From Chloroflexota bacterium (GTDB lineage: Bacteria > Chloroflexota > Anaerolineae > UBA7937 > B3-Chlor), in contig JAUVXJ010000002.1 of the NCBI GenBank assembly GCA_030603665.1, forward strand, positions 1-64,000: 64,000 bases of DNA. The letters are read 5' to 3'. The notes beneath the pieces were generated by a model, which was not told the DNA's origin, did not search any database, and worked only from the letters and a program-made list of their open reading frames with translations. Positions 1 to 64,000 of the stretch are shown here, piece by piece. Every line of letters starts with the position of its first letter. The stretch's first letter is position 1. Position numbers and translations under genes: made by a program.

Positions 1-1
1 T

Positions 2-565
2 CACTTGGTTCGTTTCTGGAAAGAGACGGTCAAGGGTGTGACCCTCTCTCGCAGCAGGCCCTTCCACACGAACGACACCCGCTTTGTGGAGCAGAAGAAC
101 TCAACCCTGGTGAGGGCCTATCTGGGCTCCGCTCGCTTTGACACCGCCGCACAAACCAATGCCATCAACCAGCTCTATGAGAAGATGTGGCTCTACTACA
201 ACTTGTTCCAGCCCGTCATGCGCCTCAAGGAGAAAACGACGGGTCCGTTGCTCCCTGCCGAGGGCCAACCTTCACGCATCAAACGACGCTTCGACTCAGC
301 CCGAACCCCCTTCGACCGCCTATGTGAAACCGATGCCATCTCTCAAGAACAGAAGAAGCAGCTTCGAACTCTCCGTGACCAGGTCAACCCTCGACAGCTC
401 CGCCGAGAGATCCATCAGCTCCTCGATCAAATCTTCTGCTTGCCCGCTGCCGTCCCAGGGGAGACGGAGGACGTCTACGAGACCCTATCTACACCTACCA
501 CAAGCCAGAAAGGAGAGGGCATCCCGGTAACATTATCATTTGAAAGAGCAGCTTCCCTTCGGTAA
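2..565 (+). CDS. Transposase, integrase-core (DDE) type, C-terminal fragment
   Basis: The reading frame is open from the left edge, so the N-terminus lies outside the window; the first in-frame TTG at base 5 is probably not the real start. The protein carries the last part of an integrase-type catalytic core: the segment SRPFHTNDTRFVEQKNSTLV holds the final catalytic glutamate (in VEQKN) in the context usual for rve-fold transposases of the IS481/ISNCY-like kind. The downstream part is charged and helical, as in these families. It ends inside a pair of short direct repeats that look like the element's terminal binding sites. The exact IS family cannot be fixed from the fragment. Confidence 0.75.
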   Translation, partial: HLVRFWKETVKGVTLSRSRPFHTNDTRFVEQKNSTLVRAYLGSARFDTAAQTNAINQLYEKMWLYYNLFQPVMRLKEKTTGPLLPAEGQPSRIKRRFDSARTPFDRLCETDAISQEQKKQLRTLRDQVNPRQLRREIHQLLDQIFCLPAAVPGETEDVYETLSTPTTSQKGEGIPVTLSFERAASLR

Positions 566-578
566 CATTCTCATTTGA
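525..578. repeat. Pair of 19-bp direct repeats at the transposon end
   Basis: Bases 525-543 and 560-578 share 18 of 19 positions (cggtaacatt, then a or c, then tcatttga), with starts 35 bp apart. The first copy overlaps the last codons of the transposase gene and the second follows the stop codon. Tandem subterminal repeats like this are typical transposase-binding sites at an IS end; that role is inferred. Confidence 0.6.
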
Positions 579-748
579 CTGGACACGCTGCGCGCCCGGT
601 GGACGGCAGGAGGGAATACCGGCGTCAAGGGGCGTGCGAATCGCCGTCGCCCCACCTGGCCGCAAGGTTGACTCTGCCTGGCCACTCCTAATCCTCCGCC
701 ACGTGGCCGTGGTCAACACTCGAGATACCGGACTGCTCGCGCTAGCAT

Positions 749-1672
749 TCACCGCGTTCTCACGAAAGTGAAGAAGTTGCGAAAGATACGATCCTGGCTG
801 CCGTCGTCTACCTCATGCCCCCTGGTCGCCATCTCCTGTGCATCGACACCTAGGTCTGCCAACCAATCAGCACCCAGCAGCACCGACTCGGCAAGGGAGG
901 CAGTGTACTGGGGGTTGGATTGCACTCCCCAGACCGGCAGGTCTCGATATCGAAAAGCCTGAACGGGACTGAGTGCAGAAGAAGCCAGATTGACTCCTCC
1001 CGGAGGAAGCACGGTCACCTCGTCCCAGTGCCACAGGAAAGCGTGGTACCGTGGCCCAACCCCTTGCAGCAAGAGGTCCCGAAGCCCATTCTCGTTTATG
1101 GCCACCTCCAACCACCCAACTTCAAACTGCTCGCTCCTTTCCACGGTTCCACCGAGCCAGTGAGCCAGCAGCTGATGACCAAGACAGATGCCCAGGATGG
1201 GCACCCCTCTGTCCATGGCCTCCATCACTCTGTCCCGCTCCTCCTGCAAGAAGGGTAGCTTGTCGAATTGGCTTGGTGGGTACTCGCCTCCGGAGACGAT
1301 CACAGCGTCAAAATTCGTCAGATCGGGAATTGACTCCCCACTGTAGGCCAGGATAGGTACGGACGACGCGTCGTTCTCCGCCAACACCCGGTCCACCTGG
1401 AAGAAGCGCGAAGGACCGTGGAGGATCACTGCCACCTCCAGCTGCCCACGCGGGGTAGGCGTCGGTTCCGGAGTCGGGGTCGGCGTGCTTGTCGGCGTAG
1501 GCGGAGGTGATGGAGTGGGAGTCCTGGTAGGAGTGGAGGTCGGGGAAGCTGTGAATGTGGGCGCAGGAGTCGCCGTGGGAGTCGCCATCTGACTAGGACC
1601 TGCGCAGGCGGAGACAAGCGACAACACGATCAATGCCCCTAGCCACACCAGGCCTTTGGGAACGCGATGCAT
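749..1672 (-). CDS. Lipoprotein with class I glutamine-amidotransferase-like domain, catalytic triad broken
   Basis: The 307-residue protein has a lipoprotein signal (LVSAC, Cys23 as lipobox), a Thr/Pro-rich linker (about residues 30-75), then a class I GATase-like fold. The nucleophile-elbow motif GICLGHQL is intact (Cys163), and the oxyanion-type VSGGE loop is seen near residue 128. The usual QFHPE motif carrying the catalytic His and Glu reads QSNPQ (Asn253, Gln255), so two of three triad residues are missing. It is therefore probably a surface-anchored pseudo-amidase or binding protein rather than a glutaminase. The start chosen is the Met beginning MHRVPKG, which gives a proper signal peptide; a longer upstream frame would bury it. 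Confidence 0.8.
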   Translation of the reverse strand: MHRVPKGLVWLGALIVLSLVSACAGPSQMATPTATPAPTFTASPTSTPTRTPTPSPPPTPTSTPTPTPEPTPTPRGQLEVAVILHGPSRFFQVDRVLAENDASSVPILAYSGESIPDLTNFDAVIVSGGEYPPSQFDKLPFLQEERDRVMEAMDRGVPILGICLGHQLLAHWLGGTVERSEQFEVGWLEVAINENGLRDLLLQGVGPRYHAFLWHWDEVTVLPPGGVNLASSALSPVQAFRYRDLPVWGVQSNPQYTASLAESVLLGADWLADLGVDAQEMATRGHEVDDGSQDRIFRNFFTFVRTR

Positions 1673-1877
1673 CCCCCCTTTCTGCCTCCAATCACCGAAA
1701 TCCAATGCACTACCATTGTACCACACGCCTTCCAGTTACATCCAATCGCCGGCACCCCCCGGACGCCCCGTACATTGGCCAGTGCACACTGTTGCACGCC
1801 ACCGCGCTGGGGTGGACTAGCGCATGGGCCGCCGCTGCGCGCCTTCAGCACCGTCGATGATCTCTGAGAGAATCGCA

Positions 1878-3143
1878 CTAAGAGAGACCCGGCGCCCTCA
1901 GGTCTGCACCTCCCGACTGCCAGAGACGGCCAAGCAATTCGAGCAGTTGAGGTACGTACGCCAGACATCCAGATGACTGCGGCAGCTCCTCCGAGCGTTT
2001 CACAGCCGCCAGAGCAGCGCTGGCGTCTCCTCGTCCGGCTCCTTCGGTGTTCTCGTCTAATCCCAGATCGACAGCCGAACGCATCATCAGCTCCTTGAGC
2101 TCGCGCGGCGTCAAACCAGGATCAGCCTCCAACAGCAGAGCAGCTACCCCTGCCGCATGCGGGACCGCCATGCTTGTCCCCGAGGCCTCAGTGTATGCCA
2201 GGTCCAGGGCGCTGCCCAGGGATGTGTCCCTGGCACGGCAGGAGACTATGTCCGCGCCAGGGAAGAGAGTATCTGGCTTCACGCGACCGTCCGAGGTCGG
2301 TCCCCTTGAAGAGGCTTCCAGCACCGTATCGTGGTCGGTGGAAGCGCCCACAGTGATCACCTGCCGCGCACAGCCCGGCGGTCCGATACTACCTGGAGTT
2401 GGCCCCGAATTCCCAGCAGCGACACAGACCACGTAGCCGCGCTCGACCACAAGGTCGCACATCTCCGAGAGGGCATCAGTGCCGTCGCCAGGGGGTGAAG
2501 CCGACAGGGAGAGGTTGATGACGTGGACGTTCTGCTTGAGCGCCCAGTCCATACCGGCCATGACGTCGCTCATGTACGCCGCGCCGTGCCGGTCAAGCAC
2601 CTTGGCAACATACAGTTCGGAACCCGGTGCGACACCCCTATATTGCCCACCATGGGCTCTCCCGTCTCCGCAGGCAATGCCAGCAACGTGAGTGCCATGA
2701 CCGTTGAGGTCTTGAACGCCCTCGCCGGTGAAATCGGCCGTCCCCACGATCCTTCCAGCGAAGTCCGGGTGCTCCAGATCAATCCCCGTATCGAGAACCG
2801 CGATGCCCACACCCGCGCCGGCATATCCCTCGTGCCACACTGTCGGCGCCCCGATCAAGCTTGCACTTATGTCAAGACATGCGCGGACTCGGAGGTCGGG
2901 CCAGATCCGCTCCACGTCTGGTTGTTCACTAAGAGCCTCGACGTCGGTTGGGGCTGCCGACAGGGCGACTGCCGGAACCGTAGTGAGCACCCTCGATGGC
3001 GGTTCTGGTAGTCTCGCTGACTGTACAGCCTTGGCCTTGGCCACGTGCTCTCTGTACTTGACTATCACCCGGATTCTGGGTGCAGCGCCCCGTGAAGTGA
3101 TCTGCTTGGCCAACGACTGATGTATCTTGCTTCCGCGCAGCAT
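1878..3143 (-). CDS. Subtilisin-like serine protease (S8 family)
   Basis: This 421-residue protein shows all S8 landmarks in order: catalytic Asp in AVLDTGID, His in GHGTHVAG, the oxyanion Asn in AAGNSG and the Ser in SGTSMAVPHAAG. An N-terminal stretch of about 100 residues resembles an I9-type propeptide (RIRVIVKYREHV, then VEALSEQPDVERIWPD). No signal peptide is evident, so it may be cytoplasmic or leave by a non-classical route. The ATG at 3143 follows GAGGAG closely; an upstream in-frame TTG would lengthen it by six residues. It lies downstream of, and in the same direction as, the PP2C-like propeller gene. Confidence 0.9.
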   Translation of the reverse strand: MLRGSKIHQSLAKQITSRGAAPRIRVIVKYREHVAKAKAVQSARLPEPPSRVLTTVPAVALSAAPTDVEALSEQPDVERIWPDLRVRACLDISASLIGAPTVWHEGYAGAGVGIAVLDTGIDLEHPDFAGRIVGTADFTGEGVQDLNGHGTHVAGIACGDGRAHGGQYRGVAPGSELYVAKVLDRHGAAYMSDVMAGMDWALKQNVHVINLSLSASPPGDGTDALSEMCDLVVERGYVVCVAAGNSGPTPGSIGPPGCARQVITVGASTDHDTVLEASSRGPTSDGRVKPDTLFPGADIVSCRARDTSLGSALDLAYTEASGTSMAVPHAAGVAALLLEADPGLTPRELKELMMRSAVDLGLDENTEGAGRGDASAALAAVKRSEELPQSSGCLAYVPQLLELLGRLWQSGGADLRAPGLS

Positions 3144-3301
3144 GATCTCCTCTCGACACAACTGCCTCTGCCTGGCAGGTCCTTGGCTGCCCCTTTGCGA
3201 AGTGGCGCTCGGCCGCTCCTGCTAGCTCAGCCAAGACATCTACGATGGCCTTCGTGACAAGCACAACCCAGCGGAGCGAGGGGCTCCGGTGGTCGACGGA
3301 G

Positions 3302-5797
3302 TTAGTTGTCCCGCTGGTGCCCCTCCCCTGGGTTAAGCGAAGGAACGGTCGCACTGAAGAGGCCCGCTGAGCTCCCAACCACCATGCGGCCATGCGTAGC
3401 ATCAACCGTGAAGGACCCCAACTCCCCGAGCGGGTGGTGCCCGTCAGGTGCCGCCCGGTACTGCCTCACGAACTGGCCCTCCTTGCTGAACTCCACGATC
3501 CGCTCCCCCTCCCCATCAGCCACAAACACCGACTCGCAATCGGGACTGGCGAACATGGTCAAGCCGCTCTCGAGCGGAGAATCCAACCCCTCCAGGGAGA
3601 AAGGCTGAGGTTGCCCTCCCGCAAACTTCACGACGGAACCATCGGACAGCAGCAAGTAGACGAATCCGTCAATGGCCATGTCTATGACTTCCGACCAGTT
3701 TATGTCAACGGCTCCCCTGACGTAGTCCGTGGGCGCATGCTGATAGTCGTCGCCCTCGGGAGTGTACTTGAGGATGTTCTCGCGCCCCGTATCCAGCACG
3801 TACAGGTTGCCCTCGTACGTTGCCAGGCCCCGCGGGTTCTGCCACATCGAGGCGTCGACGACAGCTACCTGTCGTGTCGAACCGTCGGCGCGCATCTCAA
3901 AGATGGAGCCTTCGCTGCTCAACATCAGGAGAGCAGGCGTGAGCCGTCCGTTGGCAGCATCCCCCCAGGCGATATCTAGTATCTGAGCATCGGACGCCGT
4001 GCCCTCGGCCGAGAACTCCCAGGTCCAGCCCTGCTCATCTGCCAAGCTGTGTCCCTGCTGGTCCTGTGCGTACTTGTGAAGGACTTGGCCCGCCATGTCG
4101 AGCACATAGATCTGACCCTGCTGGACCACGATGCGGCCTGCTGTCACCTCCGGCACACCAACCGCTTGCTCCAGCGTGAATTCCAGCCGCATCACGCCGG
4201 TCAATCCGTCAAGGCGAGCTTCCACCTCGTGGGCAAGCTCGGTCAACTCGGCACTTTCCCTCTGGCTTGCCGGGGCCTGGTCTATCAACTCCAGGGTCTC
4301 TGCCAACGCGGCTAGCTTCGCCTCTTTGTCCTCCCCTTGGTTGGATAGCATCAGGCTCTCTTCCACTTGACTGGCCAGTGTTTCAATGTCTGACTGCTCC
4401 AGGCGAGCCTTCACTCGCATCGCAGAGGCGCCTACGAGGGCGAAGACCAGCAGAATGATGAACGCGCCGATAACTGCGCGGCTCCAACCGGACGGGTGGA
4501 ATCCCAAGACCCTCGCCCTGGCCATGGGTCTCGCCGAAGCCGCGTAGGTCGACGTTGGATGCTGTCGTTCCGGGAGAATGCCGATCAGCAAGCCCTTGAA
4601 TCCGGCCCAAAGGCCCACCACCAGAAATTGGCTGCCGCGAGCCAGCTGCTCCAGGACGCGATGCTGTCTGATCCAGCGCCAGCTGCGCCTGACCGTACCC
4701 ACGCAGAACGCTGACAGCCACGAGATGCCTGCTCGCAAGGCGAGAAGCAACGAGAGCAGCAGCATCCCACCCATTCGAAACCTCTCACTGCCGCTTTGCA
4801 GCACTCTCCCAGTCTGCGCTACAGCCCCGGCCGGCCTCGCATCGTAGCTGGCAAGCGCATCCGCCGATCCTCCGGCCGTAGCCCGGCGGCTCGACGGTAC
4901 CTGGTGGTCAGAGTCCAGATCCTGAGCAAGAGAACTCACGGGCGCTTCTTGGGGGCAGGGCTGAGATCCCGCATCGCGAGCTCTCTTTCGCGGCAGGCGC
5001 AACGAACTGAAGAACCCAGCTGCACCTGATACCTTACCCTTCGCACCGTTCTCAGCGGCTTTGCAGACGTCCGCTGGCCATTCGCGGCCGAGTGGCAGCC
5101 GAACTAGCAGCGCTGAAGCATCGGCTCGCCGCCCAACCAACTCGGCCAGTTCCTGTGCTAACGCCTCTATCTCCTGGTCCGCTGGCAACAGCGTCAGCTC
5201 TTCGGCCACCTCGCGCAACGGTTCCGCGTCAGCACCAGCCGCAACGAGCAGCAGATCGCCAGGGACAATGTGGCGGTAGGAGAACCTGGGGTCAGACAGT
5301 GTCGCACTCCGGCCGAGTGCGTGCCCGTTGCTCGGCCACTCCTCTATCCCCTCGGGCTCAGGCCAAGACACGTGATTGACCAGACTCCGCACACGTCCCC
5401 GACTTACAACGAGTACACTATGGGGTCCCACACCGCAGGCGTAAGCATCCGTACCCCGTATAGCGACGCAAGCAAGGGCAGCACGCAAAGCCTGTCCCTC
5501 CCCACGCACCAGATTCCTGAGGTACAGATACCTGTTGGCGTTCCTCACCGCCTGCCTGAGCCTGTTTGTAACGCCGCCTGGTGACCGCGCATAGCTCTCC
5601 CGCGCAACATCTTCAACTCGGTCACAGACTCGTTCTGCAACCGATTCGTGATCTGCTATGTGGGAAACCGCATAGAGGCATCCCCAATTGCCCGATAGAC
5701 CATCCGACGATGGGCCGCCGTCGGGCAGCGCGCTGATGTACACCCTGCCCCCCCGAACCTGAAGCCTAGTGACCTGCACTCCCGGTTGCTCGTTCAT
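3302..5797 (-). CDS. Membrane protein with degenerate PP2C-like domain and beta-propeller
   Basis: The 831-residue protein has three parts. Residues about 1-245 look like a PPM/PP2C phosphatase fold (YACGVGPHSVLVVSRGRV, then PGDLLLVAAGADAEPLREVAEEL), but the acidic metal-binding DGMGG-type motif is replaced by AVSHIADHES. The middle has a Pro/Ser-rich stretch and hydrophobic segments (MLLLSLLLALRAGISWL; VIGAFIILLVFALVGA). The C-terminal part, beyond about residue 540, looks like an NHL/SMP-type propeller with repeated strands such as GLATYEGNLYVLDTGRENIL. The ATG at 5797 has GAGGAGG six bases upstream. It may be a membrane sensor with a pseudo-phosphatase; no substrate can be named. Confidence 0.65.
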   Translation of the reverse strand: MNEQPGVQVTRLQVRGGRVYISALPDGGPSSDGLSGNWGCLYAVSHIADHESVAERVCDRVEDVARESYARSPGGVTNRLRQAVRNANRYLYLRNLVRGEGQALRAALACVAIRGTDAYACGVGPHSVLVVSRGRVRSLVNHVSWPEPEGIEEWPSNGHALGRSATLSDPRFSYRHIVPGDLLLVAAGADAEPLREVAEELTLLPADQEIEALAQELAELVGRRADASALLVRLPLGREWPADVCKAAENGAKGKVSGAAGFFSSLRLPRKRARDAGSQPCPQEAPVSSLAQDLDSDHQVPSSRRATAGGSADALASYDARPAGAVAQTGRVLQSGSERFRMGGMLLLSLLLALRAGISWLSAFCVGTVRRSWRWIRQHRVLEQLARGSQFLVVGLWAGFKGLLIGILPERQHPTSTYAASARPMARARVLGFHPSGWSRAVIGAFIILLVFALVGASAMRVKARLEQSDIETLASQVEESLMLSNQGEDKEAKLAALAETLELIDQAPASQRESAELTELAHEVEARLDGLTGVMRLEFTLEQAVGVPEVTAGRIVVQQGQIYVLDMAGQVLHKYAQDQQGHSLADEQGWTWEFSAEGTASDAQILDIAWGDAANGRLTPALLMLSSEGSIFEMRADGSTRQVAVVDASMWQNPRGLATYEGNLYVLDTGRENILKYTPEGDDYQHAPTDYVRGAVDINWSEVIDMAIDGFVYLLLSDGSVVKFAGGQPQPFSLEGLDSPLESGLTMFASPDCESVFVADGEGERIVEFSKEGQFVRQYRAAPDGHHPLGELGSFTVDATHGRMVVGSSAGLFSATVPSLNPGEGHQRDN

Positions 5798-5874
5798 AGT
5801 CCGCCTCCTCACCACCCGGACCCAGCTAGCTCAAGTCTGGAAACAGCATGTCAAGTCCAGACTACAATGTTCGT

Positions 5875-5904
5875 TTGCGTTTCCTGAAAACTGTATGCTA
5901 TAAT
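5875..5904 (+). promoter_or_regulatory. Candidate sigma-70 promoter for the FPETGH/SH3b gene
   Basis: TTGCGT (5875-5880) and TATAAT (5899-5904) are separated by 18 bp, with a TG one base upstream of the -10 element (extended -10). It lies about 35 bp upstream of the start at 5939 in the divergent intergenic region. Confidence 0.55.
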
Positions 5905-5938
5905 GCATCGGCCGTAGATCGCACTGGCCAAGGACCCC

Positions 5939-6847
5939 ATGATGAACAAGATCTTGATTCCCTTGATCGGGTGCCTGGCTCTGGTCCTGATCTTGCTCAC
6001 CTTCCGCCCGGGTCAGGCTCAGCAAGAGTCGGCGACGTACTTCCCTGAGACTGGGCACTACGTTGATGAGCCTTTCCTGTCCCGTTTGCAGGCCGAGGGC
6101 GGCACGCACCTCTGGGGCCCTCCCATCACGGAAGCCTTCGAAGAGAATGGTCTGGTCGTACAGTACTTCGAGCGCTCTCGAATGGAATGTGCGGGAGAAG
6201 CCCAGGGCCCTTGCGATCCCCATCTCAGCTCTCTGGGCGAACTCCTCGGGCAGCGGACTCCCCGGGTCTCCCCCGCCCCTGAGGCCCTCATCAGAGACGA
6301 CCTCTGCCGCTACTACCCCGAAACCGGACATAACGTCTGCTTCAGCTTCCTGACCTTCTATCTGGAAAACGGTGGGCCCGAGATTCTGGGACCTCCCATC
6401 AGCGAGTTGATCATGGAACCCAGCATGATTCTCCAGTACTTCCGGCTCGCGCGAATCGAATGGCACACGGACGCGCCTGTCAGCGCAGCCATGCGGCTTG
6501 GAGCACTGGGAAGCGAGCACTTCATAGCCAAGGGACTTGATCCTTCGCTGCTCACGCCCGTGGAATCGCCCGGCGTGGCCACGGCCGCCACGCAGGTGGC
6601 CGACGTGATATCCGTAGGAGGCCACGTCAGAGTGGCGAGCACTGACGGAACTGGGCTTCGCATGCGGTCTGGCCCGGGTCTGGGCTACCCGACAATCGAA
6701 ACACTCCAGGACGGCGTCGTTCTTCGCGTGGTTGAAGGTCCTCAGAGCGGTGACGGATTCGCCTGGTGGCGCCTCGAACAGAATGGCACCATCGGGTGGT
6801 GTGCCAGCGAATGGCTCAAGCCCGTTGCGCCACCCGACGGTCCATAG
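5939..6847 (+). CDS. Secreted protein with FPETGH repeats and a C-terminal SH3b domain
   Basis: This 302-residue exported protein starts with a signal peptide (IGCLALVLILLTF, cleavage after GQAQ). Two copies of a Chloroflexota-type repeat follow: YFPETGHYVDEPFLSRL...WGPPITEAF...VVQYFERSRME, and YYPETGHNVCFSFLTFY...LGPPISELI...ILQYFRLARIE. The last 80 residues form a bacterial SH3 domain (LRMRSGPGLGYPTIETLQDGVVLRVV...WWRLEQNGTIGWCASEWL), which usually binds peptidoglycan. AAGGA lies just upstream of the tandem ATGs at 5939/5942. It is the only plus-strand gene among envelope genes and has its own promoter. The role is likely cell-surface binding; no enzyme motif is seen. Confidence 0.8.
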   Translation: MMNKILIPLIGCLALVLILLTFRPGQAQQESATYFPETGHYVDEPFLSRLQAEGGTHLWGPPITEAFEENGLVVQYFERSRMECAGEAQGPCDPHLSSLGELLGQRTPRVSPAPEALIRDDLCRYYPETGHNVCFSFLTFYLENGGPEILGPPISELIMEPSMILQYFRLARIEWHTDAPVSAAMRLGALGSEHFIAKGLDPSLLTPVESPGVATAATQVADVISVGGHVRVASTDGTGLRMRSGPGLGYPTIETLQDGVVLRVVEGPQSGDGFAWWRLEQNGTIGWCASEWLKPVAPPDGP

Positions 6848-6890
6848 GGATTCAGTCAACCGCGTTGCCTTCGATGTCACAGCACCCCAC

Positions 6891-8243
6891 CTAGTTGGGC
6901 ATCACGAAATCCCGTCCCAGGGTCACGACGATGTCCTTACCCTCTTCGACAGCTGGGTCCAGCATCACAAACTCCGGGCCCACGCGAAGCAGACTGGCCA
7001 AGAGCACAGCGGTCTCAGCTACATCCCGACGGCTGGCGATGAAGGTGCCCTCGGCTTCGATCTGGATGCCATCGTCCTCCACCCACGCGTCGTAGCCGCG
7101 ACGCTGTAGCAGGCTGGCCACTTCCTCCGCAAGGCCGGGCCGCGCGACATCGGCGCGCACCACTATGCGGGCTTCGAACGCGCCCGACTCCTGGGATCCG
7201 GATAGGACGGGTCTGTCGTCGAAGAGCTGGCTCATCAGAGCACGGATCTGCTCCAGCCTGGGAAGCAGTACCTGTGCCCCATCTGGGGCAACATATGGAA
7301 TAGTCAGCGATTCGTCGATCACCCACAGCTCTACGTCCTCAAGCTTGATCTGAGTTCCTAGATTGGCCAAAGCCAGCAGTCTCTGCAATGGAAGGTCAGT
7401 CGAGAAGGCCCTACCCAACAGCGGTACCAGCTGCGGCAGACTGAAGACTGCGTCTAGCCTAAGAGCCTTCTCCCAAACCGCTTGGATCACCTGCTGCTGC
7501 CTTCGCATGCGAGAGAAGTCGCTGCTCTCATGGCGCGCCCTCACGTACCGCAACGCTGTCTCGCCATCCATTTGCTGCCTGCCCGCCGGGATGAAGATTC
7601 TCATGTAGCCATAACTATCATCTGGGTATCGATCGTCTCGGAGTTCTTCCGGGACGTCAATAGTTATGCCACCCAGTACGTCTATGATGCTCTTGAAGCA
7701 CTCGAAGTCGAGTGTTCCGTAGTGGTCGATACGAACCTCGAAGTTGTGTTCTATGGTCCTTTGCATCAACCCAGGCCCGCCGCCCTGTTCACCACCGAAT
7801 TCGCCGTAGAAGTAGGCACTATTGATTCTATTCTCTCCGCGTCCCGGGATCTCCACCCACAGGTCCCGAGGTATGGAGAGCAAGACTACCTTCCTTTGAA
7901 CCGGGTCAACGCTGGCAATGATGATCACATCTGCCCTGCCGGGCAGGGCAGAGCCCGGGCGCTGGTCCAACCCCAGGAGGAGAAGGTTCACTCTCTCGCT
8001 GCCCTGCCATGTAGGCAATGGCTCTGTGACGGGAACCGGCGTTTCCAGGGGGATCTCCTCACCAGGGTCCCGGTCCCGTCCAAGAGACCATTCGATGGGC
8101 CCCAACGTTGGCCCCCCGCCATGTGTCAGTCGGTATCCCGTCTGGAAGCCCGTCACGAGGAAAGCCAGGGCCAATAGGGTACTCACTATGCGATCAACCC
8201 GGGCAAGCAGGGACGCGCGGTCTCCCGTAGGCTGCCGAATCAC
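6891..8243 (-). CDS. LytR-CpsA-Psr (LCP) family envelope protein
   Basis: This 450-residue protein has an N-terminal membrane anchor (VSTLLALAFLVTGFQTGY) and an LCP domain with its hallmark stretches: NLLLLGLDQRPG, RADVIIIASVDP, VLLSIPRDLWVEIPG, RINSAY, and the basic cluster YVRARHESSDFSRMRRQQQV. LCP proteins transfer polyisoprenoid-linked glycopolymers onto peptidoglycan or proteins outside the membrane. The last 100 residues resemble a LytR C-terminal domain (ARIVVRADVARPGLAEEVASLL). The start is GTG with AAGGAG eight bases upstream. It lies at the 3' end of the large minus-strand envelope run and converges with the FPETGH gene. Confidence 0.9.
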   Translation of the reverse strand: MIRQPTGDRASLLARVDRIVSTLLALAFLVTGFQTGYRLTHGGGPTLGPIEWSLGRDRDPGEEIPLETPVPVTEPLPTWQGSERVNLLLLGLDQRPGSALPGRADVIIIASVDPVQRKVVLLSIPRDLWVEIPGRGENRINSAYFYGEFGGEQGGGPGLMQRTIEHNFEVRIDHYGTLDFECFKSIIDVLGGITIDVPEELRDDRYPDDSYGYMRIFIPAGRQQMDGETALRYVRARHESSDFSRMRRQQQVIQAVWEKALRLDAVFSLPQLVPLLGRAFSTDLPLQRLLALANLGTQIKLEDVELWVIDESLTIPYVAPDGAQVLLPRLEQIRALMSQLFDDRPVLSGSQESGAFEARIVVRADVARPGLAEEVASLLQRRGYDAWVEDDGIQIEAEGTFIASRRDVAETAVLLASLLRVGPEFVMLDPAVEEGKDIVVTLGRDFVMPN

Positions 8244-8309
8244 TGTGTACTCCTTCCAGCCTAGTGTAAGTGGTTCATCTTCCAGACAATTCCATATTTC
8301 CGGTGCGCT

Positions 8310-8768
8310 CTATCTCTTGGCCCGCAGATGACGCACAGCCCGCGTACCACCCAACAGGGAAACCAACGCCAGCCCCAGACCAATCGTCTCCATCAAACCG
8401 AGTCCGGTTTGAGGCATTCCCGACGAGTCCGAGCTCGGGCTGCTCAGACCCGGAGCGTCCTGTCCCTCCGCGCCGTTGGACCCCGAATCAGGGGGCTCCC
8501 CGTCTCCCGGCGGAACGACCAGTGTTGCGGTCGGCGCAGCGGTAGGCGTCGCGCTGGGCAACGACGAAGGAGTGAGCGTGGCAGGCGCCGACGGCTTTAC
8601 CGTAGGTGTGGCCACTTGGGGCGGCATGGCAACTTCAGTGGGGGGCGCAACCAATCTGTAGAGCACCAGCCCTCCAATGCCGACCAGACCCAAGAACAAC
8701 GACCCCGTGAGCACCAGAGCAATGATCATGAACAACTTGTTGTCTCTCGTCTCCGTTCCAGTTTCCAT
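8310..8768 (-). CDS. Small surface protein with sortase-type MPQTG tail
   Basis: The 152-residue protein has an N-terminal hydrophobic segment (LFMIIALVLTGSLFLGLVGIGGLVL), a Thr/Pro/Ser-rich stalk, and a C-terminal tripartite tail: MPQTG, a hydrophobic stretch (IGLGLALVSLLGG) and a basic end (RHLRAKR). That is the layout of a sortase sorting signal with Met in place of Leu of LPXTG. GAGGAGG precedes the ATG. No sortase gene is present in the window. It could be a two-TM stalk protein instead; no enzymatic domain is seen. Confidence 0.7.
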   Translation of the reverse strand: METGTETRDNKLFMIIALVLTGSLFLGLVGIGGLVLYRLVAPPTEVAMPPQVATPTVKPSAPATLTPSSLPSATPTAAPTATLVVPPGDGEPPDSGSNGAEGQDAPGLSSPSSDSSGMPQTGLGLMETIGLGLALVSLLGGTRAVRHLRAKR

Positions 8769-8854
8769 CTCCCTCTACACCTCCTCAATCCTGTTCACTG
8801 CTGGTACAACAATCTCACCAGCAGGGCGGTGAGACCCCCAGGATGCCATCAATG

Positions 8855-11800
8855 CTACTGCTTCTCTACGCTGAACAGCCTCTCATAGCGGCTCAAACCT
8901 CGAGACAACTCTTCCACCACATCCACTTCCATCCAATCGGTGACCAGTCGGCTCTGGGCCTCGGGATCCTCTCCCCCGTCATCGGTCGTTCCGCTCTCGT
9001 TCTCACTGAACGTAAGCAGGACAACCTCGTGGCTTACCTCCACCTGGAACGTCTCGTCCAGGAAGCGCAGGGTGAACACCGCGTCCGCCCACACCGGCGC
9101 CTCGAACCCACCAGGACCGTACTCGGTCTTTGAACCGCTGATAACGGCCACCGAGTTGCCCCAGGGATCGGTGACGTCGAGACGGATGCTCGCTCGAGGG
9201 AAGCTGCCTGCGATCGCCCTCACCCCATCCGTGCGTGGTCGGCGCTCCACATTCATGCTCCACTTCGCTCCTGTCTGCTCGGGGCTTGGCCGCGGCGCAG
9301 GTGAAGGGCTCGGTGGCGGAGGTTGCGGCGCGGGCGGTTGTGGAACCGGTGCAGGAGATTCGACCGGAGTCCCATCCCGTGCGAACCCCGGCATTCCTGC
9401 CACAGCAGCCACCGTCTGATGTCTCGTGCCCTGAGGGCCATCGTACCAGGCACCAGGGTCATCGGCTCCGGATATGATCCACGGGCAGACGGCAAACAGG
9501 TACTCAGGCAGACTACCTCCGTCAGACAGCACACCATCCTTGAACCATGCAAACATCGCCATGTGGTGTGCCTGATGGAGGAAGTTGCCCACCTTAGGAT
9601 ACCGGCGGTCAGTGAGGTCTCCGTATTCCCATCCACCCTCTCCACAGATCATGGGTGGTACGAAGCCGAGTTCCTCCTCGAACACCCTGGCGTATGCCAA
9701 GAAGCCCAGGACACACTCGTAGTCCTCGTGCACGGTCTGACCCGGATGCTTGCCATCCTGCCGCCAGCGGTTTACCTGGTCCACAGGTCCCGCAAACTCC
9801 CACTCGGGATGCTGCACTGGCAAGGCCCGCTGGTTGATATCGTCGTAGGGATAGCGCGCCGGGCGATTGAGCCCGTAGTTGTGACAACAGAACCAGGCAT
9901 GCCTGAAGATGTGCTCTACCCCCTCCTCCTGCGCTTCGCGAAGGACTATCCGCAGATGATCCACCGAGTTCACCTGGAGTCCAGGGTAGGCGTCTACATC
10001 GACCAATCCCTTGGCCTGTTCTAGCCAGCGAGAGGCGAAGACCTTCATATCCACGCGACGGCTCTTCCACTGCTCGGGGCGCTCTGGAGCGTTGAAGACC
10101 TGCACGTAGGCCGGAATCCCCTTCTCGGCCAGCAGGCGTGCGTCTCCCACGAAGTCATGAACCTCGTCAACTAGACACTCCGGCCTGACTACTGGCATGA
10201 TGCCCTCGTCCCAATAGGCCGACGCCGCCCGTCGAAGCTGAGTCCTGTCTTCAGGGACAGTCATCACCCATTTGACGCCAAGCTCTTGCGCTCGCGCCAC
10301 ATCGGCGGACAACGACTCGAGTGAGAGATCCAGTCCCCCGTGAATCCCCAGCCCATTGTCCTCAGGCGGGCGCGGCCACTCGGCGTAGCCAGTCCTCAAC
10401 TCCGGCCATACGTCTACAGCCTCACGGTCGGCACCCACGATATTGATATCGGTATAGTAGTGATCGAGGATGTCGACATAGGTGGCACCCTGGTCTGCCA
10501 TCGCCATAGCCCCTTGCTGACACATGCCCACGCCGTGACCATTCATGGACGGGAAGGGCTTGACGCATGAGACGCTTCTGCAATACGGAAGAGCGCGCAC
10601 CCACACATCCTCGCTGTTGCGTGTGTCCCCGTCGCAGTACGCGAAGTAGAAAGCCTGAATGACCTCGTCCCCATGCAGGGCAACCACGTCTTCGGTCTCC
10701 TGCACAGCCCGGTCGGTGCCGGCGTGAGTCTCCGCTGACCATCCCTGACAATGCTTCTCGGTGCACACATCGGCGCCAATAGATGCGTGCCTGGGGTGAG
10801 CAACCGCATATGCAGAAAAGCAGCGAGCTGCCACAGCCTGAGCCTTCAGGGCTTCCTGCGGAGCATTGCGCCCCATCTCCTGAGGCACCACGCCGCGCAG
10901 ATACTGCTCAAGTCTCATCACCTTCACGCTGCCATCCGGCATGAGGACTTTGATATCATTGGGCACGTGCACGCGAAGAGCACGCTTGATCTTCGGCAAG
11001 GCCTTCAGGCGCGCCACGGACTGCGGGAGTCGTGGATCTCCATTGGGCCTGTACCAGCTGTGACGCACGAAGAAGTTGTCGTCCTCAGCAGCAAGCAGCC
11101 AAAAGGCGTTGTTGAAGAAGTAGTATGGCAACCCGCCAGTCATTGTCATCTGACACATGGCGGCATGCCGTTCGGCGTGGAGCGCCTCGTTGATCGCTGG
11201 CGATCGAGGATCATCAGCGTCACGCAGCCGCACGCCGTTCTCACACCCAACGAGGGGAAGACGTCGCCCGGTGCGCTGACGCACGATCTCATCGTACCAT
11301 TCGAACAGGTAGAAGCCGGTGTGATCCTCGCATCCCGGCGGCCGTTGATACGGTTTGGCGCAGGTCCATCGCGAACTGCCGCCCTTTCCAAAGGTGAGCG
11401 GCTTGTTGAAAGCGTAGTTGTGAATGCCTATAGCCATCTTGTCGTAGAGGTACTTCTTGCCCTTCTGATTGAGTATGGCGAGGGCTTCTTTCAGGAAGGA
11501 CGTATCCCAGTAGTCTCCCGCCGGCGCCAGGGGTGTGAAGACCGGGATAATCCCGTCCACCGAGTACATCGTCTCCAGGCAAGGGATCAAGTGATCCATG
11601 AACCGGGCCACCAGGCGGTCGCGGTTCCATTCCGCCCACTCGAGCTTCAGATTGGGCTCGTTGAACACGTGCACGTAGTGCACACCCAGTGATGCATAGC
11701 GCTTGCACGCCTGCCTCAGACCCGCCTGGTCGATGAAGGCCACGAATCTGGTGTAGACGCGGATGATGGGCTCAATGTCATTCTCGATGAGGCCTCGCAG

Positions 11801-11980
11801 AAACCAATCTGGGACCGTGTTCAAGCCATCGGAGAGAACAAGCAGCCAGCTGGCCCCCATGGCCTTCATCTCAGGCACGAAGGTATCGAAGTACCGCTTC
11901 TCATAGTGGTAGTGGTCAGGGAACCAGTGAAACCCTATGCCTGTGTCTCTCTTGGGTCTGGGGTAGTCCAGCAAGTTCAT
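8855..11980 (-). CDS. GH barrel - SpoIID/LytB - GH barrel - Pro-rich linker - beta-sandwich protein
   Basis: This 1041-residue multidomain protein has a clan-GH-A-like barrel at about 10-325, with acid/base Glu108 in HVFNEPN and a candidate nucleophile Glu247 in VGCENG. A SpoIID/LytB domain follows at about 335-515 (LEQYLRGVVPQEMG with the lytic Glu368, then GHGVGMCQQGAMAMADQG...ILDHYY). A second barrel at about 535-860 has FNAPERPEQW where the NEP motif belongs (Ala631) but keeps CGEGGW (Glu781). A Pro-rich linker and a C-terminal beta-sandwich end the protein. SpoIID enzymes are lytic transglycosylases acting on denuded glycan. No signal peptide is seen. ATG 11980 is best spaced from AGGAGG; ATG 11983 is possible. 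It is a paralog of the 21434-23941 gene. Confidence 0.8.
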   Translation of the reverse strand: MNLLDYPRPKRDTGIGFHWFPDHYHYEKRYFDTFVPEMKAMGASWLLVLSDGLNTVPDWFLRGLIENDIEPIIRVYTRFVAFIDQAGLRQACKRYASLGVHYVHVFNEPNLKLEWAEWNRDRLVARFMDHLIPCLETMYSVDGIIPVFTPLAPAGDYWDTSFLKEALAILNQKGKKYLYDKMAIGIHNYAFNKPLTFGKGGSSRWTCAKPYQRPPGCEDHTGFYLFEWYDEIVRQRTGRRLPLVGCENGVRLRDADDPRSPAINEALHAERHAAMCQMTMTGGLPYYFFNNAFWLLAAEDDNFFVRHSWYRPNGDPRLPQSVARLKALPKIKRALRVHVPNDIKVLMPDGSVKVMRLEQYLRGVVPQEMGRNAPQEALKAQAVAARCFSAYAVAHPRHASIGADVCTEKHCQGWSAETHAGTDRAVQETEDVVALHGDEVIQAFYFAYCDGDTRNSEDVWVRALPYCRSVSCVKPFPSMNGHGVGMCQQGAMAMADQGATYVDILDHYYTDINIVGADREAVDVWPELRTGYAEWPRPPEDNGLGIHGGLDLSLESLSADVARAQELGVKWVMTVPEDRTQLRRAASAYWDEGIMPVVRPECLVDEVHDFVGDARLLAEKGIPAYVQVFNAPERPEQWKSRRVDMKVFASRWLEQAKGLVDVDAYPGLQVNSVDHLRIVLREAQEEGVEHIFRHAWFCCHNYGLNRPARYPYDDINQRALPVQHPEWEFAGPVDQVNRWRQDGKHPGQTVHEDYECVLGFLAYARVFEEELGFVPPMICGEGGWEYGDLTDRRYPKVGNFLHQAHHMAMFAWFKDGVLSDGGSLPEYLFAVCPWIISGADDPGAWYDGPQGTRHQTVAAVAGMPGFARDGTPVESPAPVPQPPAPQPPPPSPSPAPRPSPEQTGAKWSMNVERRPRTDGVRAIAGSFPRASIRLDVTDPWGNSVAVISGSKTEYGPGGFEAPVWADAVFTLRFLDETFQVEVSHEVVLLTFSENESGTTDDGGEDPEAQSRLVTDWMEVDVVEELSRGLSRYERLFSVEKQ

Positions 11981-12021
11981 CATCACCCTCCTGGGCGGCG
12001 GCAGTCTCGCGACAGCGCGAG

Positions 12022-12579
12022 CTAGGGAATGAGCAACTCCTGCCCAAGGGTCAGGATTCCCTCGGGGTCCAGGTCGTTCAAGGTGGCGATCTCGTCCACA
12101 GTCGTATCGTACTGCTCAGCAATGCTCCACAGAGTGTCCCCGGCGGCCACCGTATGCGTTTGCTGCGAACTGCCGATACCCTGCCCTTCTGACGAAGGTT
12201 CTGTTGGGCTCGACTCCTCCGGGATGGTGTCATCAGCCTCGGGAATCACCAGCTGCTGTCCCGGCTCGAGCCTGTTCGGATCCGCCAGTTCGTTCGCGGC
12301 GACCAGCGCTTCCAACGTCACGCCGTATTCGTTGGCAATATCCCACGCCGTTTCCCCAGGCTGCACAGTGTGATACTTAACCTGAGGGATGACGGGCGTG
12401 ATCACGGGCGGTGCCGTAGGCGAAGGCGTAGCCGGCACTACCTCCACCGTGGCAGTTGGCGTGGGAGTAGGCGAGGGCCGGTCCCTCGTGCAACCTCCAG
12501 CCAACACCAGCCCAGCCAGGCAAATCGCCGTTAGGCACAGGTGTGTGGTTCTCGAACGCAACGCCAGCCTCCTACCCAT
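12022..12579 (-). CDS. LysM-domain lipoprotein
   Basis: The 185-residue lipoprotein (lipobox LAGGC near residue 29) has a Thr/Pro stalk and two LysM domains: KYHTVQPGETAWDIANEYGVTLEALVAANELADPNRLEPGQQLVIP and THTVAAGDTLWSIAEQYDTTVDEIATLNDLDPEGILTLGQELLIP, split here only for description. LysM binds GlcNAc-containing glycans. The start ATG overlaps the stop of the upstream LysM-GH gene by one base (TGATG), so translation is likely coupled; a GTG one codon earlier is an alternative start. Confidence 0.88.
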   Translation of the reverse strand: MGRRLALRSRTTHLCLTAICLAGLVLAGGCTRDRPSPTPTPTATVEVVPATPSPTAPPVITPVIPQVKYHTVQPGETAWDIANEYGVTLEALVAANELADPNRLEPGQQLVIPEADDTIPEESSPTEPSSEGQGIGSSQQTHTVAAGDTLWSIAEQYDTTVDEIATLNDLDPEGILTLGQELLIP

Positions 12580-14312
12580 CACTTGGGAGCCCCCTTCAAG
12601 GCTTCATATGCAGGCCTGACACTGCCATCGGGATTGGTGATGGACCACCAGTACTGCTCCTCCGCCTCAGTCCAGGCAGGGTTGGCGATGGACAGAACCG
12701 TCATCGCGCCCATCCACGGTGACCAGTGATCGCGGGCCCACTGATAGGCGCGCACGATGTAGTCAGCCTTCGTCTCCTCGGTTACGGCGTGCCAACTATA
12801 CGGGGACCCAGGCCTCGAATCGCTGGTCCAGCCGAACTCCAACACGGCCATTTGCCTGCCCGCGTCGCCGTTCTCCACCATCACCTGCCGCAAGTCCTCC
12901 ACATGCCTGAAGCAGAAGAAGCGCTGGCCTCCCAGGTCTCTGTTGCTCTGCGCCTCATCGGGGCTGGTTTCCGGTGCCGCCTTGTAGCCTGGCGCATGGA
13001 CGCCCAGCACATCGAAGTAGCTTTTCGCACCAGCCTGGTACATCTCACGCAGGTATTGCACGTCCGGGATAGCGTGTGGTAAACCGGTGCCCGTGGGAGC
13101 CAACCCAGCAGTCATCACTACGGCATTGGGATCAGCTTCTTTGATGCGCTGGTACGCGACTCTCAGCAGGGCCACGTATTCAGCGGCGTTGGGCGGCCGC
13201 TCGCCCCACTCGCGGGCGAGGTTTGGCTCATTCCAGATCTCGTAGGCCTGGATGCGACCCTTGTAACGGTTAGCCAGCGCGAACAGGAAGTCCCCGTAGT
13301 CACGGTAGTTGTCGGGAGGGCCATTGTTAGCTCCATCTGCCCTCGCCCAGTTAGGCTGGAAATCCACCCGAGCAATGATCTTGAGCCCACGCTCGTTCAG
13401 CTTCTGCACCACATCGTCGGCCACGCTCCAGTCGAAGATGCCTTTGCCAGCTCCCTCGATGCTCCTCCAAGGGAACAACTCCTTCGCCCAGGTCAGACCA
13501 GCGTCTTTGGCCAGCTGAGCGTCTCTCGCCCGGTACTCGCCGCTCCACCAGAGAAACGTGTGCACGCCGTACTCCGGAGTGTTCATGCCGGCTACGGGAC
13601 CTGGCGGCACCGGATCGGTTGGCGGGTCAGCAGGCGGTGGATCCGGTTCTGGACTCGGCTCTGGCGCTGGCGTGTCGCTCGAGGAGCAACCAGGGATCAC
13701 CAGTCGCTGCCCCACCCAGATGAAAGACGGGTTTGCCAGGTTGTTTGCAATGGCGATTGCCCAGACCGAGGTCCCGTACTTGACAGCGATCTTGGTCAGA
13801 TTGTCCCCTCTCTGCACCACATAGACGCAGGTGTCGTCCGGCTCACCCGGGTCGGTCGGATCATCTGGCTCGCCCTGGCCCGGGACCTTCAACACCTGAC
13901 CGGCGTAGATCAGATTCGGGTTGACGAGGCCGTTCATTGAGACGAGAGTGTTTACCGTAGTCCCGAACCGATAAGCGATGGCCGAGAGCGTGTCCCCAGC
14001 ACGCACCACATAGCTGGTCGAGTCACCTGAGGGTGGCGGTGCAGGAGGCGCGGAACTCCCAGGGATGGTCAACCTCTGCCCCGCATAGATGAAGTTGGGA
14101 TTGGCTATACCATTCGCCTGAACGATGGCGGAAGTCGTCACCCCATAGCGCATTGCTATCAGGCTGAGGTTCTCACCCCACTGGACGACGTGCACAATGG
14201 CACTTGTGCTCTGCCTCTCCGACCCCGGGGCTGCCCAGGCCGGAGCGCTTGCGGACACCAGAAGTGCAATCACCGTGCACAGCACTACCATCCGGCACAT
14301 TCTCCTACTCAT
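12579..14312 (-). CDS. Secreted protein with three LysM domains and a glycoside hydrolase (clan GH-A) domain
   Basis: The 577-residue protein has a signal peptide ([21 protein letters not shown]), three LysM repeats (about 40-85, 100-145, 163-207), a Pro/acidic linker and a TIM-barrel glycosidase of GH5/GH39-like type (about 245-575). The acid/base Glu is in [13 protein letters not shown] and the likely nucleophile Glu in [11 protein letters not shown]; both are present, unlike in the two duplicated-barrel proteins nearby. It is probably a wall-associated glycan hydrolase. The ATG at 14312 has AGGAGG six bases upstream and gives a clean signal peptide; a longer frame upstream has neither. Confidence 0.85.
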
Positions 14313-14406
14313 TCTTCTGCCTCCTTCGCACCACGGTTCTCGTGGAACATGTTCGTATCGATGACCAACTGCCTTCCCGGGATTGCCGGCGGCGTACTGG
14401 ACAACT

Positions 14407-14544
14407 CTACAAGCCTCCTCCGTACATCGACCCAGCAATCCATCCGACCACATACGCAGCTACGATGATCAGCAACAGCACTCGCACCTGAAGCAAGTTG
14501 CTGGCTATGGAAGCGATAGTTCTCCAAAACATCAGCCGAAGCAT
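14407..14544 (-). CDS. Small single-pass membrane protein (45 aa)
   Basis: This is a 45-residue frame with GGAGG seven bases before ATG 14544, inside the envelope run between the two LysM genes. An amphipathic basic N-terminus ([19 protein letters not shown]) precedes one strongly hydrophobic helix ([17 protein letters not shown]) and a Gly-rich end. I do not recognise a family. Its ribosome binding site and its position in a 280-bp space between tightly packed genes favour a real gene. Confidence 0.5.
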
Positions 14545-14593
14545 TCCCAATCCTCCAGGATTTGGCGGCGGCAAGCCCCTATTCCTCACACCT

Positions 14594-16255
14594 TCACTGG
14601 TATACAGTCCTTTGGAACGTGAGAACAAAGCCAGTGTGGATCGTCCAGTCGGGATGCTCGGGTGTCCCTAGACCCAGCCCCGAGACCATGTCGCTGGGCA
14701 ACCCTTCAACGTAGGCAGTGTATGAGCACAACGTGTTGAACATTGGCCACTTGACCGGGTAGTCCCAAGGATAGCAGCAGCTCTGGGGCTCGCTGACCAC
14801 TGTAAAATGTCCGCCATTATCGAAGGCGACGGTCTGTCCGTATACGCGCGCTCCCGTCTCGTCCAGCAGATCGACATGGATTTGAATATCCCGGCGGCTC
14901 TCCTCTTCGCTGAGCCATCTGGCCCGCACCAGGCGCCAGTATCGATCCCCAGGATTCAGCCGTATGGCTCTGTCCGCAACGGTCAGCAGGCGGACACACG
15001 GCAGCTGATTCAAACGTGGATCCCATTCCACCTGCGGTGGAACGGTGTTGGGCACACTGGTCGGCTCCGGCGTGTGCCCTGGCGCCTCTGTAGGGGTACT
15101 CACAGGTCGCGCGCTGCCCCCTAAATACTCGAACCGGATGCTGTCGAACTGGCCCGCCGCAGCGCAATCCGTGAATCGTATCTCCAACGTGTCTGACTGC
15201 GGAATTGGATTACTCGCACTGTCGACAATGTCGATGAGAAACGTGAAGGGTGAATGATAGTTCTCACCAGCCAGAGGGGCAAAACTCCACTCCCCGGGAT
15301 CCTGGCCCTCGCCGCTGATCCGGTAGACCACGTTGCCTGCAAACCGTAGACGAACTGCGCGTCCGCTCACCGGTTCGCCCCCGACGCCTGTGACCTTGCC
15401 CTTGAAGTACACTGCCCCGCAATTGGGATACTGCCTCATACTGCCCTGCACGTATTGGAAGGCAGATGACGGTCCGGTTGTGGGCGTCGCGGGCTGGGGC
15501 GCAGGGGCTGGCGGCTGCGAAGTAGGAGTTGCAGGTTTCGGGGTAGGCGCCACAGGTTGGTTGGCATCAGCGGGGACAGTCGTCGCCGTCGGGGTCGAAA
15601 CCGCACCTGAGGATCCCCCCGACCCCGGGATGACCAGCATCTGGCCAACGTAGATCAAGGATGGATTGGCGATGTTGTTGGCCAGCACGATGTCCCACAT
15701 TTGCACCTGAAACCTCACGGCGATCCCAATCAGGGTGTCCCCAGCTCTTACTTGATAAGTGCCACCGGTCTCTCGCTGATTCGGAGAGCTATTCGCAGGC
15801 GCTCCGCTCGGAACCACAAGCCTCTGCCCCACAATGATGAAGTTGGCATTGGTCAGACCATTCATCTGAACCAGCTGCTGCACGGTGGTCTGATGGCGTG
15901 CCGCAATGCCCGACAAGGTGTCACCCCTCTGCACTATGTATGCGCCAGAACTCGCGCCTACCGGAGAACTGCTCTCTGGTATGGAAAGGCGCTGGCCCAC
16001 ATAGATGAAGTCAGGGTTGCCCATTCCATTGGCTTGCACTATGGACGACACGGTGATCCCATACCGCTGAGCAATACCACTCACGGTGTCACCCCAGGCG
16101 ACCACGTACGTACCGGACTCGGTGCCACCAGGTGCTCCCAGGGCAATCGCAGGCCACTGCAAGGCAAGCCCAAGCGCAGCCACCGAAAGCAGCAGAACGG
16201 TGGAGCGAATCCAACGCCACGATTCCAGATCCGCCATGCTTCGCCAGTTACACAT
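14594..16255 (-). CDS. Secreted protein with three LysM domains and a C-terminal domain of unknown function
   Basis: This 553-residue exported protein has a hydrophobic signal near residues 17-40 and three LysM repeats (about 46-92, 105-150, 166-212), each with the usual GDT...IA...N..NP..I..GQ.L.IP pattern. A Pro/Thr linker follows, then two beta-rich segments. The first (FQYVQGSMRQYPNCGAVYF...GKVTGVGGEPVSGRAVRLRF) resembles an Ig-like/transthyretin-type fold; the second ends the protein with four Cys. It probably attaches to the wall glycan. AGAGG lies seven bases before ATG 16255; the internal Met at codon 7 is also possible. Confidence 0.8.
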   Translation of the reverse strand: MCNWRSMADLESWRWIRSTVLLLSVAALGLALQWPAIALGAPGGTESGTYVVAWGDTVSGIAQRYGITVSSIVQANGMGNPDFIYVGQRLSIPESSSPVGASSGAYIVQRGDTLSGIAARHQTTVQQLVQMNGLTNANFIIVGQRLVVPSGAPANSSPNQRETGGTYQVRAGDTLIGIAVRFQVQMWDIVLANNIANPSLIYVGQMLVIPGSGGSSGAVSTPTATTVPADANQPVAPTPKPATPTSQPPAPAPQPATPTTGPSSAFQYVQGSMRQYPNCGAVYFKGKVTGVGGEPVSGRAVRLRFAGNVVYRISGEGQDPGEWSFAPLAGENYHSPFTFLIDIVDSASNPIPQSDTLEIRFTDCAAAGQFDSIRFEYLGGSARPVSTPTEAPGHTPEPTSVPNTVPPQVEWDPRLNQLPCVRLLTVADRAIRLNPGDRYWRLVRARWLSEEESRRDIQIHVDLLDETGARVYGQTVAFDNGGHFTVVSEPQSCCYPWDYPVKWPMFNTLCSYTAYVEGLPSDMVSGLGLGTPEHPDWTIHTGFVLTFQRTVYQ

Positions 16256-16276
16256 CTTCAGCCTCTTCTCCTCACC

Positions 16277-16513
16277 CTACCTGGAAACGGAAACCTTGAG
16301 CACTTTGCCCTCGTCGTCGGAGGTCAGATGAACGATCTGCTGGAACCGCACCCCATTCGTCGAGCGCAGCGCCTTGCGGTAGGTAAAGTGATGCCTTGCC
16401 TCGCCGGAGTGATCGCTCGTGGTTACCTTTGGCCTCACACTCGACATTTCCGGGAAATGGCTCTTCAGATGCTTCTGGACCCTACCCCTGCACTCCTTGG
16501 TCGGCCTGCTCAT
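16277..16513 (-). CDS. Small protein of unknown function coupled to ftsZ
   Basis: The 78-residue, basic N-terminal protein (MSRPTKECRGRVQKHLKSHF) ends in a beta-rich stretch (GVRFQQIVHLTSDDEGKVLKVSVSR). Its ATG overlaps the ftsZ stop (ATGA), with GGAGG just upstream, so it is translationally coupled to ftsZ. The ending resembles the C-terminal tail of the C25 protease (DQLRHVVKVTVNADGDVVKVLVSRGG), a similarity visible by eye. No known family is recognised. The coupling suggests a role linked to this FtsZ. Confidence 0.6.
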   Translation of the reverse strand: MSRPTKECRGRVQKHLKSHFPEMSSVRPKVTTSDHSGEARHHFTYRKALRSTNGVRFQQIVHLTSDDEGKVLKVSVSR

Positions 16514-17649
16514 GCTGTCTCCTCCGCCATTCTTGCCAGTTTGCGACGTCGCAAGAAGGTGGGAACATCCAAATCGTAGAGATCCATAGCCTGCTGCGAC
16601 TGTTGCGCGTCGAGAAGAGCGGCCGGCCGGGCTCCGGTGCTGCCCGCTCCCCCCCGGCGCGACAACTTCTCATGAGCAGCCGGTTCCGAAACCGTGAATG
16701 CCGCCCGTCCGTTCATCCCCACGGCGACGAGCATCACCTGGATCCCATCCGTCATTTCTGGGTCTACCGTGGCCCCGAAGAAGACGTCCGCGTCGGGACT
16801 GGCCACCCCAGACACTGTGCTGACCGCCTGCTGGACTTCGTCCAGCGACAGGTCGTTGCCGCCGGTCACGTTGACCAGGATGCCCGACGCCCCAGCGATG
16901 GACGACAGCTGGGTGAGGGGGCTGGCGATGGCCAGGTGCGCTGCCTCGACTGCGCGATCCTCACCCCGAGCCTGTCCGATGGACATCAGAGCCGGTCCAG
17001 CTTTGCTGAGCATGTTCCTGACATGCATCAGGTTCAAGTTGATTACACCTGTACTAGTTATCAGTTCAGCAACGCCCTGAATCCCCTGCCGAAGCACTTC
17101 ATCGGCGATGCGAAACGAGATGTCCAGGGAGGTCTCCTCATCGATAAACTCGAGCAGTCGATCGTTGGAGATGGCGACTAACGTATCCGAAGTGGCAGCC
17201 AGGGCGTTCAAGCCCTCGCGAGCTGTGTCTCCTCGTCTGCCTCCTTCGAAGCTGAACGGGAGCGTAGCGACTGCTATGGTCAGCAATCCCTCTTGGCGGC
17301 CCAGATCCGCGATCACCGGAGCGGCGCCGGTTCCCGTTCCTCCACCCAGGCCCAAAGCCACGAACAGTATCTCCGCTCCTCTCAAGACCTCGCGGAGCTC
17401 CTCAGAGCTCTCCTGGGCTGCCCTAGCCCCGATCGCGGGATCCCCCCCAGCTCCAAGGCCACCTGTAGCCTTGGGGCCGAGCTGCACCTTGCACGGGGCC
17501 TCCGAGAGGGCGAGGGCCTGGGCATCAGTATTGGCCGCAATGAACTGCACTCCGGGAATGCCTACGTGGATCATGCGGTCGATGGCGTTGCTTCCACCGC
17601 CTCCAACTCCGAGTACCTTGATCAAGGGTTGGTTCTTACTAAGAGCCAT
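16510..17649 (-). CDS. ftsZ: FtsZ-family tubulin homolog with altered T7 catalytic loop
   Basis: The 379-residue FtsZ has the nucleotide-binding motifs GVGGGGSNA (about 15-22), NTDAQAL (40-46) and the tubulin signature GGGTGTG (102-108). It ends with a typical C-terminal peptide (LDVPTFLRRRKLA) for FtsA/SepF/ZipA-type partners. The T7 loop, normally N-x-D-F-A-D, reads NLNLMH (204-209), so both acidic residues that activate GTP hydrolysis in the adjoining subunit are gone. The protein probably binds GTP but hydrolyses it poorly. ATG 17649 has GGGAGG five bases upstream. The usual dcw neighbours (mraW, ftsI, mur genes, ftsA) are absent, which suggests a specialised second FtsZ. Confidence 0.9.
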   Translation of the reverse strand: MALSKNQPLIKVLGVGGGGSNAIDRMIHVGIPGVQFIAANTDAQALALSEAPCKVQLGPKATGGLGAGGDPAIGARAAQESSEELREVLRGAEILFVALGLGGGTGTGAAPVIADLGRQEGLLTIAVATLPFSFEGGRRGDTAREGLNALAATSDTLVAISNDRLLEFIDEETSLDISFRIADEVLRQGIQGVAELITSTGVINLNLMHVRNMLSKAGPALMSIGQARGEDRAVEAAHLAIASPLTQLSSIAGASGILVNVTGGNDLSLDEVQQAVSTVSGVASPDADVFFGATVDPEMTDGIQVMLVAVGMNGRAAFTVSEPAAHEKLSRRGGAGSTGARPAALLDAQQSQQAMDLYDLDVPTFLRRRKLARMAEETA

Positions 17650-17718
17650 ACCGTCCTCCCGTGACACACCGCGGTCTACCATGTGAGTAAGCTCTCGAAC
17701 GTCCCTGAGACAGTCACG

Positions 17719-20334
17719 CTAGAGACGCTCCCTGAACACTCTCAGGAACCCCTCCAGGCGCTGAATCAGCTGTCGCAACAGCTCTCCTGGACCAGATAGT
17801 TCAGGTTCAGAGCCGCCGTCGTCAGATTGCCTGCCGACGTCCACCACAAGCGGACCCAGCAGGTTGTTGCTCTCATCGGACTCCGACACCAGTCCGGCCT
17901 CACCCTCCGTGTTGTACGCGTCCACATATACGTAGAGCTCGTGCCGCCCTTCAGAGAGACGGCCACTGAAGGTGCTATAGCGGTCGTCCATATCCTCCAT
18001 CGACAGTGCCTTGGTTTCATGGGCATTCAGACGAGGTACGTACCAGAGAGCGCCCTGGCCCTCAAGCACAGCGACCGAGTTAACGGCTGGGGGAGCCGCC
18101 GGGTCCACGGACAACCCCACCCAGAATCCGTTCGCGACCTCCACGGAGCCGTCGTTCCGTATGGTGACGGTCACCGTCAGCGGAGCAGAACCAAAGCTCG
18201 GCTGTGGAGCGATCACCACCTTGTCCACAACAAGGTCCGGCAGATCGACGGACGGAGCTTGATCATCTGGGACGGCCGTTGGCTCCGCCGTGGGCTGCCC
18301 ATCCGTCGGCGGGGTCAGTTCTGGAGTCGGCGAGGCCACCACTTCCCCATACGCGGGGCTGTAAGCCTCGTTGCCGGCCCGGTCCGAGATCTTGAACCTG
18401 ATAGCGCCCTCCGTTACTTTCGCCTGCAGATAGCAGGCACCCGCTGGATCCTGTGCTCCGCTAGCATCGCAGTCCATAGCTTGCCACGCGCCCCACGTGA
18501 ATCCACCATCAGGGGACAAAGAATACCGCGCGGATGTTGGATCCAGACCACTGCCAAAATCGGTGACCCCAACCATGACTCGCTGAGGCTCTTGCGTGGA
18601 CACGCGATCCCAATCCCCAGGAGGAGCGGTGTCCAGGATGATTCTGGCGGTGTAGGTGGGTGACACGTTGTCTGCCCAATCAACGAAGCGAACTCCCACA
18701 GTCTTCTGACCGTCGCCTGAGTCCAACAGCCACTGACGAGCAGGTGCGAAATCCTCGACCTCGGTGAACTCGCTGGCTCTCAGTTGCGTGAACTGCATCC
18801 CTACTATCTCGCCGTCTGCGTCATCGGCCTGCAAGCCGAGCGTGACGGTCAGCTGCGACGTGTACTGAGCTCCTTCGTTGACACAGATGGCACCAGTGGG
18901 CAGAGTGTTGTCCACCACAACCTCGCGCGCCACGCGGGAGGTACGCCCCTCCGCACTGCTGGCCACGGCCTCTATGCGGTGACGCCCCTCACTGAACTGG
19001 CTGGTGTTCCATTCCCAGGTCACCGCAGACTCGCCTTCCGCCTGCAAGGAACCATCTAGCAGGAGTTGAGTTCTCGCCGTGGTGGGGCTTGGGCTGGAGA
19101 CCCTGATCTCCACCCTTCCGGAAACCGCCTGGCCAGCCTTCGGACTGGCGATCCGCACCCGCGGGTTGTGGGCGAGAAGCCGCTGCCAGACCAATTGGCG
19201 CAGTTCCTGCAGCACTCGGTACACCTTGTCCCCGGGGCATACGGTGCTCCACAGATCGCGGTGCCCCACTACGTGAGGGAACCCGCGATGTACGAAATGC
19301 GATGATTCCATCGGGTTGATGCCGAATCGGTCTCCTTCCCAGGCAATCAACGAGACCAGTGCTTCCTTCATTGCCGGGGTCATCTCCGCGGTTCTGTAGT
19401 CACCCAGAAGGGCGATGCCGATGCTGCCGTAGTTGTAGTCTCCGGAGTGCATCCCAACGACTCCATCGCCGCCTTTGCGACCCTCGTAGATGTTGCCCTG
19501 GCGATCGATGAGGAAGTTGTAGCCGATGTCGCCCCACCCTCGTGACACAGCATGATACTGGTAGACGGCTCGCACGATGTATGCGGGATCCTGAGGGTCA
19601 TTTGGCGTCACCGTGTGGTGGATGACAAAGTGCGTTGGCTTGCGGTAGACCGGCTCCCGCGTCGCCCAGGCCTCGTTGGCTCCCCAACCCTGGCGAGATA
19701 TGATGTGGGGCTGAGGAACGCCAGAGGTTGCCTCCTGAGGAATGATCATGGCCCGCGCTTCATCGACAGTCGGCCCTTCTGTCGTATTCATGAAGGTGAG
19801 GACTACCTCGCGCACCAGCGGCGAGACACTGGGCTCGAAGGTACCCAGAGTCAGCCGATACTGCACGTATCGTGATGGCGCGACCTCGATGAGATTGCCG
19901 TGCTGAAGAGGTTCGCTCCCAGGCCCGTCCTCGTCGGCTGAGATCAATGTCCAATCATCCCACTGGGCTCCATCACTGCTGACGCGGAGTTCCAGCTGGA
20001 AGGTAGTGCCCATGGGCTTCTCCACGTCCCAGGCTGACCCGACGACGTTGAAGAGAACTGACGTCTCCAGGATGCGAGAGGTGAACACCCCCCTGGGGCA
20101 GAGAAGCCCTTGTTGCTCCTGGGCCAGCGCCAATTCGCCGTCGCCCGTCGCCTCCAGCACCAGGCAGCCCAACTCGCCTTCCTCGAAGTCGTGCACCGTG
20201 GTCTGCACCCACTGCGCGGTCATCTGTTCCTCGGTCTCCGTCCTCCGGACAACGACGGCAGCTTTCTGAGGTAGGTATTGCAGCATAAACAGCGTGGCTG
20301 AGAACAACACCAGAGCCGTCAGTGTCCTACGCAT
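17719..20334 (-). CDS. Secreted N-acetylmuramoyl-L-alanine amidase with Ig-like and CARDB modules
   Basis: The 871-residue exported protein (signal LTALVLFSATLFMLQY) has an amidase_2/PGRP domain at about 215-385. The zinc ligands are visible: His in THFVIHHTVTP, and His and Cys in VVGHRDLWSTVCPG; the catalytic Tyr lies in DIGYNFLIDRQG. It would cut the amide between MurNAc and L-Ala. An N-terminal beta-sandwich, several Ig-like modules and a CARDB domain (DLVVDKVVIAPQPSFGSAPLTVT, split by eye) follow, ending with a basic amphipathic helix. It lies between the mraZ-like and ftsZ genes on the same strand, which fits septal peptidoglycan cleavage. Confidence 0.87.
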   Translation of the reverse strand: MRRTLTALVLFSATLFMLQYLPQKAAVVVRRTETEEQMTAQWVQTTVHDFEEGELGCLVLEATGDGELALAQEQQGLLCPRGVFTSRILETSVLFNVVGSAWDVEKPMGTTFQLELRVSSDGAQWDDWTLISADEDGPGSEPLQHGNLIEVAPSRYVQYRLTLGTFEPSVSPLVREVVLTFMNTTEGPTVDEARAMIIPQEATSGVPQPHIISRQGWGANEAWATREPVYRKPTHFVIHHTVTPNDPQDPAYIVRAVYQYHAVSRGWGDIGYNFLIDRQGNIYEGRKGGDGVVGMHSGDYNYGSIGIALLGDYRTAEMTPAMKEALVSLIAWEGDRFGINPMESSHFVHRGFPHVVGHRDLWSTVCPGDKVYRVLQELRQLVWQRLLAHNPRVRIASPKAGQAVSGRVEIRVSSPSPTTARTQLLLDGSLQAEGESAVTWEWNTSQFSEGRHRIEAVASSAEGRTSRVAREVVVDNTLPTGAICVNEGAQYTSQLTVTLGLQADDADGEIVGMQFTQLRASEFTEVEDFAPARQWLLDSGDGQKTVGVRFVDWADNVSPTYTARIILDTAPPGDWDRVSTQEPQRVMVGVTDFGSGLDPTSARYSLSPDGGFTWGAWQAMDCDASGAQDPAGACYLQAKVTEGAIRFKISDRAGNEAYSPAYGEVVASPTPELTPPTDGQPTAEPTAVPDDQAPSVDLPDLVVDKVVIAPQPSFGSAPLTVTVTIRNDGSVEVANGFWVGLSVDPAAPPAVNSVAVLEGQGALWYVPRLNAHETKALSMEDMDDRYSTFSGRLSEGRHELYVYVDAYNTEGEAGLVSESDESNNLLGPLVVDVGRQSDDGGSEPELSGPGELLRQLIQRLEGFLRVFRERL

Positions 20335-20371
20335 GCCCGGCCGTCCTCCACGGTCTCAATACCCTCTCGCA

Positions 20372-20806
20372 TCATATTCCCAGCTCACTCAATTCCTCTG
20401 AGCTTCGCAACGACCTCTCGTTCACTCTGTACTCTTCGTGACTCCACCGGTGAGCGTTCCAGATCTCCAGGCGATCGCCCACCCCAATCAGGACCACTTC
20501 ATCCCCCAGTCCAGCGAAGCGCCGCAGGTATTCCGGAATCGGAATAAGGCCTTCAGACTCCAGTGTCGCCACCGAGGCACCTCCGAACAGATGCCTCTGA
20601 AACGCCCGGGCGGCTGCCTTCAGGAATGACGTGCCGCCCTCAATGCGCTTCAGCAGGGCCTCCCATACGGAGAGAGGGAAGACCGACACGCATCCATCCA
20701 GGCCTCTGGTAATCACATACCCTTGCTCCAGGCCCTCGCGAAGATGCGGGGGCAAGATAAGACCCTCTTGTGTCAATGGCACGCCCTTGGAAGTGCCAAG
20801 CAGCAT
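20372..20806 (-). CDS. mraZ: MraZ-like protein lacking the DXXXR DNA-binding motifs
   Basis: The 144-residue protein matches MraZ (a two-repeat SpoVT/AbrB-fold regulator) in length and layout: TRGLDGCVSVFPLSVWEALLKRI, AFQRHLFGGAS and PEYLRRFAGLGDEVVLIGVG followed by DRLEIWNAHRW. Each MraZ repeat normally has a DXXXR motif that contacts DNA; here they read TQEGL (12-16) and ESEGL (83-87), both without the Arg. Canonical DNA binding is therefore doubtful. GGAGG lies eight bases before the ATG. It follows the SepIVA-like gene by 21 bp and precedes the amidase by 37 bp. Confidence 0.8.
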   Translation of the reverse strand: MLLGTSKGVPLTQEGLILPPHLREGLEQGYVITRGLDGCVSVFPLSVWEALLKRIEGGTSFLKAAARAFQRHLFGGASVATLESEGLIPIPEYLRRFAGLGDEVVLIGVGDRLEIWNAHRWSHEEYRVNERSLRSSEELSELGI

Positions 20807-20827
20807 CCCGTGGTCCTCCGGCTCCGA

Positions 20828-21433
20828 TCAGCCCCTAAGTCTTCTCAGTCGCGCCGCCACCAACTCCTTGATGTCGCGCATCAGAAGATCCAACTCGCGC
20901 TCCAGGCCTTCGTACACATCTCGCGCATCCTGCTGCGCTTGGTCTCGTGTCCGAGCTGCGTCTTGCTTGGCCGCCTCTATTACTTCCCGTGCGCGAACCT
21001 CCGCCATCTTCACCAACTGGCTTTGCTCCAGAATGAGCATCGCCTCCCGCTCGGCCCGTTCCCTTATGGTCCGCGCCTCAGCGTCGGCTTGTTCGAGCAC
21101 CTGTCCCTCTTTCGCCAGGACACGCTGAGCCTCCAGAACGTCGAGGGGCCAGTTGGCTCGTAGCATGTCCAGAGTGGTCAGGCATTGCTCTTGATCCACA
21201 AGAGCTTTGGAGGTCATCGGCACCCTGGCGCCGGAGCAGATCATCTCCTCTATCTCATCTATGAATGGGCTGATCTCGTGCACAGAAGGTGGTTCGCCTT
21301 TTGCATAGGCGCGGTCGCTGCCCGCGCGTAGGCCTTCGTAGTCGCTATCGGGGCACGATCTGTCACTCCCGACATCTCGACCACGAGAGGGGATCACATC
21401 TCTCATGCGCTCACGAACGTTCCATCCTAGCAT
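20828..21433 (-). CDS. SepIVA/DivIVA-like coiled-coil cell-division protein
   Basis: The 201-residue protein has a charged N-terminus, a conserved block (EISPFIDEIEEMICSGARVPM, then SKALVDQEQCLTTLDMLRANWP, then DVLEAQRVLAKEGQVLEQADAEA) and a long Glu/Ala/Arg-rich coiled coil to the end. The block resembles actinobacterial SepIVA and ATP-synthase-b-like DivIVA relatives (recalled by eye, not searched). Such proteins scaffold septal or tip growth. The ATG directly abuts the TAG of the upstream gene (TAGATG) with GGAGGG upstream, so coupling is likely. Neighbouring mraZ-like and ftsZ genes support a division role. Confidence 0.6.
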   Translation of the reverse strand: MLGWNVRERMRDVIPSRGRDVGSDRSCPDSDYEGLRAGSDRAYAKGEPPSVHEISPFIDEIEEMICSGARVPMTSKALVDQEQCLTTLDMLRANWPLDVLEAQRVLAKEGQVLEQADAEARTIRERAEREAMLILEQSQLVKMAEVRAREVIEAAKQDAARTRDQAQQDARDVYEGLERELDLLMRDIKELVAARLRRLRG

Positions 21434-23941
21434 CTAGCCCTCCCCGCTTCGATCCGCGGCGGCGGCCTGCGCCCGAGCGAACTCGGGTATGCTCTTCACC
21501 GCCTCAATGGTCAGCACCTTAGTGGTGAATCCGTACCACGCCTCGTCACTGCGCCCACTCAGTATCCAGGGACAGACAGCGAACAGGTAGTCCGGCAACG
21601 GTATTCCGCCGGTCAGCTTGCCCCTGCGGAACCACTTGTACACGTGTTTCGTGAACTTGGCGTGCAGTTCACCCTCCACCCGAGGATAGCGATGATCGTC
21701 GTAGGCTCCGTACAGCCAGCCACCCTCCCCACAGATGATCGGGGGTACAAACCCGAGACGTCCCTGGAAGACGTCTGCGAAGAACTGGAAGCCCAGCACG
21801 CACCACACGTCCTCTTGCCAATCCGGAGGATGGTTGAGGGCGTAGTTGTGGGCGCAGAACCAAACACGCTGCCACACTGGACTGCCGACTCCAAGGGCAT
21901 CAATCGCAGCCTCCAGTTCTGCCAGGCTCAGGCACTGCAGTCCTGGATAGCCCCCCGCGTCATAGACTTCCTCTGCCTTCTGAGCCCACAGGCGAGACCA
22001 CTTCTGCACGTAGTCCCTGGGCCTGTCGTTCTCCCACTCGCGAGGGTCCGAGGGCTCATTGAAGATCTGGATGTACGGTGGGATGCCATTCGCCACCAAC
22101 ACTTGAGCATCTGTCCCGAAGGAATGGTGCCTCCCAACGGGGGTGACCTGTCTGCAGACGGGCATGATGCCAGCTTCCCAGATCATCTTGGCACACCGTA
22201 GGAGTTGCTCCTCTCCCTGGTAGCACAAGGTGGCCCAAGTCATCCTCATCTCTTGTGCCCTTCTGATATCCAAAGCCATGGCCTCGCTCGTTGTGTCGAG
22301 CCCAAAGTGGACACCCATACCGTTATCGTGCGGAGGGCGCAGGAAGCCCTCGTAGGACGTGGGCGGTCCCGGAGCCGGGGAGGGGGTCGGTGGCTGGGGA
22401 GACGGGGTCGGCGGCGCCGGAGAGGGAGTCGGTGGCTCGGGAGACGGGGAAGGCGGATTAGGCTGGATTGGCTCTGAATCCTTTCCACCCGCGTCTACCA
22501 GTTTGAACGTAATCAGAACAGGATGGTGTTGCGTTTGCGTCAACTCCAGATGGTCGCCGTAGAGGCCAAAGCCGTCCAAGATTTCGCTGTTGCCCACTAC
22601 CTCCGCGGAGTACGCGCCCCAACCCGCGAACATGGGCATAGAAGCTGCCCCCTGTCGGGCACCGATTGGGGCATAGGGGTCATCCTTAGGAGCCGCTATG
22701 TGCTCACCGTCAGCCCAGGAGAAGCGCACAGTGCCCCCATCTGTGACGGCGTAGGCGCTCATGTTCTGCACTCCAGGCTGTACTTCAACACGGACAACCT
22801 TCCAGTATAGCCCGTCGTGGCGCTCCGGCCCTCTGATCTGCAGTCTGTCCTTCATCTCCTGGGACAAGCCGACGAACTCAACCCCATCGTCTCCATCTGC
22901 AGGTGGAGTGGTAGGCTCTGGCACGGGCCACTCGTCCTTGCCCGCCCGCGCATGCTTCAGCAGCCCCTTCAAGGCTGTGACGGCCTGACTCTCTTCCTCC
23001 TGAGGGCTGTACCAGGCGTGTGCCCTGTTCGGGTCACCCTCCTTGGCTGCCAGGAGCCAGAACGTGTGATTGATGACGTATGGGGGACTGGCCCCGTCCA
23101 TTAGCTCGTTCGCGAGCGCGACAGCCCGCTCAGCGTGGGTATCCTGGTCCGTCCCGGCCGCCGCTGAAAGGGCAAACGGGTCACCAGCCACCGCACTACC
23201 CATGCACAACAACCCAAGAGAGTATCCCAACGCCGATTCGGCGATCTCCGTGTACCACTCGAATAGATGCTGACCCATATGGTCTTGACTTCCCTCGGGC
23301 AGGGAGTACGGTCGTGTATCGGGCCATCGCCCCTGTCCACCTTCACCCCAGGAGAGCGGTCTATCGAACGCGTGGTTGTGCATGCCAATCACCATGCTCT
23401 GCAAGAGAGACTCATCCAGCCTGGATGACAGGGAGACAAAGGCGCTGCGCAGGAAGCTCAGGTCCCAGTAATCACCGCCAGGCCGCAAGGCCGGGAAGAC
23501 CGGATGCAGTCCCGCCGCGTGCATCTCCTCCAGGCAAGGCACCAGCATGTCCACGAATCTCTCCACCAGGGACGGCCGACACCACTCCCGAACCGCCCAT
23601 CGCGAAGAGCAGTTGGCCTCTGAGAACACCTCCACGTAGTGGACACCCCAGCCAGCGTACGTGCCAAGCAGACCAGCCAACAGGCCCCTGTCCAAGGGCT
23701 GAATCGTGGGCGCCACCAGACGTACGACGGGTTCGATCTCGGCCGCCAAGAGCCGCTTGACAAAGAACTCAGGAAGAGAGGCCTCCATCTTGGAGAGCAC
23801 AACCAGCCAACTGGCTCCCAGAGCCTTCAATTCGGGCAGCCAGCGTTCAATGTCATGAGGGCTGTAGTGCTCGGTGTCAGGATAGTAGTGAAAACCGTAG
23901 CCAGTATCGTTCTCGGGATACCAGTACCGCTCTAGTGTCAT
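21434..23941 (-). CDS. Tandem glycoside-hydrolase-like (GH-A) double-barrel protein
   Basis: The 835-residue protein has two TIM-barrel glycosidase-like domains (about 8-335 and 530-825), joined by a beta-sandwich (about 352-485) and a Pro/Ser linker. It is a paralog of the 8855-11980 protein; compare GFHYYPDTEHYS with GFHWFPDHYHYE, and LRPPHDNGMGVHFGLD with PRPPEDNGLGIHGGLD. In barrel 1 the acid/base Glu108 is kept (VFSEAN) but the nucleophile position is Gly248 (LCMGSAV). Barrel 2 keeps both (IFNEPS Glu629; CGEGGW Glu739). No signal peptide is seen. It starts 2 bp after the C25-protease stop and abuts the SepIVA-like gene, so it sits inside the same operon. Confidence 0.75.
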   Translation of the reverse strand: MTLERYWYPENDTGYGFHYYPDTEHYSPHDIERWLPELKALGASWLVVLSKMEASLPEFFVKRLLAAEIEPVVRLVAPTIQPLDRGLLAGLLGTYAGWGVHYVEVFSEANCSSRWAVREWCRPSLVERFVDMLVPCLEEMHAAGLHPVFPALRPGGDYWDLSFLRSAFVSLSSRLDESLLQSMVIGMHNHAFDRPLSWGEGGQGRWPDTRPYSLPEGSQDHMGQHLFEWYTEIAESALGYSLGLLCMGSAVAGDPFALSAAAGTDQDTHAERAVALANELMDGASPPYVINHTFWLLAAKEGDPNRAHAWYSPQEEESQAVTALKGLLKHARAGKDEWPVPEPTTPPADGDDGVEFVGLSQEMKDRLQIRGPERHDGLYWKVVRVEVQPGVQNMSAYAVTDGGTVRFSWADGEHIAAPKDDPYAPIGARQGAASMPMFAGWGAYSAEVVGNSEILDGFGLYGDHLELTQTQHHPVLITFKLVDAGGKDSEPIQPNPPSPSPEPPTPSPAPPTPSPQPPTPSPAPGPPTSYEGFLRPPHDNGMGVHFGLDTTSEAMALDIRRAQEMRMTWATLCYQGEEQLLRCAKMIWEAGIMPVCRQVTPVGRHHSFGTDAQVLVANGIPPYIQIFNEPSDPREWENDRPRDYVQKWSRLWAQKAEEVYDAGGYPGLQCLSLAELEAAIDALGVGSPVWQRVWFCAHNYALNHPPDWQEDVWCVLGFQFFADVFQGRLGFVPPIICGEGGWLYGAYDDHRYPRVEGELHAKFTKHVYKWFRRGKLTGGIPLPDYLFAVCPWILSGRSDEAWYGFTTKVLTIEAVKSIPEFARAQAAAADRSGEG
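22360..22470. repeat. Degenerate GC-rich tandem repeat encoding a Pro/Ser linker
   Basis: The plus strand repeats units such as ggagacggggtcgg and ggagagggagtcggtggc. They encode the PTPSPAPPTPSPQP linker of the double-barrel protein. It is a low-complexity coding repeat and could vary in length. Confidence 0.6.
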
Positions 23942-23943
23942 CT

Positions 23944-26547
23944 TTACTTGCTTCCTTCGTGTTTGCGTGTGCCCCCTCGGGAGACCAGCACCTTGACTAC
24001 GTCCCCGTCGGCGTTGACGGTGACTTTGACCACGTGCCGCAGCTGGTCTTCACCCTTCGACACGATGTGCTGCTGGGAAGCCTGAACAAGCTTTGATACC
24101 CTGTCAGTGCTATCCTGCTCACAACCGCAAGACTGCGTCCCGCACTTCTCGCCCGAACATCCTACCCTGCACAGGATGAGAGGATGAGCCAGGAAGCCAT
24201 CTGCGTCCAGGAAGGGCAGACTCCTCTTCACCTTCTGCCGCGCCTCCTTGGAAAGTGGGAGTGCCTCCGCATCCATCATCCTGGAGCAGCACGCCAGAGG
24301 CGGACAGGCGACGTCCAGCTCGGCCTCCAAATCCGGGAACTTGAGGGCTCCTCTCAGGCTGAGGGAAGGGTCCCCATACAAGACAAAGCCCATGAGCGCC
24401 TTCTGATCCTCTCCGTCCAGATAGCCTTGCTCGTCTGCCACCGTAAGTATGAAGGCCGCCCGTGCTCTGCGCAGCGCATCTCCGATGGAAAGTCCACCTG
24501 AGACACCCTCCCAGACATGCTTACCCAGCAGATCAGCACCAGACAGAGGAGGCGTCAGCGTTCCATACGACATACCGGTGCAGCCGATGAACCCCAGTGC
24601 GCCGCCAGCCAGGAAGTTCAAGGGTATGGAGCCCTCGGGATACGCTCGCTCTAGATCGGCGCCGTAGCAGGCCTCCGAGTACACAACCGACCCTTCCACA
24701 TCGGCCCAGGACACTGAAAGCGGAGTCAGTGCAATGGGCAGCAGAGGGGATCCGTACTCCGAGTCACCGTGACCGTACCAGTATGGGCTGCCTTGGAACC
24801 CATGCAGATTGAAGTAGCCCAGCGTTGGAAGCTCCTCGTAGGTGGTCAGGAAGTCGTAGTCCGTCGACGGCGGAGAGACCTGCAGTCGGCTGGCGTCGCC
24901 TATGACCTCGAAAACGGCGCGCGATGCCTCAGCCCAGATCTCAGCCGTGTAGCCGACGCTTGTCCACTGTCGGCGCTGCGCACCGAACAGTCGTCTAACA
25001 GGATTGAGCCAGGACGAAGAAGAGACGCCATCATCTCTGGAGGATGCCGCATTGTGATGTTCGATGGCGCGATCCACGAGCCCCAACAGCGCGCCCAGGT
25101 CGGCAGGCTCACAGTCGGGCAGACGGCCCACGCTGAAGCGGGAGAGTAGAGAGGTCTCCTCTTCGGCGGCGTAGGGCCAATCCGAGAGCACCTCCGGATC
25201 TTCATCGTCCGCTGGGTTGGGGAGCCTGTGGAAGGGAATGATAGCATCGCCCCCAACGATCAACAGTGACGCAAGTCTGATCGATTGACCTTTGAGCGTG
25301 GCATCGAGTTCCCCGATCAGCCCAGCTATCTGGCGCGGATCGGATGGATCGACACCACTCAAACCAAACTCAGCAAGACAGGAATCGTCGTCCACGCTGA
25401 GTTTGATGCTCTCGTCGCCCGTGGACCGACCTAGGGCCTCGCATAGAACAGAGAGTCGGCTGTCCAGCTCTTCGTAGCCGTCCTCGCCATACCGAGCAAC
25501 GATCCGGTCACGACTGGTGAGAATCAGCCGCACCTGCGTCTGCTCCTCAGGTCCACCGACCGCGGCGTGGTCATCCAGTGTCTCAGCTACCGGCAGCAAC
25601 TGCATGCTCTGGGGCTGGGAGACTGAATCGTCCGGGGGGCCGGCTACCCTGCCCTTCTGCTGTTGCCGATCCGGTCGTGGCACGGCGACCAGCTGATCTT
25701 CTCCGCCTTCCTGAGCGATCAGTGGCGCAGGCAAAGGTTCCCCTATCAAGAGATATCTCAGCACGTTGGGCGCCCCATCCAGCGCCTCCCCGGAGGGCGC
25801 TGCGAGTTCAAAACCCCGCTCGAAGAGCCACGCATACCGGTCGTTCCCGCCCAGCAGTTCCTGAGCAGCGGTTAGGCTGGGGTCGAGAGCAGTCGCGTCG
25901 TGAGCCAAGGCCACACCCAGAGCATCATCTCGGTTCTGCAGGGCGATGTCAGCCAGGATCAACTTGGGTCTGATCCACATGGCGTGCTGCTCGACTAGTC
26001 GTTCCACGAGCGGCCTGGTTCTGTCGACCCGTTCGATGACCCACAGCGCCTGTGCCAGGAGAAGTTCCAGGACAGCTCGCCATTGTGGGTCCTCTGTCGC
26101 GTGGTCACACGCGGCCTCGTAGAAGGGCACCGCGTCTTGGGCTCGTCCGGACCACGTCAGTATGCGCGCCAGAATCAGGGGAGACGACTCGTCCAGTGCC
26201 TTCTCCAGGAGTCCCGCGCTCTCGGCGGCGTAGGGATGGAGCGCGCGGAGCTTCCGCACGTGTTCGCTCTCATGAGGCGAGCCACCCTTTGCCAGCTCCA
26301 CACGGGCCAATCCCGCGAGCGCCCACAGATTGAGAGGGTCCACGGCCAGAGGATACTGGAACTGTTCCTCAGCCTCGTCCCATCGCTGCTTGGCCGCAAA
26401 CGTGTCACCGAGCATGCAGCGTGCAGCCACATAGCCCGGCAGCTGCTCGAGAAGATGCTCGAGCAAGCTAGCTCCTAGTTCCTCATAGCCCAAGTCGAGG
26501 CTCAGTTTCGCTGTGGCGAATAGCTCTCTCGATGTCGTCAGCGTCAC
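23944..26547 (-). CDS. TPR protein with C25 (gingipain-like) caspase-fold protease domain
   Basis: The 867-residue protein has N-terminal TPR-like helices (about 1-235), a linker, and a clan CD caspase-fold domain at about 335-735. C25 landmarks are visible: ASLLIVGGDAIIPFHRLPNP, the catalytic His582 in YFNLHGFQG, Cys627 in VYSEACYGAD, and the closing GFVLYGDPSLSL. Its N-terminus lacks a secretion signal, unlike gingipains, so it is probably intracellular. The C-terminus holds a Cys-rich patch (CRVGCSGEKCGTQSCGC) and a tail like that of the ftsZ-coupled small protein. It starts with GTG overlapping the NACHT-TPR stop (GTGA), so the two are co-translated. A protease fired by the adjacent STAND NTPase is the natural inference. 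Confidence 0.82.
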   Translation of the reverse strand: MTLTTSRELFATAKLSLDLGYEELGASLLEHLLEQLPGYVAARCMLGDTFAAKQRWDEAEEQFQYPLAVDPLNLWALAGLARVELAKGGSPHESEHVRKLRALHPYAAESAGLLEKALDESSPLILARILTWSGRAQDAVPFYEAACDHATEDPQWRAVLELLLAQALWVIERVDRTRPLVERLVEQHAMWIRPKLILADIALQNRDDALGVALAHDATALDPSLTAAQELLGGNDRYAWLFERGFELAAPSGEALDGAPNVLRYLLIGEPLPAPLIAQEGGEDQLVAVPRPDRQQQKGRVAGPPDDSVSQPQSMQLLPVAETLDDHAAVGGPEEQTQVRLILTSRDRIVARYGEDGYEELDSRLSVLCEALGRSTGDESIKLSVDDDSCLAEFGLSGVDPSDPRQIAGLIGELDATLKGQSIRLASLLIVGGDAIIPFHRLPNPADDEDPEVLSDWPYAAEEETSLLSRFSVGRLPDCEPADLGALLGLVDRAIEHHNAASSRDDGVSSSSWLNPVRRLFGAQRRQWTSVGYTAEIWAEASRAVFEVIGDASRLQVSPPSTDYDFLTTYEELPTLGYFNLHGFQGSPYWYGHGDSEYGSPLLPIALTPLSVSWADVEGSVVYSEACYGADLERAYPEGSIPLNFLAGGALGFIGCTGMSYGTLTPPLSGADLLGKHVWEGVSGGLSIGDALRRARAAFILTVADEQGYLDGEDQKALMGFVLYGDPSLSLRGALKFPDLEAELDVACPPLACCSRMMDAEALPLSKEARQKVKRSLPFLDADGFLAHPLILCRVGCSGEKCGTQSCGCEQDSTDRVSKLVQASQQHIVSKGEDQLRHVVKVTVNADGDVVKVLVSRGGTRKHEGSK

Positions 26548-29500
26548 GCTGTCTTGGCCTCCCGCCTGATGTCGTTCCGATCCTGGTACTGATCGGCGGA
26601 ACGGGCACCCCTAGCCACGAAGAAGGCCAGAGCGCTGGTCGCCGCCAGTTGCTTGTAGGCCTCACTGCTGTGAGGCTCCAACTTCACGGCTTGGCGGAAC
26701 ATCTCCACTGCCTCAGGGTACTGCTTGAGCTTCTTGTGGATCATCCCGGCACCGAAGTAGGGAGCGTAGTTGTCCGGGTCGTGGCGCAAGGCGGTTCGAT
26801 ACTCCTGCAGTGCCTCACTGTGTTCGCCCTGCGCCTCCAGTACGCGAGCCAACTCATAGTGCGCTACGGGGCCTGTCGGTTCGAGGTCTACCGCCTTCTT
26901 GAGATGGGCGGCTGCCTTGTCGACGTGTCCAAGCCTCTCACATAGTTGACCCAGCTTCACGTGCGTACGAACGTCGTCCGGCATCCCGCGTAAGGCTTCA
27001 TGGAGTAGATGCAGGGCCTCATCGTAGTTTCCGTGCCCGTCCTCTATCTCGGCCATCTGGTGATAGACGGCAGGCATATCGTCTGCCAGCTCTCTCGCCG
27101 CCTCCAGCTCCCTCATCGCCAGATCGTCCCTACCCAGCTGTTTGTGGAGGACGCCCATCTTCAAGTGATAGTTGGCGTTATTCGGGTCCGATTGGAGAGC
27201 CTTGCTGTAGCTCAATAGCGCCTCCCGCGGCTCACCTCGCGCCTCGGCGAGGCTGGCGAGATGCTCCTGCACCAGTGGCCAGTCGGGTCTCAGGGCAGAT
27301 GCTTCTTCGTACTGTGCAGCCGCCAGATCGTGCTCTCCCAACCTTTCATAGCAGCGCCCGAGACTAAGCAGATACAGTGGTTCATCAGGCGCAAGCTGGA
27401 TCGCTTTCTTGTGGGCCATCTCGGCCTCTTCGAAGCGATCCTGAGACTCCAGGGAGGCTCCCAGCTCAGACCACCAGCTCGGGTTGTCGTCCCTTCTATT
27501 CAGGGCCTCCGTCAGAAACTCCGCAGCCTTCTTGTGGCGGCGCATCTGACTGTATGCTTTGCCCGCATCGCGGTAGTACCTTGCCTCTTCAGAGTCCAGG
27601 TCTATCGCGGACAAATACTCCTCCAATGCAGACTGATGGCGCTCACGCGACTCGTATAGCTCACCCAGCCGATGATGTCTCTCAGCCACATCGGGGTTCT
27701 GCTCCAAAGCCCGGCTCAGTGCCGAAATGGCCTCGTCATAGCGCTGCCCTCGCTCATACGCAGTTGCCAGTGCATAGTGACAGTCCGCGCGCATAGGAGC
27801 CAGCTGGGTGGCTGTCTCCAGGGCTGCGATGGCAGGCTCGAGCTTCCCTACCGCAAGGTAGGCGAGCCCCAGCTCGTAGTGATTGATCGGATCCTCGGGA
27901 TCCATGTCACACGCCGTGCGCAGTTCGTCCACTGCCTCTCTGTCGCTGCCCACAGTCCGCAACACCACTCCCAGGTTGCGATGGTGCAGAGGATTGTGGG
28001 GCTCAAGCTCGACAGCCCTCCTGCACTCTTCAAGGGCCTTGTCCGCCCTCCCGCTCTTGGCGTGTATCAAACCCAGCTGACTGCGCGCCATAGCGTCCTT
28101 GGGCCTCCTGGCGAGATCCTGATGCAGCTCCCTCTCCATCTTGTCCAACCATCCAGACGCCGCTGACGGCGAGAGGGACTTAGCCACGCTCGAACCCACC
28201 ACAGCGAGACGCTGGCGGGACTCTGGCGCATCGGCTGAGAGATCCAGAGCCCTCTCGTGCGATGCGGCGGCCTCCTCAAACCTCTCCTGCATCTCGTACG
28301 CCAAAGCGAGCTCATAGTGAACTTCAAAGCTATCATCGTTCAGAGCCAACGCTCTGCGCAGGCACTCCACGGCGGCGTCACCATCACCCAATCTGCGCAG
28401 TATGCTACCCTTCAGACGAAGGTACCTCACTTCGTCAGGTGCCAGATGAATGGCTGTTTGGCAACTCTGCGCAGCCACTTCAAGTCTCCCGCCGGCTTCG
28501 TAGGCCTTGGCAAGCTCGAAGTGATTCTCAGGATCGTCAGACTCCAGCTCAACCGCTCTCTCCAATTCCTCGATCGCGCGAGCGTGCTCGGCGAGGCTGC
28601 TCAAGGCCGCCCCAACGCCTCTTCGAGCCGCTGCCAGACCTCCATCTGCTTGTAGAGCCCTCTCGAACTGGGAGAGTGCCTCCTCGTGTAAACCCTGCTC
28701 TAGCAGGACTTGACCGGCGAGCAAGCAGACCTCTGGGTCGCTGGAGTCCAGGGCGACGGCCTTGCCCAACGCTGCAGTCGCCTCGTCTGAGCGACCCAGC
28801 CGAGCCAGCACGCGCCCGAGGCAGAAGTGGTTCTCCGCCTGGTCTGGAGCCAGTCTGGCTGCTTCCTCGTACTGCTCCACGGCCAACTCCGGCATATCAC
28901 GGCCCTCATAGAGCTGCCCCAGAGAGAACCGATTGCTCGCGCTCTCAGGAGCCAAACGCACACCCTCCTCGAGCTCAACAAGGGCGTCGTCCAGCCGACC
29001 CAGATCGGTCAGGACGTCAGCATATTGTGTCCTGTACTCCGCGCGGTACGGCGCAAGCCCTACAGCCCTCTCAGCAGCTCGCGCCGCATCGTCGAGGCGA
29101 TGTCCCGACCTGTACAGCTGAGCCAGCACACTCTCGATCTCGGGCACGTCATCGCCAACCCGCGACATCTCTTCCAGCATAGTCAACGCTTCATCGTCCT
29201 GGCCCAACCCTCTGAGCAATGCTGCCACTCGCGCGGCGTAGCGGGTCTCCTGGGGTCTCAGCTCCAGGGCTTGACGGTACAAGGACAGTGCCTTCTCCTG
29301 ATATCCTTGTACCTCCGCTGCCTCAGCAAGTTCGTACAGCAGCTCATGATCTCCCTCAATGAGTGAACTCGCGCGCTCGAGGGCACTGACGGCCGCGTCC
29401 TCCTCGCCCGAGGCCCTACATGCCCGCCCGAGAGAGCGATGGTACCGCCCGACATCGGGGCTCAGCAGCGTGGCTTTCTCTAGAAGCGGCACAGCCTGGT

Positions 29501-32500
29501 CAGTCTCGCCTTCCTCCAGAAGGAGATCGCCCAACTGGAAGCTGCTCTCTGCATCTTCTGGAGCGAGCTCAACAGCGGTGGCTAGAGCACTCAGCGCTCC
29601 ATCTGGGTCGTCCGCAGACCTGCAAGCCACTCCGTAGGAGACCTGGTACTTGTGCACGTGCGGCGCCAGACTCACCGAATCCCCGTAGGCTCGGCGCGCC
29701 TCCTCGTGGCGCCCGACCTGCTCCAGGCTGAGTCCCAACTCCCAGAGGATCTCCGGATCCCCGGGGCTTAGCTCGCGAGCGCGCTCCAACGTAGTCACAC
29801 TGAGTGCGGCCTCACCGCGAGCACGCAGTAGAGCGCCTTTCTTCAGATGGTGAGACGCATTCTCGGGCTCCGCGCTCACCGCTTCATCCAACTGAAGCAC
29901 GGCGTCTTCCGTGCGTCCCTGGCTCGCGTACAGATCAGCGAGCTCGGCGTGAAGCACGACCGGCGCACTCACGGTTCTCCGAGCGGCTTCGAGTACGTCA
30001 ATCGCGTCTTCGCTCCGGCCAAGGTCGCGGAGGGCCATGGCATAGTGCAGCTGAACCTCCGCATTCTCAGACGCCACTTCTGCCGCCCTCTCCAGAGACT
30101 CAGCCGCCTCCTGTGACAGATCCAGCTCCTGCAGGATCCTCCCGAGTTCGAAGCTATGCTCCGCCCTATCTGGTTCCAGGTCGACAGCTCTCTGCGCTTC
30201 AGCTCTCGCCTCGTTGAGCATGCCCAAGCGGCGCGCCACCGAGGCTGCACGCGCGTGGTATTCCGCCTCCTGCGGGCAAAGGCCAATGGCCTCCTGATAG
30301 TCTTCCAGAGCCTCGTCCAGGGTTCCCTGGGCCTCACGGATCCGGCCGAAGAGGAAATGCACCTCTCCATTATTGGGATTCAGTTTCTCAGCCTCTTCCA
30401 CGTAGCCTCGGGCCTCCTCGAGGCGATCCATCCTGTGGCACAGTTCAGCAGCGCGCAGATGGCAGTGCGCACTCTGCGGTGCGATAGAAACGGCTTCTGT
30501 GTACATGCGCCATGCATCGTCGTCCCGGCCCATTTCCTCATACACGCCGCCCAGGTCACTCACTGCCTCCGCCAGGGACGGGCTCAACTCCACTGCCCTC
30601 ATCAGAGACGACACGGCCGCTTCCAGCCCACCCGTGTGGCGCAGGGCGATGCCCAACTGATGATGGTGCCTGGCTTCCGCAGGTTGCAGTGCGATGGCAG
30701 CTTCGTGCTCCGACGCCGCTTCCGTCCACCTTCCCTCCCCGGCGAACAGCAGCCCCAGTTCGTGGTGTGCGCCCGCCAGCCCCGGATCGAGCTCCACAGC
30801 CTCTCGCAGATGAGATTCGGCCTCACTGCGTCGGCCCAGGTGACTCAGAATGCTGCCCGCCAGCACGCGGTACTGCGCATCCCCTGGCTCCAACTCCACG
30901 GACCGCTCAGACCATATCCAGGCCTCATCGGCTCTACCCTCCATGTAGAGGGCAGATGCCAGGTCATAGGACCAGTCTGCCCGCTGACCATCCAATTCCA
31001 CGGCTCTGCGCAGGTAGCCGACAGCGCCAGGGAGCTGATTCATCTTCTGTGCTAGAATGCCGGCCTCGTGCTGGTACTCTGCGTTCTTGGGGTCGGCATG
31101 AGCCGCTTGCTCGTACTCTGTCAAGGCGTCAGTGGTCCGGTCTAGTCGCTGGAACAGGGTGGCCGATTGGTAGTGCCACTCTGCCCGCTCAGGGGCAAGC
31201 GCCAGTGCTCGGGCCAGGGCATCGGCTGCTTCCTCCCAGCGGTCTTGCATAAGCAGCAACTGGCTGATGTGGTGAGGGCAACTTGGATCGAGCGAGTCAC
31301 GCGCCTCAGCCGACTGGTATGCAGCGAAAGCTTCCGCATACCACCCCTGCTTCTCATATGCATTACCCAGCTCAAGATACGGAGCCGCGCTGTCCGGCTC
31401 GAGCATCGTCGCTTGCTGCAACTCTGCCTGCGCCTCGGCGTGACGCTGCAGACGGTTGAGTGCCTTTCCGAGACTTGAGTGATACGCAGCCACGCCCGGG
31501 TTGAGCGCTATCGCGTGCTGGAATGCAGCCAGACTGTCCTCCAACTGATCCTTCTCAAGATAGGTCAGCCCCAACTCGTGATAGGTGTCAGAGCAGGCGG
31601 CATTGGCTCCCTCCACCGCTGCCTCCAGTTCCGACACCGCTCTGTCCACCTGATCCATCTCTCGATAGAGCAAGCCGAGATTGCGCCGCGAGATGAGTTT
31701 CTCGGGATCGCCAAGCCAACGGTCGTCCGCCCGACTTTGGCGGTACTTCTCCCGGTAGCCTAGCAGTTGCGGTCGAGTCCGGGAGTCCTCTTGCTCGCGA
31801 CCTATGATGCCTTCAAATAGGACCGTGGCGTCGTCGGTCTGGCCCAGTTCTTTCAAGGCAATGCCCAACTTGTAGGCGGACGTGAGATCGAGAGTGTCAA
31901 CCAGGGCCAAGGATGCGGCAAGCTCTCGCGCCTTCTGAGGGCCCTCGTTGTGAGCAAGACATCTAGCGGCGATGCGGGGTCCCCAACCATCTATTCGGAT
32001 CTCCAAGAGCTGCTGCAGATAGGCAAGGCGATCCGCTACCAGATGATAGAGGTGGATCAACACGCCCTCCCAGTGCAGGGCAGATTCATCAGAGTCGAGG
32101 CAGATACTCCTGGAGAGAGTTCCCGAATACGACTCACTCAGAGCCAGCGCGGCGTAGAAATCGCGCACCATGGGATCGCCGAAAGACACGGAGTCTTGCT
32201 GTCTAGAGACGCTCACCACCCCTGTTGTCCCTAGGCTGGAGAGCCAATGGCGCGGAAGCCCGCCCGCGGCGAGATCCAGTTGAGCAACAGCCTGCCTGGA
32301 ACCGTACTCTGGTGCTTCACCTTCGCTCCGGCGCAGCATTTGCAGGGCCAGGCCCGCCAGCTGTCGCTTCACGTCTTCGGCGTCGAGTTCGCCTGACGTG
32401 TCACTGGCTGCCTCCAACAGTCGGTGATTCCCTTCCCTGACCACCGCTGTGCCCTCCGCATGCCCCTGACTCGTAGACGCAGCTTGGACAAGATCTACGT

Positions 32501-33356
32501 ACACCTCGGCATAGAGAGGTGTGCGCAGCAGCATCCAAAGGCGCCTGTCTCCTCTGGCTCGCCACACAGCCTGGCGCTTGGTCGACTCAGGCAGCTGAGC
32601 CTGAAGGTACGTAGTGCGTTCCTCGTCGTTGAACTCCTGGAGTTCGGCGACGTACGGATCCTCAAGCCAGCGCCGGAACGCCCCATAGTCGCCCGTACGA
32701 CAGGCGACGATGCACTTCGACTCGTTTGACTCCACCATGCGGGCCAGTTCGTCGAGGACCTGGTTGTCTCGGACCTGCTCGAGGCCATCCAACAAAAAAA
32801 GGATGCGGTTGCGAGCGAAGATCCGATTCAGAGCCTCTTCGTCCACGTGAAGCTCATACTCGCCGAAGGCCGTCGTCAGGGCCTGCAACAGGCCCTGTTC
32901 CCCGCCGGACGCGGGGAGCTCCACATACAGTGGAACGTACCCTGGCGCGTCGATCCCATCCCGCGTGTCGAAGCTCCGGCCTTCCACGGCGCGCTGGGCG
33001 TGCTGGAACGCCAGCCAGCGCAGGGTCGTACTCTTGCCGCCACCCGGCTGCCCCAGTAGGATGATCCTATCCCAGCAGCGGAAGCCATCAGGAAGGTCCG
33101 AAGTACTCTGGAAAACAGTTTCCGACACCCCGTCACTGCAACGCTCGCTATTCTGCGAACTCAGAGTCCTGCCATCGGCCGGCTCGACACGCAGTGGTAT
33201 GTAGGAAGAAGAAATGCGCTGCAGTTTCGGATCGTCAACCAGAGACTGCAGATACTTCCCTACCGTGGCTTGCACGTCTATAACTTCCACGCTGCCCTGG
33301 CCGCCTGCTTCCTCTGGCGATTCCAGCGCGCCTCGGTCCTCAATCTCGCCCATCAT
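26544..33356 (-). CDS. Giant NACHT-type STAND NTPase with about 50 tandem TPRs
   Basis: The protein has 2270 residues. A NACHT domain at about 90-400 shows Walker A LLGQPGGGKSTT (101-111), Walker B RILFLLDGLEQV (Asp190) and a sensor Arg in CIVACRTGDYG (Arg220). After a helical linker (about 400-540), TPRs run almost to the C-terminus with the usual W/LG..Y...G...A...........P pattern, roughly 50 copies of 34 residues. STAND proteins keep a closed ADP state until a ligand binds the repeats, then oligomerise. There are no TM segments. ATG 33356 has GAGG five bases upstream and lies 7 bp after the 2-TM gene; an upstream start would overlap that gene. The adjacent protease is the likely output. 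Confidence 0.88.
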   Translation of the reverse strand: MMGEIEDRGALESPEEAGGQGSVEVIDVQATVGKYLQSLVDDPKLQRISSSYIPLRVEPADGRTLSSQNSERCSDGVSETVFQSTSDLPDGFRCWDRIILLGQPGGGKSTTLRWLAFQHAQRAVEGRSFDTRDGIDAPGYVPLYVELPASGGEQGLLQALTTAFGEYELHVDEEALNRIFARNRILFLLDGLEQVRDNQVLDELARMVESNESKCIVACRTGDYGAFRRWLEDPYVAELQEFNDEERTTYLQAQLPESTKRQAVWRARGDRRLWMLLRTPLYAEVYVDLVQAASTSQGHAEGTAVVREGNHRLLEAASDTSGELDAEDVKRQLAGLALQMLRRSEGEAPEYGSRQAVAQLDLAAGGLPRHWLSSLGTTGVVSVSRQQDSVSFGDPMVRDFYAALALSESYSGTLSRSICLDSDESALHWEGVLIHLYHLVADRLAYLQQLLEIRIDGWGPRIAARCLAHNEGPQKARELAASLALVDTLDLTSAYKLGIALKELGQTDDATVLFEGIIGREQEDSRTRPQLLGYREKYRQSRADDRWLGDPEKLISRRNLGLLYREMDQVDRAVSELEAAVEGANAACSDTYHELGLTYLEKDQLEDSLAAFQHAIALNPGVAAYHSSLGKALNRLQRHAEAQAELQQATMLEPDSAAPYLELGNAYEKQGWYAEAFAAYQSAEARDSLDPSCPHHISQLLLMQDRWEEAADALARALALAPERAEWHYQSATLFQRLDRTTDALTEYEQAAHADPKNAEYQHEAGILAQKMNQLPGAVGYLRRAVELDGQRADWSYDLASALYMEGRADEAWIWSERSVELEPGDAQYRVLAGSILSHLGRRSEAESHLREAVELDPGLAGAHHELGLLFAGEGRWTEAASEHEAAIALQPAEARHHHQLGIALRHTGGLEAAVSSLMRAVELSPSLAEAVSDLGGVYEEMGRDDDAWRMYTEAVSIAPQSAHCHLRAAELCHRMDRLEEARGYVEEAEKLNPNNGEVHFLFGRIREAQGTLDEALEDYQEAIGLCPQEAEYHARAASVARRLGMLNEARAEAQRAVDLEPDRAEHSFELGRILQELDLSQEAAESLERAAEVASENAEVQLHYAMALRDLGRSEDAIDVLEAARRTVSAPVVLHAELADLYASQGRTEDAVLQLDEAVSAEPENASHHLKKGALLRARGEAALSVTTLERARELSPGDPEILWELGLSLEQVGRHEEARRAYGDSVSLAPHVHKYQVSYGVACRSADDPDGALSALATAVELAPEDAESSFQLGDLLLEEGETDQAVPLLEKATLLSPDVGRYHRSLGRACRASGEEDAAVSALERASSLIEGDHELLYELAEAAEVQGYQEKALSLYRQALELRPQETRYAARVAALLRGLGQDDEALTMLEEMSRVGDDVPEIESVLAQLYRSGHRLDDAARAAERAVGLAPYRAEYRTQYADVLTDLGRLDDALVELEEGVRLAPESASNRFSLGQLYEGRDMPELAVEQYEEAARLAPDQAENHFCLGRVLARLGRSDEATAALGKAVALDSSDPEVCLLAGQVLLEQGLHEEALSQFERALQADGGLAAARRGVGAALSSLAEHARAIEELERAVELESDDPENHFELAKAYEAGGRLEVAAQSCQTAIHLAPDEVRYLRLKGSILRRLGDGDAAVECLRRALALNDDSFEVHYELALAYEMQERFEEAAASHERALDLSADAPESRQRLAVVGSSVAKSLSPSAASGWLDKMERELHQDLARRPKDAMARSQLGLIHAKSGRADKALEECRRAVELEPHNPLHHRNLGVVLRTVGSDREAVDELRTACDMDPEDPINHYELGLAYLAVGKLEPAIAALETATQLAPMRADCHYALATAYERGQRYDEAISALSRALEQNPDVAERHHRLGELYESRERHQSALEEYLSAIDLDSEEARYYRDAGKAYSQMRRHKKAAEFLTEALNRRDDNPSWWSELGASLESQDRFEEAEMAHKKAIQLAPDEPLYLLSLGRCYERLGEHDLAAAQYEEASALRPDWPLVQEHLASLAEARGEPREALLSYSKALQSDPNNANYHLKMGVLHKQLGRDDLAMRELEAARELADDMPAVYHQMAEIEDGHGNYDEALHLLHEALRGMPDDVRTHVKLGQLCERLGHVDKAAAHLKKAVDLEPTGPVAHYELARVLEAQGEHSEALQEYRTALRHDPDNYAPYFGAGMIHKKLKQYPEAVEMFRQAVKLEPHSSEAYKQLAATSALAFFVARGARSADQYQDRNDIRREAKTA

Positions 33357-33363
33357 TCCAACC

Positions 33364-33675
33364 TCACACTCTGCCAATCATCCAGAAGGAGACGACACAG
33401 ATACCCACGCCCACCACGCAGAGGAAGGCACCCACCCCGGCGGCTGTGCGTATGAGCTGATTGATAGCCTCCACCATGCGCGCCGCAGAATCGATTAGGG
33501 GAGCCACCGTGTCCTGTGTGAGGGCGCGGCCACTGATCCTTACGGACTGTGCGGACAACGTTTTCATCGCCTGGTGGTACTCCTTGGCCAAGATGATCCA
33601 GAGTCCTGAGAGCGATGAAAGCACCCCTATCACGAACAGGCTGACCGACATTACTATCTGGATCTCGTATGTCAT
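33364..33675 (-). CDS. Small two-TM membrane protein
   Basis: The 103-residue protein has two strong hydrophobic helices (IVMSVSLFVIGVLSSLSGLWIILA and, near the C-terminus, AGVGAFLCVVGVGICVVSFWMI) flanking a soluble helical segment with HQAMKTLSAQSV...DSAARMVEAINQLI. Its ATG overlaps the receiver stop (ATGA) and GGAGG lies upstream. It sits exactly between the receiver and the NACHT protein. I do not recognise a family; it could be a membrane anchor, a signal-transducing partner or a pore-forming effector. The last two are inference. Confidence 0.65.
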   Translation of the reverse strand: MTYEIQIVMSVSLFVIGVLSSLSGLWIILAKEYHQAMKTLSAQSVRISGRALTQDTVAPLIDSAARMVEAINQLIRTAAGVGAFLCVVGVGICVVSFWMIGRV

Positions 33676-34079
33676 GCTCCTGCACCTCCTGCACATACAG
33701 TAGCCTCTGCGACTATTTGGGTAATCATTCTCTTCATGTCTTCGACCACAAAAGGCTTGGTAACATACCCATGAATCCCTAGCTTCCTAACCTCCTTCTC
33801 CGTTTCCGGAGAACCGTAGGCGGTCATCACGATCACTTTCATGAAGGGATCGAACTGGCGCACCGCCTTTATCAACGACAACCCATCCATGTCCGGAAGT
33901 CTCAGATCCACTATGATGAGATCGAACTGGCCCCCAACCACCCTCCTGAGAGCCTCCCCTCCCGCACCGGCCACCTCTACTCTAAATGGTGGGGTCGAAT
34001 CCTCCAGACTCTGCCTCAAGAAGTACGACAGTGTGTCCTCATCTTCAGCTATCAGTAGTCTTGCCAACTTGTCCCCCAT
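33672..34079 (-). CDS. Stand-alone response regulator receiver (CheY-like)
   Basis: The 135-residue receiver domain has the acidic pair in LLIAEDEDTL, the phospho-acceptor Asp in LIIVDLRLPDMDG, the Thr in VIVMTAYGSP and the Lys in YVTKPF; there is no output domain. As the first gene after the sigma-54 promoter it could receive phosphate from the upstream kinases and act by protein contact, perhaps on the 2-TM or NACHT protein. ATG 34079 has only a weak AAGAG upstream; a TTG five codons earlier (34094) is an alternative start. Confidence 0.85.
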   Translation of the reverse strand: MGDKLARLLIAEDEDTLSYFLRQSLEDSTPPFRVEVAGAGGEALRRVVGGQFDLIIVDLRLPDMDGLSLIKAVRQFDPFMKVIVMTAYGSPETEKEVRKLGIHGYVTKPFVVEDMKRMITQIVAEATVCAGGAGA

Positions 34080-34129
34080 GTCGCTCTTGCCCAAGCACAG
34101 CCCACCAGATTCCTCTACTGATAATAGGG

Positions 34130-34145
34130 TGCAAGATCCGTGCCA
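34130..34145 (-). promoter_or_regulatory. Consensus sigma-54 (-24/-12) promoter
   Basis: Read on the minus strand, the sequence is TGGCACGGATCTTGCA. It matches the sigma-54 consensus TGGCACG-N4-TTGCW at every fixed position, with the invariant GG and GC separated by exactly 10 bases. The transcription start would fall near 34119, about 40 bp before the receiver ATG. The genes for RpoN and an NtrC-type activator lie directly upstream on the same strand. Confidence 0.85.
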
Positions 34146-34350
34146 GGCTGAGGATCTGGAGCGAACAGTGACCGAGAACGCGGCCTGAACAAGCAGCGTA
34201 ACTGCTGCGGCTCACGCGGAATACGATGCTCAGGGGTCACATGTAGGGGGCCTCCGCCTGGCGTCCCCACATATTGTGGTCACTCCCCCACGACTTCCGG
34301 TCCTACGGCTCACCTGCCCGCCGCCGACTGTCTTCAGCCAAATCGGTCCC

Positions 34351-34420
34351 GACTCTGAGCAGTCAGGCGTGAGAGTGAGGAAAAACGCGCACTGTGGATT
34401 TCTACGCACTGCTCTGAGCA
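34351..34420. promoter_or_regulatory. Candidate upstream activator (UAS) pair
   Basis: GACTCTGAGCAGTC (34351-34364) and TGCTCTGAGCA (34410-34420) are near-palindromes that share the core ACTGCTC(A/T)GAG in opposite orientation. They lie about 230-300 bp upstream of the predicted sigma-54 start, a usual place for bEBP enhancers. Binding by the adjacent NtrC-type protein is inferred. Confidence 0.4.
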
Positions 34421-34573
34421 AAAGGTCGGACCTTGGGGAAAAGGCGTCGTGCCCAGGGACGGATCAGTGCTAGGGACAGGACACGGGGCAAGCTAGGTGG
34501 GAACTAGGGCGTTCAGATGCAATGCTACACGGGAGGCTACGAGGGGTCCGGCGCTGCGAGGAAGGCTGCCGAA

Positions 34574-35959
34574 TCACTGTTCGGTTTGCAGGCCGTACTT
34601 CTGTATGCTGTAGTTGAGTTGGTCGCGGCTCACACCCAGCAGCCTAGCGGCCCGGCTCTTGTTGCCCTGAGTTTGAGCTAGCGCCTCCAGGATCATTCGC
34701 TTCTTGAGGCCTGCCACCATGGCCTCCATGTCAACTCCTTCGCTCACTGGAGGAATGGGGACCACGTTGCCTGCGAATGCCATGCTGGGCTCTGCGCTAA
34801 TAATTTCGGCCGGTAGATCGCCCACGTTGATCAGGTCACCGCTACAGAGGATCATGGCTCGCTCTATGACATTGCGCAACTCGCGCACGTTTCCCGGCCA
34901 TTCGTACCGTCTCAGCAATCGCAGGGCATCATCCGCGATTCCCTGCACGTTCTTGAAGGTGGCTTTGTTGAAGTCGGCGATGAATGCAGCTACAAACTTG
35001 TCGATGTCTTCAACACGCACTCGCAGGGGGGGTAGGTCAACCACCACCACGCTCAATCGATAGTACAGATCCTCCCGGAACTCGCCAGACTGTATCGCCT
35101 GACGCAGATCCCGATTAGTCGCCGCGACGACGCGAAGATCTATGGGTATGTCCTTTATCCCCCCTACCCGCCTCACCGTCTCGGTTTCGAGAAAGCGCAG
35201 CAGCTTGGCCTGCAACTCTGGCTTGAGCGTGCTGATTTCATCCAGGAAGAGTGTGCCACCATCCGCCAGCTCTATTAGCCCTGGCTTTGGACGCCTGGCA
35301 TCAGTGAACGCGCCTTCCTCATAACCGAAGAGTTCCGTCTCCACCAGGCTGTCGGGGATAGCCGCACAGTTGATGGGCACGAAACCCTTGTTGGCCCTGG
35401 GGCCCAGTCTGTGCATGGCTTGGGCAACGACTTCTTTGCCCGTTCCGCTCTCCCCCAGGATCAAGACGCTGGCCTTTGTCGGCGCCACTCGCTCAACGAG
35501 ACGCATCACCTCCTGCATCTGCTTGTTATCACCGACGATGAACTGCTGGTCCTTGTCCTGCTGGAGCCGTAGCCTCTGGATTTCCTGGCGCATGGCCCTG
35601 GACTCCAGGGCTTTGGCGGCAGTGATACTGAGTTCCTCCAGGTTGATGGGTTTCTCCAGATAATCGTACGCACCGAGCTTCATCGCTTGCACGGCGCTTT
35701 CTACGCCAGCATGGCCAGTGAGCACGATGACTGGCAAGTTAGAGTCAGCCTTTCGGATCTCGTACAACACGTCAAGCCCATCACCATCGGGCAGTTTCAA
35801 GTCCAGTAAGACCAGGTCTACCTGTTGCCTGGTCACGACATCCAGACCCTCCTCCGCCGTGTGGGTCGCGATGGCCTGGTAGCCTTTCTCCTCCAATGAC
35901 TCCTTGATGAAGTAGCTGAGGGTCTCTTCGTCATCGACTATCAAGATTCTGTCGTTCAT
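34574..35959 (-). CDS. NtrC-type sigma-54-dependent response regulator
   Basis: The 461-residue protein has three domains. The receiver (1-120) has Asp in VLLDLKLPDGDG. The AAA+ sigma-54 activator domain (about 145-375) has Walker A GESGTGKE, the loop EGAFTDA in place of GAFTGA, Walker B GGTLFLDEI, and the R-finger region RLLRRYEWPGNVRELRN. A Fis-type HTH ends it (NKSRAARLLGVSRDQLNYSIQKYGL). It would bind an enhancer and remodel RNA polymerase-sigma54. Its start overlaps the kinase stop by ATGA. Its receiver is strikingly similar to that of the adjoining receiver-kinase, which suggests duplication and cross-talk. Confidence 0.94.
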   Translation of the reverse strand: MNDRILIVDDEETLSYFIKESLEEKGYQAIATHTAEEGLDVVTRQQVDLVLLDLKLPDGDGLDVLYEIRKADSNLPVIVLTGHAGVESAVQAMKLGAYDYLEKPINLEELSITAAKALESRAMRQEIQRLRLQQDKDQQFIVGDNKQMQEVMRLVERVAPTKASVLILGESGTGKEVVAQAMHRLGPRANKGFVPINCAAIPDSLVETELFGYEEGAFTDARRPKPGLIELADGGTLFLDEISTLKPELQAKLLRFLETETVRRVGGIKDIPIDLRVVAATNRDLRQAIQSGEFREDLYYRLSVVVVDLPPLRVRVEDIDKFVAAFIADFNKATFKNVQGIADDALRLLRRYEWPGNVRELRNVIERAMILCSGDLINVGDLPAEIISAEPSMAFAGNVVPIPPVSEGVDMEAMVAGLKKRMILEALAQTQGNKSRAARLLGVSRDQLNYSIQKYGLQTEQ

Positions 35960-38061
35960 GGCCCTCCCCGCCCCGCCAGGGGAAGCCTGACTATGACCTT
36001 CGTTCCCTCCCCCTCCTCGCTCTGCATCCAGATCTCACCACCGTGCCCGTCGATGATCCGTTTCGCAATCACCAATCCCAGTCCGCTGCCTCGTGTCTTC
36101 GTCGTGTAGAAAGGCTCAAAGACCCTCTCTCTGTCTTCCCTTTTGATCGCGACCCCGTTATCCCTAATCTCCACCTCGACGTACGGCGCGTCTCCCCTGC
36201 TGGGACCAGTGACCACAACCTCAAGTTGCCCACCATCCGGCATGGCTTCAATCCCCTTCAGGACAAGCTTCAATAGCGCTTGCTCCAGCCGATCCCTGTC
36301 CCCCCTCACCAGCGGCAGATCAGGGCTGGTGTACTCCCAAATCTGCACACGCTGCGCCTTCGCTTTGTCCTCACACTGCACCAGTACTTCGCCGATGACC
36401 TCGGAGATATCAGTTGGGACCAAGTTCAAGTGTGGAGGCCGGGTCACCATCAGAATATCCTCGATGATCCGGTTTACCCTCTCCCCCTCCTTGAGCATCC
36501 TCTGCAGGTCCCGATATCTGTCGTCTCCCTCCTTGAACTTGGTCAACATGTGTTGAATCCCAGCAACCATACCCGCCAGTGGATTGCGTATTTCGTGAGC
36601 CACGACGCCGGACACCTCTGCCAGTACGGCTAGCCTGCCCAGCCTGCTTCGTTCCTCCTCGTGCTCTTTCGCCCGGCTGAGATCCGTGAGCGTGACGACG
36701 GCGCCGCTCACGGTGCCGCCATCACCCCGCAGAGGGCACACGCCCAGCTGGATAGGCGTCAGCTCCCCACCGCTTTCGCCTACCGCTATCTCCTCCTGAG
36801 AGTAGGCCAGGTCACGCTCAAGACTGTCTTTCACTATGTGAGCGCAGGATCCCAGCAGGTCCTCGATCCCCCTGCCGAGAGCGTCCTCTTCCCGACAATC
36901 CAGCAGTCGTTCTGCCGCTGGATTCACCATCTTCACCGAGCCTTGGCCGTCGATCACCACTACCCCATCGGCAATGCTCTCCAACCACCGCCGCTGACCG
37001 ACCTCGCGATCTGAGAGCCAGTTCACGTGCTCCGTCAGAGAACCCATCCGGCACGCATGGCCGAGAGCCAGCGCCAGACGCTCGCCTACTGTGCGAAGGA
37101 TCTGGATCTCACTCCCGTCATAAGCGCGCCCTTCTCGCCGCCCAAGAAGCATCAGTCCCCGCAACCCAGAGCCGTCGCGGAGGGGTACCAGTGCAGTCGC
37201 AATGCCGCTGCCCAACCTGGCATTGAGTTCATCGACCCAGGGATCTGGACCCGCCTCGCTGAGAGGCAAGGCCGTCTCCCAGCGCGACACAGCCTGGCAC
37301 AGAACCCCATTTACCTGAAGCCTCCGCAGTTGTGGCTCCTCCCAGACCTCAGCTGGGAATCGACGCTGTCCAGCGAATACCAGATCATCATCTTCACTGT
37401 CGCCCACAAAGATGACTACCATCCCCACAGAGGGAAGCTCAAGAAGGCCGTCCATCGCCGCTTCTACCAGCTCGTGCACTGTACAGTGCCGCAACAGACT
37501 GCACGAAATGGCATCCAGGATTGAAGCCTCCTCCAGTCTCCTCTCCAGCTGCCGTAATCTCCTGGACAAAGCTGCCGTCTGTTCGATGCCCAGACCAACC
37601 TCTGCCTCAACCTCGACTCCCGCCTCTAGTTTCTGAGACGCAGCACGCTCAGCCTCTAACTCCGCATCAAGGACCATGGTGGTGGTGCGCTTTCTTGGAG
37701 ACGAATTCAGTACTTCGGCCACACTGCTGCTGAGCTGTGCAAGGTTGATGGGCTTCTCCAGGTAGTCATACGCGCCCAGTTTCATCGCTCGCACTGCGCT
37801 CTCGACGGCCGCGTGTCCCGTCAGGACGATCACCGGCAAGCTGACATCCGCCTTCCTGATCTCGCGCAGCACGTCCAGGCCCTCCCCATCCGGCAGCTTG
37901 AGATCCAGCAGCACAAGGTCCACATCGCGTCTTGCCAGTTGATCCAGACCATCCGCTGCTGTGTGGGCCGTCTCAGCCTCGTAGCCCTTCTCTTCCAGCG
38001 ACTCCTTGAGGAAGTAGCAGAGGGTCTCTTCGTCGTCTATGATCAGGATGCGCCCACTCAT
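35956..38061 (-). CDS. Receiver-GAF-PAS histidine kinase
   Basis: The 701-residue soluble kinase has an N-terminal receiver (Asp in VLLDLKLPDGEG), a coiled coil, a GAF-like domain (about 195-335), a PAS domain (VVIDGQGSVKMVNPAAERLLDC), HisKA with the phospho-His in VVAHEIRNPLAGM, and an HATPase with GSGLGLVIAKRI. It has no TM segment, so it is a cytoplasmic integrator. The N-terminal receiver suggests it takes phosphate from, or is gated by, the membrane kinase encoded just upstream. Start and stop overlap its neighbours (ATGA on both sides), placing it in the rpoN-kinase-kinase-ntrC operon. Confidence 0.93.
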   Translation of the reverse strand: MSGRILIIDDEETLCYFLKESLEEKGYEAETAHTAADGLDQLARRDVDLVLLDLKLPDGEGLDVLREIRKADVSLPVIVLTGHAAVESAVRAMKLGAYDYLEKPINLAQLSSSVAEVLNSSPRKRTTTMVLDAELEAERAASQKLEAGVEVEAEVGLGIEQTAALSRRLRQLERRLEEASILDAISCSLLRHCTVHELVEAAMDGLLELPSVGMVVIFVGDSEDDDLVFAGQRRFPAEVWEEPQLRRLQVNGVLCQAVSRWETALPLSEAGPDPWVDELNARLGSGIATALVPLRDGSGLRGLMLLGRREGRAYDGSEIQILRTVGERLALALGHACRMGSLTEHVNWLSDREVGQRRWLESIADGVVVIDGQGSVKMVNPAAERLLDCREEDALGRGIEDLLGSCAHIVKDSLERDLAYSQEEIAVGESGGELTPIQLGVCPLRGDGGTVSGAVVTLTDLSRAKEHEEERSRLGRLAVLAEVSGVVAHEIRNPLAGMVAGIQHMLTKFKEGDDRYRDLQRMLKEGERVNRIIEDILMVTRPPHLNLVPTDISEVIGEVLVQCEDKAKAQRVQIWEYTSPDLPLVRGDRDRLEQALLKLVLKGIEAMPDGGQLEVVVTGPSRGDAPYVEVEIRDNGVAIKREDRERVFEPFYTTKTRGSGLGLVIAKRIIDGHGGEIWMQSEEGEGTKVIVRLPLAGRGGP

Positions 38062-41012
38062 CGCCCTCCCCCTCTGGCCAGGGGAAGCCGCACCGTGACC
38101 TTTGCCCCTTCCCCCTCCTCGCTTTCAAGCCTGAGCTCACCCTTATGCCCCTCGACGATCCGCTTGGCTATGGGCAGACCAAGTCCCGTCCCTTGCACCT
38201 TGGTCGTATAGAACGGGTCAAGTATCTTGTTCAGGTCCTCTTCCTTGATGCCAACACCATTGTCCTCGATTGCCACTTCGACGTACTCAACATCGCCATC
38301 GCCCCCGCCCTTGCCGCCAATGGGGCCTGTCGCAGCCAGCCGAAGCCGTCCTCCGTTAGGCATAGCCTCTATGGCGTTCGCCACCAGGTTCAAGAAAGCC
38401 TGTTCCAATCGCATCTTGTCTCCCCTCACCTCCGGGAGGCCAGGGGCATAGTCGGTCAAGATCTCCACGCCCTGTGCCGAGGCCTGCTGCTCCGAGTGGC
38501 CAACAACCTCATCGAGCACTTCTGAGACGTGACAAGGCGCCAGATTCAACTGTGGAGGCCGCGAGGTCATCAATATGTCATCTATGGTGCGACTTACCCT
38601 CTCCCCCTCCTTCTGAATCCGCCTTAGGGCCCCATGTCTGTCATCGGTCTCATCGAATTTGGTGAGCAGATGCTGGATACCGGCGGCCATGCCCGCCAAC
38701 GGGTTCCGTATCTGGTGTGCCATCACCGCCGACATCTCTCCCAGCGCCGCCAGCCTCTCGAGCCTGATTCTCTCCTCCTCAAGTTCCTTCTCCCTGCTCA
38801 GGTCCCGGAGCATGACCACCGCGCCGTTTACCGCGCCACCCTCGCCTCGCAGCGGAGAGACGCTCATACCAAGAGGCAGGGTTTCTCCTCCTTCCCTTCT
38901 CATGTGAATCTCTTGCCCGGGATACGCCAGCTGTCTCTCCATGCTGTCCCTCACTATCCTGGCGCCCCTCCCAAGCAACTCCTCAACCGAGCTGTCTAGA
39001 ACCTCCCCCTCTCGGCACCCCAGCAGGCTCTCTCCAGCCCGGTTCACGAGCCTTACTTTGTCATCCCGGTCGACCACGACCAACCCGTTGGTCATGTCCT
39101 GAAGGACGCTCTCGCTGAAGCGTCGCATGGCCCCCATCTCACCAACGGTGCGTTGCAGGCGATGGATCAACTGCGCGTTCTCGATGGCCACCCCTATCTG
39201 ATTTCCCACCGTAGTGAGCAGTGCAATGTCCTCGTCCGTGAACCTGCGTCGCTCCCGCCCATAGATGCTCATCACACCGTACACGTGATCCCTCGACGCC
39301 AAGGGAACGCCAACGCGAGTGCCCGCTTCCTGTCCCGCTGACCCTGTCTGCGACCCGACGCGCGGGGCCAGATCGGAAGACACGAGGACTCGCCCGGCTT
39401 GAGCCACCTCGTCGGCTAGCCTACGAGGCCCATCCGGCCAGCCCAACTCTTTCATCAACTCCGTGGTAAGCCCTTGCTTCACGATGGGAGTCATGGCCAT
39501 CTCACCATCACAGCTTCCACTCAAGTAGACGAGGCCGATGTCCGTCCGCGTCAAGTCGAGGACCTTGCCCAACACCTCTTCAAGCATCTCCTCGGTGTCC
39601 AGTGAGCGGCTCACGGTGTTCGCTATGGCATTGACAGAGGAGAGATACGCGGTCCTTTGCTGTACCTGTCCCCGCCACCTCTCCCGCTCTCGCACGTCCC
39701 GTGCCATGCACTGGACGATTCTCCTGCCCTCCTGGGACAGCGCGTGGGCGCTGAGGCGCACTGGTACCTCGTCCCCAAGCCTGTCAATCAGCGACACTCC
39801 ATCCAAGGTCCCCACACCGTCTCGAAATGCGCTCTGGATACAAGCTTTCACCGTTTGCCTCTGCGCTGGGTCCACGATATCTGTAAGACTCATCCTCAGC
39901 AGACTATCCTTGGGGTACCCAGTGAGGGACTCTACCCTGTTGTTCACTTCCAGGAGACTCATGTCCCCGCTTACCGTGAAGACGGCCTCGTCCGTTCCCT
40001 CGACAAGCGTCTTGTACCTGTCTTTGGAATCCTCCAGACTCGCGCTGCTCTCTTCGGCACGCCGTCGCATTCTCGCCAGCAAGTAGGCCCCATTCCCCAA
40101 GAACAACCCCAGCACGACCACCACCAGAGCAGCGGTGATCATGGAACCGCTTGAACTCGACGCGGAGGCGCTCAACGGCACACCGAACCAGGCCCGGTCG
40201 ACTTGCCGCTTGAGTCCCAGGGCCTCTACGGAGGCCAGTCCATGATTCAGAACCTCCAACTGCAGGTCGCTGTCCTTGGGAAGCGCGAAAGCATAGTTCA
40301 CGGCCTCCTGAGGCAGGCCCACGACTTTGATCTCGCTTTCCAGAGTGGACTCCTGCACTGAGTGCAAACCGGCAATCTCATCCGCCACCAGGGCGACAAC
40401 TTGCCCCTCGGCCACAGCTCGTAGCCCCTCCTGAGCTGTCTGCACCACGATGGGTGAGATCTCAGGTTGCTCCTCAAGAATCCGCTGGGCTGCGGTGTCG
40501 GCTTGCACCGCCACCTGACGTCTCCTGAGATCCTCAAGCCGGGCCACGTCGAACCTGTCCGAACGCACGAAGATGGCCAGTGCACTGCTAGCGTAGGGCT
40601 CAGTGAACTCGTACTGGTCGCCGATCTCCGCAGTTCGCACCATGCCTGCCACGGCGTCGACTTCCCCGTTGGCCATGGCGACCAAGGCTTCCTCCCGGCT
40701 CATGGGACGGACGTCTATCCCCACCCCTAGCACCGGTCCAAGGATCTCCGCCAGGTCCACCTCATACCCCCGGTACTCGCCATCGTCGTCGGAGAACCCA
40801 AACGGCGCCTCATCCCATCGACCGGCAAACCGCAACTGGCCTTTCTCTGCCAACCAGGCCTGCTCAGTCTCACCAAGGGGCCTCACTCCAGCCGGCGCGC
40901 CAGCCCGGCGGAGCACGTACGTTGCCAGGATAGCGATCAATGCTAAGCCCAGCAAACACGCGGCCAGAATGGCGTACTTGTTCCGGACCCTCAACCAACT
41001 GATGATGGACAT
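38058..41012 (-). CDS. Membrane sensor histidine kinase with periplasmic SBP3-type solute-binding domain
   Basis: The 984-residue kinase has TM1 (ILAACLLGLALIAILATYV), an extracytoplasmic bacterial-SBP-3 domain (about 45-275: LRFAGRWDEAPFGF, YRGYEVDLAEILGPVLG, NGEVDAVAGMVRTAEI), TM2 (MITAALVVVVLGLFLGNGAYLL), PAS, GAF, PAS, HisKA (AVMAHQIRNPLAG) and HATPase (GTGLGLPIAKRI). SBP3 sensor domains usually bind amino acids or other small polar solutes, so the trigger may be a solute; the ligand is not readable. The start follows the rpoN stop by one base, with GAGGTGAG as ribosome site inside the rpoN end. Confidence 0.93.
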   Translation of the reverse strand: MSIISWLRVRNKYAILAACLLGLALIAILATYVLRRAGAPAGVRPLGETEQAWLAEKGQLRFAGRWDEAPFGFSDDDGEYRGYEVDLAEILGPVLGVGIDVRPMSREEALVAMANGEVDAVAGMVRTAEIGDQYEFTEPYASSALAIFVRSDRFDVARLEDLRRRQVAVQADTAAQRILEEQPEISPIVVQTAQEGLRAVAEGQVVALVADEIAGLHSVQESTLESEIKVVGLPQEAVNYAFALPKDSDLQLEVLNHGLASVEALGLKRQVDRAWFGVPLSASASSSSGSMITAALVVVVLGLFLGNGAYLLARMRRRAEESSASLEDSKDRYKTLVEGTDEAVFTVSGDMSLLEVNNRVESLTGYPKDSLLRMSLTDIVDPAQRQTVKACIQSAFRDGVGTLDGVSLIDRLGDEVPVRLSAHALSQEGRRIVQCMARDVRERERWRGQVQQRTAYLSSVNAIANTVSRSLDTEEMLEEVLGKVLDLTRTDIGLVYLSGSCDGEMAMTPIVKQGLTTELMKELGWPDGPRRLADEVAQAGRVLVSSDLAPRVGSQTGSAGQEAGTRVGVPLASRDHVYGVMSIYGRERRRFTDEDIALLTTVGNQIGVAIENAQLIHRLQRTVGEMGAMRRFSESVLQDMTNGLVVVDRDDKVRLVNRAGESLLGCREGEVLDSSVEELLGRGARIVRDSMERQLAYPGQEIHMRREGGETLPLGMSVSPLRGEGGAVNGAVVMLRDLSREKELEEERIRLERLAALGEMSAVMAHQIRNPLAGMAAGIQHLLTKFDETDDRHGALRRIQKEGERVSRTIDDILMTSRPPQLNLAPCHVSEVLDEVVGHSEQQASAQGVEILTDYAPGLPEVRGDKMRLEQAFLNLVANAIEAMPNGGRLRLAATGPIGGKGGGDGDVEYVEVAIEDNGVGIKEEDLNKILDPFYTTKVQGTGLGLPIAKRIVEGHKGELRLESEEGEGAKVTVRLPLARGGGR

Positions 41013-41013
41013 C

Positions 41014-42471
41014 TCACCTCAGTTCTGATGGCAGAATCCCCAGCGCCTGCCGGTATTTGGCGACGGTGCGCCTGGCCACGGAGATGCCAGTCTCGGCAAG
41101 CAGCCCCACCAACTCCCCATCGGTAAGCGGATGGCTCTCGTGCGAGACCCACTCCTTGATCAACGACTTGGCCCTGAGTGACCCGTCGAAGAAATCAGCG
41201 AGAGCCACGATACGCCCTCCCGGTAGAAGAGCGTACTTGGAGGCCACAGCCCTACTCACCGTCGATTCGTGCAGACCCAGCTCTTCCGCCAGCTGTGCCC
41301 GCGTCAAAGGGCGCAGATGCCTCTCGCCTTCGAGCAGGAACTCCCTCTGATGCTCGACCAACTGCTCCACCACCCTATGCAGTGTCTGCCACCTCTCGTG
41401 CCACGCCGAGATGAAGAGTCGCCCCCCCTCAACGCAGTGGCGAACATGCTCGTACGCCTCGGCATCCTCCACGGTTGCGCGAGCCTCCAGTGTTTCTGAC
41501 ACGGTTTGATAGCCTCGGTCCAAGGCAAGGCGATATCGCTTCTCCTCGGGAAACTGTATGACGCACTCCTCCTCCCCCTCCGGACCGCGCAGTGTAATGA
41601 TCACATCAGGCCGAAGGTAGGCAGCATCAACTGGTTGCTGAGCAGATGTGTTTGACTGGATGCACGCGTGGATCGGATAGGGGTCTAGATTGGCCTTGAT
41701 GAAGTCTCTGGCACGGCCGACATCCTCCTCTGCGATCTGCAACCTTCCCGCTATCTTCCCCAGCTTGCCCTTGCACAGCGAAACCCAGTGATCCTGAATG
41801 AGATGTCGGCTCAATTCCACCAACTCCCAGTCGCCATCAAGGGCATCTAGTTGGAGCAACAGGCACTCCTCGACAGTTCTCGAGGCGATGCCCACCGGGT
41901 CCTGTCGCTGAATTGCGGAAAGCACAGCCTCCACGCGGCTGACCCGGACGTCGACTGCCGCAGCAATGCTGTCAGTCTCGCAGTCGAGTAGGCCGCGGCG
42001 GTCCAGGTTCTCCAGCAGGAGCGAGGCAATCTCCAGTTCGATGCCCGACAATTGGGGTGAGAGTTGCCAGAGCAGATGCTCTCGGAAGGACCAAGGCGCT
42101 GCCACAGTGGAGAAGGGATCCCGGTCGTCCTCGGTCCAATCCGCTGCTCCCCCGTAGGTATCCTCCTCATCGAAAGCGCGCTGCACCGTTCGCTCAGTCC
42201 CGCCCCGGCATTGAGGACAAGGATTACCAGACAAGACCGAGCCACAGATCTCGCAGTATCCAGCCTCAGTCACCTCAAGCGCGGGGTTTTCGGCCAACTC
42301 CGTCTGAATGGCCTGTTCCAGTTCGACCGAGGCCAGCTCCAACAAGCCGCTGCGGACCACCGTCTTGGGAGTGGTCTTGGGCTTGGGCACCGGTGCACCT
42401 GTTACTCGCAGGTCCACTTCCCCCCCCCCCGGATGGCGAGCCTCACCAGGCGACTCCGCAAGATCACACAC
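41014..42471 (-). CDS. rpoN: RNA polymerase sigma-54 factor (RpoN) with inserted zinc ribbon
   Basis: The 485-residue protein has the RpoN layout: region I (TPKTVVRSGLLELASVELEQ, then ELAENPALE), core-binding domain, an HTH (RAQLAEELGLHESTVSRAVASKY) and the RpoN box (ARRTVAKYRQALGI) that reads the -24 element. Between region I and the core domain is an extra zinc-ribbon-like CEICGSVLSGNPCPQC (Cys73, 76, 85, 88). The start is uncertain: GTG 42471 has a poor ribosome site, whereas GTG 42417 follows a run of 11 G on the coding strand. It heads the sensor-kinase/NtrC operon, so it is likely dedicated to nearby sigma-54 promoters. Confidence 0.93.
   Translation of the reverse strand: MCDLAESPGEARHPGGGEVDLRVTGAPVPKPKTTPKTVVRSGLLELASVELEQAIQTELAENPALEVTEAGYCEICGSVLSGNPCPQCRGGTERTVQRAFDEEDTYGGAADWTEDDRDPFSTVAAPWSFREHLLWQLSPQLSGIELEIASLLLENLDRRGLLDCETDSIAAAVDVRVSRVEAVLSAIQRQDPVGIASRTVEECLLLQLDALDGDWELVELSRHLIQDHWVSLCKGKLGKIAGRLQIAEEDVGRARDFIKANLDPYPIHACIQSNTSAQQPVDAAYLRPDVIITLRGPEGEEECVIQFPEEKRYRLALDRGYQTVSETLEARATVEDAEAYEHVRHCVEGGRLFISAWHERWQTLHRVVEQLVEHQREFLLEGERHLRPLTRAQLAEELGLHESTVSRAVASKYALLPGGRIVALADFFDGSLRAKSLIKEWVSHESHPLTDGELVGLLAETGISVARRTVAKYRQALGILPSELR
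42420..42430 (-). repeat. G11 homopolymer tract at the rpoN 5' end
   Basis: Eleven consecutive C on the plus strand (G on the coding strand) lie just before the GTG at 42417. Depending on the true start, the tract is either the ribosome-binding segment or in-frame Gly codons. Such tracts are prone to slippage. Confidence 0.7.
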
Positions 42472-42915
42472 CCTTCACCCAGACTTTGCTGTAGATGCGA
42501 AGTCTTGCACGCTCTTCGCCGGTGGCGCCAAAGGCGACTCACCAATCTCTGGCGAAAAAGTACGCGATGTCCTCGTTCAGACTGCTCAATTCACTTATAT
42601 CACAGATCACACAAAGTTGTCAAGTGCGCATAAATCAGCAGTAGAGGTCATCGCAACGGCTGGGGCAACACACCGAGAGTGCGTGCGAAACAGCCACAGA
42701 GGACTTCATGCACCGCGGGGGGAGGATCCGCGCCGACGACGAATAGCTGGAGGCCAGTACAACGCAAGCAAACCCCTGTCAAGACTGCGGAAACAATCGG
42801 TCGATGCCCGCTCTAGCCACCCGGCACGGATACATCATCTCTGCCCGCCACCAGAGGCCTACACAACAGGCAAGGCTACTGTACCGCCACCAGATATCAC
42901 GTCCGTTCAGCCAGC
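42472..42915. other. Intergenic region with rpoN promoter
   Basis: About 440 bp without a convincing gene. The only clear signal is the sigma-70 promoter facing rpoN (next entry). Open frames here are on the wrong strand or lack ribosome sites. Confidence 0.5.
42594..42623 (-). promoter_or_regulatory. Sigma-70 promoter of the rpoN-kinase operon
   Basis: On the minus strand TTGACA (42618-42623) and TATAAG (42594-42599) are 18 bp apart; ATATAA with a 17-bp spacer overlaps. It lies 120-180 bp upstream of the possible rpoN starts, so the regulator operon is probably expressed by the housekeeping sigma factor. Confidence 0.7.
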
Positions 42916-44013
42916 TCAACCCGGCAGGTTCACTCTGTTCAGTTTCTCGTGGCCAGTACTCGTGACCACATACGTGTAGCCCATGGCGAAGCCCTCCGCC
43001 AGGGATTCCACCAACAGACCAGGGTGCAGCGTCAGCGTCGTTCCGGGCTCGAGGACCATCGCGTTGGACTGATCCACACCCCAGAAATCGATGACGTCCA
43101 GGCCGATCGCATGACCGCAACGCCAAGGAGCCACATATCCCGCCTCTTCAATAGGTTCTATCATCGCCTGGTGCAGATCGGATACCTTGGTCCCAGGGCG
43201 CAGCAGGCTGGCGGCTCGGTCGAGGGCCTCCTGCCAGACCGGTATCATCGCACGTATTCCGGCAGGAAACTCGCCCACAGGCACGGTAACCGGCAACTGG
43301 GTGAAGTATCCTTCATAGGCCGGCGTAATCTCGAGAGACAGCGTGCCATCGGCGTCGAGTTTGTTGCCGATGGGATAGAAGAGGTTGAGCCTGGTCCCGT
43401 CCGTGTTGATCAATTCCATGGAGTACTCGCAACCACGCTGGTGTATGATCCTCCTGACCTCACCGTATATCTCGTAGTCGCACACGCCGGGACGGACCAG
43501 ATCCGTGAGCGAATCGAATACGGCGTCAGCGACCGAGGCCGAGACGCGCATCTTCTCTATCTCTTCCGGGCTCTTGACGGTCCGCAATTGCCTGAAGATC
43601 CAGGTCGCGTCGACTAGTCTGTCCGTGAAGAGTTCTCTCAATGCCAGGTACAGAGGGACCGAGATATCGGCCAGGCCGACGATGCCGGTGTTGTTCCCAC
43701 CGTCAAGTGCCGCCACCAAACCCTGGACCTCCGCAAGCGGGTCGGAGGTCAGCGCGTACTCCAGCTCCCAGTCTCGCTCTCGAAGTGTGGCCAGGAATGG
43801 CGTGTTCCGCGCAATGAAGATGGGACTGCCCTCCAAGGGGAAAACGCAGTACTGCGGCCCAATGATGGGGCCATAGCCTGCGACATACCGGATGTTTCCC
43901 CTGCTCATGTGGTCGCCACGGCCGGCGATCACCAGGCTGTCCAGGCCGCTCTCACCCATCAGCTGACGTATGGCAGTGAAGCGGCGCACACGCTCTCCCC
44001 TAGACACCGTCAT
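42916..44013 (-). CDS. M24-fold (creatinase/prolidase-like) protein without metal ligands
   Basis: The 365-residue protein has a creatinase-type N-terminal domain and a pita-bread M24 domain. Of the five residues that bind two metals in M24 peptidases, the two Asp are Glu and Gln (SLEITPAYEGYFTQ), the His is kept (CGHAIGL), and the two Glu are His (TLHPG) and Gly (FAMGYTY). It therefore probably acts without metal, as creatinase does, or is a non-peptidase. The two other M24 genes of this operon keep all five ligands. ATG 44013 follows AGGAG; the longer upstream frame lacks domain similarity. Confidence 0.8.
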   Translation of the reverse strand: MTVSRGERVRRFTAIRQLMGESGLDSLVIAGRGDHMSRGNIRYVAGYGPIIGPQYCVFPLEGSPIFIARNTPFLATLRERDWELEYALTSDPLAEVQGLVAALDGGNNTGIVGLADISVPLYLALRELFTDRLVDATWIFRQLRTVKSPEEIEKMRVSASVADAVFDSLTDLVRPGVCDYEIYGEVRRIIHQRGCEYSMELINTDGTRLNLFYPIGNKLDADGTLSLEITPAYEGYFTQLPVTVPVGEFPAGIRAMIPVWQEALDRAASLLRPGTKVSDLHQAMIEPIEEAGYVAPWRCGHAIGLDVIDFWGVDQSNAMVLEPGTTLTLHPGLLVESLAEGFAMGYTYVVTSTGHEKLNRVNLPG

Positions 44014-44273
44014 CTCATTACTCCTATCTGCAGGAACAGCATCGCGTCCTGCCGTGGGGCACGCGGCAGCTCCGGTCCCTGCGGCTCTCGACGCCGTCAG
44101 GGTTCCATCAACTGCAGCGCGCCTCAGCGCTCGCTGTGCGACAGAGGCAGCCACCAGCATATACGCCACCGGCTCGCGCCCCGGCAGTATCCTTTCACTC
44201 CACCTGTCGATTGTACATGCGACCAGGCGACGTCGCACTGACGGCCCTGTTGCGGTTGCAGCACGCGTGACCT

Positions 44274-45719
44274 TCAGTGCTGTACGAGTGTCCCAGTGCT
44301 TATGGCGAAGAGGTCCTGCACGACCGTGTCATAGTCGACCACCCCACCACGATTGCTCTCGCGTTCTGAGATCTTTTCTCTGTGGAATTCGAGGATCTCT
44401 GTCCCGAAGGGCAGGCTGCCGTGGTCTAGGTACCTCACTGCTCCCTTGAGGTCTCTCACTCCAATTACCTTGCCAGCTACGTGCTGATTGGTGGCAAATA
44501 CCTGGTCCAGCACACCGACCTCGGTGGCTTTCACTGCCCCAAGAATAATATCACCCTCACCCATCTCAAGGACCTTATCGACGATGGCCTTTGTCTCCGC
44601 GACCTGCATTCTCTTCTCGGTGTCCATCGCGTCGTGGTCAAGTTCCAGACTCTGGTCCTTGACCATGTTCACCACTATCTTGCCCGCTCGCAGACTGGCA
44701 GCATTGGCCTCTTTCCCTGGTATCGTCACCGCCTCTTGCATTGTCTTGACGTGAACCACCTGAACTCGCCCCACGACGGAAGCCACCACTCCCAGGCAGA
44801 TGGCGGCTAGTGCCTCATAGGGGTCTTCGGGGAACTTGCCCGACCACGATGTGGCGACCACGCTCAACGTAACGTCGTCATATCCCAGTTGGTGCAGGTA
44901 CTCCTCGCACACCTGGGGCAGGGCCATCATCGCGGCCGCGTCTTGAACGAAGTTCCCCTGCGTATGGACCATGAGGCTCATGTTCTTAACCCCCTGCTCC
45001 GCAGCGACCAGGGCGTCCACCACGGTTGCCGCATGCAGCAGACTATTCGGGGTCAGCACACCCACTCCGCCGGATATCTCAGGGAGCATGGGGACACCTG
45101 CCTCTTCATACCTTCCCATCAATGCGTAGTTGTACTGGTAGTTACGTATCGTTGTCTCCAGCGGCACACGCTTGCTGAACTGTGAGAAGGAGATGAAGCC
45201 GGCGCCCGAAGATGCTGAAAACCCAGAGGCTAGTCCCATCTCAAGGATCAGCCTCCAGTCCGGCGCCACGCCTCGTATCTGAAGGGGACGGCCTACCGCC
45301 CCGGTGAGCTTTCTCGTGGTGGCCACACCATAGTGCACGACGGGGAACCCATTGAGGAACCACTCGCCTGTCCTATGACTCTTCTCAATGGCCGCCTCAG
45401 CTGCCTGATATTGGTGAGTTCTCGTCAAGCTGTCGATGATCACCCCAAAAAGGTCGCACTGTCCTTCTTCCTGCAAGACCTTGAGGTACTCCGTTTGCTC
45501 GTCTACCGAGGGCACACCGGTGTCGCTCCGGGTCAGCATCGCGCCGGTCTCCTTGGCCAGTGCCAGCTGCCTGGCGTAGTTCTTGGCCGGCGGGAGAGTC
45601 TTGTTGAACTCGACCGCTTCGTCGAAGTCAACCTGCGCTCCTGTGTGCCACATGGACAGCACTTCCTCCCGCTGCCGCCCAAACTCCTCGTCGCTCAGTC
45701 TCTTGTTCGCTACCGCCAC
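44274..45719 (-). CDS. glmE: Glutamate-mutase-like (methylaspartate mutase) epsilon subunit
   Basis: The 481-residue protein aligns with GlmE/MutE, the TIM-barrel subunit of adenosylcobalamin-dependent glutamate mutase, from its start (LSDEEFGRQREEVLSMW) through WFLNGFPVVHYG and KEANAASLRAGKIVVNM. From recall of the Clostridium cochlearium enzyme, two of the substrate-gripping arginines are kept (Arg100, Arg149), but Arg66 is Asp and Glu171 is Ser. The carbon-skeleton substrate may therefore not be glutamate. The start is GTG with GAGGAGG upstream. It follows the B12-binding subunit by 15 bp. No glmL reactivase or methylaspartate ammonia-lyase is in the window. Confidence 0.85.
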   Translation of the reverse strand: MAVANKRLSDEEFGRQREEVLSMWHTGAQVDFDEAVEFNKTLPPAKNYARQLALAKETGAMLTRSDTGVPSVDEQTEYLKVLQEEGQCDLFGVIIDSLTRTHQYQAAEAAIEKSHRTGEWFLNGFPVVHYGVATTRKLTGAVGRPLQIRGVAPDWRLILEMGLASGFSASSGAGFISFSQFSKRVPLETTIRNYQYNYALMGRYEEAGVPMLPEISGGVGVLTPNSLLHAATVVDALVAAEQGVKNMSLMVHTQGNFVQDAAAMMALPQVCEEYLHQLGYDDVTLSVVATSWSGKFPEDPYEALAAICLGVVASVVGRVQVVHVKTMQEAVTIPGKEANAASLRAGKIVVNMVKDQSLELDHDAMDTEKRMQVAETKAIVDKVLEMGEGDIILGAVKATEVGVLDQVFATNQHVAGKVIGVRDLKGAVRYLDHGSLPFGTEILEFHREKISERESNRGGVVDYDTVVQDLFAISTGTLVQH

Positions 45720-45734
45720 GTTGCCTCCTCATTC

Positions 45735-46160
45735 CTATCCCGCGAAATCAGCTTCCAGATCCGCAACAACCTGTGCTACCTGAACATCCGGCGGATACAC
45801 CGCGTCGACACCAGCCTCCTTGAACTTGGCCTCCACGTCTTCCCACCTGGAGTCGCCGATCATCAGCTGTCCTCCTAAGTAGAGTCGGATGCCCTGCAGT
45901 CCCGCCTCGTCGCACTTTTCTCTCAACCCGGGTAGTAGGGCATCGGCGTGCCCACTCAGCGAGGATACCAAGATCGCATCGGCTCTGCTTTCCACGGCCG
46001 CGCTGACGAACTCATCCTGCGAGACCTGTGCTCCTAGAGCTACCACGTCGAACCCCGCCTTTCTCAGCGCATGTTCCAGGATGCGAATGCCGGCGATGTG
46101 CACATCCTCTCCTATCAACCCGGTGACCAGTGTTCCCTTCGGTGCTTCACTTCCGCTCAT
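45735..46160 (-). CDS. glmS: B12-binding (sigma) subunit of a glutamate-mutase-like enzyme
   Basis: The 141-residue cobalamin-binding Rossmann protein has the DxHxxG motif (EDVHIAGIRIL, with the cobalt-coordinating His), VSSLSGH as the SxL loop and YLGGQL as the GG motif, spaced as in GlmS/MutS. The ATG has GGAGGT six bases upstream. It forms the two-component mutase with the next gene and lies between it and the zinc dehydrogenase, probably in one operon. Confidence 0.92.
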   Translation of the reverse strand: MSGSEAPKGTLVTGLIGEDVHIAGIRILEHALRKAGFDVVALGAQVSQDEFVSAAVESRADAILVSSLSGHADALLPGLREKCDEAGLQGIRLYLGGQLMIGDSRWEDVEAKFKEAGVDAVYPPDVQVAQVVADLEADFAG

Positions 46161-46267
46161 CGTCGACCTCCATATTCAGCCATCTATCTCGTACCGCACC
46201 GTTTGGTCATCAGACCCTAGTTCGGTATTGGTTGCCGCACGCATCAGGCAGTTCGCCTCATCCCTCC

Positions 46268-47359
46268 TCACTGGCGCACCACGACCTGGGCCGGGTTTAT
46301 CGCTCCATACTGCGCCTTGTTCCCCGTTATCTCGAAGGCTCGCGGAACCTCTTCGATCCCCTCCAGCGTGTGGGTGACCAGGGGTGACAACTGCACGCGC
46401 CCAGACTGTACTAGCTCAATGGCGTAGTTGATTAGCTTCCGAGTACAGTTCGTCTGCCCACGATACTGGATGCCTCTTAGTCCAATAAGGCCGGCTGGCA
46501 ACGTCGCCGCCGGTTCCAGCATGCCAACTTGCATGATCCTCCCTTGGTCCCGGACCATGGTCAGGGCTTGACTGAGTGTCGTACTGCCAGCCAGGCCGTG
46601 CTGTGCGCTACCGCCTGCACACTCGAAGACCACATCCGCTCCCAGCCCCCCTGTGGCGTCCTTCACTGCCTCAACGGGATCCGTCTCAGCGGCGTTGACC
46701 ACGACATCCGCTCCGAGCTGGCCAGACAACGAAAGTGTGTCCTCACGCACGTCGACAGCTATGGCCTTGCCCGCCCCGCAGCATCGAGTCACCTGCATGA
46801 TATTGAGGCCCATCACCCCCTGGCCCAGGATGACCACAGTGTCGCCCATCTCGACGTCCGCGCCATGGACATCAGCCACGGCCCCCGCCAGGGGCTGCAT
46901 CGCTGCGCCCTCGCTGTCTGTCATGGAGTCCGGGATACTGGTAACGCTTTCCCCAGGCAAAAGAACGTACTCGGCCAGACATCCTGGGATGTCCACGCCC
47001 AAGACCGGGCCTTTTCGGCACAGGGCTTCCAGGCCAGATCGGCACAGGCCACACTCATGGCATGCAGCTCTCTGCCAGTAGATCACCCGGTCGCCCACCT
47101 TGACATGGTTTACACCTTCACCCACGTCGGTGACGTCACCACAGAATTCGTGCCCGAACATCTGCCGTGGGACCGCCTCCTTGAGCAGTTTCTCCACAGG
47201 GCTGCCAACGCTCACGAAGTGCCCCTGGGCCCACTGCACCTCGGTGACGCTAGGTTGAATCGTCCTCAACCGCACCAGCACCCAGCCAGGCGTCACATCG
47301 GGCAGGGGAACCTCGTCGAGCCTCATGTCGTTCACGCCATGCATTCGCCAAGCCTTCAT
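46268..47359 (-). CDS. Zinc-type medium-chain dehydrogenase (threonine-dehydrogenase-like)
   Basis: The 363-residue protein has the MDR landmarks GHEFCGDVTDVGEGV, the structural-zinc Cys cluster CHECGLCRSGLEALC, and a Rossmann site (VVILGQGVMGLNIMQV) with Asp in AVDVREDT, suggesting NAD. The catalytic-zinc Cys of the usual GICGTD stretch is replaced (QPSVTEVQ, Ser37), so the metal site is unusual. It probably oxidises a hydroxy-compound made in the mutase pathway; the substrate is unknown. GAGGTAG lies ahead of the ATG. Confidence 0.8.
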   Translation of the reverse strand: MKAWRMHGVNDMRLDEVPLPDVTPGWVLVRLRTIQPSVTEVQWAQGHFVSVGSPVEKLLKEAVPRQMFGHEFCGDVTDVGEGVNHVKVGDRVIYWQRAACHECGLCRSGLEALCRKGPVLGVDIPGCLAEYVLLPGESVTSIPDSMTDSEGAAMQPLAGAVADVHGADVEMGDTVVILGQGVMGLNIMQVTRCCGAGKAIAVDVREDTLSLSGQLGADVVVNAAETDPVEAVKDATGGLGADVVFECAGGSAQHGLAGSTTLSQALTMVRDQGRIMQVGMLEPAATLPAGLIGLRGIQYRGQTNCTRKLINYAIELVQSGRVQLSPLVTHTLEGIEEVPRAFEITGNKAQYGAINPAQVVVRQ

Positions 47360-47565
47360 TGCCTACTACCTCATCGAGTTATCTTGCGGCACGCTCATTT
47401 ACCACTCCCGAGGAGCTCTACCCCCTCGCTCACAGTACTTCATGATACCCAGCAGAAAGCGCCGGAGAGATGTCTGTTGCGCACACCGCGGGATCGTGGT
47501 GAGGGCCACCCTAGGGGTGATTTCCCGCAGCTTCCAAGTCCCAACCCGGCCTACCAGTACCGGCT

Positions 47566-48693
47566 CTATTCGATCACGAACAGACCGTCTGTGTTGGAAT
47601 AGGTGGTCAGTATCTCCGGCGTATCGTCTGTGACGAGAACCAGGTCCTCGACCTGATACCCACCCAAGTCTTTGTCGTCCAGATATGCTGGCTCAACGCA
47701 GATCAGCATGTCCGGACGCAGCTCTGCAGTGTTGTATGGCTGAAGCATCGGGAACTCGTGGCCAGCCAAACCGAACCCATGTCCTACATGTGGGAGGCTA
47801 TAGTCGATCCCCGCCTTGGCATAGGCATCCACACAGTATTGGTATACATCACACGCTCGCACTCCCGGCTTCAGCTGCTCGACGGCACCCCTCTGGACCA
47901 CCATGTGCTTCCGATACATCTCTTTCTGCCTATCGGAGGGTTCGCCCACCACAGCCATGCGGGCCACATCCGAGCAGTAACCGCTGAAGTCAGCGCCGAT
48001 GTCCACCCGGATCAAGTCTCCCGGCTCCAACGGCTTGGATCGTACTTCAGGATGAGCCAGATGACTCTGGTCGCCCGTACCCACTATGGCAAAGCGCATA
48101 TCATTGGCGCCAAGCCCCGCCACCTTGTCTAGGATCAGTTCCAGGAGATCCTTGTCCGTGTCGCCTGCCTTGGTCTCCCCGAAAGCCTCGATGATCGCCC
48201 GTTCGGCAGCCAGATTGACCTGACCAAACTTGTCGATCTCCCCCTTGGTCTTGATACTCCTGACCTGCTCCAACAGATCGTCGCATCCCTCGATTCTCGC
48301 CTCGGGCAGTAGTTCGAGTAGCTGCTCATGGTATGCCGCGGTGAGATACCGCTTCTCAATGCCAATCCGCCCACGAGCAAGCCCTCTCTCCATCAATACC
48401 TCAGCCAGCAGATCCATCGGCGAGCGAACGAACTCCCGGTAGTATCGAATGTCCTCAATCCAAGACTCGTTCTTGACCAGCCCCCTCTCGATGTTGCAGA
48501 CGAGTATCGCATCCTCACCGTCTTTGGGCAACAGCGTCATGGCCAGGCGGTCGGGGATCGAGGTCTGCGTCGAAATCACCGCACCCGACGTATAGATCAC
48601 GTTGGTCTGGGAAACTGCAACCACCGCATCCAGCCCGCTTTCGGCCAGGCGGCCCTGGAACTCAGCCTCGTTCATCAACTTCTCTCTGGTCAT
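47566..48693 (-). CDS. M24 metallopeptidase (Xaa-Pro aminopeptidase/prolidase-like)
   Basis: The 375-residue protein has a creatinase N-terminal domain and an M24 domain with all five metal ligands: Asp in RVDIGADF and in YCSDVAR, His in VGHGFGL, Glu in CVEPAY and in QVEDLVLV. It most likely cleaves X-Pro or X-Pro-like peptides in the cytoplasm. ATG 48693 has GGAGGT six bases upstream. It is a sister of the next gene and shares the operon. Confidence 0.88.
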   Translation of the reverse strand: MTREKLMNEAEFQGRLAESGLDAVVAVSQTNVIYTSGAVISTQTSIPDRLAMTLLPKDGEDAILVCNIERGLVKNESWIEDIRYYREFVRSPMDLLAEVLMERGLARGRIGIEKRYLTAAYHEQLLELLPEARIEGCDDLLEQVRSIKTKGEIDKFGQVNLAAERAIIEAFGETKAGDTDKDLLELILDKVAGLGANDMRFAIVGTGDQSHLAHPEVRSKPLEPGDLIRVDIGADFSGYCSDVARMAVVGEPSDRQKEMYRKHMVVQRGAVEQLKPGVRACDVYQYCVDAYAKAGIDYSLPHVGHGFGLAGHEFPMLQPYNTAELRPDMLICVEPAYLDDKDLGGYQVEDLVLVTDDTPEILTTYSNTDGLFVIE

Positions 48694-48722
48694 CACCTAC
48701 CTCCATCAACCATAACCGGCGC

Positions 48723-49841
48723 CTACACCTCGATGGTGAGTATCTCCGACGTGTCGTACATATCTGACAGTACCTCGCTGCCAGTGTCGGTTATTCGAAT
48801 CAGGTCCTCGATGTGGAACACGCCTACGCCCGGCACGGGGAAGCGTGGCTCGATGCAGAAGGTCATATTGGGCTCCAGCTCACTCCGGTCGTAGGGCTGA
48901 ATGATAGGGCTTTCGTGAATGCCTATTCCAACCCCATGTCCGATGTGGGGTCCCACTTCATTGAGGGGTAGCCCTTCCTCCTCGAAGTAGTCGAACGCCC
49001 GCCAGTACACGTCGCAGGCGCGCACGCCAGGCCTCATGAAGTCGACCAGCCTCTTCTGCACCCGCCATCGTCCGCGATAGAGATCCCGCACCTCTGGATT
49101 GGGATCGCCTACGACGGCCGTCCGGCCAATGTCGTGGTAGTAGCCCTCGTACCGACCCACGAAATCGATCCTGACGACCTCACCTGGCTTTATCTTCTTG
49201 CCTCCCACCTCACTGTGTGGCGGTGTGTCGCCAGAGGCGAAGGAACTCCGCGACCTGCTCGCGCCCAGCGCGGCGGCTTTCCCCGTGACAGTGTCTAGCA
49301 CCGCCTTGTGGGTCATACCCACTTTGACCTCCGCGAATCCATCGTGGATGGCTTGCTCCGCGATGTGGAACGCCTTTCTCAGAGTGACGATTTCCTCCTC
49401 CGTCTTACACGCCCGTACGTTCGCCACAGCCTCATCGCATGCCACATAACCTGCGGTGGGGACAAGGGCTAGCAGTTCCTCCTGCTGAGCGGCGGTCAGG
49501 CTCATCTTCTCTAGGCCGATGGTCTTCCGCGCTAGTCCCCGTTCCTTGAGTACTTCGGCGAGCAACTCCATGGGAGACTGAGCGAATTCCACGTAGGAAT
49601 GAACATCTTGAATCCAGGACTTCTCCTTAACCCATGATTCATCGATGTTGCAGACCCCCAAAGTGGGCGAGCCCTCTCTGGGCCAAAGCACGAACGGGAT
49701 CCGCTCCCAGCCCAAGGCCGAGTAGACGGCGGTGCCAGAGAAGTACTGGATGTTTTCCGCCGACGCCACGACCAGAGCGTCGGCACCGGTCTGGTCAAAC
49801 GCCTCCTGGAGCTTCTCATGGTTGATCCTATCTGTCTTCAT
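48723..49841 (-). CDS. M24 metallopeptidase (Xaa-Pro aminopeptidase/prolidase-like)
   Basis: The 372-residue paralog of the preceding M24 gene has complete ligands: Asp in RIDFVGRY and YYHDIGR, His in IGHGVGI, Glu in CIEPRF and HIEDLIR. Its close kinship and adjacency suggest tandem duplication. ATG 49841 follows AGGAAGG; an upstream in-frame TTG would add seven residues. It is the first gene of the minus-strand catabolic operon, with a promoter about 590 bp upstream. Confidence 0.88.
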   Translation of the reverse strand: MKTDRINHEKLQEAFDQTGADALVVASAENIQYFSGTAVYSALGWERIPFVLWPREGSPTLGVCNIDESWVKEKSWIQDVHSYVEFAQSPMELLAEVLKERGLARKTIGLEKMSLTAAQQEELLALVPTAGYVACDEAVANVRACKTEEEIVTLRKAFHIAEQAIHDGFAEVKVGMTHKAVLDTVTGKAAALGASRSRSSFASGDTPPHSEVGGKKIKPGEVVRIDFVGRYEGYYHDIGRTAVVGDPNPEVRDLYRGRWRVQKRLVDFMRPGVRACDVYWRAFDYFEEEGLPLNEVGPHIGHGVGIGIHESPIIQPYDRSELEPNMTFCIEPRFPVPGVGVFHIEDLIRITDTGSEVLSDMYDTSEILTIEV

Positions 49842-50428
49842 ATCCTTCCTTTCCCTCTTCAACTATCTGAGCGAGCACCTACTACTGCAGGGACAACCTT
49901 CCGGATCAACGGAGTTCTTGCCGGAATCCCTCCCGCATCAGACGCGCTCAGTTCGTGCAAACCCACGGGCACAGGAAAGGCACGGGGCTCGTTCTCCGGG
50001 CCTCTCGAGCTCCGCGTCGCTCAGCCCCGGCGACCGTATCGGCCCGTGACGCGCCCCGTCATTCGGACCGTCAACTACCCTTCAACAGTCGCGACACAAC
50101 CAGGCACATCACAGGGCTCGCGCGCACCAGAGACAAGAGCTACGCCCATGTTTGGCAGCATCCCGGAGAGTGCATATTCCCTCGGAGCTGCTCTCCCAGA
50201 TCGGAGCGGACGCCTTTCTGCGTCCATCCTATCGCCCACGGAATCTCACTCATGGCGAGTGGCACGCCATCCGGAATCCATCGCAGCAAGACCACCCCGC
50301 CCGAGGACACGCCCACCAGACTTAGATAGACTCCGCCCTTGCTGGACCTCCGCCACCCGCCTGCAAACAGGCGATACCTAGGGATCCATCGTTGGCGTTG
50401 GTGAAGTCGTTCACTGCACCCTATACAA

Positions 50429-50457
50429 CTTATAACACCGCTTGTACAATCTGTCAA
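50429..50457 (-). promoter_or_regulatory. Sigma-70 promoter of the M24/mutase operon
   Basis: On the minus strand TTGACA (50452-50457) and TATAAG (50429-50434) are 17 bp apart. The 8-bp palindrome TTGTACAA lies inside the spacer (50442-50449), a possible repressor site. Confidence 0.7.
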
Positions 50458-50582
50458 GCCCCGCTCTTCCCTCCTACTCCCTTCTTGACCGTTGTCCAGC
50501 GGCCAGCGACGGTGCTGCAGACGGTCTGGCACTTTACAGATTGGTAAATCGACCCCGTCTCATGCCCGAGCATTCGTTGGAG

Positions 50583-50596
50583 TGTTCGCGCGAACA
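50583..50596. promoter_or_regulatory. Palindromic operator candidate
   Basis: TGTTCGCGCGAACA is a perfect 14-bp palindrome midway between the two divergent promoters. A dimeric repressor site is inferred; its arms run opposite to the GAAC-N4-GTTC LexA box. Confidence 0.4.
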
Positions 50597-50728
50597 GCCT
50601 CGTGTTTCACACTATGTGACCCTACTGCGTCGATGCGAGCCTCGGTACCGCCGCGGCTCTCTCGCATCGATGGAGGTAATAGATCCATCGTCGGGCCAAG
50701 CGAGATTCACATATGGTCCCCAGCTAGC

Positions 50729-50758
50729 TTGACATGATTGCCTTCATTGTGCTATGCT
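50729..50758 (+). promoter_or_regulatory. Sigma-70 promoter of the OCD-BCAT operon
   Basis: TTGACA (50729-50734) and TATGCT (50753-50758), spacer 18 bp, facing the gene at 51146. Confidence 0.6.
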
Positions 50759-51094
50759 CCAACGCGGAGCGCGCACTGTCTGCTGCGGGAGCAGCTTCGG
50801 CACCATAGCTTCGTGGGCGTGCTTCCCTCGAGCGCGGCCAAGGATCGGTGGCCGATGACCATTCCCCCATCATATCAGCGCGATCTCGGGTGGTCTGGTA
50901 GCTCGGCTCGATTTACCGGTGCCACACAAGCATGGTTGCTGGCTCGTGGCAGGGGTACCCGGCAAGGCGCGATGAGAGACCGTCCTCCTGTCCCGGCCTA
51001 CTGTCAGTCCGCCAGGCCTCGCTGGGGCCATTGGTTTTCAGGCCCAGCCGGCGCCCGGGGAGCAGAACCCGGGCCACAATCCGTGTGAACTCGT

Positions 51095-51114
51095 CCCTCG
51101 CGGTGGCGCGAGGG
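51095..51114 (+). promoter_or_regulatory. GC-rich leader hairpin before the OCD-like gene
   Basis: CCCTCGCG-GTGG-CGCGAGGG forms a perfect 8-bp stem with a 4-base loop, ending about 15 bases before the AAGGAGGT ribosome site. It has no T-run, so it is not a plain terminator; it may affect translation or mRNA stability. Confidence 0.45.
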
Positions 51115-51145
51115 CTCATAACCTTGTAGAAGGAGGTCAGTTGCA

Positions 51146-52105
51146 ATGAGATTGCTGACGCGAGCGGATCTCGAATCTGTCCTAACCATGGGTGAAACCA
51201 TCGCCGTGGTTGAGGACGCCTTTGCCGAATACGCACGGGGCAACGTCCGCATGCCCTTGCGGATCGCCGTCCAAATGCCCGAGTACGATAACGGCATGCA
51301 CGGCGTGATGCATGGGTACGTGGGTGGCGAGGTCGACGCCCTGGCCATCAAGGCGGCCCGGCTGGGTGGCGGTGGCAAGATATGGGTCTTCCTCTTCAAC
51401 CCCGAAGATGGGGCGATCCGATCCCTGATGGATGGTGGCTCTATCACCGCCTTGCGCACCGCCGCCGTCTGCGGCGTAGCCGCCAAGTACCTGGCCCGCT
51501 CAGATGCGGAGGTGCTTGGACTTTTCGGCGCAGGCAAGCAGGGCCGAACCCACGTCGCAGCCATCAACGAGGTGAGGCCCCTGAGCCTTGTCAAGGTCTT
51601 CGACCTCGTCCCTGGCAAGGCCGCCGAATTCGCCAAGGAAGTGAGTGCCAAGCTTGGCATTGAGGTAGTCGAGGCAGACGACCCCATGTCGGCCGTGACT
51701 GGCTCTGACATGGTCTCCGTCACTGCGAGCACGAAGGCCCCTGTGTTCGAGGGGAAGTGGCTCGAGAAGGGGATGCACGTCACCTCCATTGGCTCGCATG
51801 GCCCTCAGGTCCAGGAGATCGACAGCGATACGGTCGCGCGGGCCAAGGTGGTGGTGGACAGCAAAGACGCCATCATGGCGGAGGGAGGAGACATCCTCAT
51901 CCCCATTAGCGAGGGCGTCATCTCCGAAGATCACATCTATGCTGAACTCGGCGACCTGGTCACTGGGGCCAAGCCCGGACGAACGAGCGACGATGAGATC
52001 ACTCTCTACAAGTCCGTAGGTTTGGCCCTACAGGACGTGGCCGCTGCGGAAAGAGCATATCGCCTTGCTGAGGAGAAAGGAGTCGGCACGTTGGTGGAGT
52101 TCTAG
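51146..52105 (+). CDS. Ornithine cyclodeaminase/mu-crystallin family protein
   Basis: The 319-residue NAD(P)-dependent protein has the family pattern: MHGVMHGYV, IKAARLGG, SLMDGGSITALRTAAVCGVAAKYLAR (read in parts), the Rossmann-like LGLFGAGKQGRTHVAA, and VTASTKAPVFEGKWLEKGMHVTSIGSHGP. Members include ornithine cyclodeaminase, alanine dehydrogenase and ketimine reductases, which cannot be separated here. AAGGAGGT lies eight bases before the ATG. With the aminotransferase downstream it probably processes an amino acid or imine from the divergent peptidase/mutase pathway. Confidence 0.87.
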   Translation: MRLLTRADLESVLTMGETIAVVEDAFAEYARGNVRMPLRIAVQMPEYDNGMHGVMHGYVGGEVDALAIKAARLGGGGKIWVFLFNPEDGAIRSLMDGGSITALRTAAVCGVAAKYLARSDAEVLGLFGAGKQGRTHVAAINEVRPLSLVKVFDLVPGKAAEFAKEVSAKLGIEVVEADDPMSAVTGSDMVSVTASTKAPVFEGKWLEKGMHVTSIGSHGPQVQEIDSDTVARAKVVVDSKDAIMAEGGDILIPISEGVISEDHIYAELGDLVTGAKPGRTSDDEITLYKSVGLALQDVAAAERAYRLAEEKGVGTLVEF

Positions 52106-52222
52106 GTACTCAGCGGCCGGGCGATTCTCGAGTCGGCGCTTCGCGTGCCGAGCGCCTGGTGTAGCTCCGCCGAGGCAGCGGCCTGGCGGTCAGTGTATGA
52201 GGCGACTGGAAGGAGAGACAAG

Positions 52223-53161
52223 ATGGCAGGACAAGACCCGACGTTGGTCTGGATGAATGGTGAGTTCGTTCAGTGGGACGAAGCAAAGCTTCACGTCACC
52301 ACCGCCGCCGTCCGATTCGGCAGCCGCATATTCGAAGGCATGAGGGCCTACTGGAACGACTCTCAGGAGCAACTGTACATCTTCAAGATGGAAGAGCATC
52401 TCAAGAGGCTCGCCCAATCCATGAAGATGATGCGCATGACGACCGACTACTCGCTCGACGACATCGAGAAAGCGTGCATGGACCTGATGACCAAGAACAA
52501 CGTGCGCGAGGACGTGCATCTCAGCCCGTCGATCTACTTCGGAGAGGGCGAAGCCCTGTTCTCCTACAAGCCGGGCACCGTCGAGGTTGGTGCCTACGCA
52601 GTAACACGCCCGCGAAAGACAATCTTGGGCACAGGCAAAGGCATTCGCGTCTGCGTCAGCTCCTGGACACGCATCTCCGACCGCGATGTCCCTCCACGTA
52701 TCAAGGCTGCGGCCAACTATCAGAACGGGAGGCTGGCGGCGGTGCAGGCCGCGGAAGATGGCTACGACGATGCGATACTCCTGAACGGCTTGGGTAAGGT
52801 CGCCGAAGGTCCAGGAGCCTGTGTGTTCCTCATTCGTGAAGGCACGGCCCTCACCCCCCCTGTGACCGGGGGCATCCTGGAGAGCATCACCAGATCCACT
52901 CTGATGCAGCTGCTTGAGGAGCAGATGTCGGTGCCCGTGGTGGAGCGTGAGATAGACAGGACTGAACTGTACATCGCCGACGAAGTCTGGATGTGCGGGA
53001 GCGCTCTGGAAGTGACGCCCATTTTCTCCGTGGACAAATACCCGGTGGGCGATGGAAAGCTCGGCCCGCTGACGGCTCAGTTGCAGACCGAATACGAAAA
53101 CTGCGTGCGAGGAAAGACCCCCAAGTACTTGGACTGGGTGCTGCCCATCTACAGTTCCTGA
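52223..53161 (+). CDS. Branched-chain amino acid aminotransferase-like (PLP fold class IV)
   Basis: The 312-residue aminotransferase shows RFGSRIFEGMRAYW near the N-terminus, the PLP Lys in PPRIKAAANYQNG, EGPGACVFLI, the phosphate-binding GGILESITRSTLM, and ADEVWMCGSALEVTPI. This matches IlvE-type enzymes. AAGGAG lies eight bases before ATG 52223; the longer frame upstream has no ribosome site. It follows the OCD-like gene by about 120 bp and ends at a strong hairpin. Confidence 0.9.
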   Translation: MAGQDPTLVWMNGEFVQWDEAKLHVTTAAVRFGSRIFEGMRAYWNDSQEQLYIFKMEEHLKRLAQSMKMMRMTTDYSLDDIEKACMDLMTKNNVREDVHLSPSIYFGEGEALFSYKPGTVEVGAYAVTRPRKTILGTGKGIRVCVSSWTRISDRDVPPRIKAAANYQNGRLAAVQAAEDGYDDAILLNGLGKVAEGPGACVFLIREGTALTPPVTGGILESITRSTLMQLLEEQMSVPVVEREIDRTELYIADEVWMCGSALEVTPIFSVDKYPVGDGKLGPLTAQLQTEYENCVRGKTPKYLDWVLPIYSS

Positions 53162-53216
53162 ACCAGACTACTCTCGCATTCAACCGTTTCCCGTATTGTG
53201 GGCTACTCTCCAACGA

Positions 53217-53248
53217 AGAAACCCTCGCGTGGCGCGGCGAGGGTTTCT
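53217..53248. terminator. Strong hairpin terminator between the BCAT gene and tRNA-Lys
   Basis: A perfect 12-bp stem (53217-53228 with 53237-53248) around an 8-base loop, A-rich before and T/C-rich after, placed between convergent units. It probably serves both strands. The CCCTCGCG..TGGCGCG..CGAGGG core repeats that of the 51095 hairpin. Confidence 0.7.
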
Positions 53249-53258
53249 CTCATTTCGA

Positions 53259-53332
53259 TGACCCGCCCAGGATTCGAACCTGGAACCTACTGATTAAGAG
53301 TCAGCTGCTCTGCCAGATTGAGCTAGCGGGCC
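53259..53332 (-). tRNA. tRNA-Lys (anticodon CTT)
   Basis: The 74-nt cloverleaf can be folded by eye: 7-bp acceptor GGCCCGC/GCGGGTC (one G-U), D arm GCTC...GAGC, anticodon stem GCTGA/TCAGT with loop CTCTTAA (anticodon CTT), T arm CCAGG-TTCGAAT-CCTGG, discriminator A. CCA is not encoded. Confidence 0.95.
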
Positions 53333-53345
53333 TTGTCCATTGCAT

Positions 53346-53374
53346 ATTATACAGCCGATCCCACAGCCTGTCAA
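53346..53374 (-). promoter_or_regulatory. Consensus promoter of tRNA-Lys
   Basis: On the minus strand TTGACA (53369-53374) and TATAAT (53346-53351) are separated by exactly 17 bp, a full consensus 14 bp from the tRNA start. Confidence 0.85.
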
Positions 53375-53572
53375 CTTCCCTACCCACCTGCCCCCCTCCC
53401 CGGACGCTATCTGCCACACCCACCAGCAAGCGTGTCCGGTCCGTGGCCCATCCTGACGTCTCCCGCTGAGCACGCTGGCGCGCATCACGGCATGTATCCC
53501 TTGTCAGTAGCGGAGGCGGTTATGTCAAGAGTCATCCGTCTCACGCCTGCCTAGCCCCATCCACCTGGGATA

Positions 53573-54886
53573 TTATGGAAGCTCCGGCAGATAGTAGGTG
53601 AACAGTGCTTGATACTCGTGGTTCGCGCCCGTGAAGTCGCCGGTCCACCCGCCCAGGGCGTGGACCCTGGTCTCGCTAGCCACCACAGCCAGGTTGCGCC
53701 ACTGGCCAAAGACTGGCGTCTCCACCGTTGACCAGCGATCTGTCTGGGGATCGTATCGCTCGTTGAACGCCAGGTACCCGTTCCAGCCTCCGCCCACGGC
53801 ATAGAGGTTCCCAGCAACGGCCGCCACCCCCAAACCTCCCCTCCGCATACTCATGGAAGCCCTCTCTCGCCAAGGAGTCCCCTGCCCCTCTTGAGCAGGG
53901 TCATACTGCTCGACGGCGGCGTATTCCCGCTGCCCGTCGTACCCCCCTACAACGTAGATAATGCCGTCGATCTCCCCCGCTGCGGCAAACCCACGCGGGA
54001 AACTCATTGGGGTCTTCTCCGACCATGTGTCGGTCAGCGGATCGTACTCATAAGTAGAGGCCACGTACGAGGATCCGTCCCACCCGCCGAACACATAGAC
54101 CTTACCATGCGCAGCAGCGATGGCGTACGCACACAGGGCAACGGGCATCGGGGATGCGTCTCCCCACGAATCTCGATCTGGATCGTAGATCTCTACGTCA
54201 GCGATGACCGTCCCATCAGCGGAGTAGCCGCCTGGCACAAGCACCTTTCCACCCAGCAGAGCGGCACCAACGTTGTGAACAGGTATGGGCTTGGGGCTTC
54301 TCACCCTCCAGCTATTGTCTAACGGTGCATACTCTTCGACGGCTCCAGTTACGCCATCCACGGTAGCGCCGCCAATGACATAGATCCTCCCGGCGTGATA
54401 CACAGCAGCCAGACGACTGCGGGCCATAGGCAGCGGCGCCACCGAGTTCCACCGCTGCAACTGAAGGGCAGGGCCCCCCTCCGATGCGGCGGCTCCCGCG
54501 TCCACGAACTCAGTGCCCGGAGCTGAGACGGGTGACATCTCCACGCTGGGTAGAAGCACCAGCGTCGTGACCATGACCATCGTCACCAACAGGACCACTC
54601 GTTTGCGTCGAGAGATCGGCTTGCGGGAGACCGGTGCAGCCTCGGCCATCAACTCATCCGCCACTGGTCCAGGTCGCTCCACCTCGACCAGGCCCTCTCT
54701 CACTGCGAACAGCGCCACTTCAGTGCGGGACTGGATGTCCAGCTTGACGAAGATGTTCTTGAGGTGAACCTTCACCGTATTGACGCTGATCGTGAGTTCC
54801 TGGGCGATTTGCTGGTTTGTGGCGCCGGTGGCTACCGCGCGTACTATCTCCAGCTCCCGCTCAGTGAGCACGCTCTTCTCAGCCAT
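53573..54886 (-). CDS. LuxR-type HTH - TM - Kelch beta-propeller one-component regulator
   Basis: The 437-residue protein starts with a LuxR-type HTH (LTERELEIVRAVATGATNQQ, then IAQELTISVNTVKVHLKNIF), followed by one TM helix (VVLLVTMVMVTTLVLLPSV) and an extracytoplasmic six-bladed Kelch propeller (repeats such as VYHAGRIYVIGGATVDG, HGKVYVFGGWDGSSY, GNLYAVGGGWNGYL). It would be a membrane-tethered DNA-binding protein gated by an outside ligand, as in ToxR/CadC logic, but with a Kelch sensor. ATG 54886 has a weak AGGG; upstream codons overlap the AAA+ gene's stop. Confidence 0.82.
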   Translation of the reverse strand: MAEKSVLTERELEIVRAVATGATNQQIAQELTISVNTVKVHLKNIFVKLDIQSRTEVALFAVREGLVEVERPGPVADELMAEAAPVSRKPISRRKRVVLLVTMVMVTTLVLLPSVEMSPVSAPGTEFVDAGAAASEGGPALQLQRWNSVAPLPMARSRLAAVYHAGRIYVIGGATVDGVTGAVEEYAPLDNSWRVRSPKPIPVHNVGAALLGGKVLVPGGYSADGTVIADVEIYDPDRDSWGDASPMPVALCAYAIAAAHGKVYVFGGWDGSSYVASTYEYDPLTDTWSEKTPMSFPRGFAAAGEIDGIIYVVGGYDGQREYAAVEQYDPAQEGQGTPWRERASMSMRRGGLGVAAVAGNLYAVGGGWNGYLAFNERYDPQTDRWSTVETPVFGQWRNLAVVASETRVHALGGWTGDFTGANHEYQALFTYYLPELP

Positions 54887-55001
54887 CCAACCCTGCCCTA
54901 AGAAGGCCACTGCCCAGTGCTGGACAAGTGGCCCCCTAATCTGGCTGACACATTGCTTCCAGCAGTCTCGCTTGCGAATGCAGACCGCTTCCAGCCCAGT
55001 A

Positions 55002-56312
55002 TCAGTCAAAGCCCCCGCCAGGTCGCTGCACGAAATAGTTGGCGCAGGCCTGATCGATGTACTCCTTGCTCAGTGCGGGTTCTTCTTCGTTGTAGCGCGC
55101 GATGGTCGCTATCTGCTCGACCAGATCCCTGGGATGGCAGGCTCTAAGCGGCCGATCTACCTTCCGATAGTAGCTGTCCACCAGATACGAGAACCCCTCC
55201 TTCTCGAAAGGAACTCCCTTCGACGCGCAGACTCGCTCGAAGAGCAAGTAGTACTCGTACAGGGTCGGGTTGGGGATCATCACCTTGTGAGGTATCCGGC
55301 GGAGGAACGCCTCGTCCAGCGTACCGGGATCCAGATTGGTCGAGAAAATCACCAACGCATCAAAGGGGATTTGAATCTGTTTGCCCGTGTGGAGTGCCAG
55401 ATAGTCCACCTGACCCTCCAGGGGCACAATCCAGCGGTTCAGCAGTTCTTCTGGCAGGAGCAATTGCCGCCCGAAGTCGTCTATGAAGAAGATTCCACCA
55501 TTGGCCTTCATTTGCAGGGAGGCCTCGTGGCACTTAGAGATAGGATCGAAGACCAGACCAAGCGACATGAGAGTCAACTCGCCGCCGACCATGACCACAG
55601 GGCGCTTGCAGAGCGCCCAACGAGCGTCGCGGTCAACATCCCTGCCCTCCACTCCCCCGTCCACGAGCTGGTGGTACTCAGTGTCGAACACTTTTATCAG
55701 CTGCCCCTCAACCTCGCACGCGTAGGGAACGAAGATGCTGCCCAAGACAAGGTTCACGATGTTCTGCGCCACGTACGTTTTGCCGTTGCCTGGTGCCCCA
55801 TATAGTAGTATCGGCTGGCCGGAATTCAGCGCGGGCCCGAGCTGGTTGATCACGGACGGGCTGACCACTAGCTCATCCAGCGCGCGCTCCAGGTCCTCCC
55901 TCTTGATCACCGAGCAGGCCATACCCACGCTCTGCCTCTTGACTATCTCCAGGTAACTCTCCAAAGACACGGGAACTGGCCCCACGTACTCATTCCGTGC
56001 CAGGGCCTCGCGAGCGCGATCGATACCGGCCTCTGTTATGCCGTAGCGATAGATGGGCACCACCCCTCGGTCGCTTCCCAGCACGGTGCAGAGCTTCTCC
56101 TTGCGCAACATGTCCAGGAGATCCACGGCCACAGGGAGGGGCACCCTCATCCTATCGGCGATGTCTGGACCATCCATCTCCCCCTCGGAATAGAGAACCT
56201 TGAGAACAAGGTCCACCAGAAGGCCCTTCGACACCCCCAGATCATCTACAGCCAGAGGCTTGCTCAGGGGGCCGCTCGAGGTTATGCTGACGCTCTCCGA
56301 TTGCCCTCTCAT
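55002..56312 (-). CDS. AAA+ ATPase with N-terminal winged-helix
   Basis: The 436-residue protein has a winged-helix-like N-terminus (GPDIADRMRVPLPVAVDLLDML), then an AAA+ module with Walker A LLYGAPGNGKTYVA, Walker B GGIFFIDDFGRQ, sensor-1 ALVIFSTNLDP and arginine-finger region DEAFLRRIPHKV. AAA+ proteins of this type are found in many bacteria with unclear roles (some near pilus or secretion genes). SD AGAGGA lies six bases before the ATG. It lies in front of the HTH-Kelch gene in the same direction; a joint role is possible but unproven. Confidence 0.8.
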   Translation of the reverse strand: MRGQSESVSITSSGPLSKPLAVDDLGVSKGLLVDLVLKVLYSEGEMDGPDIADRMRVPLPVAVDLLDMLRKEKLCTVLGSDRGVVPIYRYGITEAGIDRAREALARNEYVGPVPVSLESYLEIVKRQSVGMACSVIKREDLERALDELVVSPSVINQLGPALNSGQPILLYGAPGNGKTYVAQNIVNLVLGSIFVPYACEVEGQLIKVFDTEYHQLVDGGVEGRDVDRDARWALCKRPVVMVGGELTLMSLGLVFDPISKCHEASLQMKANGGIFFIDDFGRQLLLPEELLNRWIVPLEGQVDYLALHTGKQIQIPFDALVIFSTNLDPGTLDEAFLRRIPHKVMIPNPTLYEYYLLFERVCASKGVPFEKEGFSYLVDSYYRKVDRPLRACHPRDLVEQIATIARYNEEEPALSKEYIDQACANYFVQRPGGGFD

Positions 56313-56457
56313 CTCAGTTCCTCTCCCCTGATTGGGCTTGACCGATCATGCTGCTGCCCCCAGGGATGCTCAGATGGAATCCGCACGCGCTCTCCACGCC
56401 GTGCAAGCCATTCTACGTCAGATGGCACTCCCGCGCAACAAGCACGCGCCAACTCCC

Positions 56458-56486
56458 TTGTCAGCCTTCGCCCTCTAAGCTACAAT
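56458..56486 (+). promoter_or_regulatory. Sigma-70 promoter of the UV endonuclease operon
   Basis: TTGTCA (56458-56463) and TACAAT (56481-56486) with a 17-bp spacer, about 50 bp ahead of the ATG at 56538. Confidence 0.6.
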
Positions 56487-56537
56487 GTGGTCGTCCTCTG
56501 GAAGGATTGAGACTCGGCAAGCGGGGAGACGCTGTCA

Positions 56538-57506
56538 ATGAGGCTAGGATTCCCTGTCAAGGTACTGGGGCAGCCCGGGCTGAGGTCCCACGACAGCAGA
56601 CGTTGGCAAAACCGCCCACACCTCAGCGTCAGCCTTGCCTACCTCCGCGACACAATCCTGTACCTCGAGAGGCAGGATATCCGAATGTATAGGATGGCAT
56701 CGGATCTGGCACCCTACGTAGTGCACCCCGACCTGCCGGAGTTCCATTCCCAGATAGAGGACTGCCACGCAGAACTCGCGGTGGTCGGGGAGATGGCGAC
56801 CGAGTGCGACCTACGGCTCTCATTTCACCTTCCGCTAACCAGTGTTCTCAATGCCCGCGATGAGACTGTGGCTCAGCGGAGCGCTCAAATGGCCACGGCG
56901 CACGCCAGGATCTTGGAGGCCATGGGATTGGGCCCGGAGGCGGCGATCGTGATCCACGTAGGAGGTCTCTACGGCGACCGAGATGCTGCGCTCGCGCGGT
57001 TCGTCCAGTACCACGAGCGCCTCCCGCCCCTGGTACGCCGTCGCCTGGTCCTGGAGAACGACGACAAGCGCTTCTCGGTGTCCGACATCACCTGGGTCCA
57101 CGAGCGTACGGGTATCCCTTTGGTCTTTGACTACCTTCACTTCAGAAACTTCAACCCCCAGGGGCTATGCATGGTTGAAGCGTTGGAGAGGTGCCTGGGC
57201 AGTTGGCCGGCAGGGGTCACTCCCAAGATCCATTTCAGTTCCCCTCGCACAGCCATGCGCATCATCGACCGCAAGGCCTCTCAGAGCGGGTCCAGAGAAT
57301 CCATCATGCGCGCACCACGCACGCTTCAGCATTCCGACTTTGTAGATCCGTTCCAATTCGCTGATTTCCTCAGGGAGTGTGAACGATTTGCTCCACGAGG
57401 TTTCGATGTGATGATCGAGGCTAAGGCCAAGGACCTGGCCTTGCTTCATCTTCGCCAACACATGTCCCGCATTGACCCCGCAAGGGACTGCCGGGTGGGA
57501 AATTGA
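56538..57506 (+). CDS. uvsE: UV damage endonuclease (UVDE)
   Basis: The 322-residue TIM-barrel protein has the UVDE signatures MYRMASDLAPYVVHP, RLSFHLPLTSVLNA, IVIHVGGLYGD, VLENDDKRFSVSDI, PLVFDYLHFRNF, KIHFSSPRTA and FDVMIEAKAKDLALL. These carry the His, Glu and Asp metal ligands. It nicks DNA 5' of UV photoproducts and some other lesions. GGGGAG lies upstream of the ATG. The stop overlaps the TTG start of the next gene, so the two are co-transcribed. Confidence 0.92.
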   Translation: MRLGFPVKVLGQPGLRSHDSRRWQNRPHLSVSLAYLRDTILYLERQDIRMYRMASDLAPYVVHPDLPEFHSQIEDCHAELAVVGEMATECDLRLSFHLPLTSVLNARDETVAQRSAQMATAHARILEAMGLGPEAAIVIHVGGLYGDRDAALARFVQYHERLPPLVRRRLVLENDDKRFSVSDITWVHERTGIPLVFDYLHFRNFNPQGLCMVEALERCLGSWPAGVTPKIHFSSPRTAMRIIDRKASQSGSRESIMRAPRTLQHSDFVDPFQFADFLRECERFAPRGFDVMIEAKAKDLALLHLRQHMSRIDPARDCRVGN

Positions 57507-58273
57507 CTCGAACGCAAGAGACTCATGATGAGCCAACTGGGCGAGTCCTGGTTGCAGTGATCAACAGCCACCGAGATTTCGAGATCGCTCGGGACCAGGG
57601 ATGGTATCGCATACCGTGTGAGCGGGCACCCTCTCGCGTCGGCGCCGACTATCTGGCCTTCTATCAGACTAAGCTCTTCGAGGAGGAGCGGTGGGCCGTC
57701 AACTACTATGCGCCGATCAGACGATACCGTGTGCTCTCGAGGCGGACTCTGTTGCCCCATGAGACTGAACACCCTAGGGCAAGCGCTCCATACTACAAGA
57801 TCGAGATCGGGGCCCTGCGCCGCCTGCCGCGCGGTATCCCCAGCTGGCGCCTGCGACGAGTGACCTTCATTCCCACAACGCTGGAGCGCTTGCTCACAGC
57901 CGAGGAGATCAATGACCTCTGGTGTGGGACTACGGACGAGGAAGAACTGTGGCGGGCGTTCAAGGAAGGCGGTGTCAGCGCTGAGAGGCGCTATCCTCTC
58001 AGGGAGGCTGACGAACATTACACCGTGGACTTCGCCCTGTTCTGCCAGAATGGCAGGGTCGCCGTCTGCATCGGCTCTGAGGCAATCGTGGAGAACGTCC
58101 GAATCATTCGCGAGTATCCTCTGATAGACGACTACGAAGCAGCGGCGCTCGGCTGGACCATAGTGCGGCTCGACAGACTTGGAGTGGCAGAACCCCCAGG
58201 CGCGTGTTTGCAGCGAATCCTCCAGGCGGCGGAGAATCTTGGAGGAGTAGCGGGAACACCCGCCGAGGGATAG
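57503..58273 (+). CDS. Uncharacterised protein with nuclease-like C-terminal region
   Basis: The 256-residue protein starts at a TTG overlapping the UVDE stop. The N-terminal half (GRVLVAVINSHRDFEIARDQ, then GWYRIPCERAP) is found in uncharacterised proteins of this phylum, as far as I recall. The C-terminal half has YTVDFALFCQNGRVAVCIGS...EYPLIDDYEAAALGWTIVRL, like the DUF559/very-short-patch nuclease fold, but the E-x-K/D motif reads VCIGS, so the nuclease centre looks lost. Coupling to UVDE suggests a DNA-repair role; this is inference. Confidence 0.6.
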   Translation: MTRTQETHDEPTGRVLVAVINSHRDFEIARDQGWYRIPCERAPSRVGADYLAFYQTKLFEEERWAVNYYAPIRRYRVLSRRTLLPHETEHPRASAPYYKIEIGALRRLPRGIPSWRLRRVTFIPTTLERLLTAEEINDLWCGTTDEEELWRAFKEGGVSAERRYPLREADEHYTVDFALFCQNGRVAVCIGSEAIVENVRIIREYPLIDDYEAAALGWTIVRLDRLGVAEPPGACLQRILQAAENLGGVAGTPAEG

Positions 58274-58321
58274 TATCCACAATAACATCGGGCGGGAAGC
58301 GCCAGCAGGAGCGTTTTGTAC

Positions 58322-58350
58322 TTGACAGATACTCGAGATTGAACTATAAT
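58322..58350 (+). promoter_or_regulatory. Consensus sigma-70 promoter of fhs
   Basis: TTGACA (58322-58327) and TATAAT (58345-58350) with a 17-bp spacer, a perfect consensus. It leaves a leader of about 200 bases before the ATG at 58556. Confidence 0.85.
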
Positions 58351-58464
58351 CTTGTTCAGACAAAGGACGGAGATCATGAAGTGACGTTTGTCGGGACATC
58401 AGGCGACAGTCGAGTTGTCCATTCACCTGGAATCTGGACTCCAACGCTCACAGCGTTTCTAAGT

Positions 58465-58531
58465 TCGAGGCAACGACCGGACAGGTCATTGCCTCGATTT
58501 ACGTCTGTCAAATGTAGCCCGAACATCGGGC
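58465..58531 (+). promoter_or_regulatory. Two leader hairpins upstream of fhs
   Basis: Hairpin 1 (58465-58497) has a 9-bp stem TCGAGGCAA/TTGCCTCGA extended by GACC/GGTC around a GGACA loop. Hairpin 2 (58517-58531) is GCCCGA-ACA-TCGGGC, ending 12 bases before the ribosome site. They may form an attenuator or protect the mRNA. They do not match the THF riboswitch as I recall it. Confidence 0.5.
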
Positions 58532-58555
58532 CAAGGAAAATGAAGGAGGTAAGAA

Positions 58556-60304
58556 ATGGCCACTGTACCCTCTGATCTGGATATCGCCCAAGCGGCGAAG
58601 CTGAAGCTAATAGTCGAGATTGCCGACCTGCTGGGTTTAGGCGAGGACGACTTGGATCTTCACGGCAAGTACAAAGCCAAGATCCACCTCAACGTCCTTG
58701 ATAGATTCAAGGACAGGCCCAACGGTAAGTACATAGATGTCACAGCCATCACCCCAACGCCCTTGGGTGAAGGCAAGACCGTGACCACGATTGGGCTCAG
58801 TCAGGGTCTGAACTACATCGACAAGAAGGTGCTTACAGTTATCAGACAACCTTCTCAAGGGCCGACGTTTGGCATCAAAGGCGGTGCAGCGGGCGGTGGT
58901 TATTCGCAGGTAGTCCCCATGGAGGACTTCAACCTACACCTGACGGGCGACATCCACGCCGTGGGTGCAGCGCATAACCTGCTGGCCGCAGCCCTTGATG
59001 CCCGCATCATGCACGAGGACAGGCTCAGCGATGAACAGCTGGCCGAGATGGACTTGAGGAGACTGGACATCGACCCCTATGCCATCACGTGGAATCGCGT
59101 GGTTGATGTCAACGATCGCGCCCTCCGCAACGTTATCGTCGGCCTGGGCACCAAGTGGGATGGTCGTCCACGCGAGTCTGGGTTCGACATCACCGTGGCC
59201 TCAGAGGTCATGGCTATCCTGGCCTTGACCACCGGGGTCAAAGACCTGCGAGAGCGCTTGGGCAAGATCGTCATCGGCACCGATAAGAAGAGAAACCCCG
59301 TGACGGCCGAGGACTTGGGCGTGGCTGGGGCAATGACGGTGCTCATGAAAGAGGCCCTCATGCCCAACTTGATGCAGACTCTGGAGAACAGTCCCGCCAT
59401 TGTCCATGCAGGTCCCTTCGCCAACATCGCCCACGGCAACTCCTCCATCATCGCCGACATGATCGGCTTGAAGCTGGTGTCCGATGGGTACCTGGTGACT
59501 GAGTCTGGATTCGGCGCCGACTGCGGGATGGAGAAGTTCTTCGACATCAAGTGCCGATACAGTGGACTGATCCCCAACTGCGTGGTCATGGCGGCCACGA
59601 TCAGAGCGCTGAAGATGCACGGCGGCGGACCAAGAGTCGTGGCTGGCCGCCCCTTGGACCCGGCCTACCAGGAAGAGAACCTGGAACTGCTGGGGAAGGG
59701 TGTAGAGAACCTCAAGGCGAACATCAACATCGCCAGGCAGTACGGTGTCCCCGTTGTGGTCGCTGTGAACAGATTCACCGCTGACACCGATGCAGAGGTC
59801 GAACTGGTGCGGCAAGCGGCGCTCGACGCTGGCGCGGATGACTCTGTGGAGAGCAACGTTTGGGCCAAGGGTGGCGAGGGCGGAGCCGCGCTCGCGGAGG
59901 CGGTAGTCAAGGCCTGCGAGAAGCCTAGCGACTTCAAGTTCCTTTATCCCCTGGATATTCCTATCAAGGACAAGATAGAGACCATCGCCACCAAGATCTA
60001 CGGAGCAAGCGGGGTAGACTACACCTCCCAGGCAGAGGCCAAAGTGAGACTCTACACCAGGCTTGGCTACGATAAGCTACCACTCAACATGGCCAAGACC
60101 CACCTCTCGCTCTCGCATAACCCTTTGTTGAAGGGTGTACCCAAGGATTTCATCGTCCCCATCAGCGACATCAGAGCCTCGGTAGGTGCGGGCTTCCTGT
60201 ATCCGCTCCTTGGTGAGATGCGCACCATGCCTGGTCTTCCGTCCCGCCCAGTCTTCTATGACGTGGACATCGACGAGTCGGGCAAGACCATGGGTCTGTT
60301 CTAG
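58556..60304 (+). CDS. fhs: Formate-tetrahydrofolate ligase
   Basis: The 582-residue enzyme has the P-loop [51 protein letters not shown] and [14 protein letters not shown], all typical of FTHFS. It makes 10-formyl-THF from formate, THF and ATP, the entry to the methyl branch of the Wood-Ljungdahl pathway. AAGGAGG lies just before the ATG. The CODH/ACS genes follow on the same strand, supporting acetogenic or CO2-fixing metabolism (or its reversal). Confidence 0.97.
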
Positions 60305-60426
60305 CGTGGACACTCTGGCGGCTAAAGTCTTCAGTCGCCCGGATACACAAGCGGCGGATGGCACATGGGGCGGACCGGTCGATCCCGGTTCGCCCCCATC
60401 GTGGTGTCCGGAGACCTTGGATACCT

Positions 60427-60455
60427 TTGCACCCGAGACTGATCTCTGGTATTAT
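60427..60455 (+). promoter_or_regulatory. Sigma-70 promoter of the HMA-cooS-acsB operon
   Basis: TTGCAC (60427-60432) and TATTAT (60450-60455) with a 17-bp spacer, about 40 bp ahead of the ATG at 60495. A GC-rich hairpin at 60367-60396 separates it from fhs. Confidence 0.55.
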
Positions 60456-60494
60456 GATAAACAAGAGCGAACTAGTCCACTTTAGAGGAGGTGA

Positions 60495-60827
60495 ATGAAG
60501 GTGGCAACCACAACCTTGGTCGTACCATCGATGTATGCGGATCACCATGTAACGGCAGTGCGCGGAACTCTGAGTGCGATGTCAGGTGTGCAGGACATAC
60601 AGGCCAGCGGTGCGTTCAAAGAAGTCACTGTCAAGCATACCAAAGATGTAAAGAAGAAGGCCCTCGTCGATGCGCTTGAGAAAGCCGGCTATCCCGTCGG
60701 CGAAGAAGAGAAAGTCGACGAAGAGCCATCGTGCTCCGGCGACCCGTCCTGGTACGAATGCGCCCCACGCTCCATTACCACTGACCCGGCTGATCTCGAG
60801 ATGTCCGGCGATTTCCGTAAATACTAG
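60495..60827 (+). CDS. Small HMA-like protein without CXXC, in the CODH operon
   Basis: The 110-residue protein has a ferredoxin-like heavy-metal-associated pattern (TLVVPSMYADHHVTAVRGTL...GVQDIQASGAFKEVTVKHT...ALVDALEKAGYPV). The CXXC of the usual GMTCxxC is replaced by SMYADHH, leaving two His. A short acidic tail with two Cys (PSCSGDPSWYECAP) follows. It could be a metal chaperone for the Ni/Fe clusters of the downstream CODH, or a non-metal HMA; neither is shown. GGAGGTGA precedes the ATG. Confidence 0.6.
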   Translation: MKVATTTLVVPSMYADHHVTAVRGTLSAMSGVQDIQASGAFKEVTVKHTKDVKKKALVDALEKAGYPVGEEEKVDEEPSCSGDPSWYECAPRSITTDPADLEMSGDFRKY

Positions 60828-60906
60828 ACTCCAACGCAGGCTATCCATGCACTGCCTTCCTTGCGAATGGCACGCATCGGACAACACACAGTGAGAGGAG
60901 TACTCA

Positions 60907-62898
60907 ATGGCAGAAAGCGGTAAGACCATAAATCCAGCGGCGGAAGCCATGCTGGGGAAGGCTGCGGAAACGGGCGTTTCCACGGCTTTCAGCCGTGTAG
61001 ACGAAATGAAGCCCTGTCCCATCGGTGCCCAGGGTCTCTGCTGCAAGAACTGCGCCATGGGACCCTGTCGCCTAACCAAGGAGGGGCAGGTGGGTATCTG
61101 TGGAGCCACCGTCGAGACTGTGGCTGCCAGGAACCTGGCCCGGGCCATTGCAGCGGGGGCCGCAGCACACTCCGATCATGGTCGGGATCTGTGCTTCGTG
61201 CTGCACGGTGCCGCCACGGGCGAAGCTCCCGGCTATCAGATCAGAGACGAGTTCAAGCTGAGGGCAGTCGCGGCAGATCTTGGGATCGAGACCGATGGCC
61301 GCGAAAAAGAGGAAATCGGCGTTGACGTGGCAGAGGCGGCGCTAGCCCAGTTCGGGAAGCAGACAGGAGAACTCGCCTACCTGACGCGCGCGCCCAAGAA
61401 GCGACAGGAGATCTGGAGAGATCTGGGTATCGCGCCGCGCGGCATCGACCGTGAGATCGTCGAGATAATGCACCGGACCGTGGTGGGCAACGATCAGGAT
61501 GCGGAACATATCCTCGATCAAGGCATGCGCGCCGCCCTGGGCGACGGATGGGGCGGCTCAATGCTCGGCACCGACCTGTCTGACATCCTGTTCGGCACCC
61601 CGAGCCCTCTGGTTACCCAAGTGAACCTGGGTGTTCTCAAAGAGGATGAAGTCAACATCATCGTCCATGGTCATGAGCCAACGCTCTCGGAGATGATCGT
61701 GGCGGCTGTCAGGGACCCTGAGATGATCGAGTACGCCAAGTCCAAGGGTGCCGAAGGCATCACCCTTGCCGGCATCTGCTGCACCTCCAACGAGACACTC
61801 ATGCGACAGGGCGTACCGTCCGCTGGCAACTTCCTGGATCAGGAACTGGCCGTCCTAACCGGAGCGGTAGAGGCCATGGTGGTCGATATCCAGTGCATCT
61901 TCCAGGGCCTGGTAGGAGTGGCCGCGGATTTCCACACCCATGTCATCACGACGTCTCCCAAGGCGAAGATTACCGGCGCCACGCACATGGAATTTGACGA
62001 GCAGCACGCGCCTGAGATCGCCAGGGAGATCGTGAAAAAGGCGGTGGACAACTACCCCAACCGCGGAGCGACATACATTCCGCAGGGCCAGGAGAACATG
62101 GTGCCTGGATTCTCCCACGAGTACATCCGCTACATGCTGGGCGGCTACTACCGCGGCTCCCTCCGTCCCCTCAACGACGCTATCGCCTCCGGTAGACTCA
62201 GAGGCGTGGCCGGGGTGGTAGGCTGCAACAACCCCAGGGTCGTCCACGACGAGGCCCACTTCGACATAGTCAAGGACTTTCTCAAGAACGACGTGCTCGT
62301 TGTGCAGACCGGTTGTGGAGCCATATGCAACGCCAAGTATGGCCTTCTCCAGGGTGAAGCTCTAGAGCACGCTGGGCCAGGTCTCAGAGAGATCTGCGAG
62401 ACTGTAGGCATACCGCCGATTCTGCACATGGGCTCCTGCGTGGACAACAGCCGCATCCTCACGGTCTTGGCTGAGATGGCAACCGAGGGCGGCCTGGGAG
62501 AGGATATCTCCGATATCCCCGGCGTGGGCATAGCTCCGGAATGGATGAGTGAGAAGGCACTGTCCATCGGGACCTACTTCGTGGCCTCGGGAGTGTATGT
62601 TCTCTTCGGCGTCAAGTCGCCCATTGAAGGCAGCGAAGCTGTCACCAACCTCGTCGGCCAAAGATGGGAAGAGAAGACTGGCGGGAAGTTGGAGTTCGAG
62701 CCAGATCCAGCGGAGATCGTGAGGAAGTCGCTGGAGCACATCGACAAGAAGCGAGCTGCACTCGGCCTGCCTGAGTATGATCCAACTCGTTTTGGACAGA
62801 GCGGGGATCGCCGCTTCAGCGCATGGCTGAAGGCTCGAGCCGAGGACGCCGAAGTCAGCCCATATAGCATAGCCAGCGTGTCCGTAGAAGAGGCCTAA
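60907..62898 (+). CDS. cooS: Carbon monoxide dehydrogenase catalytic subunit
   Basis: The 663-residue Ni-Fe CODH has the N-terminal B/D-cluster Cys pattern (CPIGAQGLCCKNCAMGPCRL), C-cluster residues in IIVHGHEPTLSEM, VDIQCIFQG, VVGCNNPRV, VQTGCGAICNAKY and MGSCVDNSR, and the family ending APEWMSEKALSIGTYFVASG. It reduces CO2 to CO for acetyl-CoA synthase (or oxidises CO). GAGGAG precedes the ATG. acsB follows by 15 bp. Confidence 0.97.
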   Translation: MAESGKTINPAAEAMLGKAAETGVSTAFSRVDEMKPCPIGAQGLCCKNCAMGPCRLTKEGQVGICGATVETVAARNLARAIAAGAAAHSDHGRDLCFVLHGAATGEAPGYQIRDEFKLRAVAADLGIETDGREKEEIGVDVAEAALAQFGKQTGELAYLTRAPKKRQEIWRDLGIAPRGIDREIVEIMHRTVVGNDQDAEHILDQGMRAALGDGWGGSMLGTDLSDILFGTPSPLVTQVNLGVLKEDEVNIIVHGHEPTLSEMIVAAVRDPEMIEYAKSKGAEGITLAGICCTSNETLMRQGVPSAGNFLDQELAVLTGAVEAMVVDIQCIFQGLVGVAADFHTHVITTSPKAKITGATHMEFDEQHAPEIAREIVKKAVDNYPNRGATYIPQGQENMVPGFSHEYIRYMLGGYYRGSLRPLNDAIASGRLRGVAGVVGCNNPRVVHDEAHFDIVKDFLKNDVLVVQTGCGAICNAKYGLLQGEALEHAGPGLREICETVGIPPILHMGSCVDNSRILTVLAEMATEGGLGEDISDIPGVGIAPEWMSEKALSIGTYFVASGVYVLFGVKSPIEGSEAVTNLVGQRWEEKTGGKLEFEPDPAEIVRKSLEHIDKKRAALGLPEYDPTRFGQSGDRRFSAWLKARAEDAEVSPYSIASVSVEEA

Positions 62899-62913
62899 GG
62901 AGGATATGAACCG

Positions 62914-64000
62914 ATGTCGAGATACATAGCCAGTGCCGCCATCCGTGGCGCCAACAACATAGTCGAGGAGGCCGACCAGCTACTGCAGAAGGCTCTGGCC
63001 GAAAAGGGGCCTGATGCCCCTGTGCAGTTCCCCAACACGGCCTACTATCTGCCCGTGATCTACGGCTTCACAGAGATTCAGGTCTCCAAGCTCGGGGATT
63101 TGCTCCCAGTGATCGAACACGCCAGGCAGCTACTGCACCCTGTACCCAGGGGCAAGCTCTGGACTCCATACCTGGGTGAGGCACTCGATTCCGGAATGGC
63201 CACTCTCTTCGCCGAGGAAGCCATTATGGGGATCAAGTACAGCCTCGGTGATCAGCCCGAGAAGCTTGATGGATACCCTGGCCTGGTGACCGCAGCCGGG
63301 GAAGGGTACTGCAACGGTCCCATCGACGACGTCCAGCTGCGTGCGTGGGGGATCCAGCTTGTGGACGGGCGCATGCCAGGCTTCTGCGCCCTCATCGGTT
63401 GCGCCAAGTCCAACGAGGTGGCAGTGCAACTCGTGCGCGAGCTACAGCGCCGGAACATCCTCGTCTTTCTCAGTGGGAACGTGAATGGCCGTAGCATCAT
63501 CCACCAACTGCTGGAAGAAGATGTCGAGATGGGGTATGACACCTACATCATCCCCTTTGGCACCGACACGATCAGCACGATCTATCCCCTGGGTTTCGCC
63601 ACTCGTTCAGGGCTCACCTTCGGAGGACTGAAGGCGGGTCAGGCCAGGGAGAACTTGATATACAACAAGTTCCGCGTCTTCGCCATGGCGTTGGCGCTCG
63701 GTGAGATAGATGACCTCAAGTACGCAACTGCGGCGGGGGCCATCAACTACGGCTTCCCCGCCATTGCTGACACCGTCATACCCGAGATCCTGCCCACCGG
63801 CGTGACCGAGTTCGAGCACGTCGTATCCATGCCCTTTGATGATATAGACGGTAAAGACGACCTGGAGCGCGCCGAGAAACTGATCCAGAAGTGCATCGAA
63901 ATCCGCGGCGTTAAGGTCCAGATCGCGGAGATTCCCATCCCCGTCCCCTATGGCTCTGCGTTCGAGGGAGAACGAGTCCGCAAGGATGACATGCGCGTCG
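62914..64000 (+). CDS. acsB: Acetyl-CoA synthase beta subunit (CODH/ACS complex), N-terminal part
   Basis: The frame is open to the right edge (362 codons seen), so the gene is cut by the window; the A-cluster domain is not included. The visible part is the AcsB N-terminal domain (SRYIASAAIRGANNIVEEAD, FPNTAYYLPVIYGFTEIQ, GPIDDVQLRAWGIQLVDG, MPGFCALIGCAKSNE). AAGGAGG lies 10 bases before ATG 62914. It joins methyl, CO and CoA into acetyl-CoA with the CooS partner encoded upstream. Confidence 0.95.
   Translation, partial: MSRYIASAAIRGANNIVEEADQLLQKALAEKGPDAPVQFPNTAYYLPVIYGFTEIQVSKLGDLLPVIEHARQLLHPVPRGKLWTPYLGEALDSGMATLFAEEAIMGIKYSLGDQPEKLDGYPGLVTAAGEGYCNGPIDDVQLRAWGIQLVDGRMPGFCALIGCAKSNEVAVQLVRELQRRNILVFLSGNVNGRSIIHQLLEEDVEMGYDTYIIPFGTDTISTIYPLGFATRSGLTFGGLKAGQARENLIYNKFRVFAMALALGEIDDLKYATAAGAINYGFPAIADTVIPEILPTGVTEFEHVVSMPFDDIDGKDDLERAEKLIQKCIEIRGVKVQIAEIPIPVPYGSAFEGERVRKDDMRV

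Follow-up and report, generated by a model that had tools for sequence, protein, structure and literature searches.

Gene content of the rpoN cluster

The analysed window is a 64-kb stretch of DNA (64,000 nucleotides) from a bacterium of the Chloroflexota, class Anaerolineae. Part of its minus strand encodes sigma-54 together with two histidine kinases and an activator:

41014..42471 (-), rpoN, sigma-54 with an intact RpoN box ARRTVAKYRQALGI (Sigma54_CBD, DBD and AID domains); the only copy in the genome
38058..41012 (-), histidine kinase with a solute-binding (SBP_bac_3) sensor, PAS and GAF domains (domain search)
35956..38061 (-), hybrid histidine kinase, REC-GAF-PAS-HisKA-HATPase (domain search)
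34574..35959 (-), NtrC-type activator with REC, AAA+ (GAFTDA loop) and Fis-type HTH domains (Sigma54_activat 1.6e-68, Response_reg, HTH_8)

These genes lie directly upstream of a -24/-12 element, on the same strand, and a second group of genes follows downstream of it:

33672..34094 (-), REC, single-domain response regulator receiver, first gene of the operon (Pfam PF00072, 2.5e-24)
33364..33696 (-), TM, small two-helix membrane protein, the best-conserved marker of the operon (alignment, 44-89% identity across families)
26544..33377 (-), NACHT STAND ATPase with a long TPR array, 2277 aa (Pfam NACHT 2.1e-11, TPR 1e-157)
23944..26547 (-), TPR and C25/caspase-like cysteine protease (Pfam PF01364, 9e-8; NLHG and E(A/S/N)C motifs)
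21434..23941 (-), glycosidase-like protein with no Pfam match, related to the protein encoded at 8855-11986
20828..21433 (-), coiled-coil (DivIVA/ATP-synthase-b-like) protein (weak match and synteny)
20372..20806 (-), MraZ-like protein (Pfam PF02381, 2e-19)
17719..20334 (-), N-acetylmuramoyl-L-alanine amidase with CARDB/Big domains (Pfam PF01510, 6e-20)
16510..17682 (-), FtsZ2, the second of the two FtsZ proteins of the genome (NCBIfam TIGR00065, 3e-107)

The genes REC to FtsZ2 cover 17.6 kb and either overlap or are separated by no more than 37 bp, and FtsZ2 is likely the last gene of this tight run. It is followed by a 254-bp gap and then by LysM genes and genes for a protein with a SpoIID domain and for an LCP glycopolymer transferase. 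The same syntenic order (rpoN, kinase(s), activator, gap, REC, TM, NACHT/TPR, C25 protease, glycosidase-like protein, coiled coil, MraZ, amidase, FtsZ2, LysM) is found within the family, the order and the class, with some parts missing from the more distant members. The His-Cys dyad of the C25 protease is kept in all 22 aligned relatives.

The T7 loop of FtsZ2 reads NLNLMH in the family of the window, i.e. both catalytic aspartates of the canonical NxDxxD are lost; the main FtsZ of the genome (C18:193382) retains NLDFAD, and in several other families the second aspartate of FtsZ2 is lost. These residues suggest a polymerising but GTPase-poor FtsZ under sigma-54 control. Elsewhere in the window (53573-55009, minus strand) a Kelch propeller is fused to a LuxR-type HTH.

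The genome (G000) encodes one sigma-54 and one full sigma-54 activator domain, both within this cluster. Three weaker matches to the activator domain correspond to open frames of 823-874 aa that contain only part of it, and are most likely Clp/Lon-type AAA+ proteins. The activator has the complete NtrC-type architecture, its GAFTGA-type loop being present as GAFTDA with the phenylalanine kept; the same variant occurs in families f1 (that of the window) and f3, and GAFTGA in f4, f26 and f44. Since it has an HTH, it does not belong to the DNA-binding-less (FlgR/CtcC) type.

Among 248 genomes of the class, rpoN was detected in 31, the TM gene in 22 (a count that leaves out one doubtful match, G188) and both in 20. 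Thus, rpoN is present in 20 of the 22 TM-positive genomes vs 11 of the 226 others (Fisher p=1.2e-19).

The -24/-12 element and its chance level

34130..34145 (-), -24/-12 sigma-54 promoter element TGGCACGGATCTTGCA (exact match and conservation)

The exact 16-mer TGGCACGGATCTTGCA is on the minus strand, beginning with T at 34145 and ending with A at 34130, and is preceded by C. It contains the core TGGCAC-N5-TTGCW, with N10 between GG (34144-34143) and GC (34132-34131). The activator and receiver genes are separated by a 479-bp gap (34095-34573), within which the element is oriented into the receiver gene, that is, into the REC-TM-NACHT-protease operon; the position of the element predicts a transcription start at about 34119. 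The motif, its place and orientation and the predicted start agree with the first-pass annotation, which had described a perfect -24/-12 consensus at this place, reading into the operon from a start near 34119, with rpoN adjacent.

The exact pattern TGGCACN5TTGCW occurs twice in the window, the other copy (2682-2697) being located within a subtilase gene. Across the genome (4.19 Mb in 32 contigs, 91% complete) TGGCAYN5TTGCW was found seven times, as was the reversed control pattern; near-matches numbered 287+321 vs 194+245 in the control. The motif count by itself is not above chance, and we rejected it as sole evidence. The first-pass annotation had stated that many equally good sites at random positions would refute its claim, and formally this is the outcome of the genome search; only the conservation of the site and the enhancer outweigh this result. 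The remaining six perfect sites were rejected as promoters or judged weak upon inspection. All except that on L007, which precedes a succinyl-CoA synthetase gene by about 350 bp, are within long open frames, in either orientation (the one on L003 at the very start of its frame). Of the seven, only the site at 34130 gives the full reading TGGCACG-N4-TTGCA.

Scoring was performed with a -24/-12 matrix written after the published consensus and not fitted to these data (maximum about 20.1 in its usual form). Within the cluster, no site scoring above 5 precedes ftsZ2, the LysM genes or rpoN, and a crude scan of the minus strand of the gap found neither a sigma-70-like promoter nor a terminator.

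Conservation of the element among relatives

Because the chance count was insufficient, different evidence was needed, namely conservation at the orthologous position and the presence of an enhancer. The analysis revealed a strong -24/-12 site in sense orientation in 24 of 26 activator-to-operon gaps (genomes or loci, from at least eight families, which are related and thus not independent samples, many being fragmented metagenome bins). The strong sites score 16.2-20.3, against a highest value of 11.6 for the antisense strand of the gaps. The gap of G075 has only a weak site (12.2), and that of G231 has no -24/-12 site, although rpoN, the activator and the operon are all present. The 22 bp around the site are the most strongly conserved stretch of that length in the gap: 20 of these positions are invariant among three genera of the family of the window, compared with 24% of all gap columns. 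It is therefore through conservation at the orthologous position, rather than through abundance above chance, that the element is recognised as a sigma-54 promoter.

The site also follows the presence of rpoN. None of six rpoN-less genomes with the operon core, TM-NACHT(-C25), has a -24/-12 site (L095, L102, G209, L096 and L098 of Roseiflexus, and a distant TM relative in G013). In L104 and L105, where the activator is not adjacent, both rpoN and the site are present. The exceptions are L093 (Herpetosiphonaceae) and L097, with rpoN and the TM gene and no site, and L087, with the site and no rpoN detected in a small 1.2-Mb bin. One rpoN-less genome (G209, L121) carries a TM-NACHT-C25-MraZ-FtsZ2 module, which can thus exist under other control. 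Apparent -24/-12 sites within the NACHT genes of L100, L101 and L106 are, by eye, in frame with TPR codons, and were dismissed as coding coincidences.

Several gaps have additional features. In L108-L113 (f51 and f53) inverted repeats overlap the ribosome-binding region directly after the -12 element, where translational control is possible. A 14-bp perfect hairpin with a T-run lies between the activator and the promoter in the gaps of L070, L076 and L120 and is kept in f4 and L089; as a probable terminator, it would insulate the operon from that of rpoN and the activator. The L089 contig, filed as Desulfobulbaceae UBA2262, has the f4 version of the Chloroflexota cluster and is probably mis-binned.

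A putative enhancer pair upstream of the promoter

34376..34393 (-), putative upstream activator (enhancer) site AGTGCGCGTTTTTCCTCA (the best match in the 64-kb window to a matrix trained without the window genome)
34391..34408 (+), ACTGTGGATTTCTACGCA, the weaker partner in the enhancer pair, in opposite orientation (matrix score 9.9; paired as in relatives)

Gibbs sampling of the gaps upstream of the site yielded a palindrome-like motif, TGGGGRATTTTCCKCA, with a score of 200 vs 129-133 in three shuffled controls. It had been preceded by a simple palindrome search, which was abandoned since it mixed different hairpins (that of f4 being probably a terminator); the sampler resolved the motif. 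Most members of f1, f3, f26 and f44 have two copies of it, or one copy and a weaker partner, at 166-295 bp upstream of the -24 element; in L087 the distance is 125-144 bp. In the window the pair (34376-34408) is placed about 230-260 bp upstream, with the stronger site at 230 bp. These putative binding sites are arranged like those of NtrC-type activators (usually a pair, 100-300 bp upstream). The window copy also ranked first in the 64 kb with a matrix trained on f26 and f44 only. The exact pattern TGNGNRWTTTTCCKCA is found once in each of the genomes G000, G001 and G002, always in the activator-to-operon gap; since the pattern was drawn after the f1 sequences were seen, this uniqueness is support and not proof.

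Of the further one-mismatch matches to the enhancer in G002, two are each followed 264-292 bp downstream by a perfect -24/-12 site. These extra promoters (L172:4702 and L173:5377) precede genes for a small membrane protein and for a 969-aa protein resembling a histidine kinase, and the sigma-54 regulon is slightly larger in this genus. That two independently found motifs recur at the same spacing argues strongly that the combination of enhancer and -24/-12 element is functional. A match upstream of rpoN in G001 (L059:5720) has no -24/-12 site after it and was rejected. The enhancer motif was not detected in the gaps of f4 or f27, nor in those of f51, f53 and f57, the f51 gaps being short.

The latter three families are those in which the activator ends right after the AAA+ lid, without the HTH (L103, L106, L107-L114). 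In these clusters, except G231, the HTH-less activator is accompanied by a -24/-12 site of rpoN's own. To judge by their sequences, they represent a natural transition from enhancer-bound to solution-acting activators.

Regulation of rpoN

The first-pass annotation had proposed that the promoter and the adjacent rpoN form a closed regulatory loop, in which the promoter would act back on rpoN or its activator. Such feedback is indicated in f27, f36, f51, f53 and f57, where a -24/-12 site (scores 14.4-20.3) lies upstream of rpoN and the loop is thus closed. In the window genome, the best score upstream of rpoN is 5.0 of about 20, and none exceeds 6.1 in f1 (G000, G001, G002), f3, f4, f26 and f44; moreover, the NACHT/protease operon encodes no sigma factor or sigma-54 activator. 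Since rpoN has no -24/-12 site of its own here, the loop is open and the circuit feed-forward, from sensors to activator to operon, and we consider autoregulation in this genome highly unlikely. The gene rpoN itself is a minority trait in the class.

Discussion

We conclude, with a probability of roughly 0.88, that a genuine sigma-54 promoter, dependent on an enhancer, has its -24/-12 element at this site and appears to drive the operon by means of the sole sigma-54 and the sole activator of the genome. This study observed the site with its conservation and, across genomes, its dependence on rpoN, as well as the enhancer pair and the presence of each regulator in a single copy; we infer the phosphorelay, the looping, where transcription starts and what the operon does. 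RNA polymerase containing sigma-54 stays closed at -24/-12 and requires an ATP-driven activator, usually bound upstream. In the mechanism that we propose, the adjoining histidine kinases, one of them with an extracellular solute-binding sensor, would phosphorylate the NtrC-type activator, which would then bind the enhancer pair at 34376-34408 and loop across about 230 bp. Its AAA+ ATPase would open the sigma-54 RNA polymerase complex at 34145-34130, and transcription, beginning near 34119, would cover at least the 17.6 kb from the receiver gene up to and including the second ftsZ. As the genome has only one sigma-54 and one true activator, this would be essentially a dedicated switch of one sigma factor, one activator and one main target.

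The seven equally good 16-mers, matched by seven in the reversed control, could mean that the sequence is a chance look-alike, the operon being transcribed from a sigma-70 promoter or by polymerase that reads through from the rpoN-kinase-activator genes, a view with which the lack of a clear terminator in the gap agrees. The orthologous site in 24 of 26 gaps, its place in the most conserved stretch of the gap, the enhancer pair upstream and the failure of the crude scan to find a sigma-70-like site in the gap all speak against this, and make it extremely unlikely. A different question is what a genuine promoter would serve. The content of the operon suggests, as its most likely role, induced remodelling of the cell envelope and division, in which the NACHT ATPase and the caspase-like protease have about an even chance of being a post-translational trigger. 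The same two proteins could instead point to a defence or programmed-cell-death system, with the wall and division genes as its effectors or passengers: the NACHT-TPR gene adjoins that of the protease, whose His-Cys pair is intact in all relatives, and NACHT STAND ATPases, and rarely FtsZ-superfamily proteins, are known from conflict systems of multicellular bacteria, Chloroflexi among them (PMC7159879). PADLOC, however, matched no known defence-system model, giving only TPR-type matches (PDC-M71B and a stray TPR match to PrimPol); the conservation is vertical and syntenic, unlike that of mobile defence islands; and the amidase, SpoIID, LysM, LCP, MraZ and FtsZ2 are all present in f1, with subsets in other families. 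A primary function in defence or cell death is therefore rather unlikely.

The sigma-54 promoter described here resembles those of NtrC-type systems (e.g. glnA/NtrC) in its -24/-12 element with GG-N10-GC, its paired upstream sites within 300 bp, its AAA+ response-regulator activator with a Fis-type HTH and its intact RpoN box. It differs in the GAFTDA loop (f1 and f3), in its target, a NACHT/protease/FtsZ2 envelope module, and in that activator and target lie side by side, one of each per genome; the enhancer TGGGGRATTTTCCKCA presumably also differs from the NtrC site. DNA-binding-less activators are known from single-activator sigma-54 systems, i.e. FlgR of Helicobacter (PMC3930126) and CtcC of Chlamydia (PMC7482065). 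As in the FlgR (H. pylori) and CtcC systems, the sigma-54 regulon here is narrow and has a two-component activator dedicated to it, and in f51, f53 and f57 this activator likewise stops right after the AAA+ domain. The activator of the window, however, retains the HTH and has an enhancer pair, and the targets differ.

Francke et al. (2011; PMC3162934) described sigma-54 as a controller of the bacterial exterior, present in "some Chloroflexi". The envelope and division role suggested by the operon content is consistent with this link, the target genes here concerning cell wall and envelope; we found no description of the NACHT/protease cluster in that study, and the present target additionally includes a second FtsZ and the NACHT/caspase-like pair. 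STAND/NACHT ATPases and caspase-type proteases have been tied to Chloroflexi and to multicellularity (PMC7159879). Unlike in those conflict systems, for which control by sigma-54 is not mentioned (the word "sigma" does not occur in the paper), the genes of the window sit with wall and division genes. No description of a NACHT/protease sigma-54 circuit in Anaerolineae was found in the open-access literature.

Sigma-54 has a sparse distribution in Chloroflexota and has been little described there, its role in the phylum being apparently undescribed in the open-access literature searched. A conserved circuit with an enhancer, a -24/-12 element, a sole activator and a sole sigma-54 makes this role testable, and links a STAND NACHT ATPase and a caspase-like protease to wall and division genes in a phylum of which many members are filamentous. 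More tentatively, and with the odds somewhat against so broad a statement, sigma-54 may be a single-purpose developmental switch in a large part of Anaerolineae, with one sigma factor, one activator and one ancestral promoter directing NACHT/caspase-like/FtsZ2 envelope remodelling; in several families the activator would have lost its DNA-binding domain and the enhancer, and rpoN would have a sigma-54 promoter of its own. The relatives form a natural series from enhancer-bound to DNA-binding-less activators and, if this last reading is true, would provide natural before-and-after versions of an enhancer-dependent circuit.
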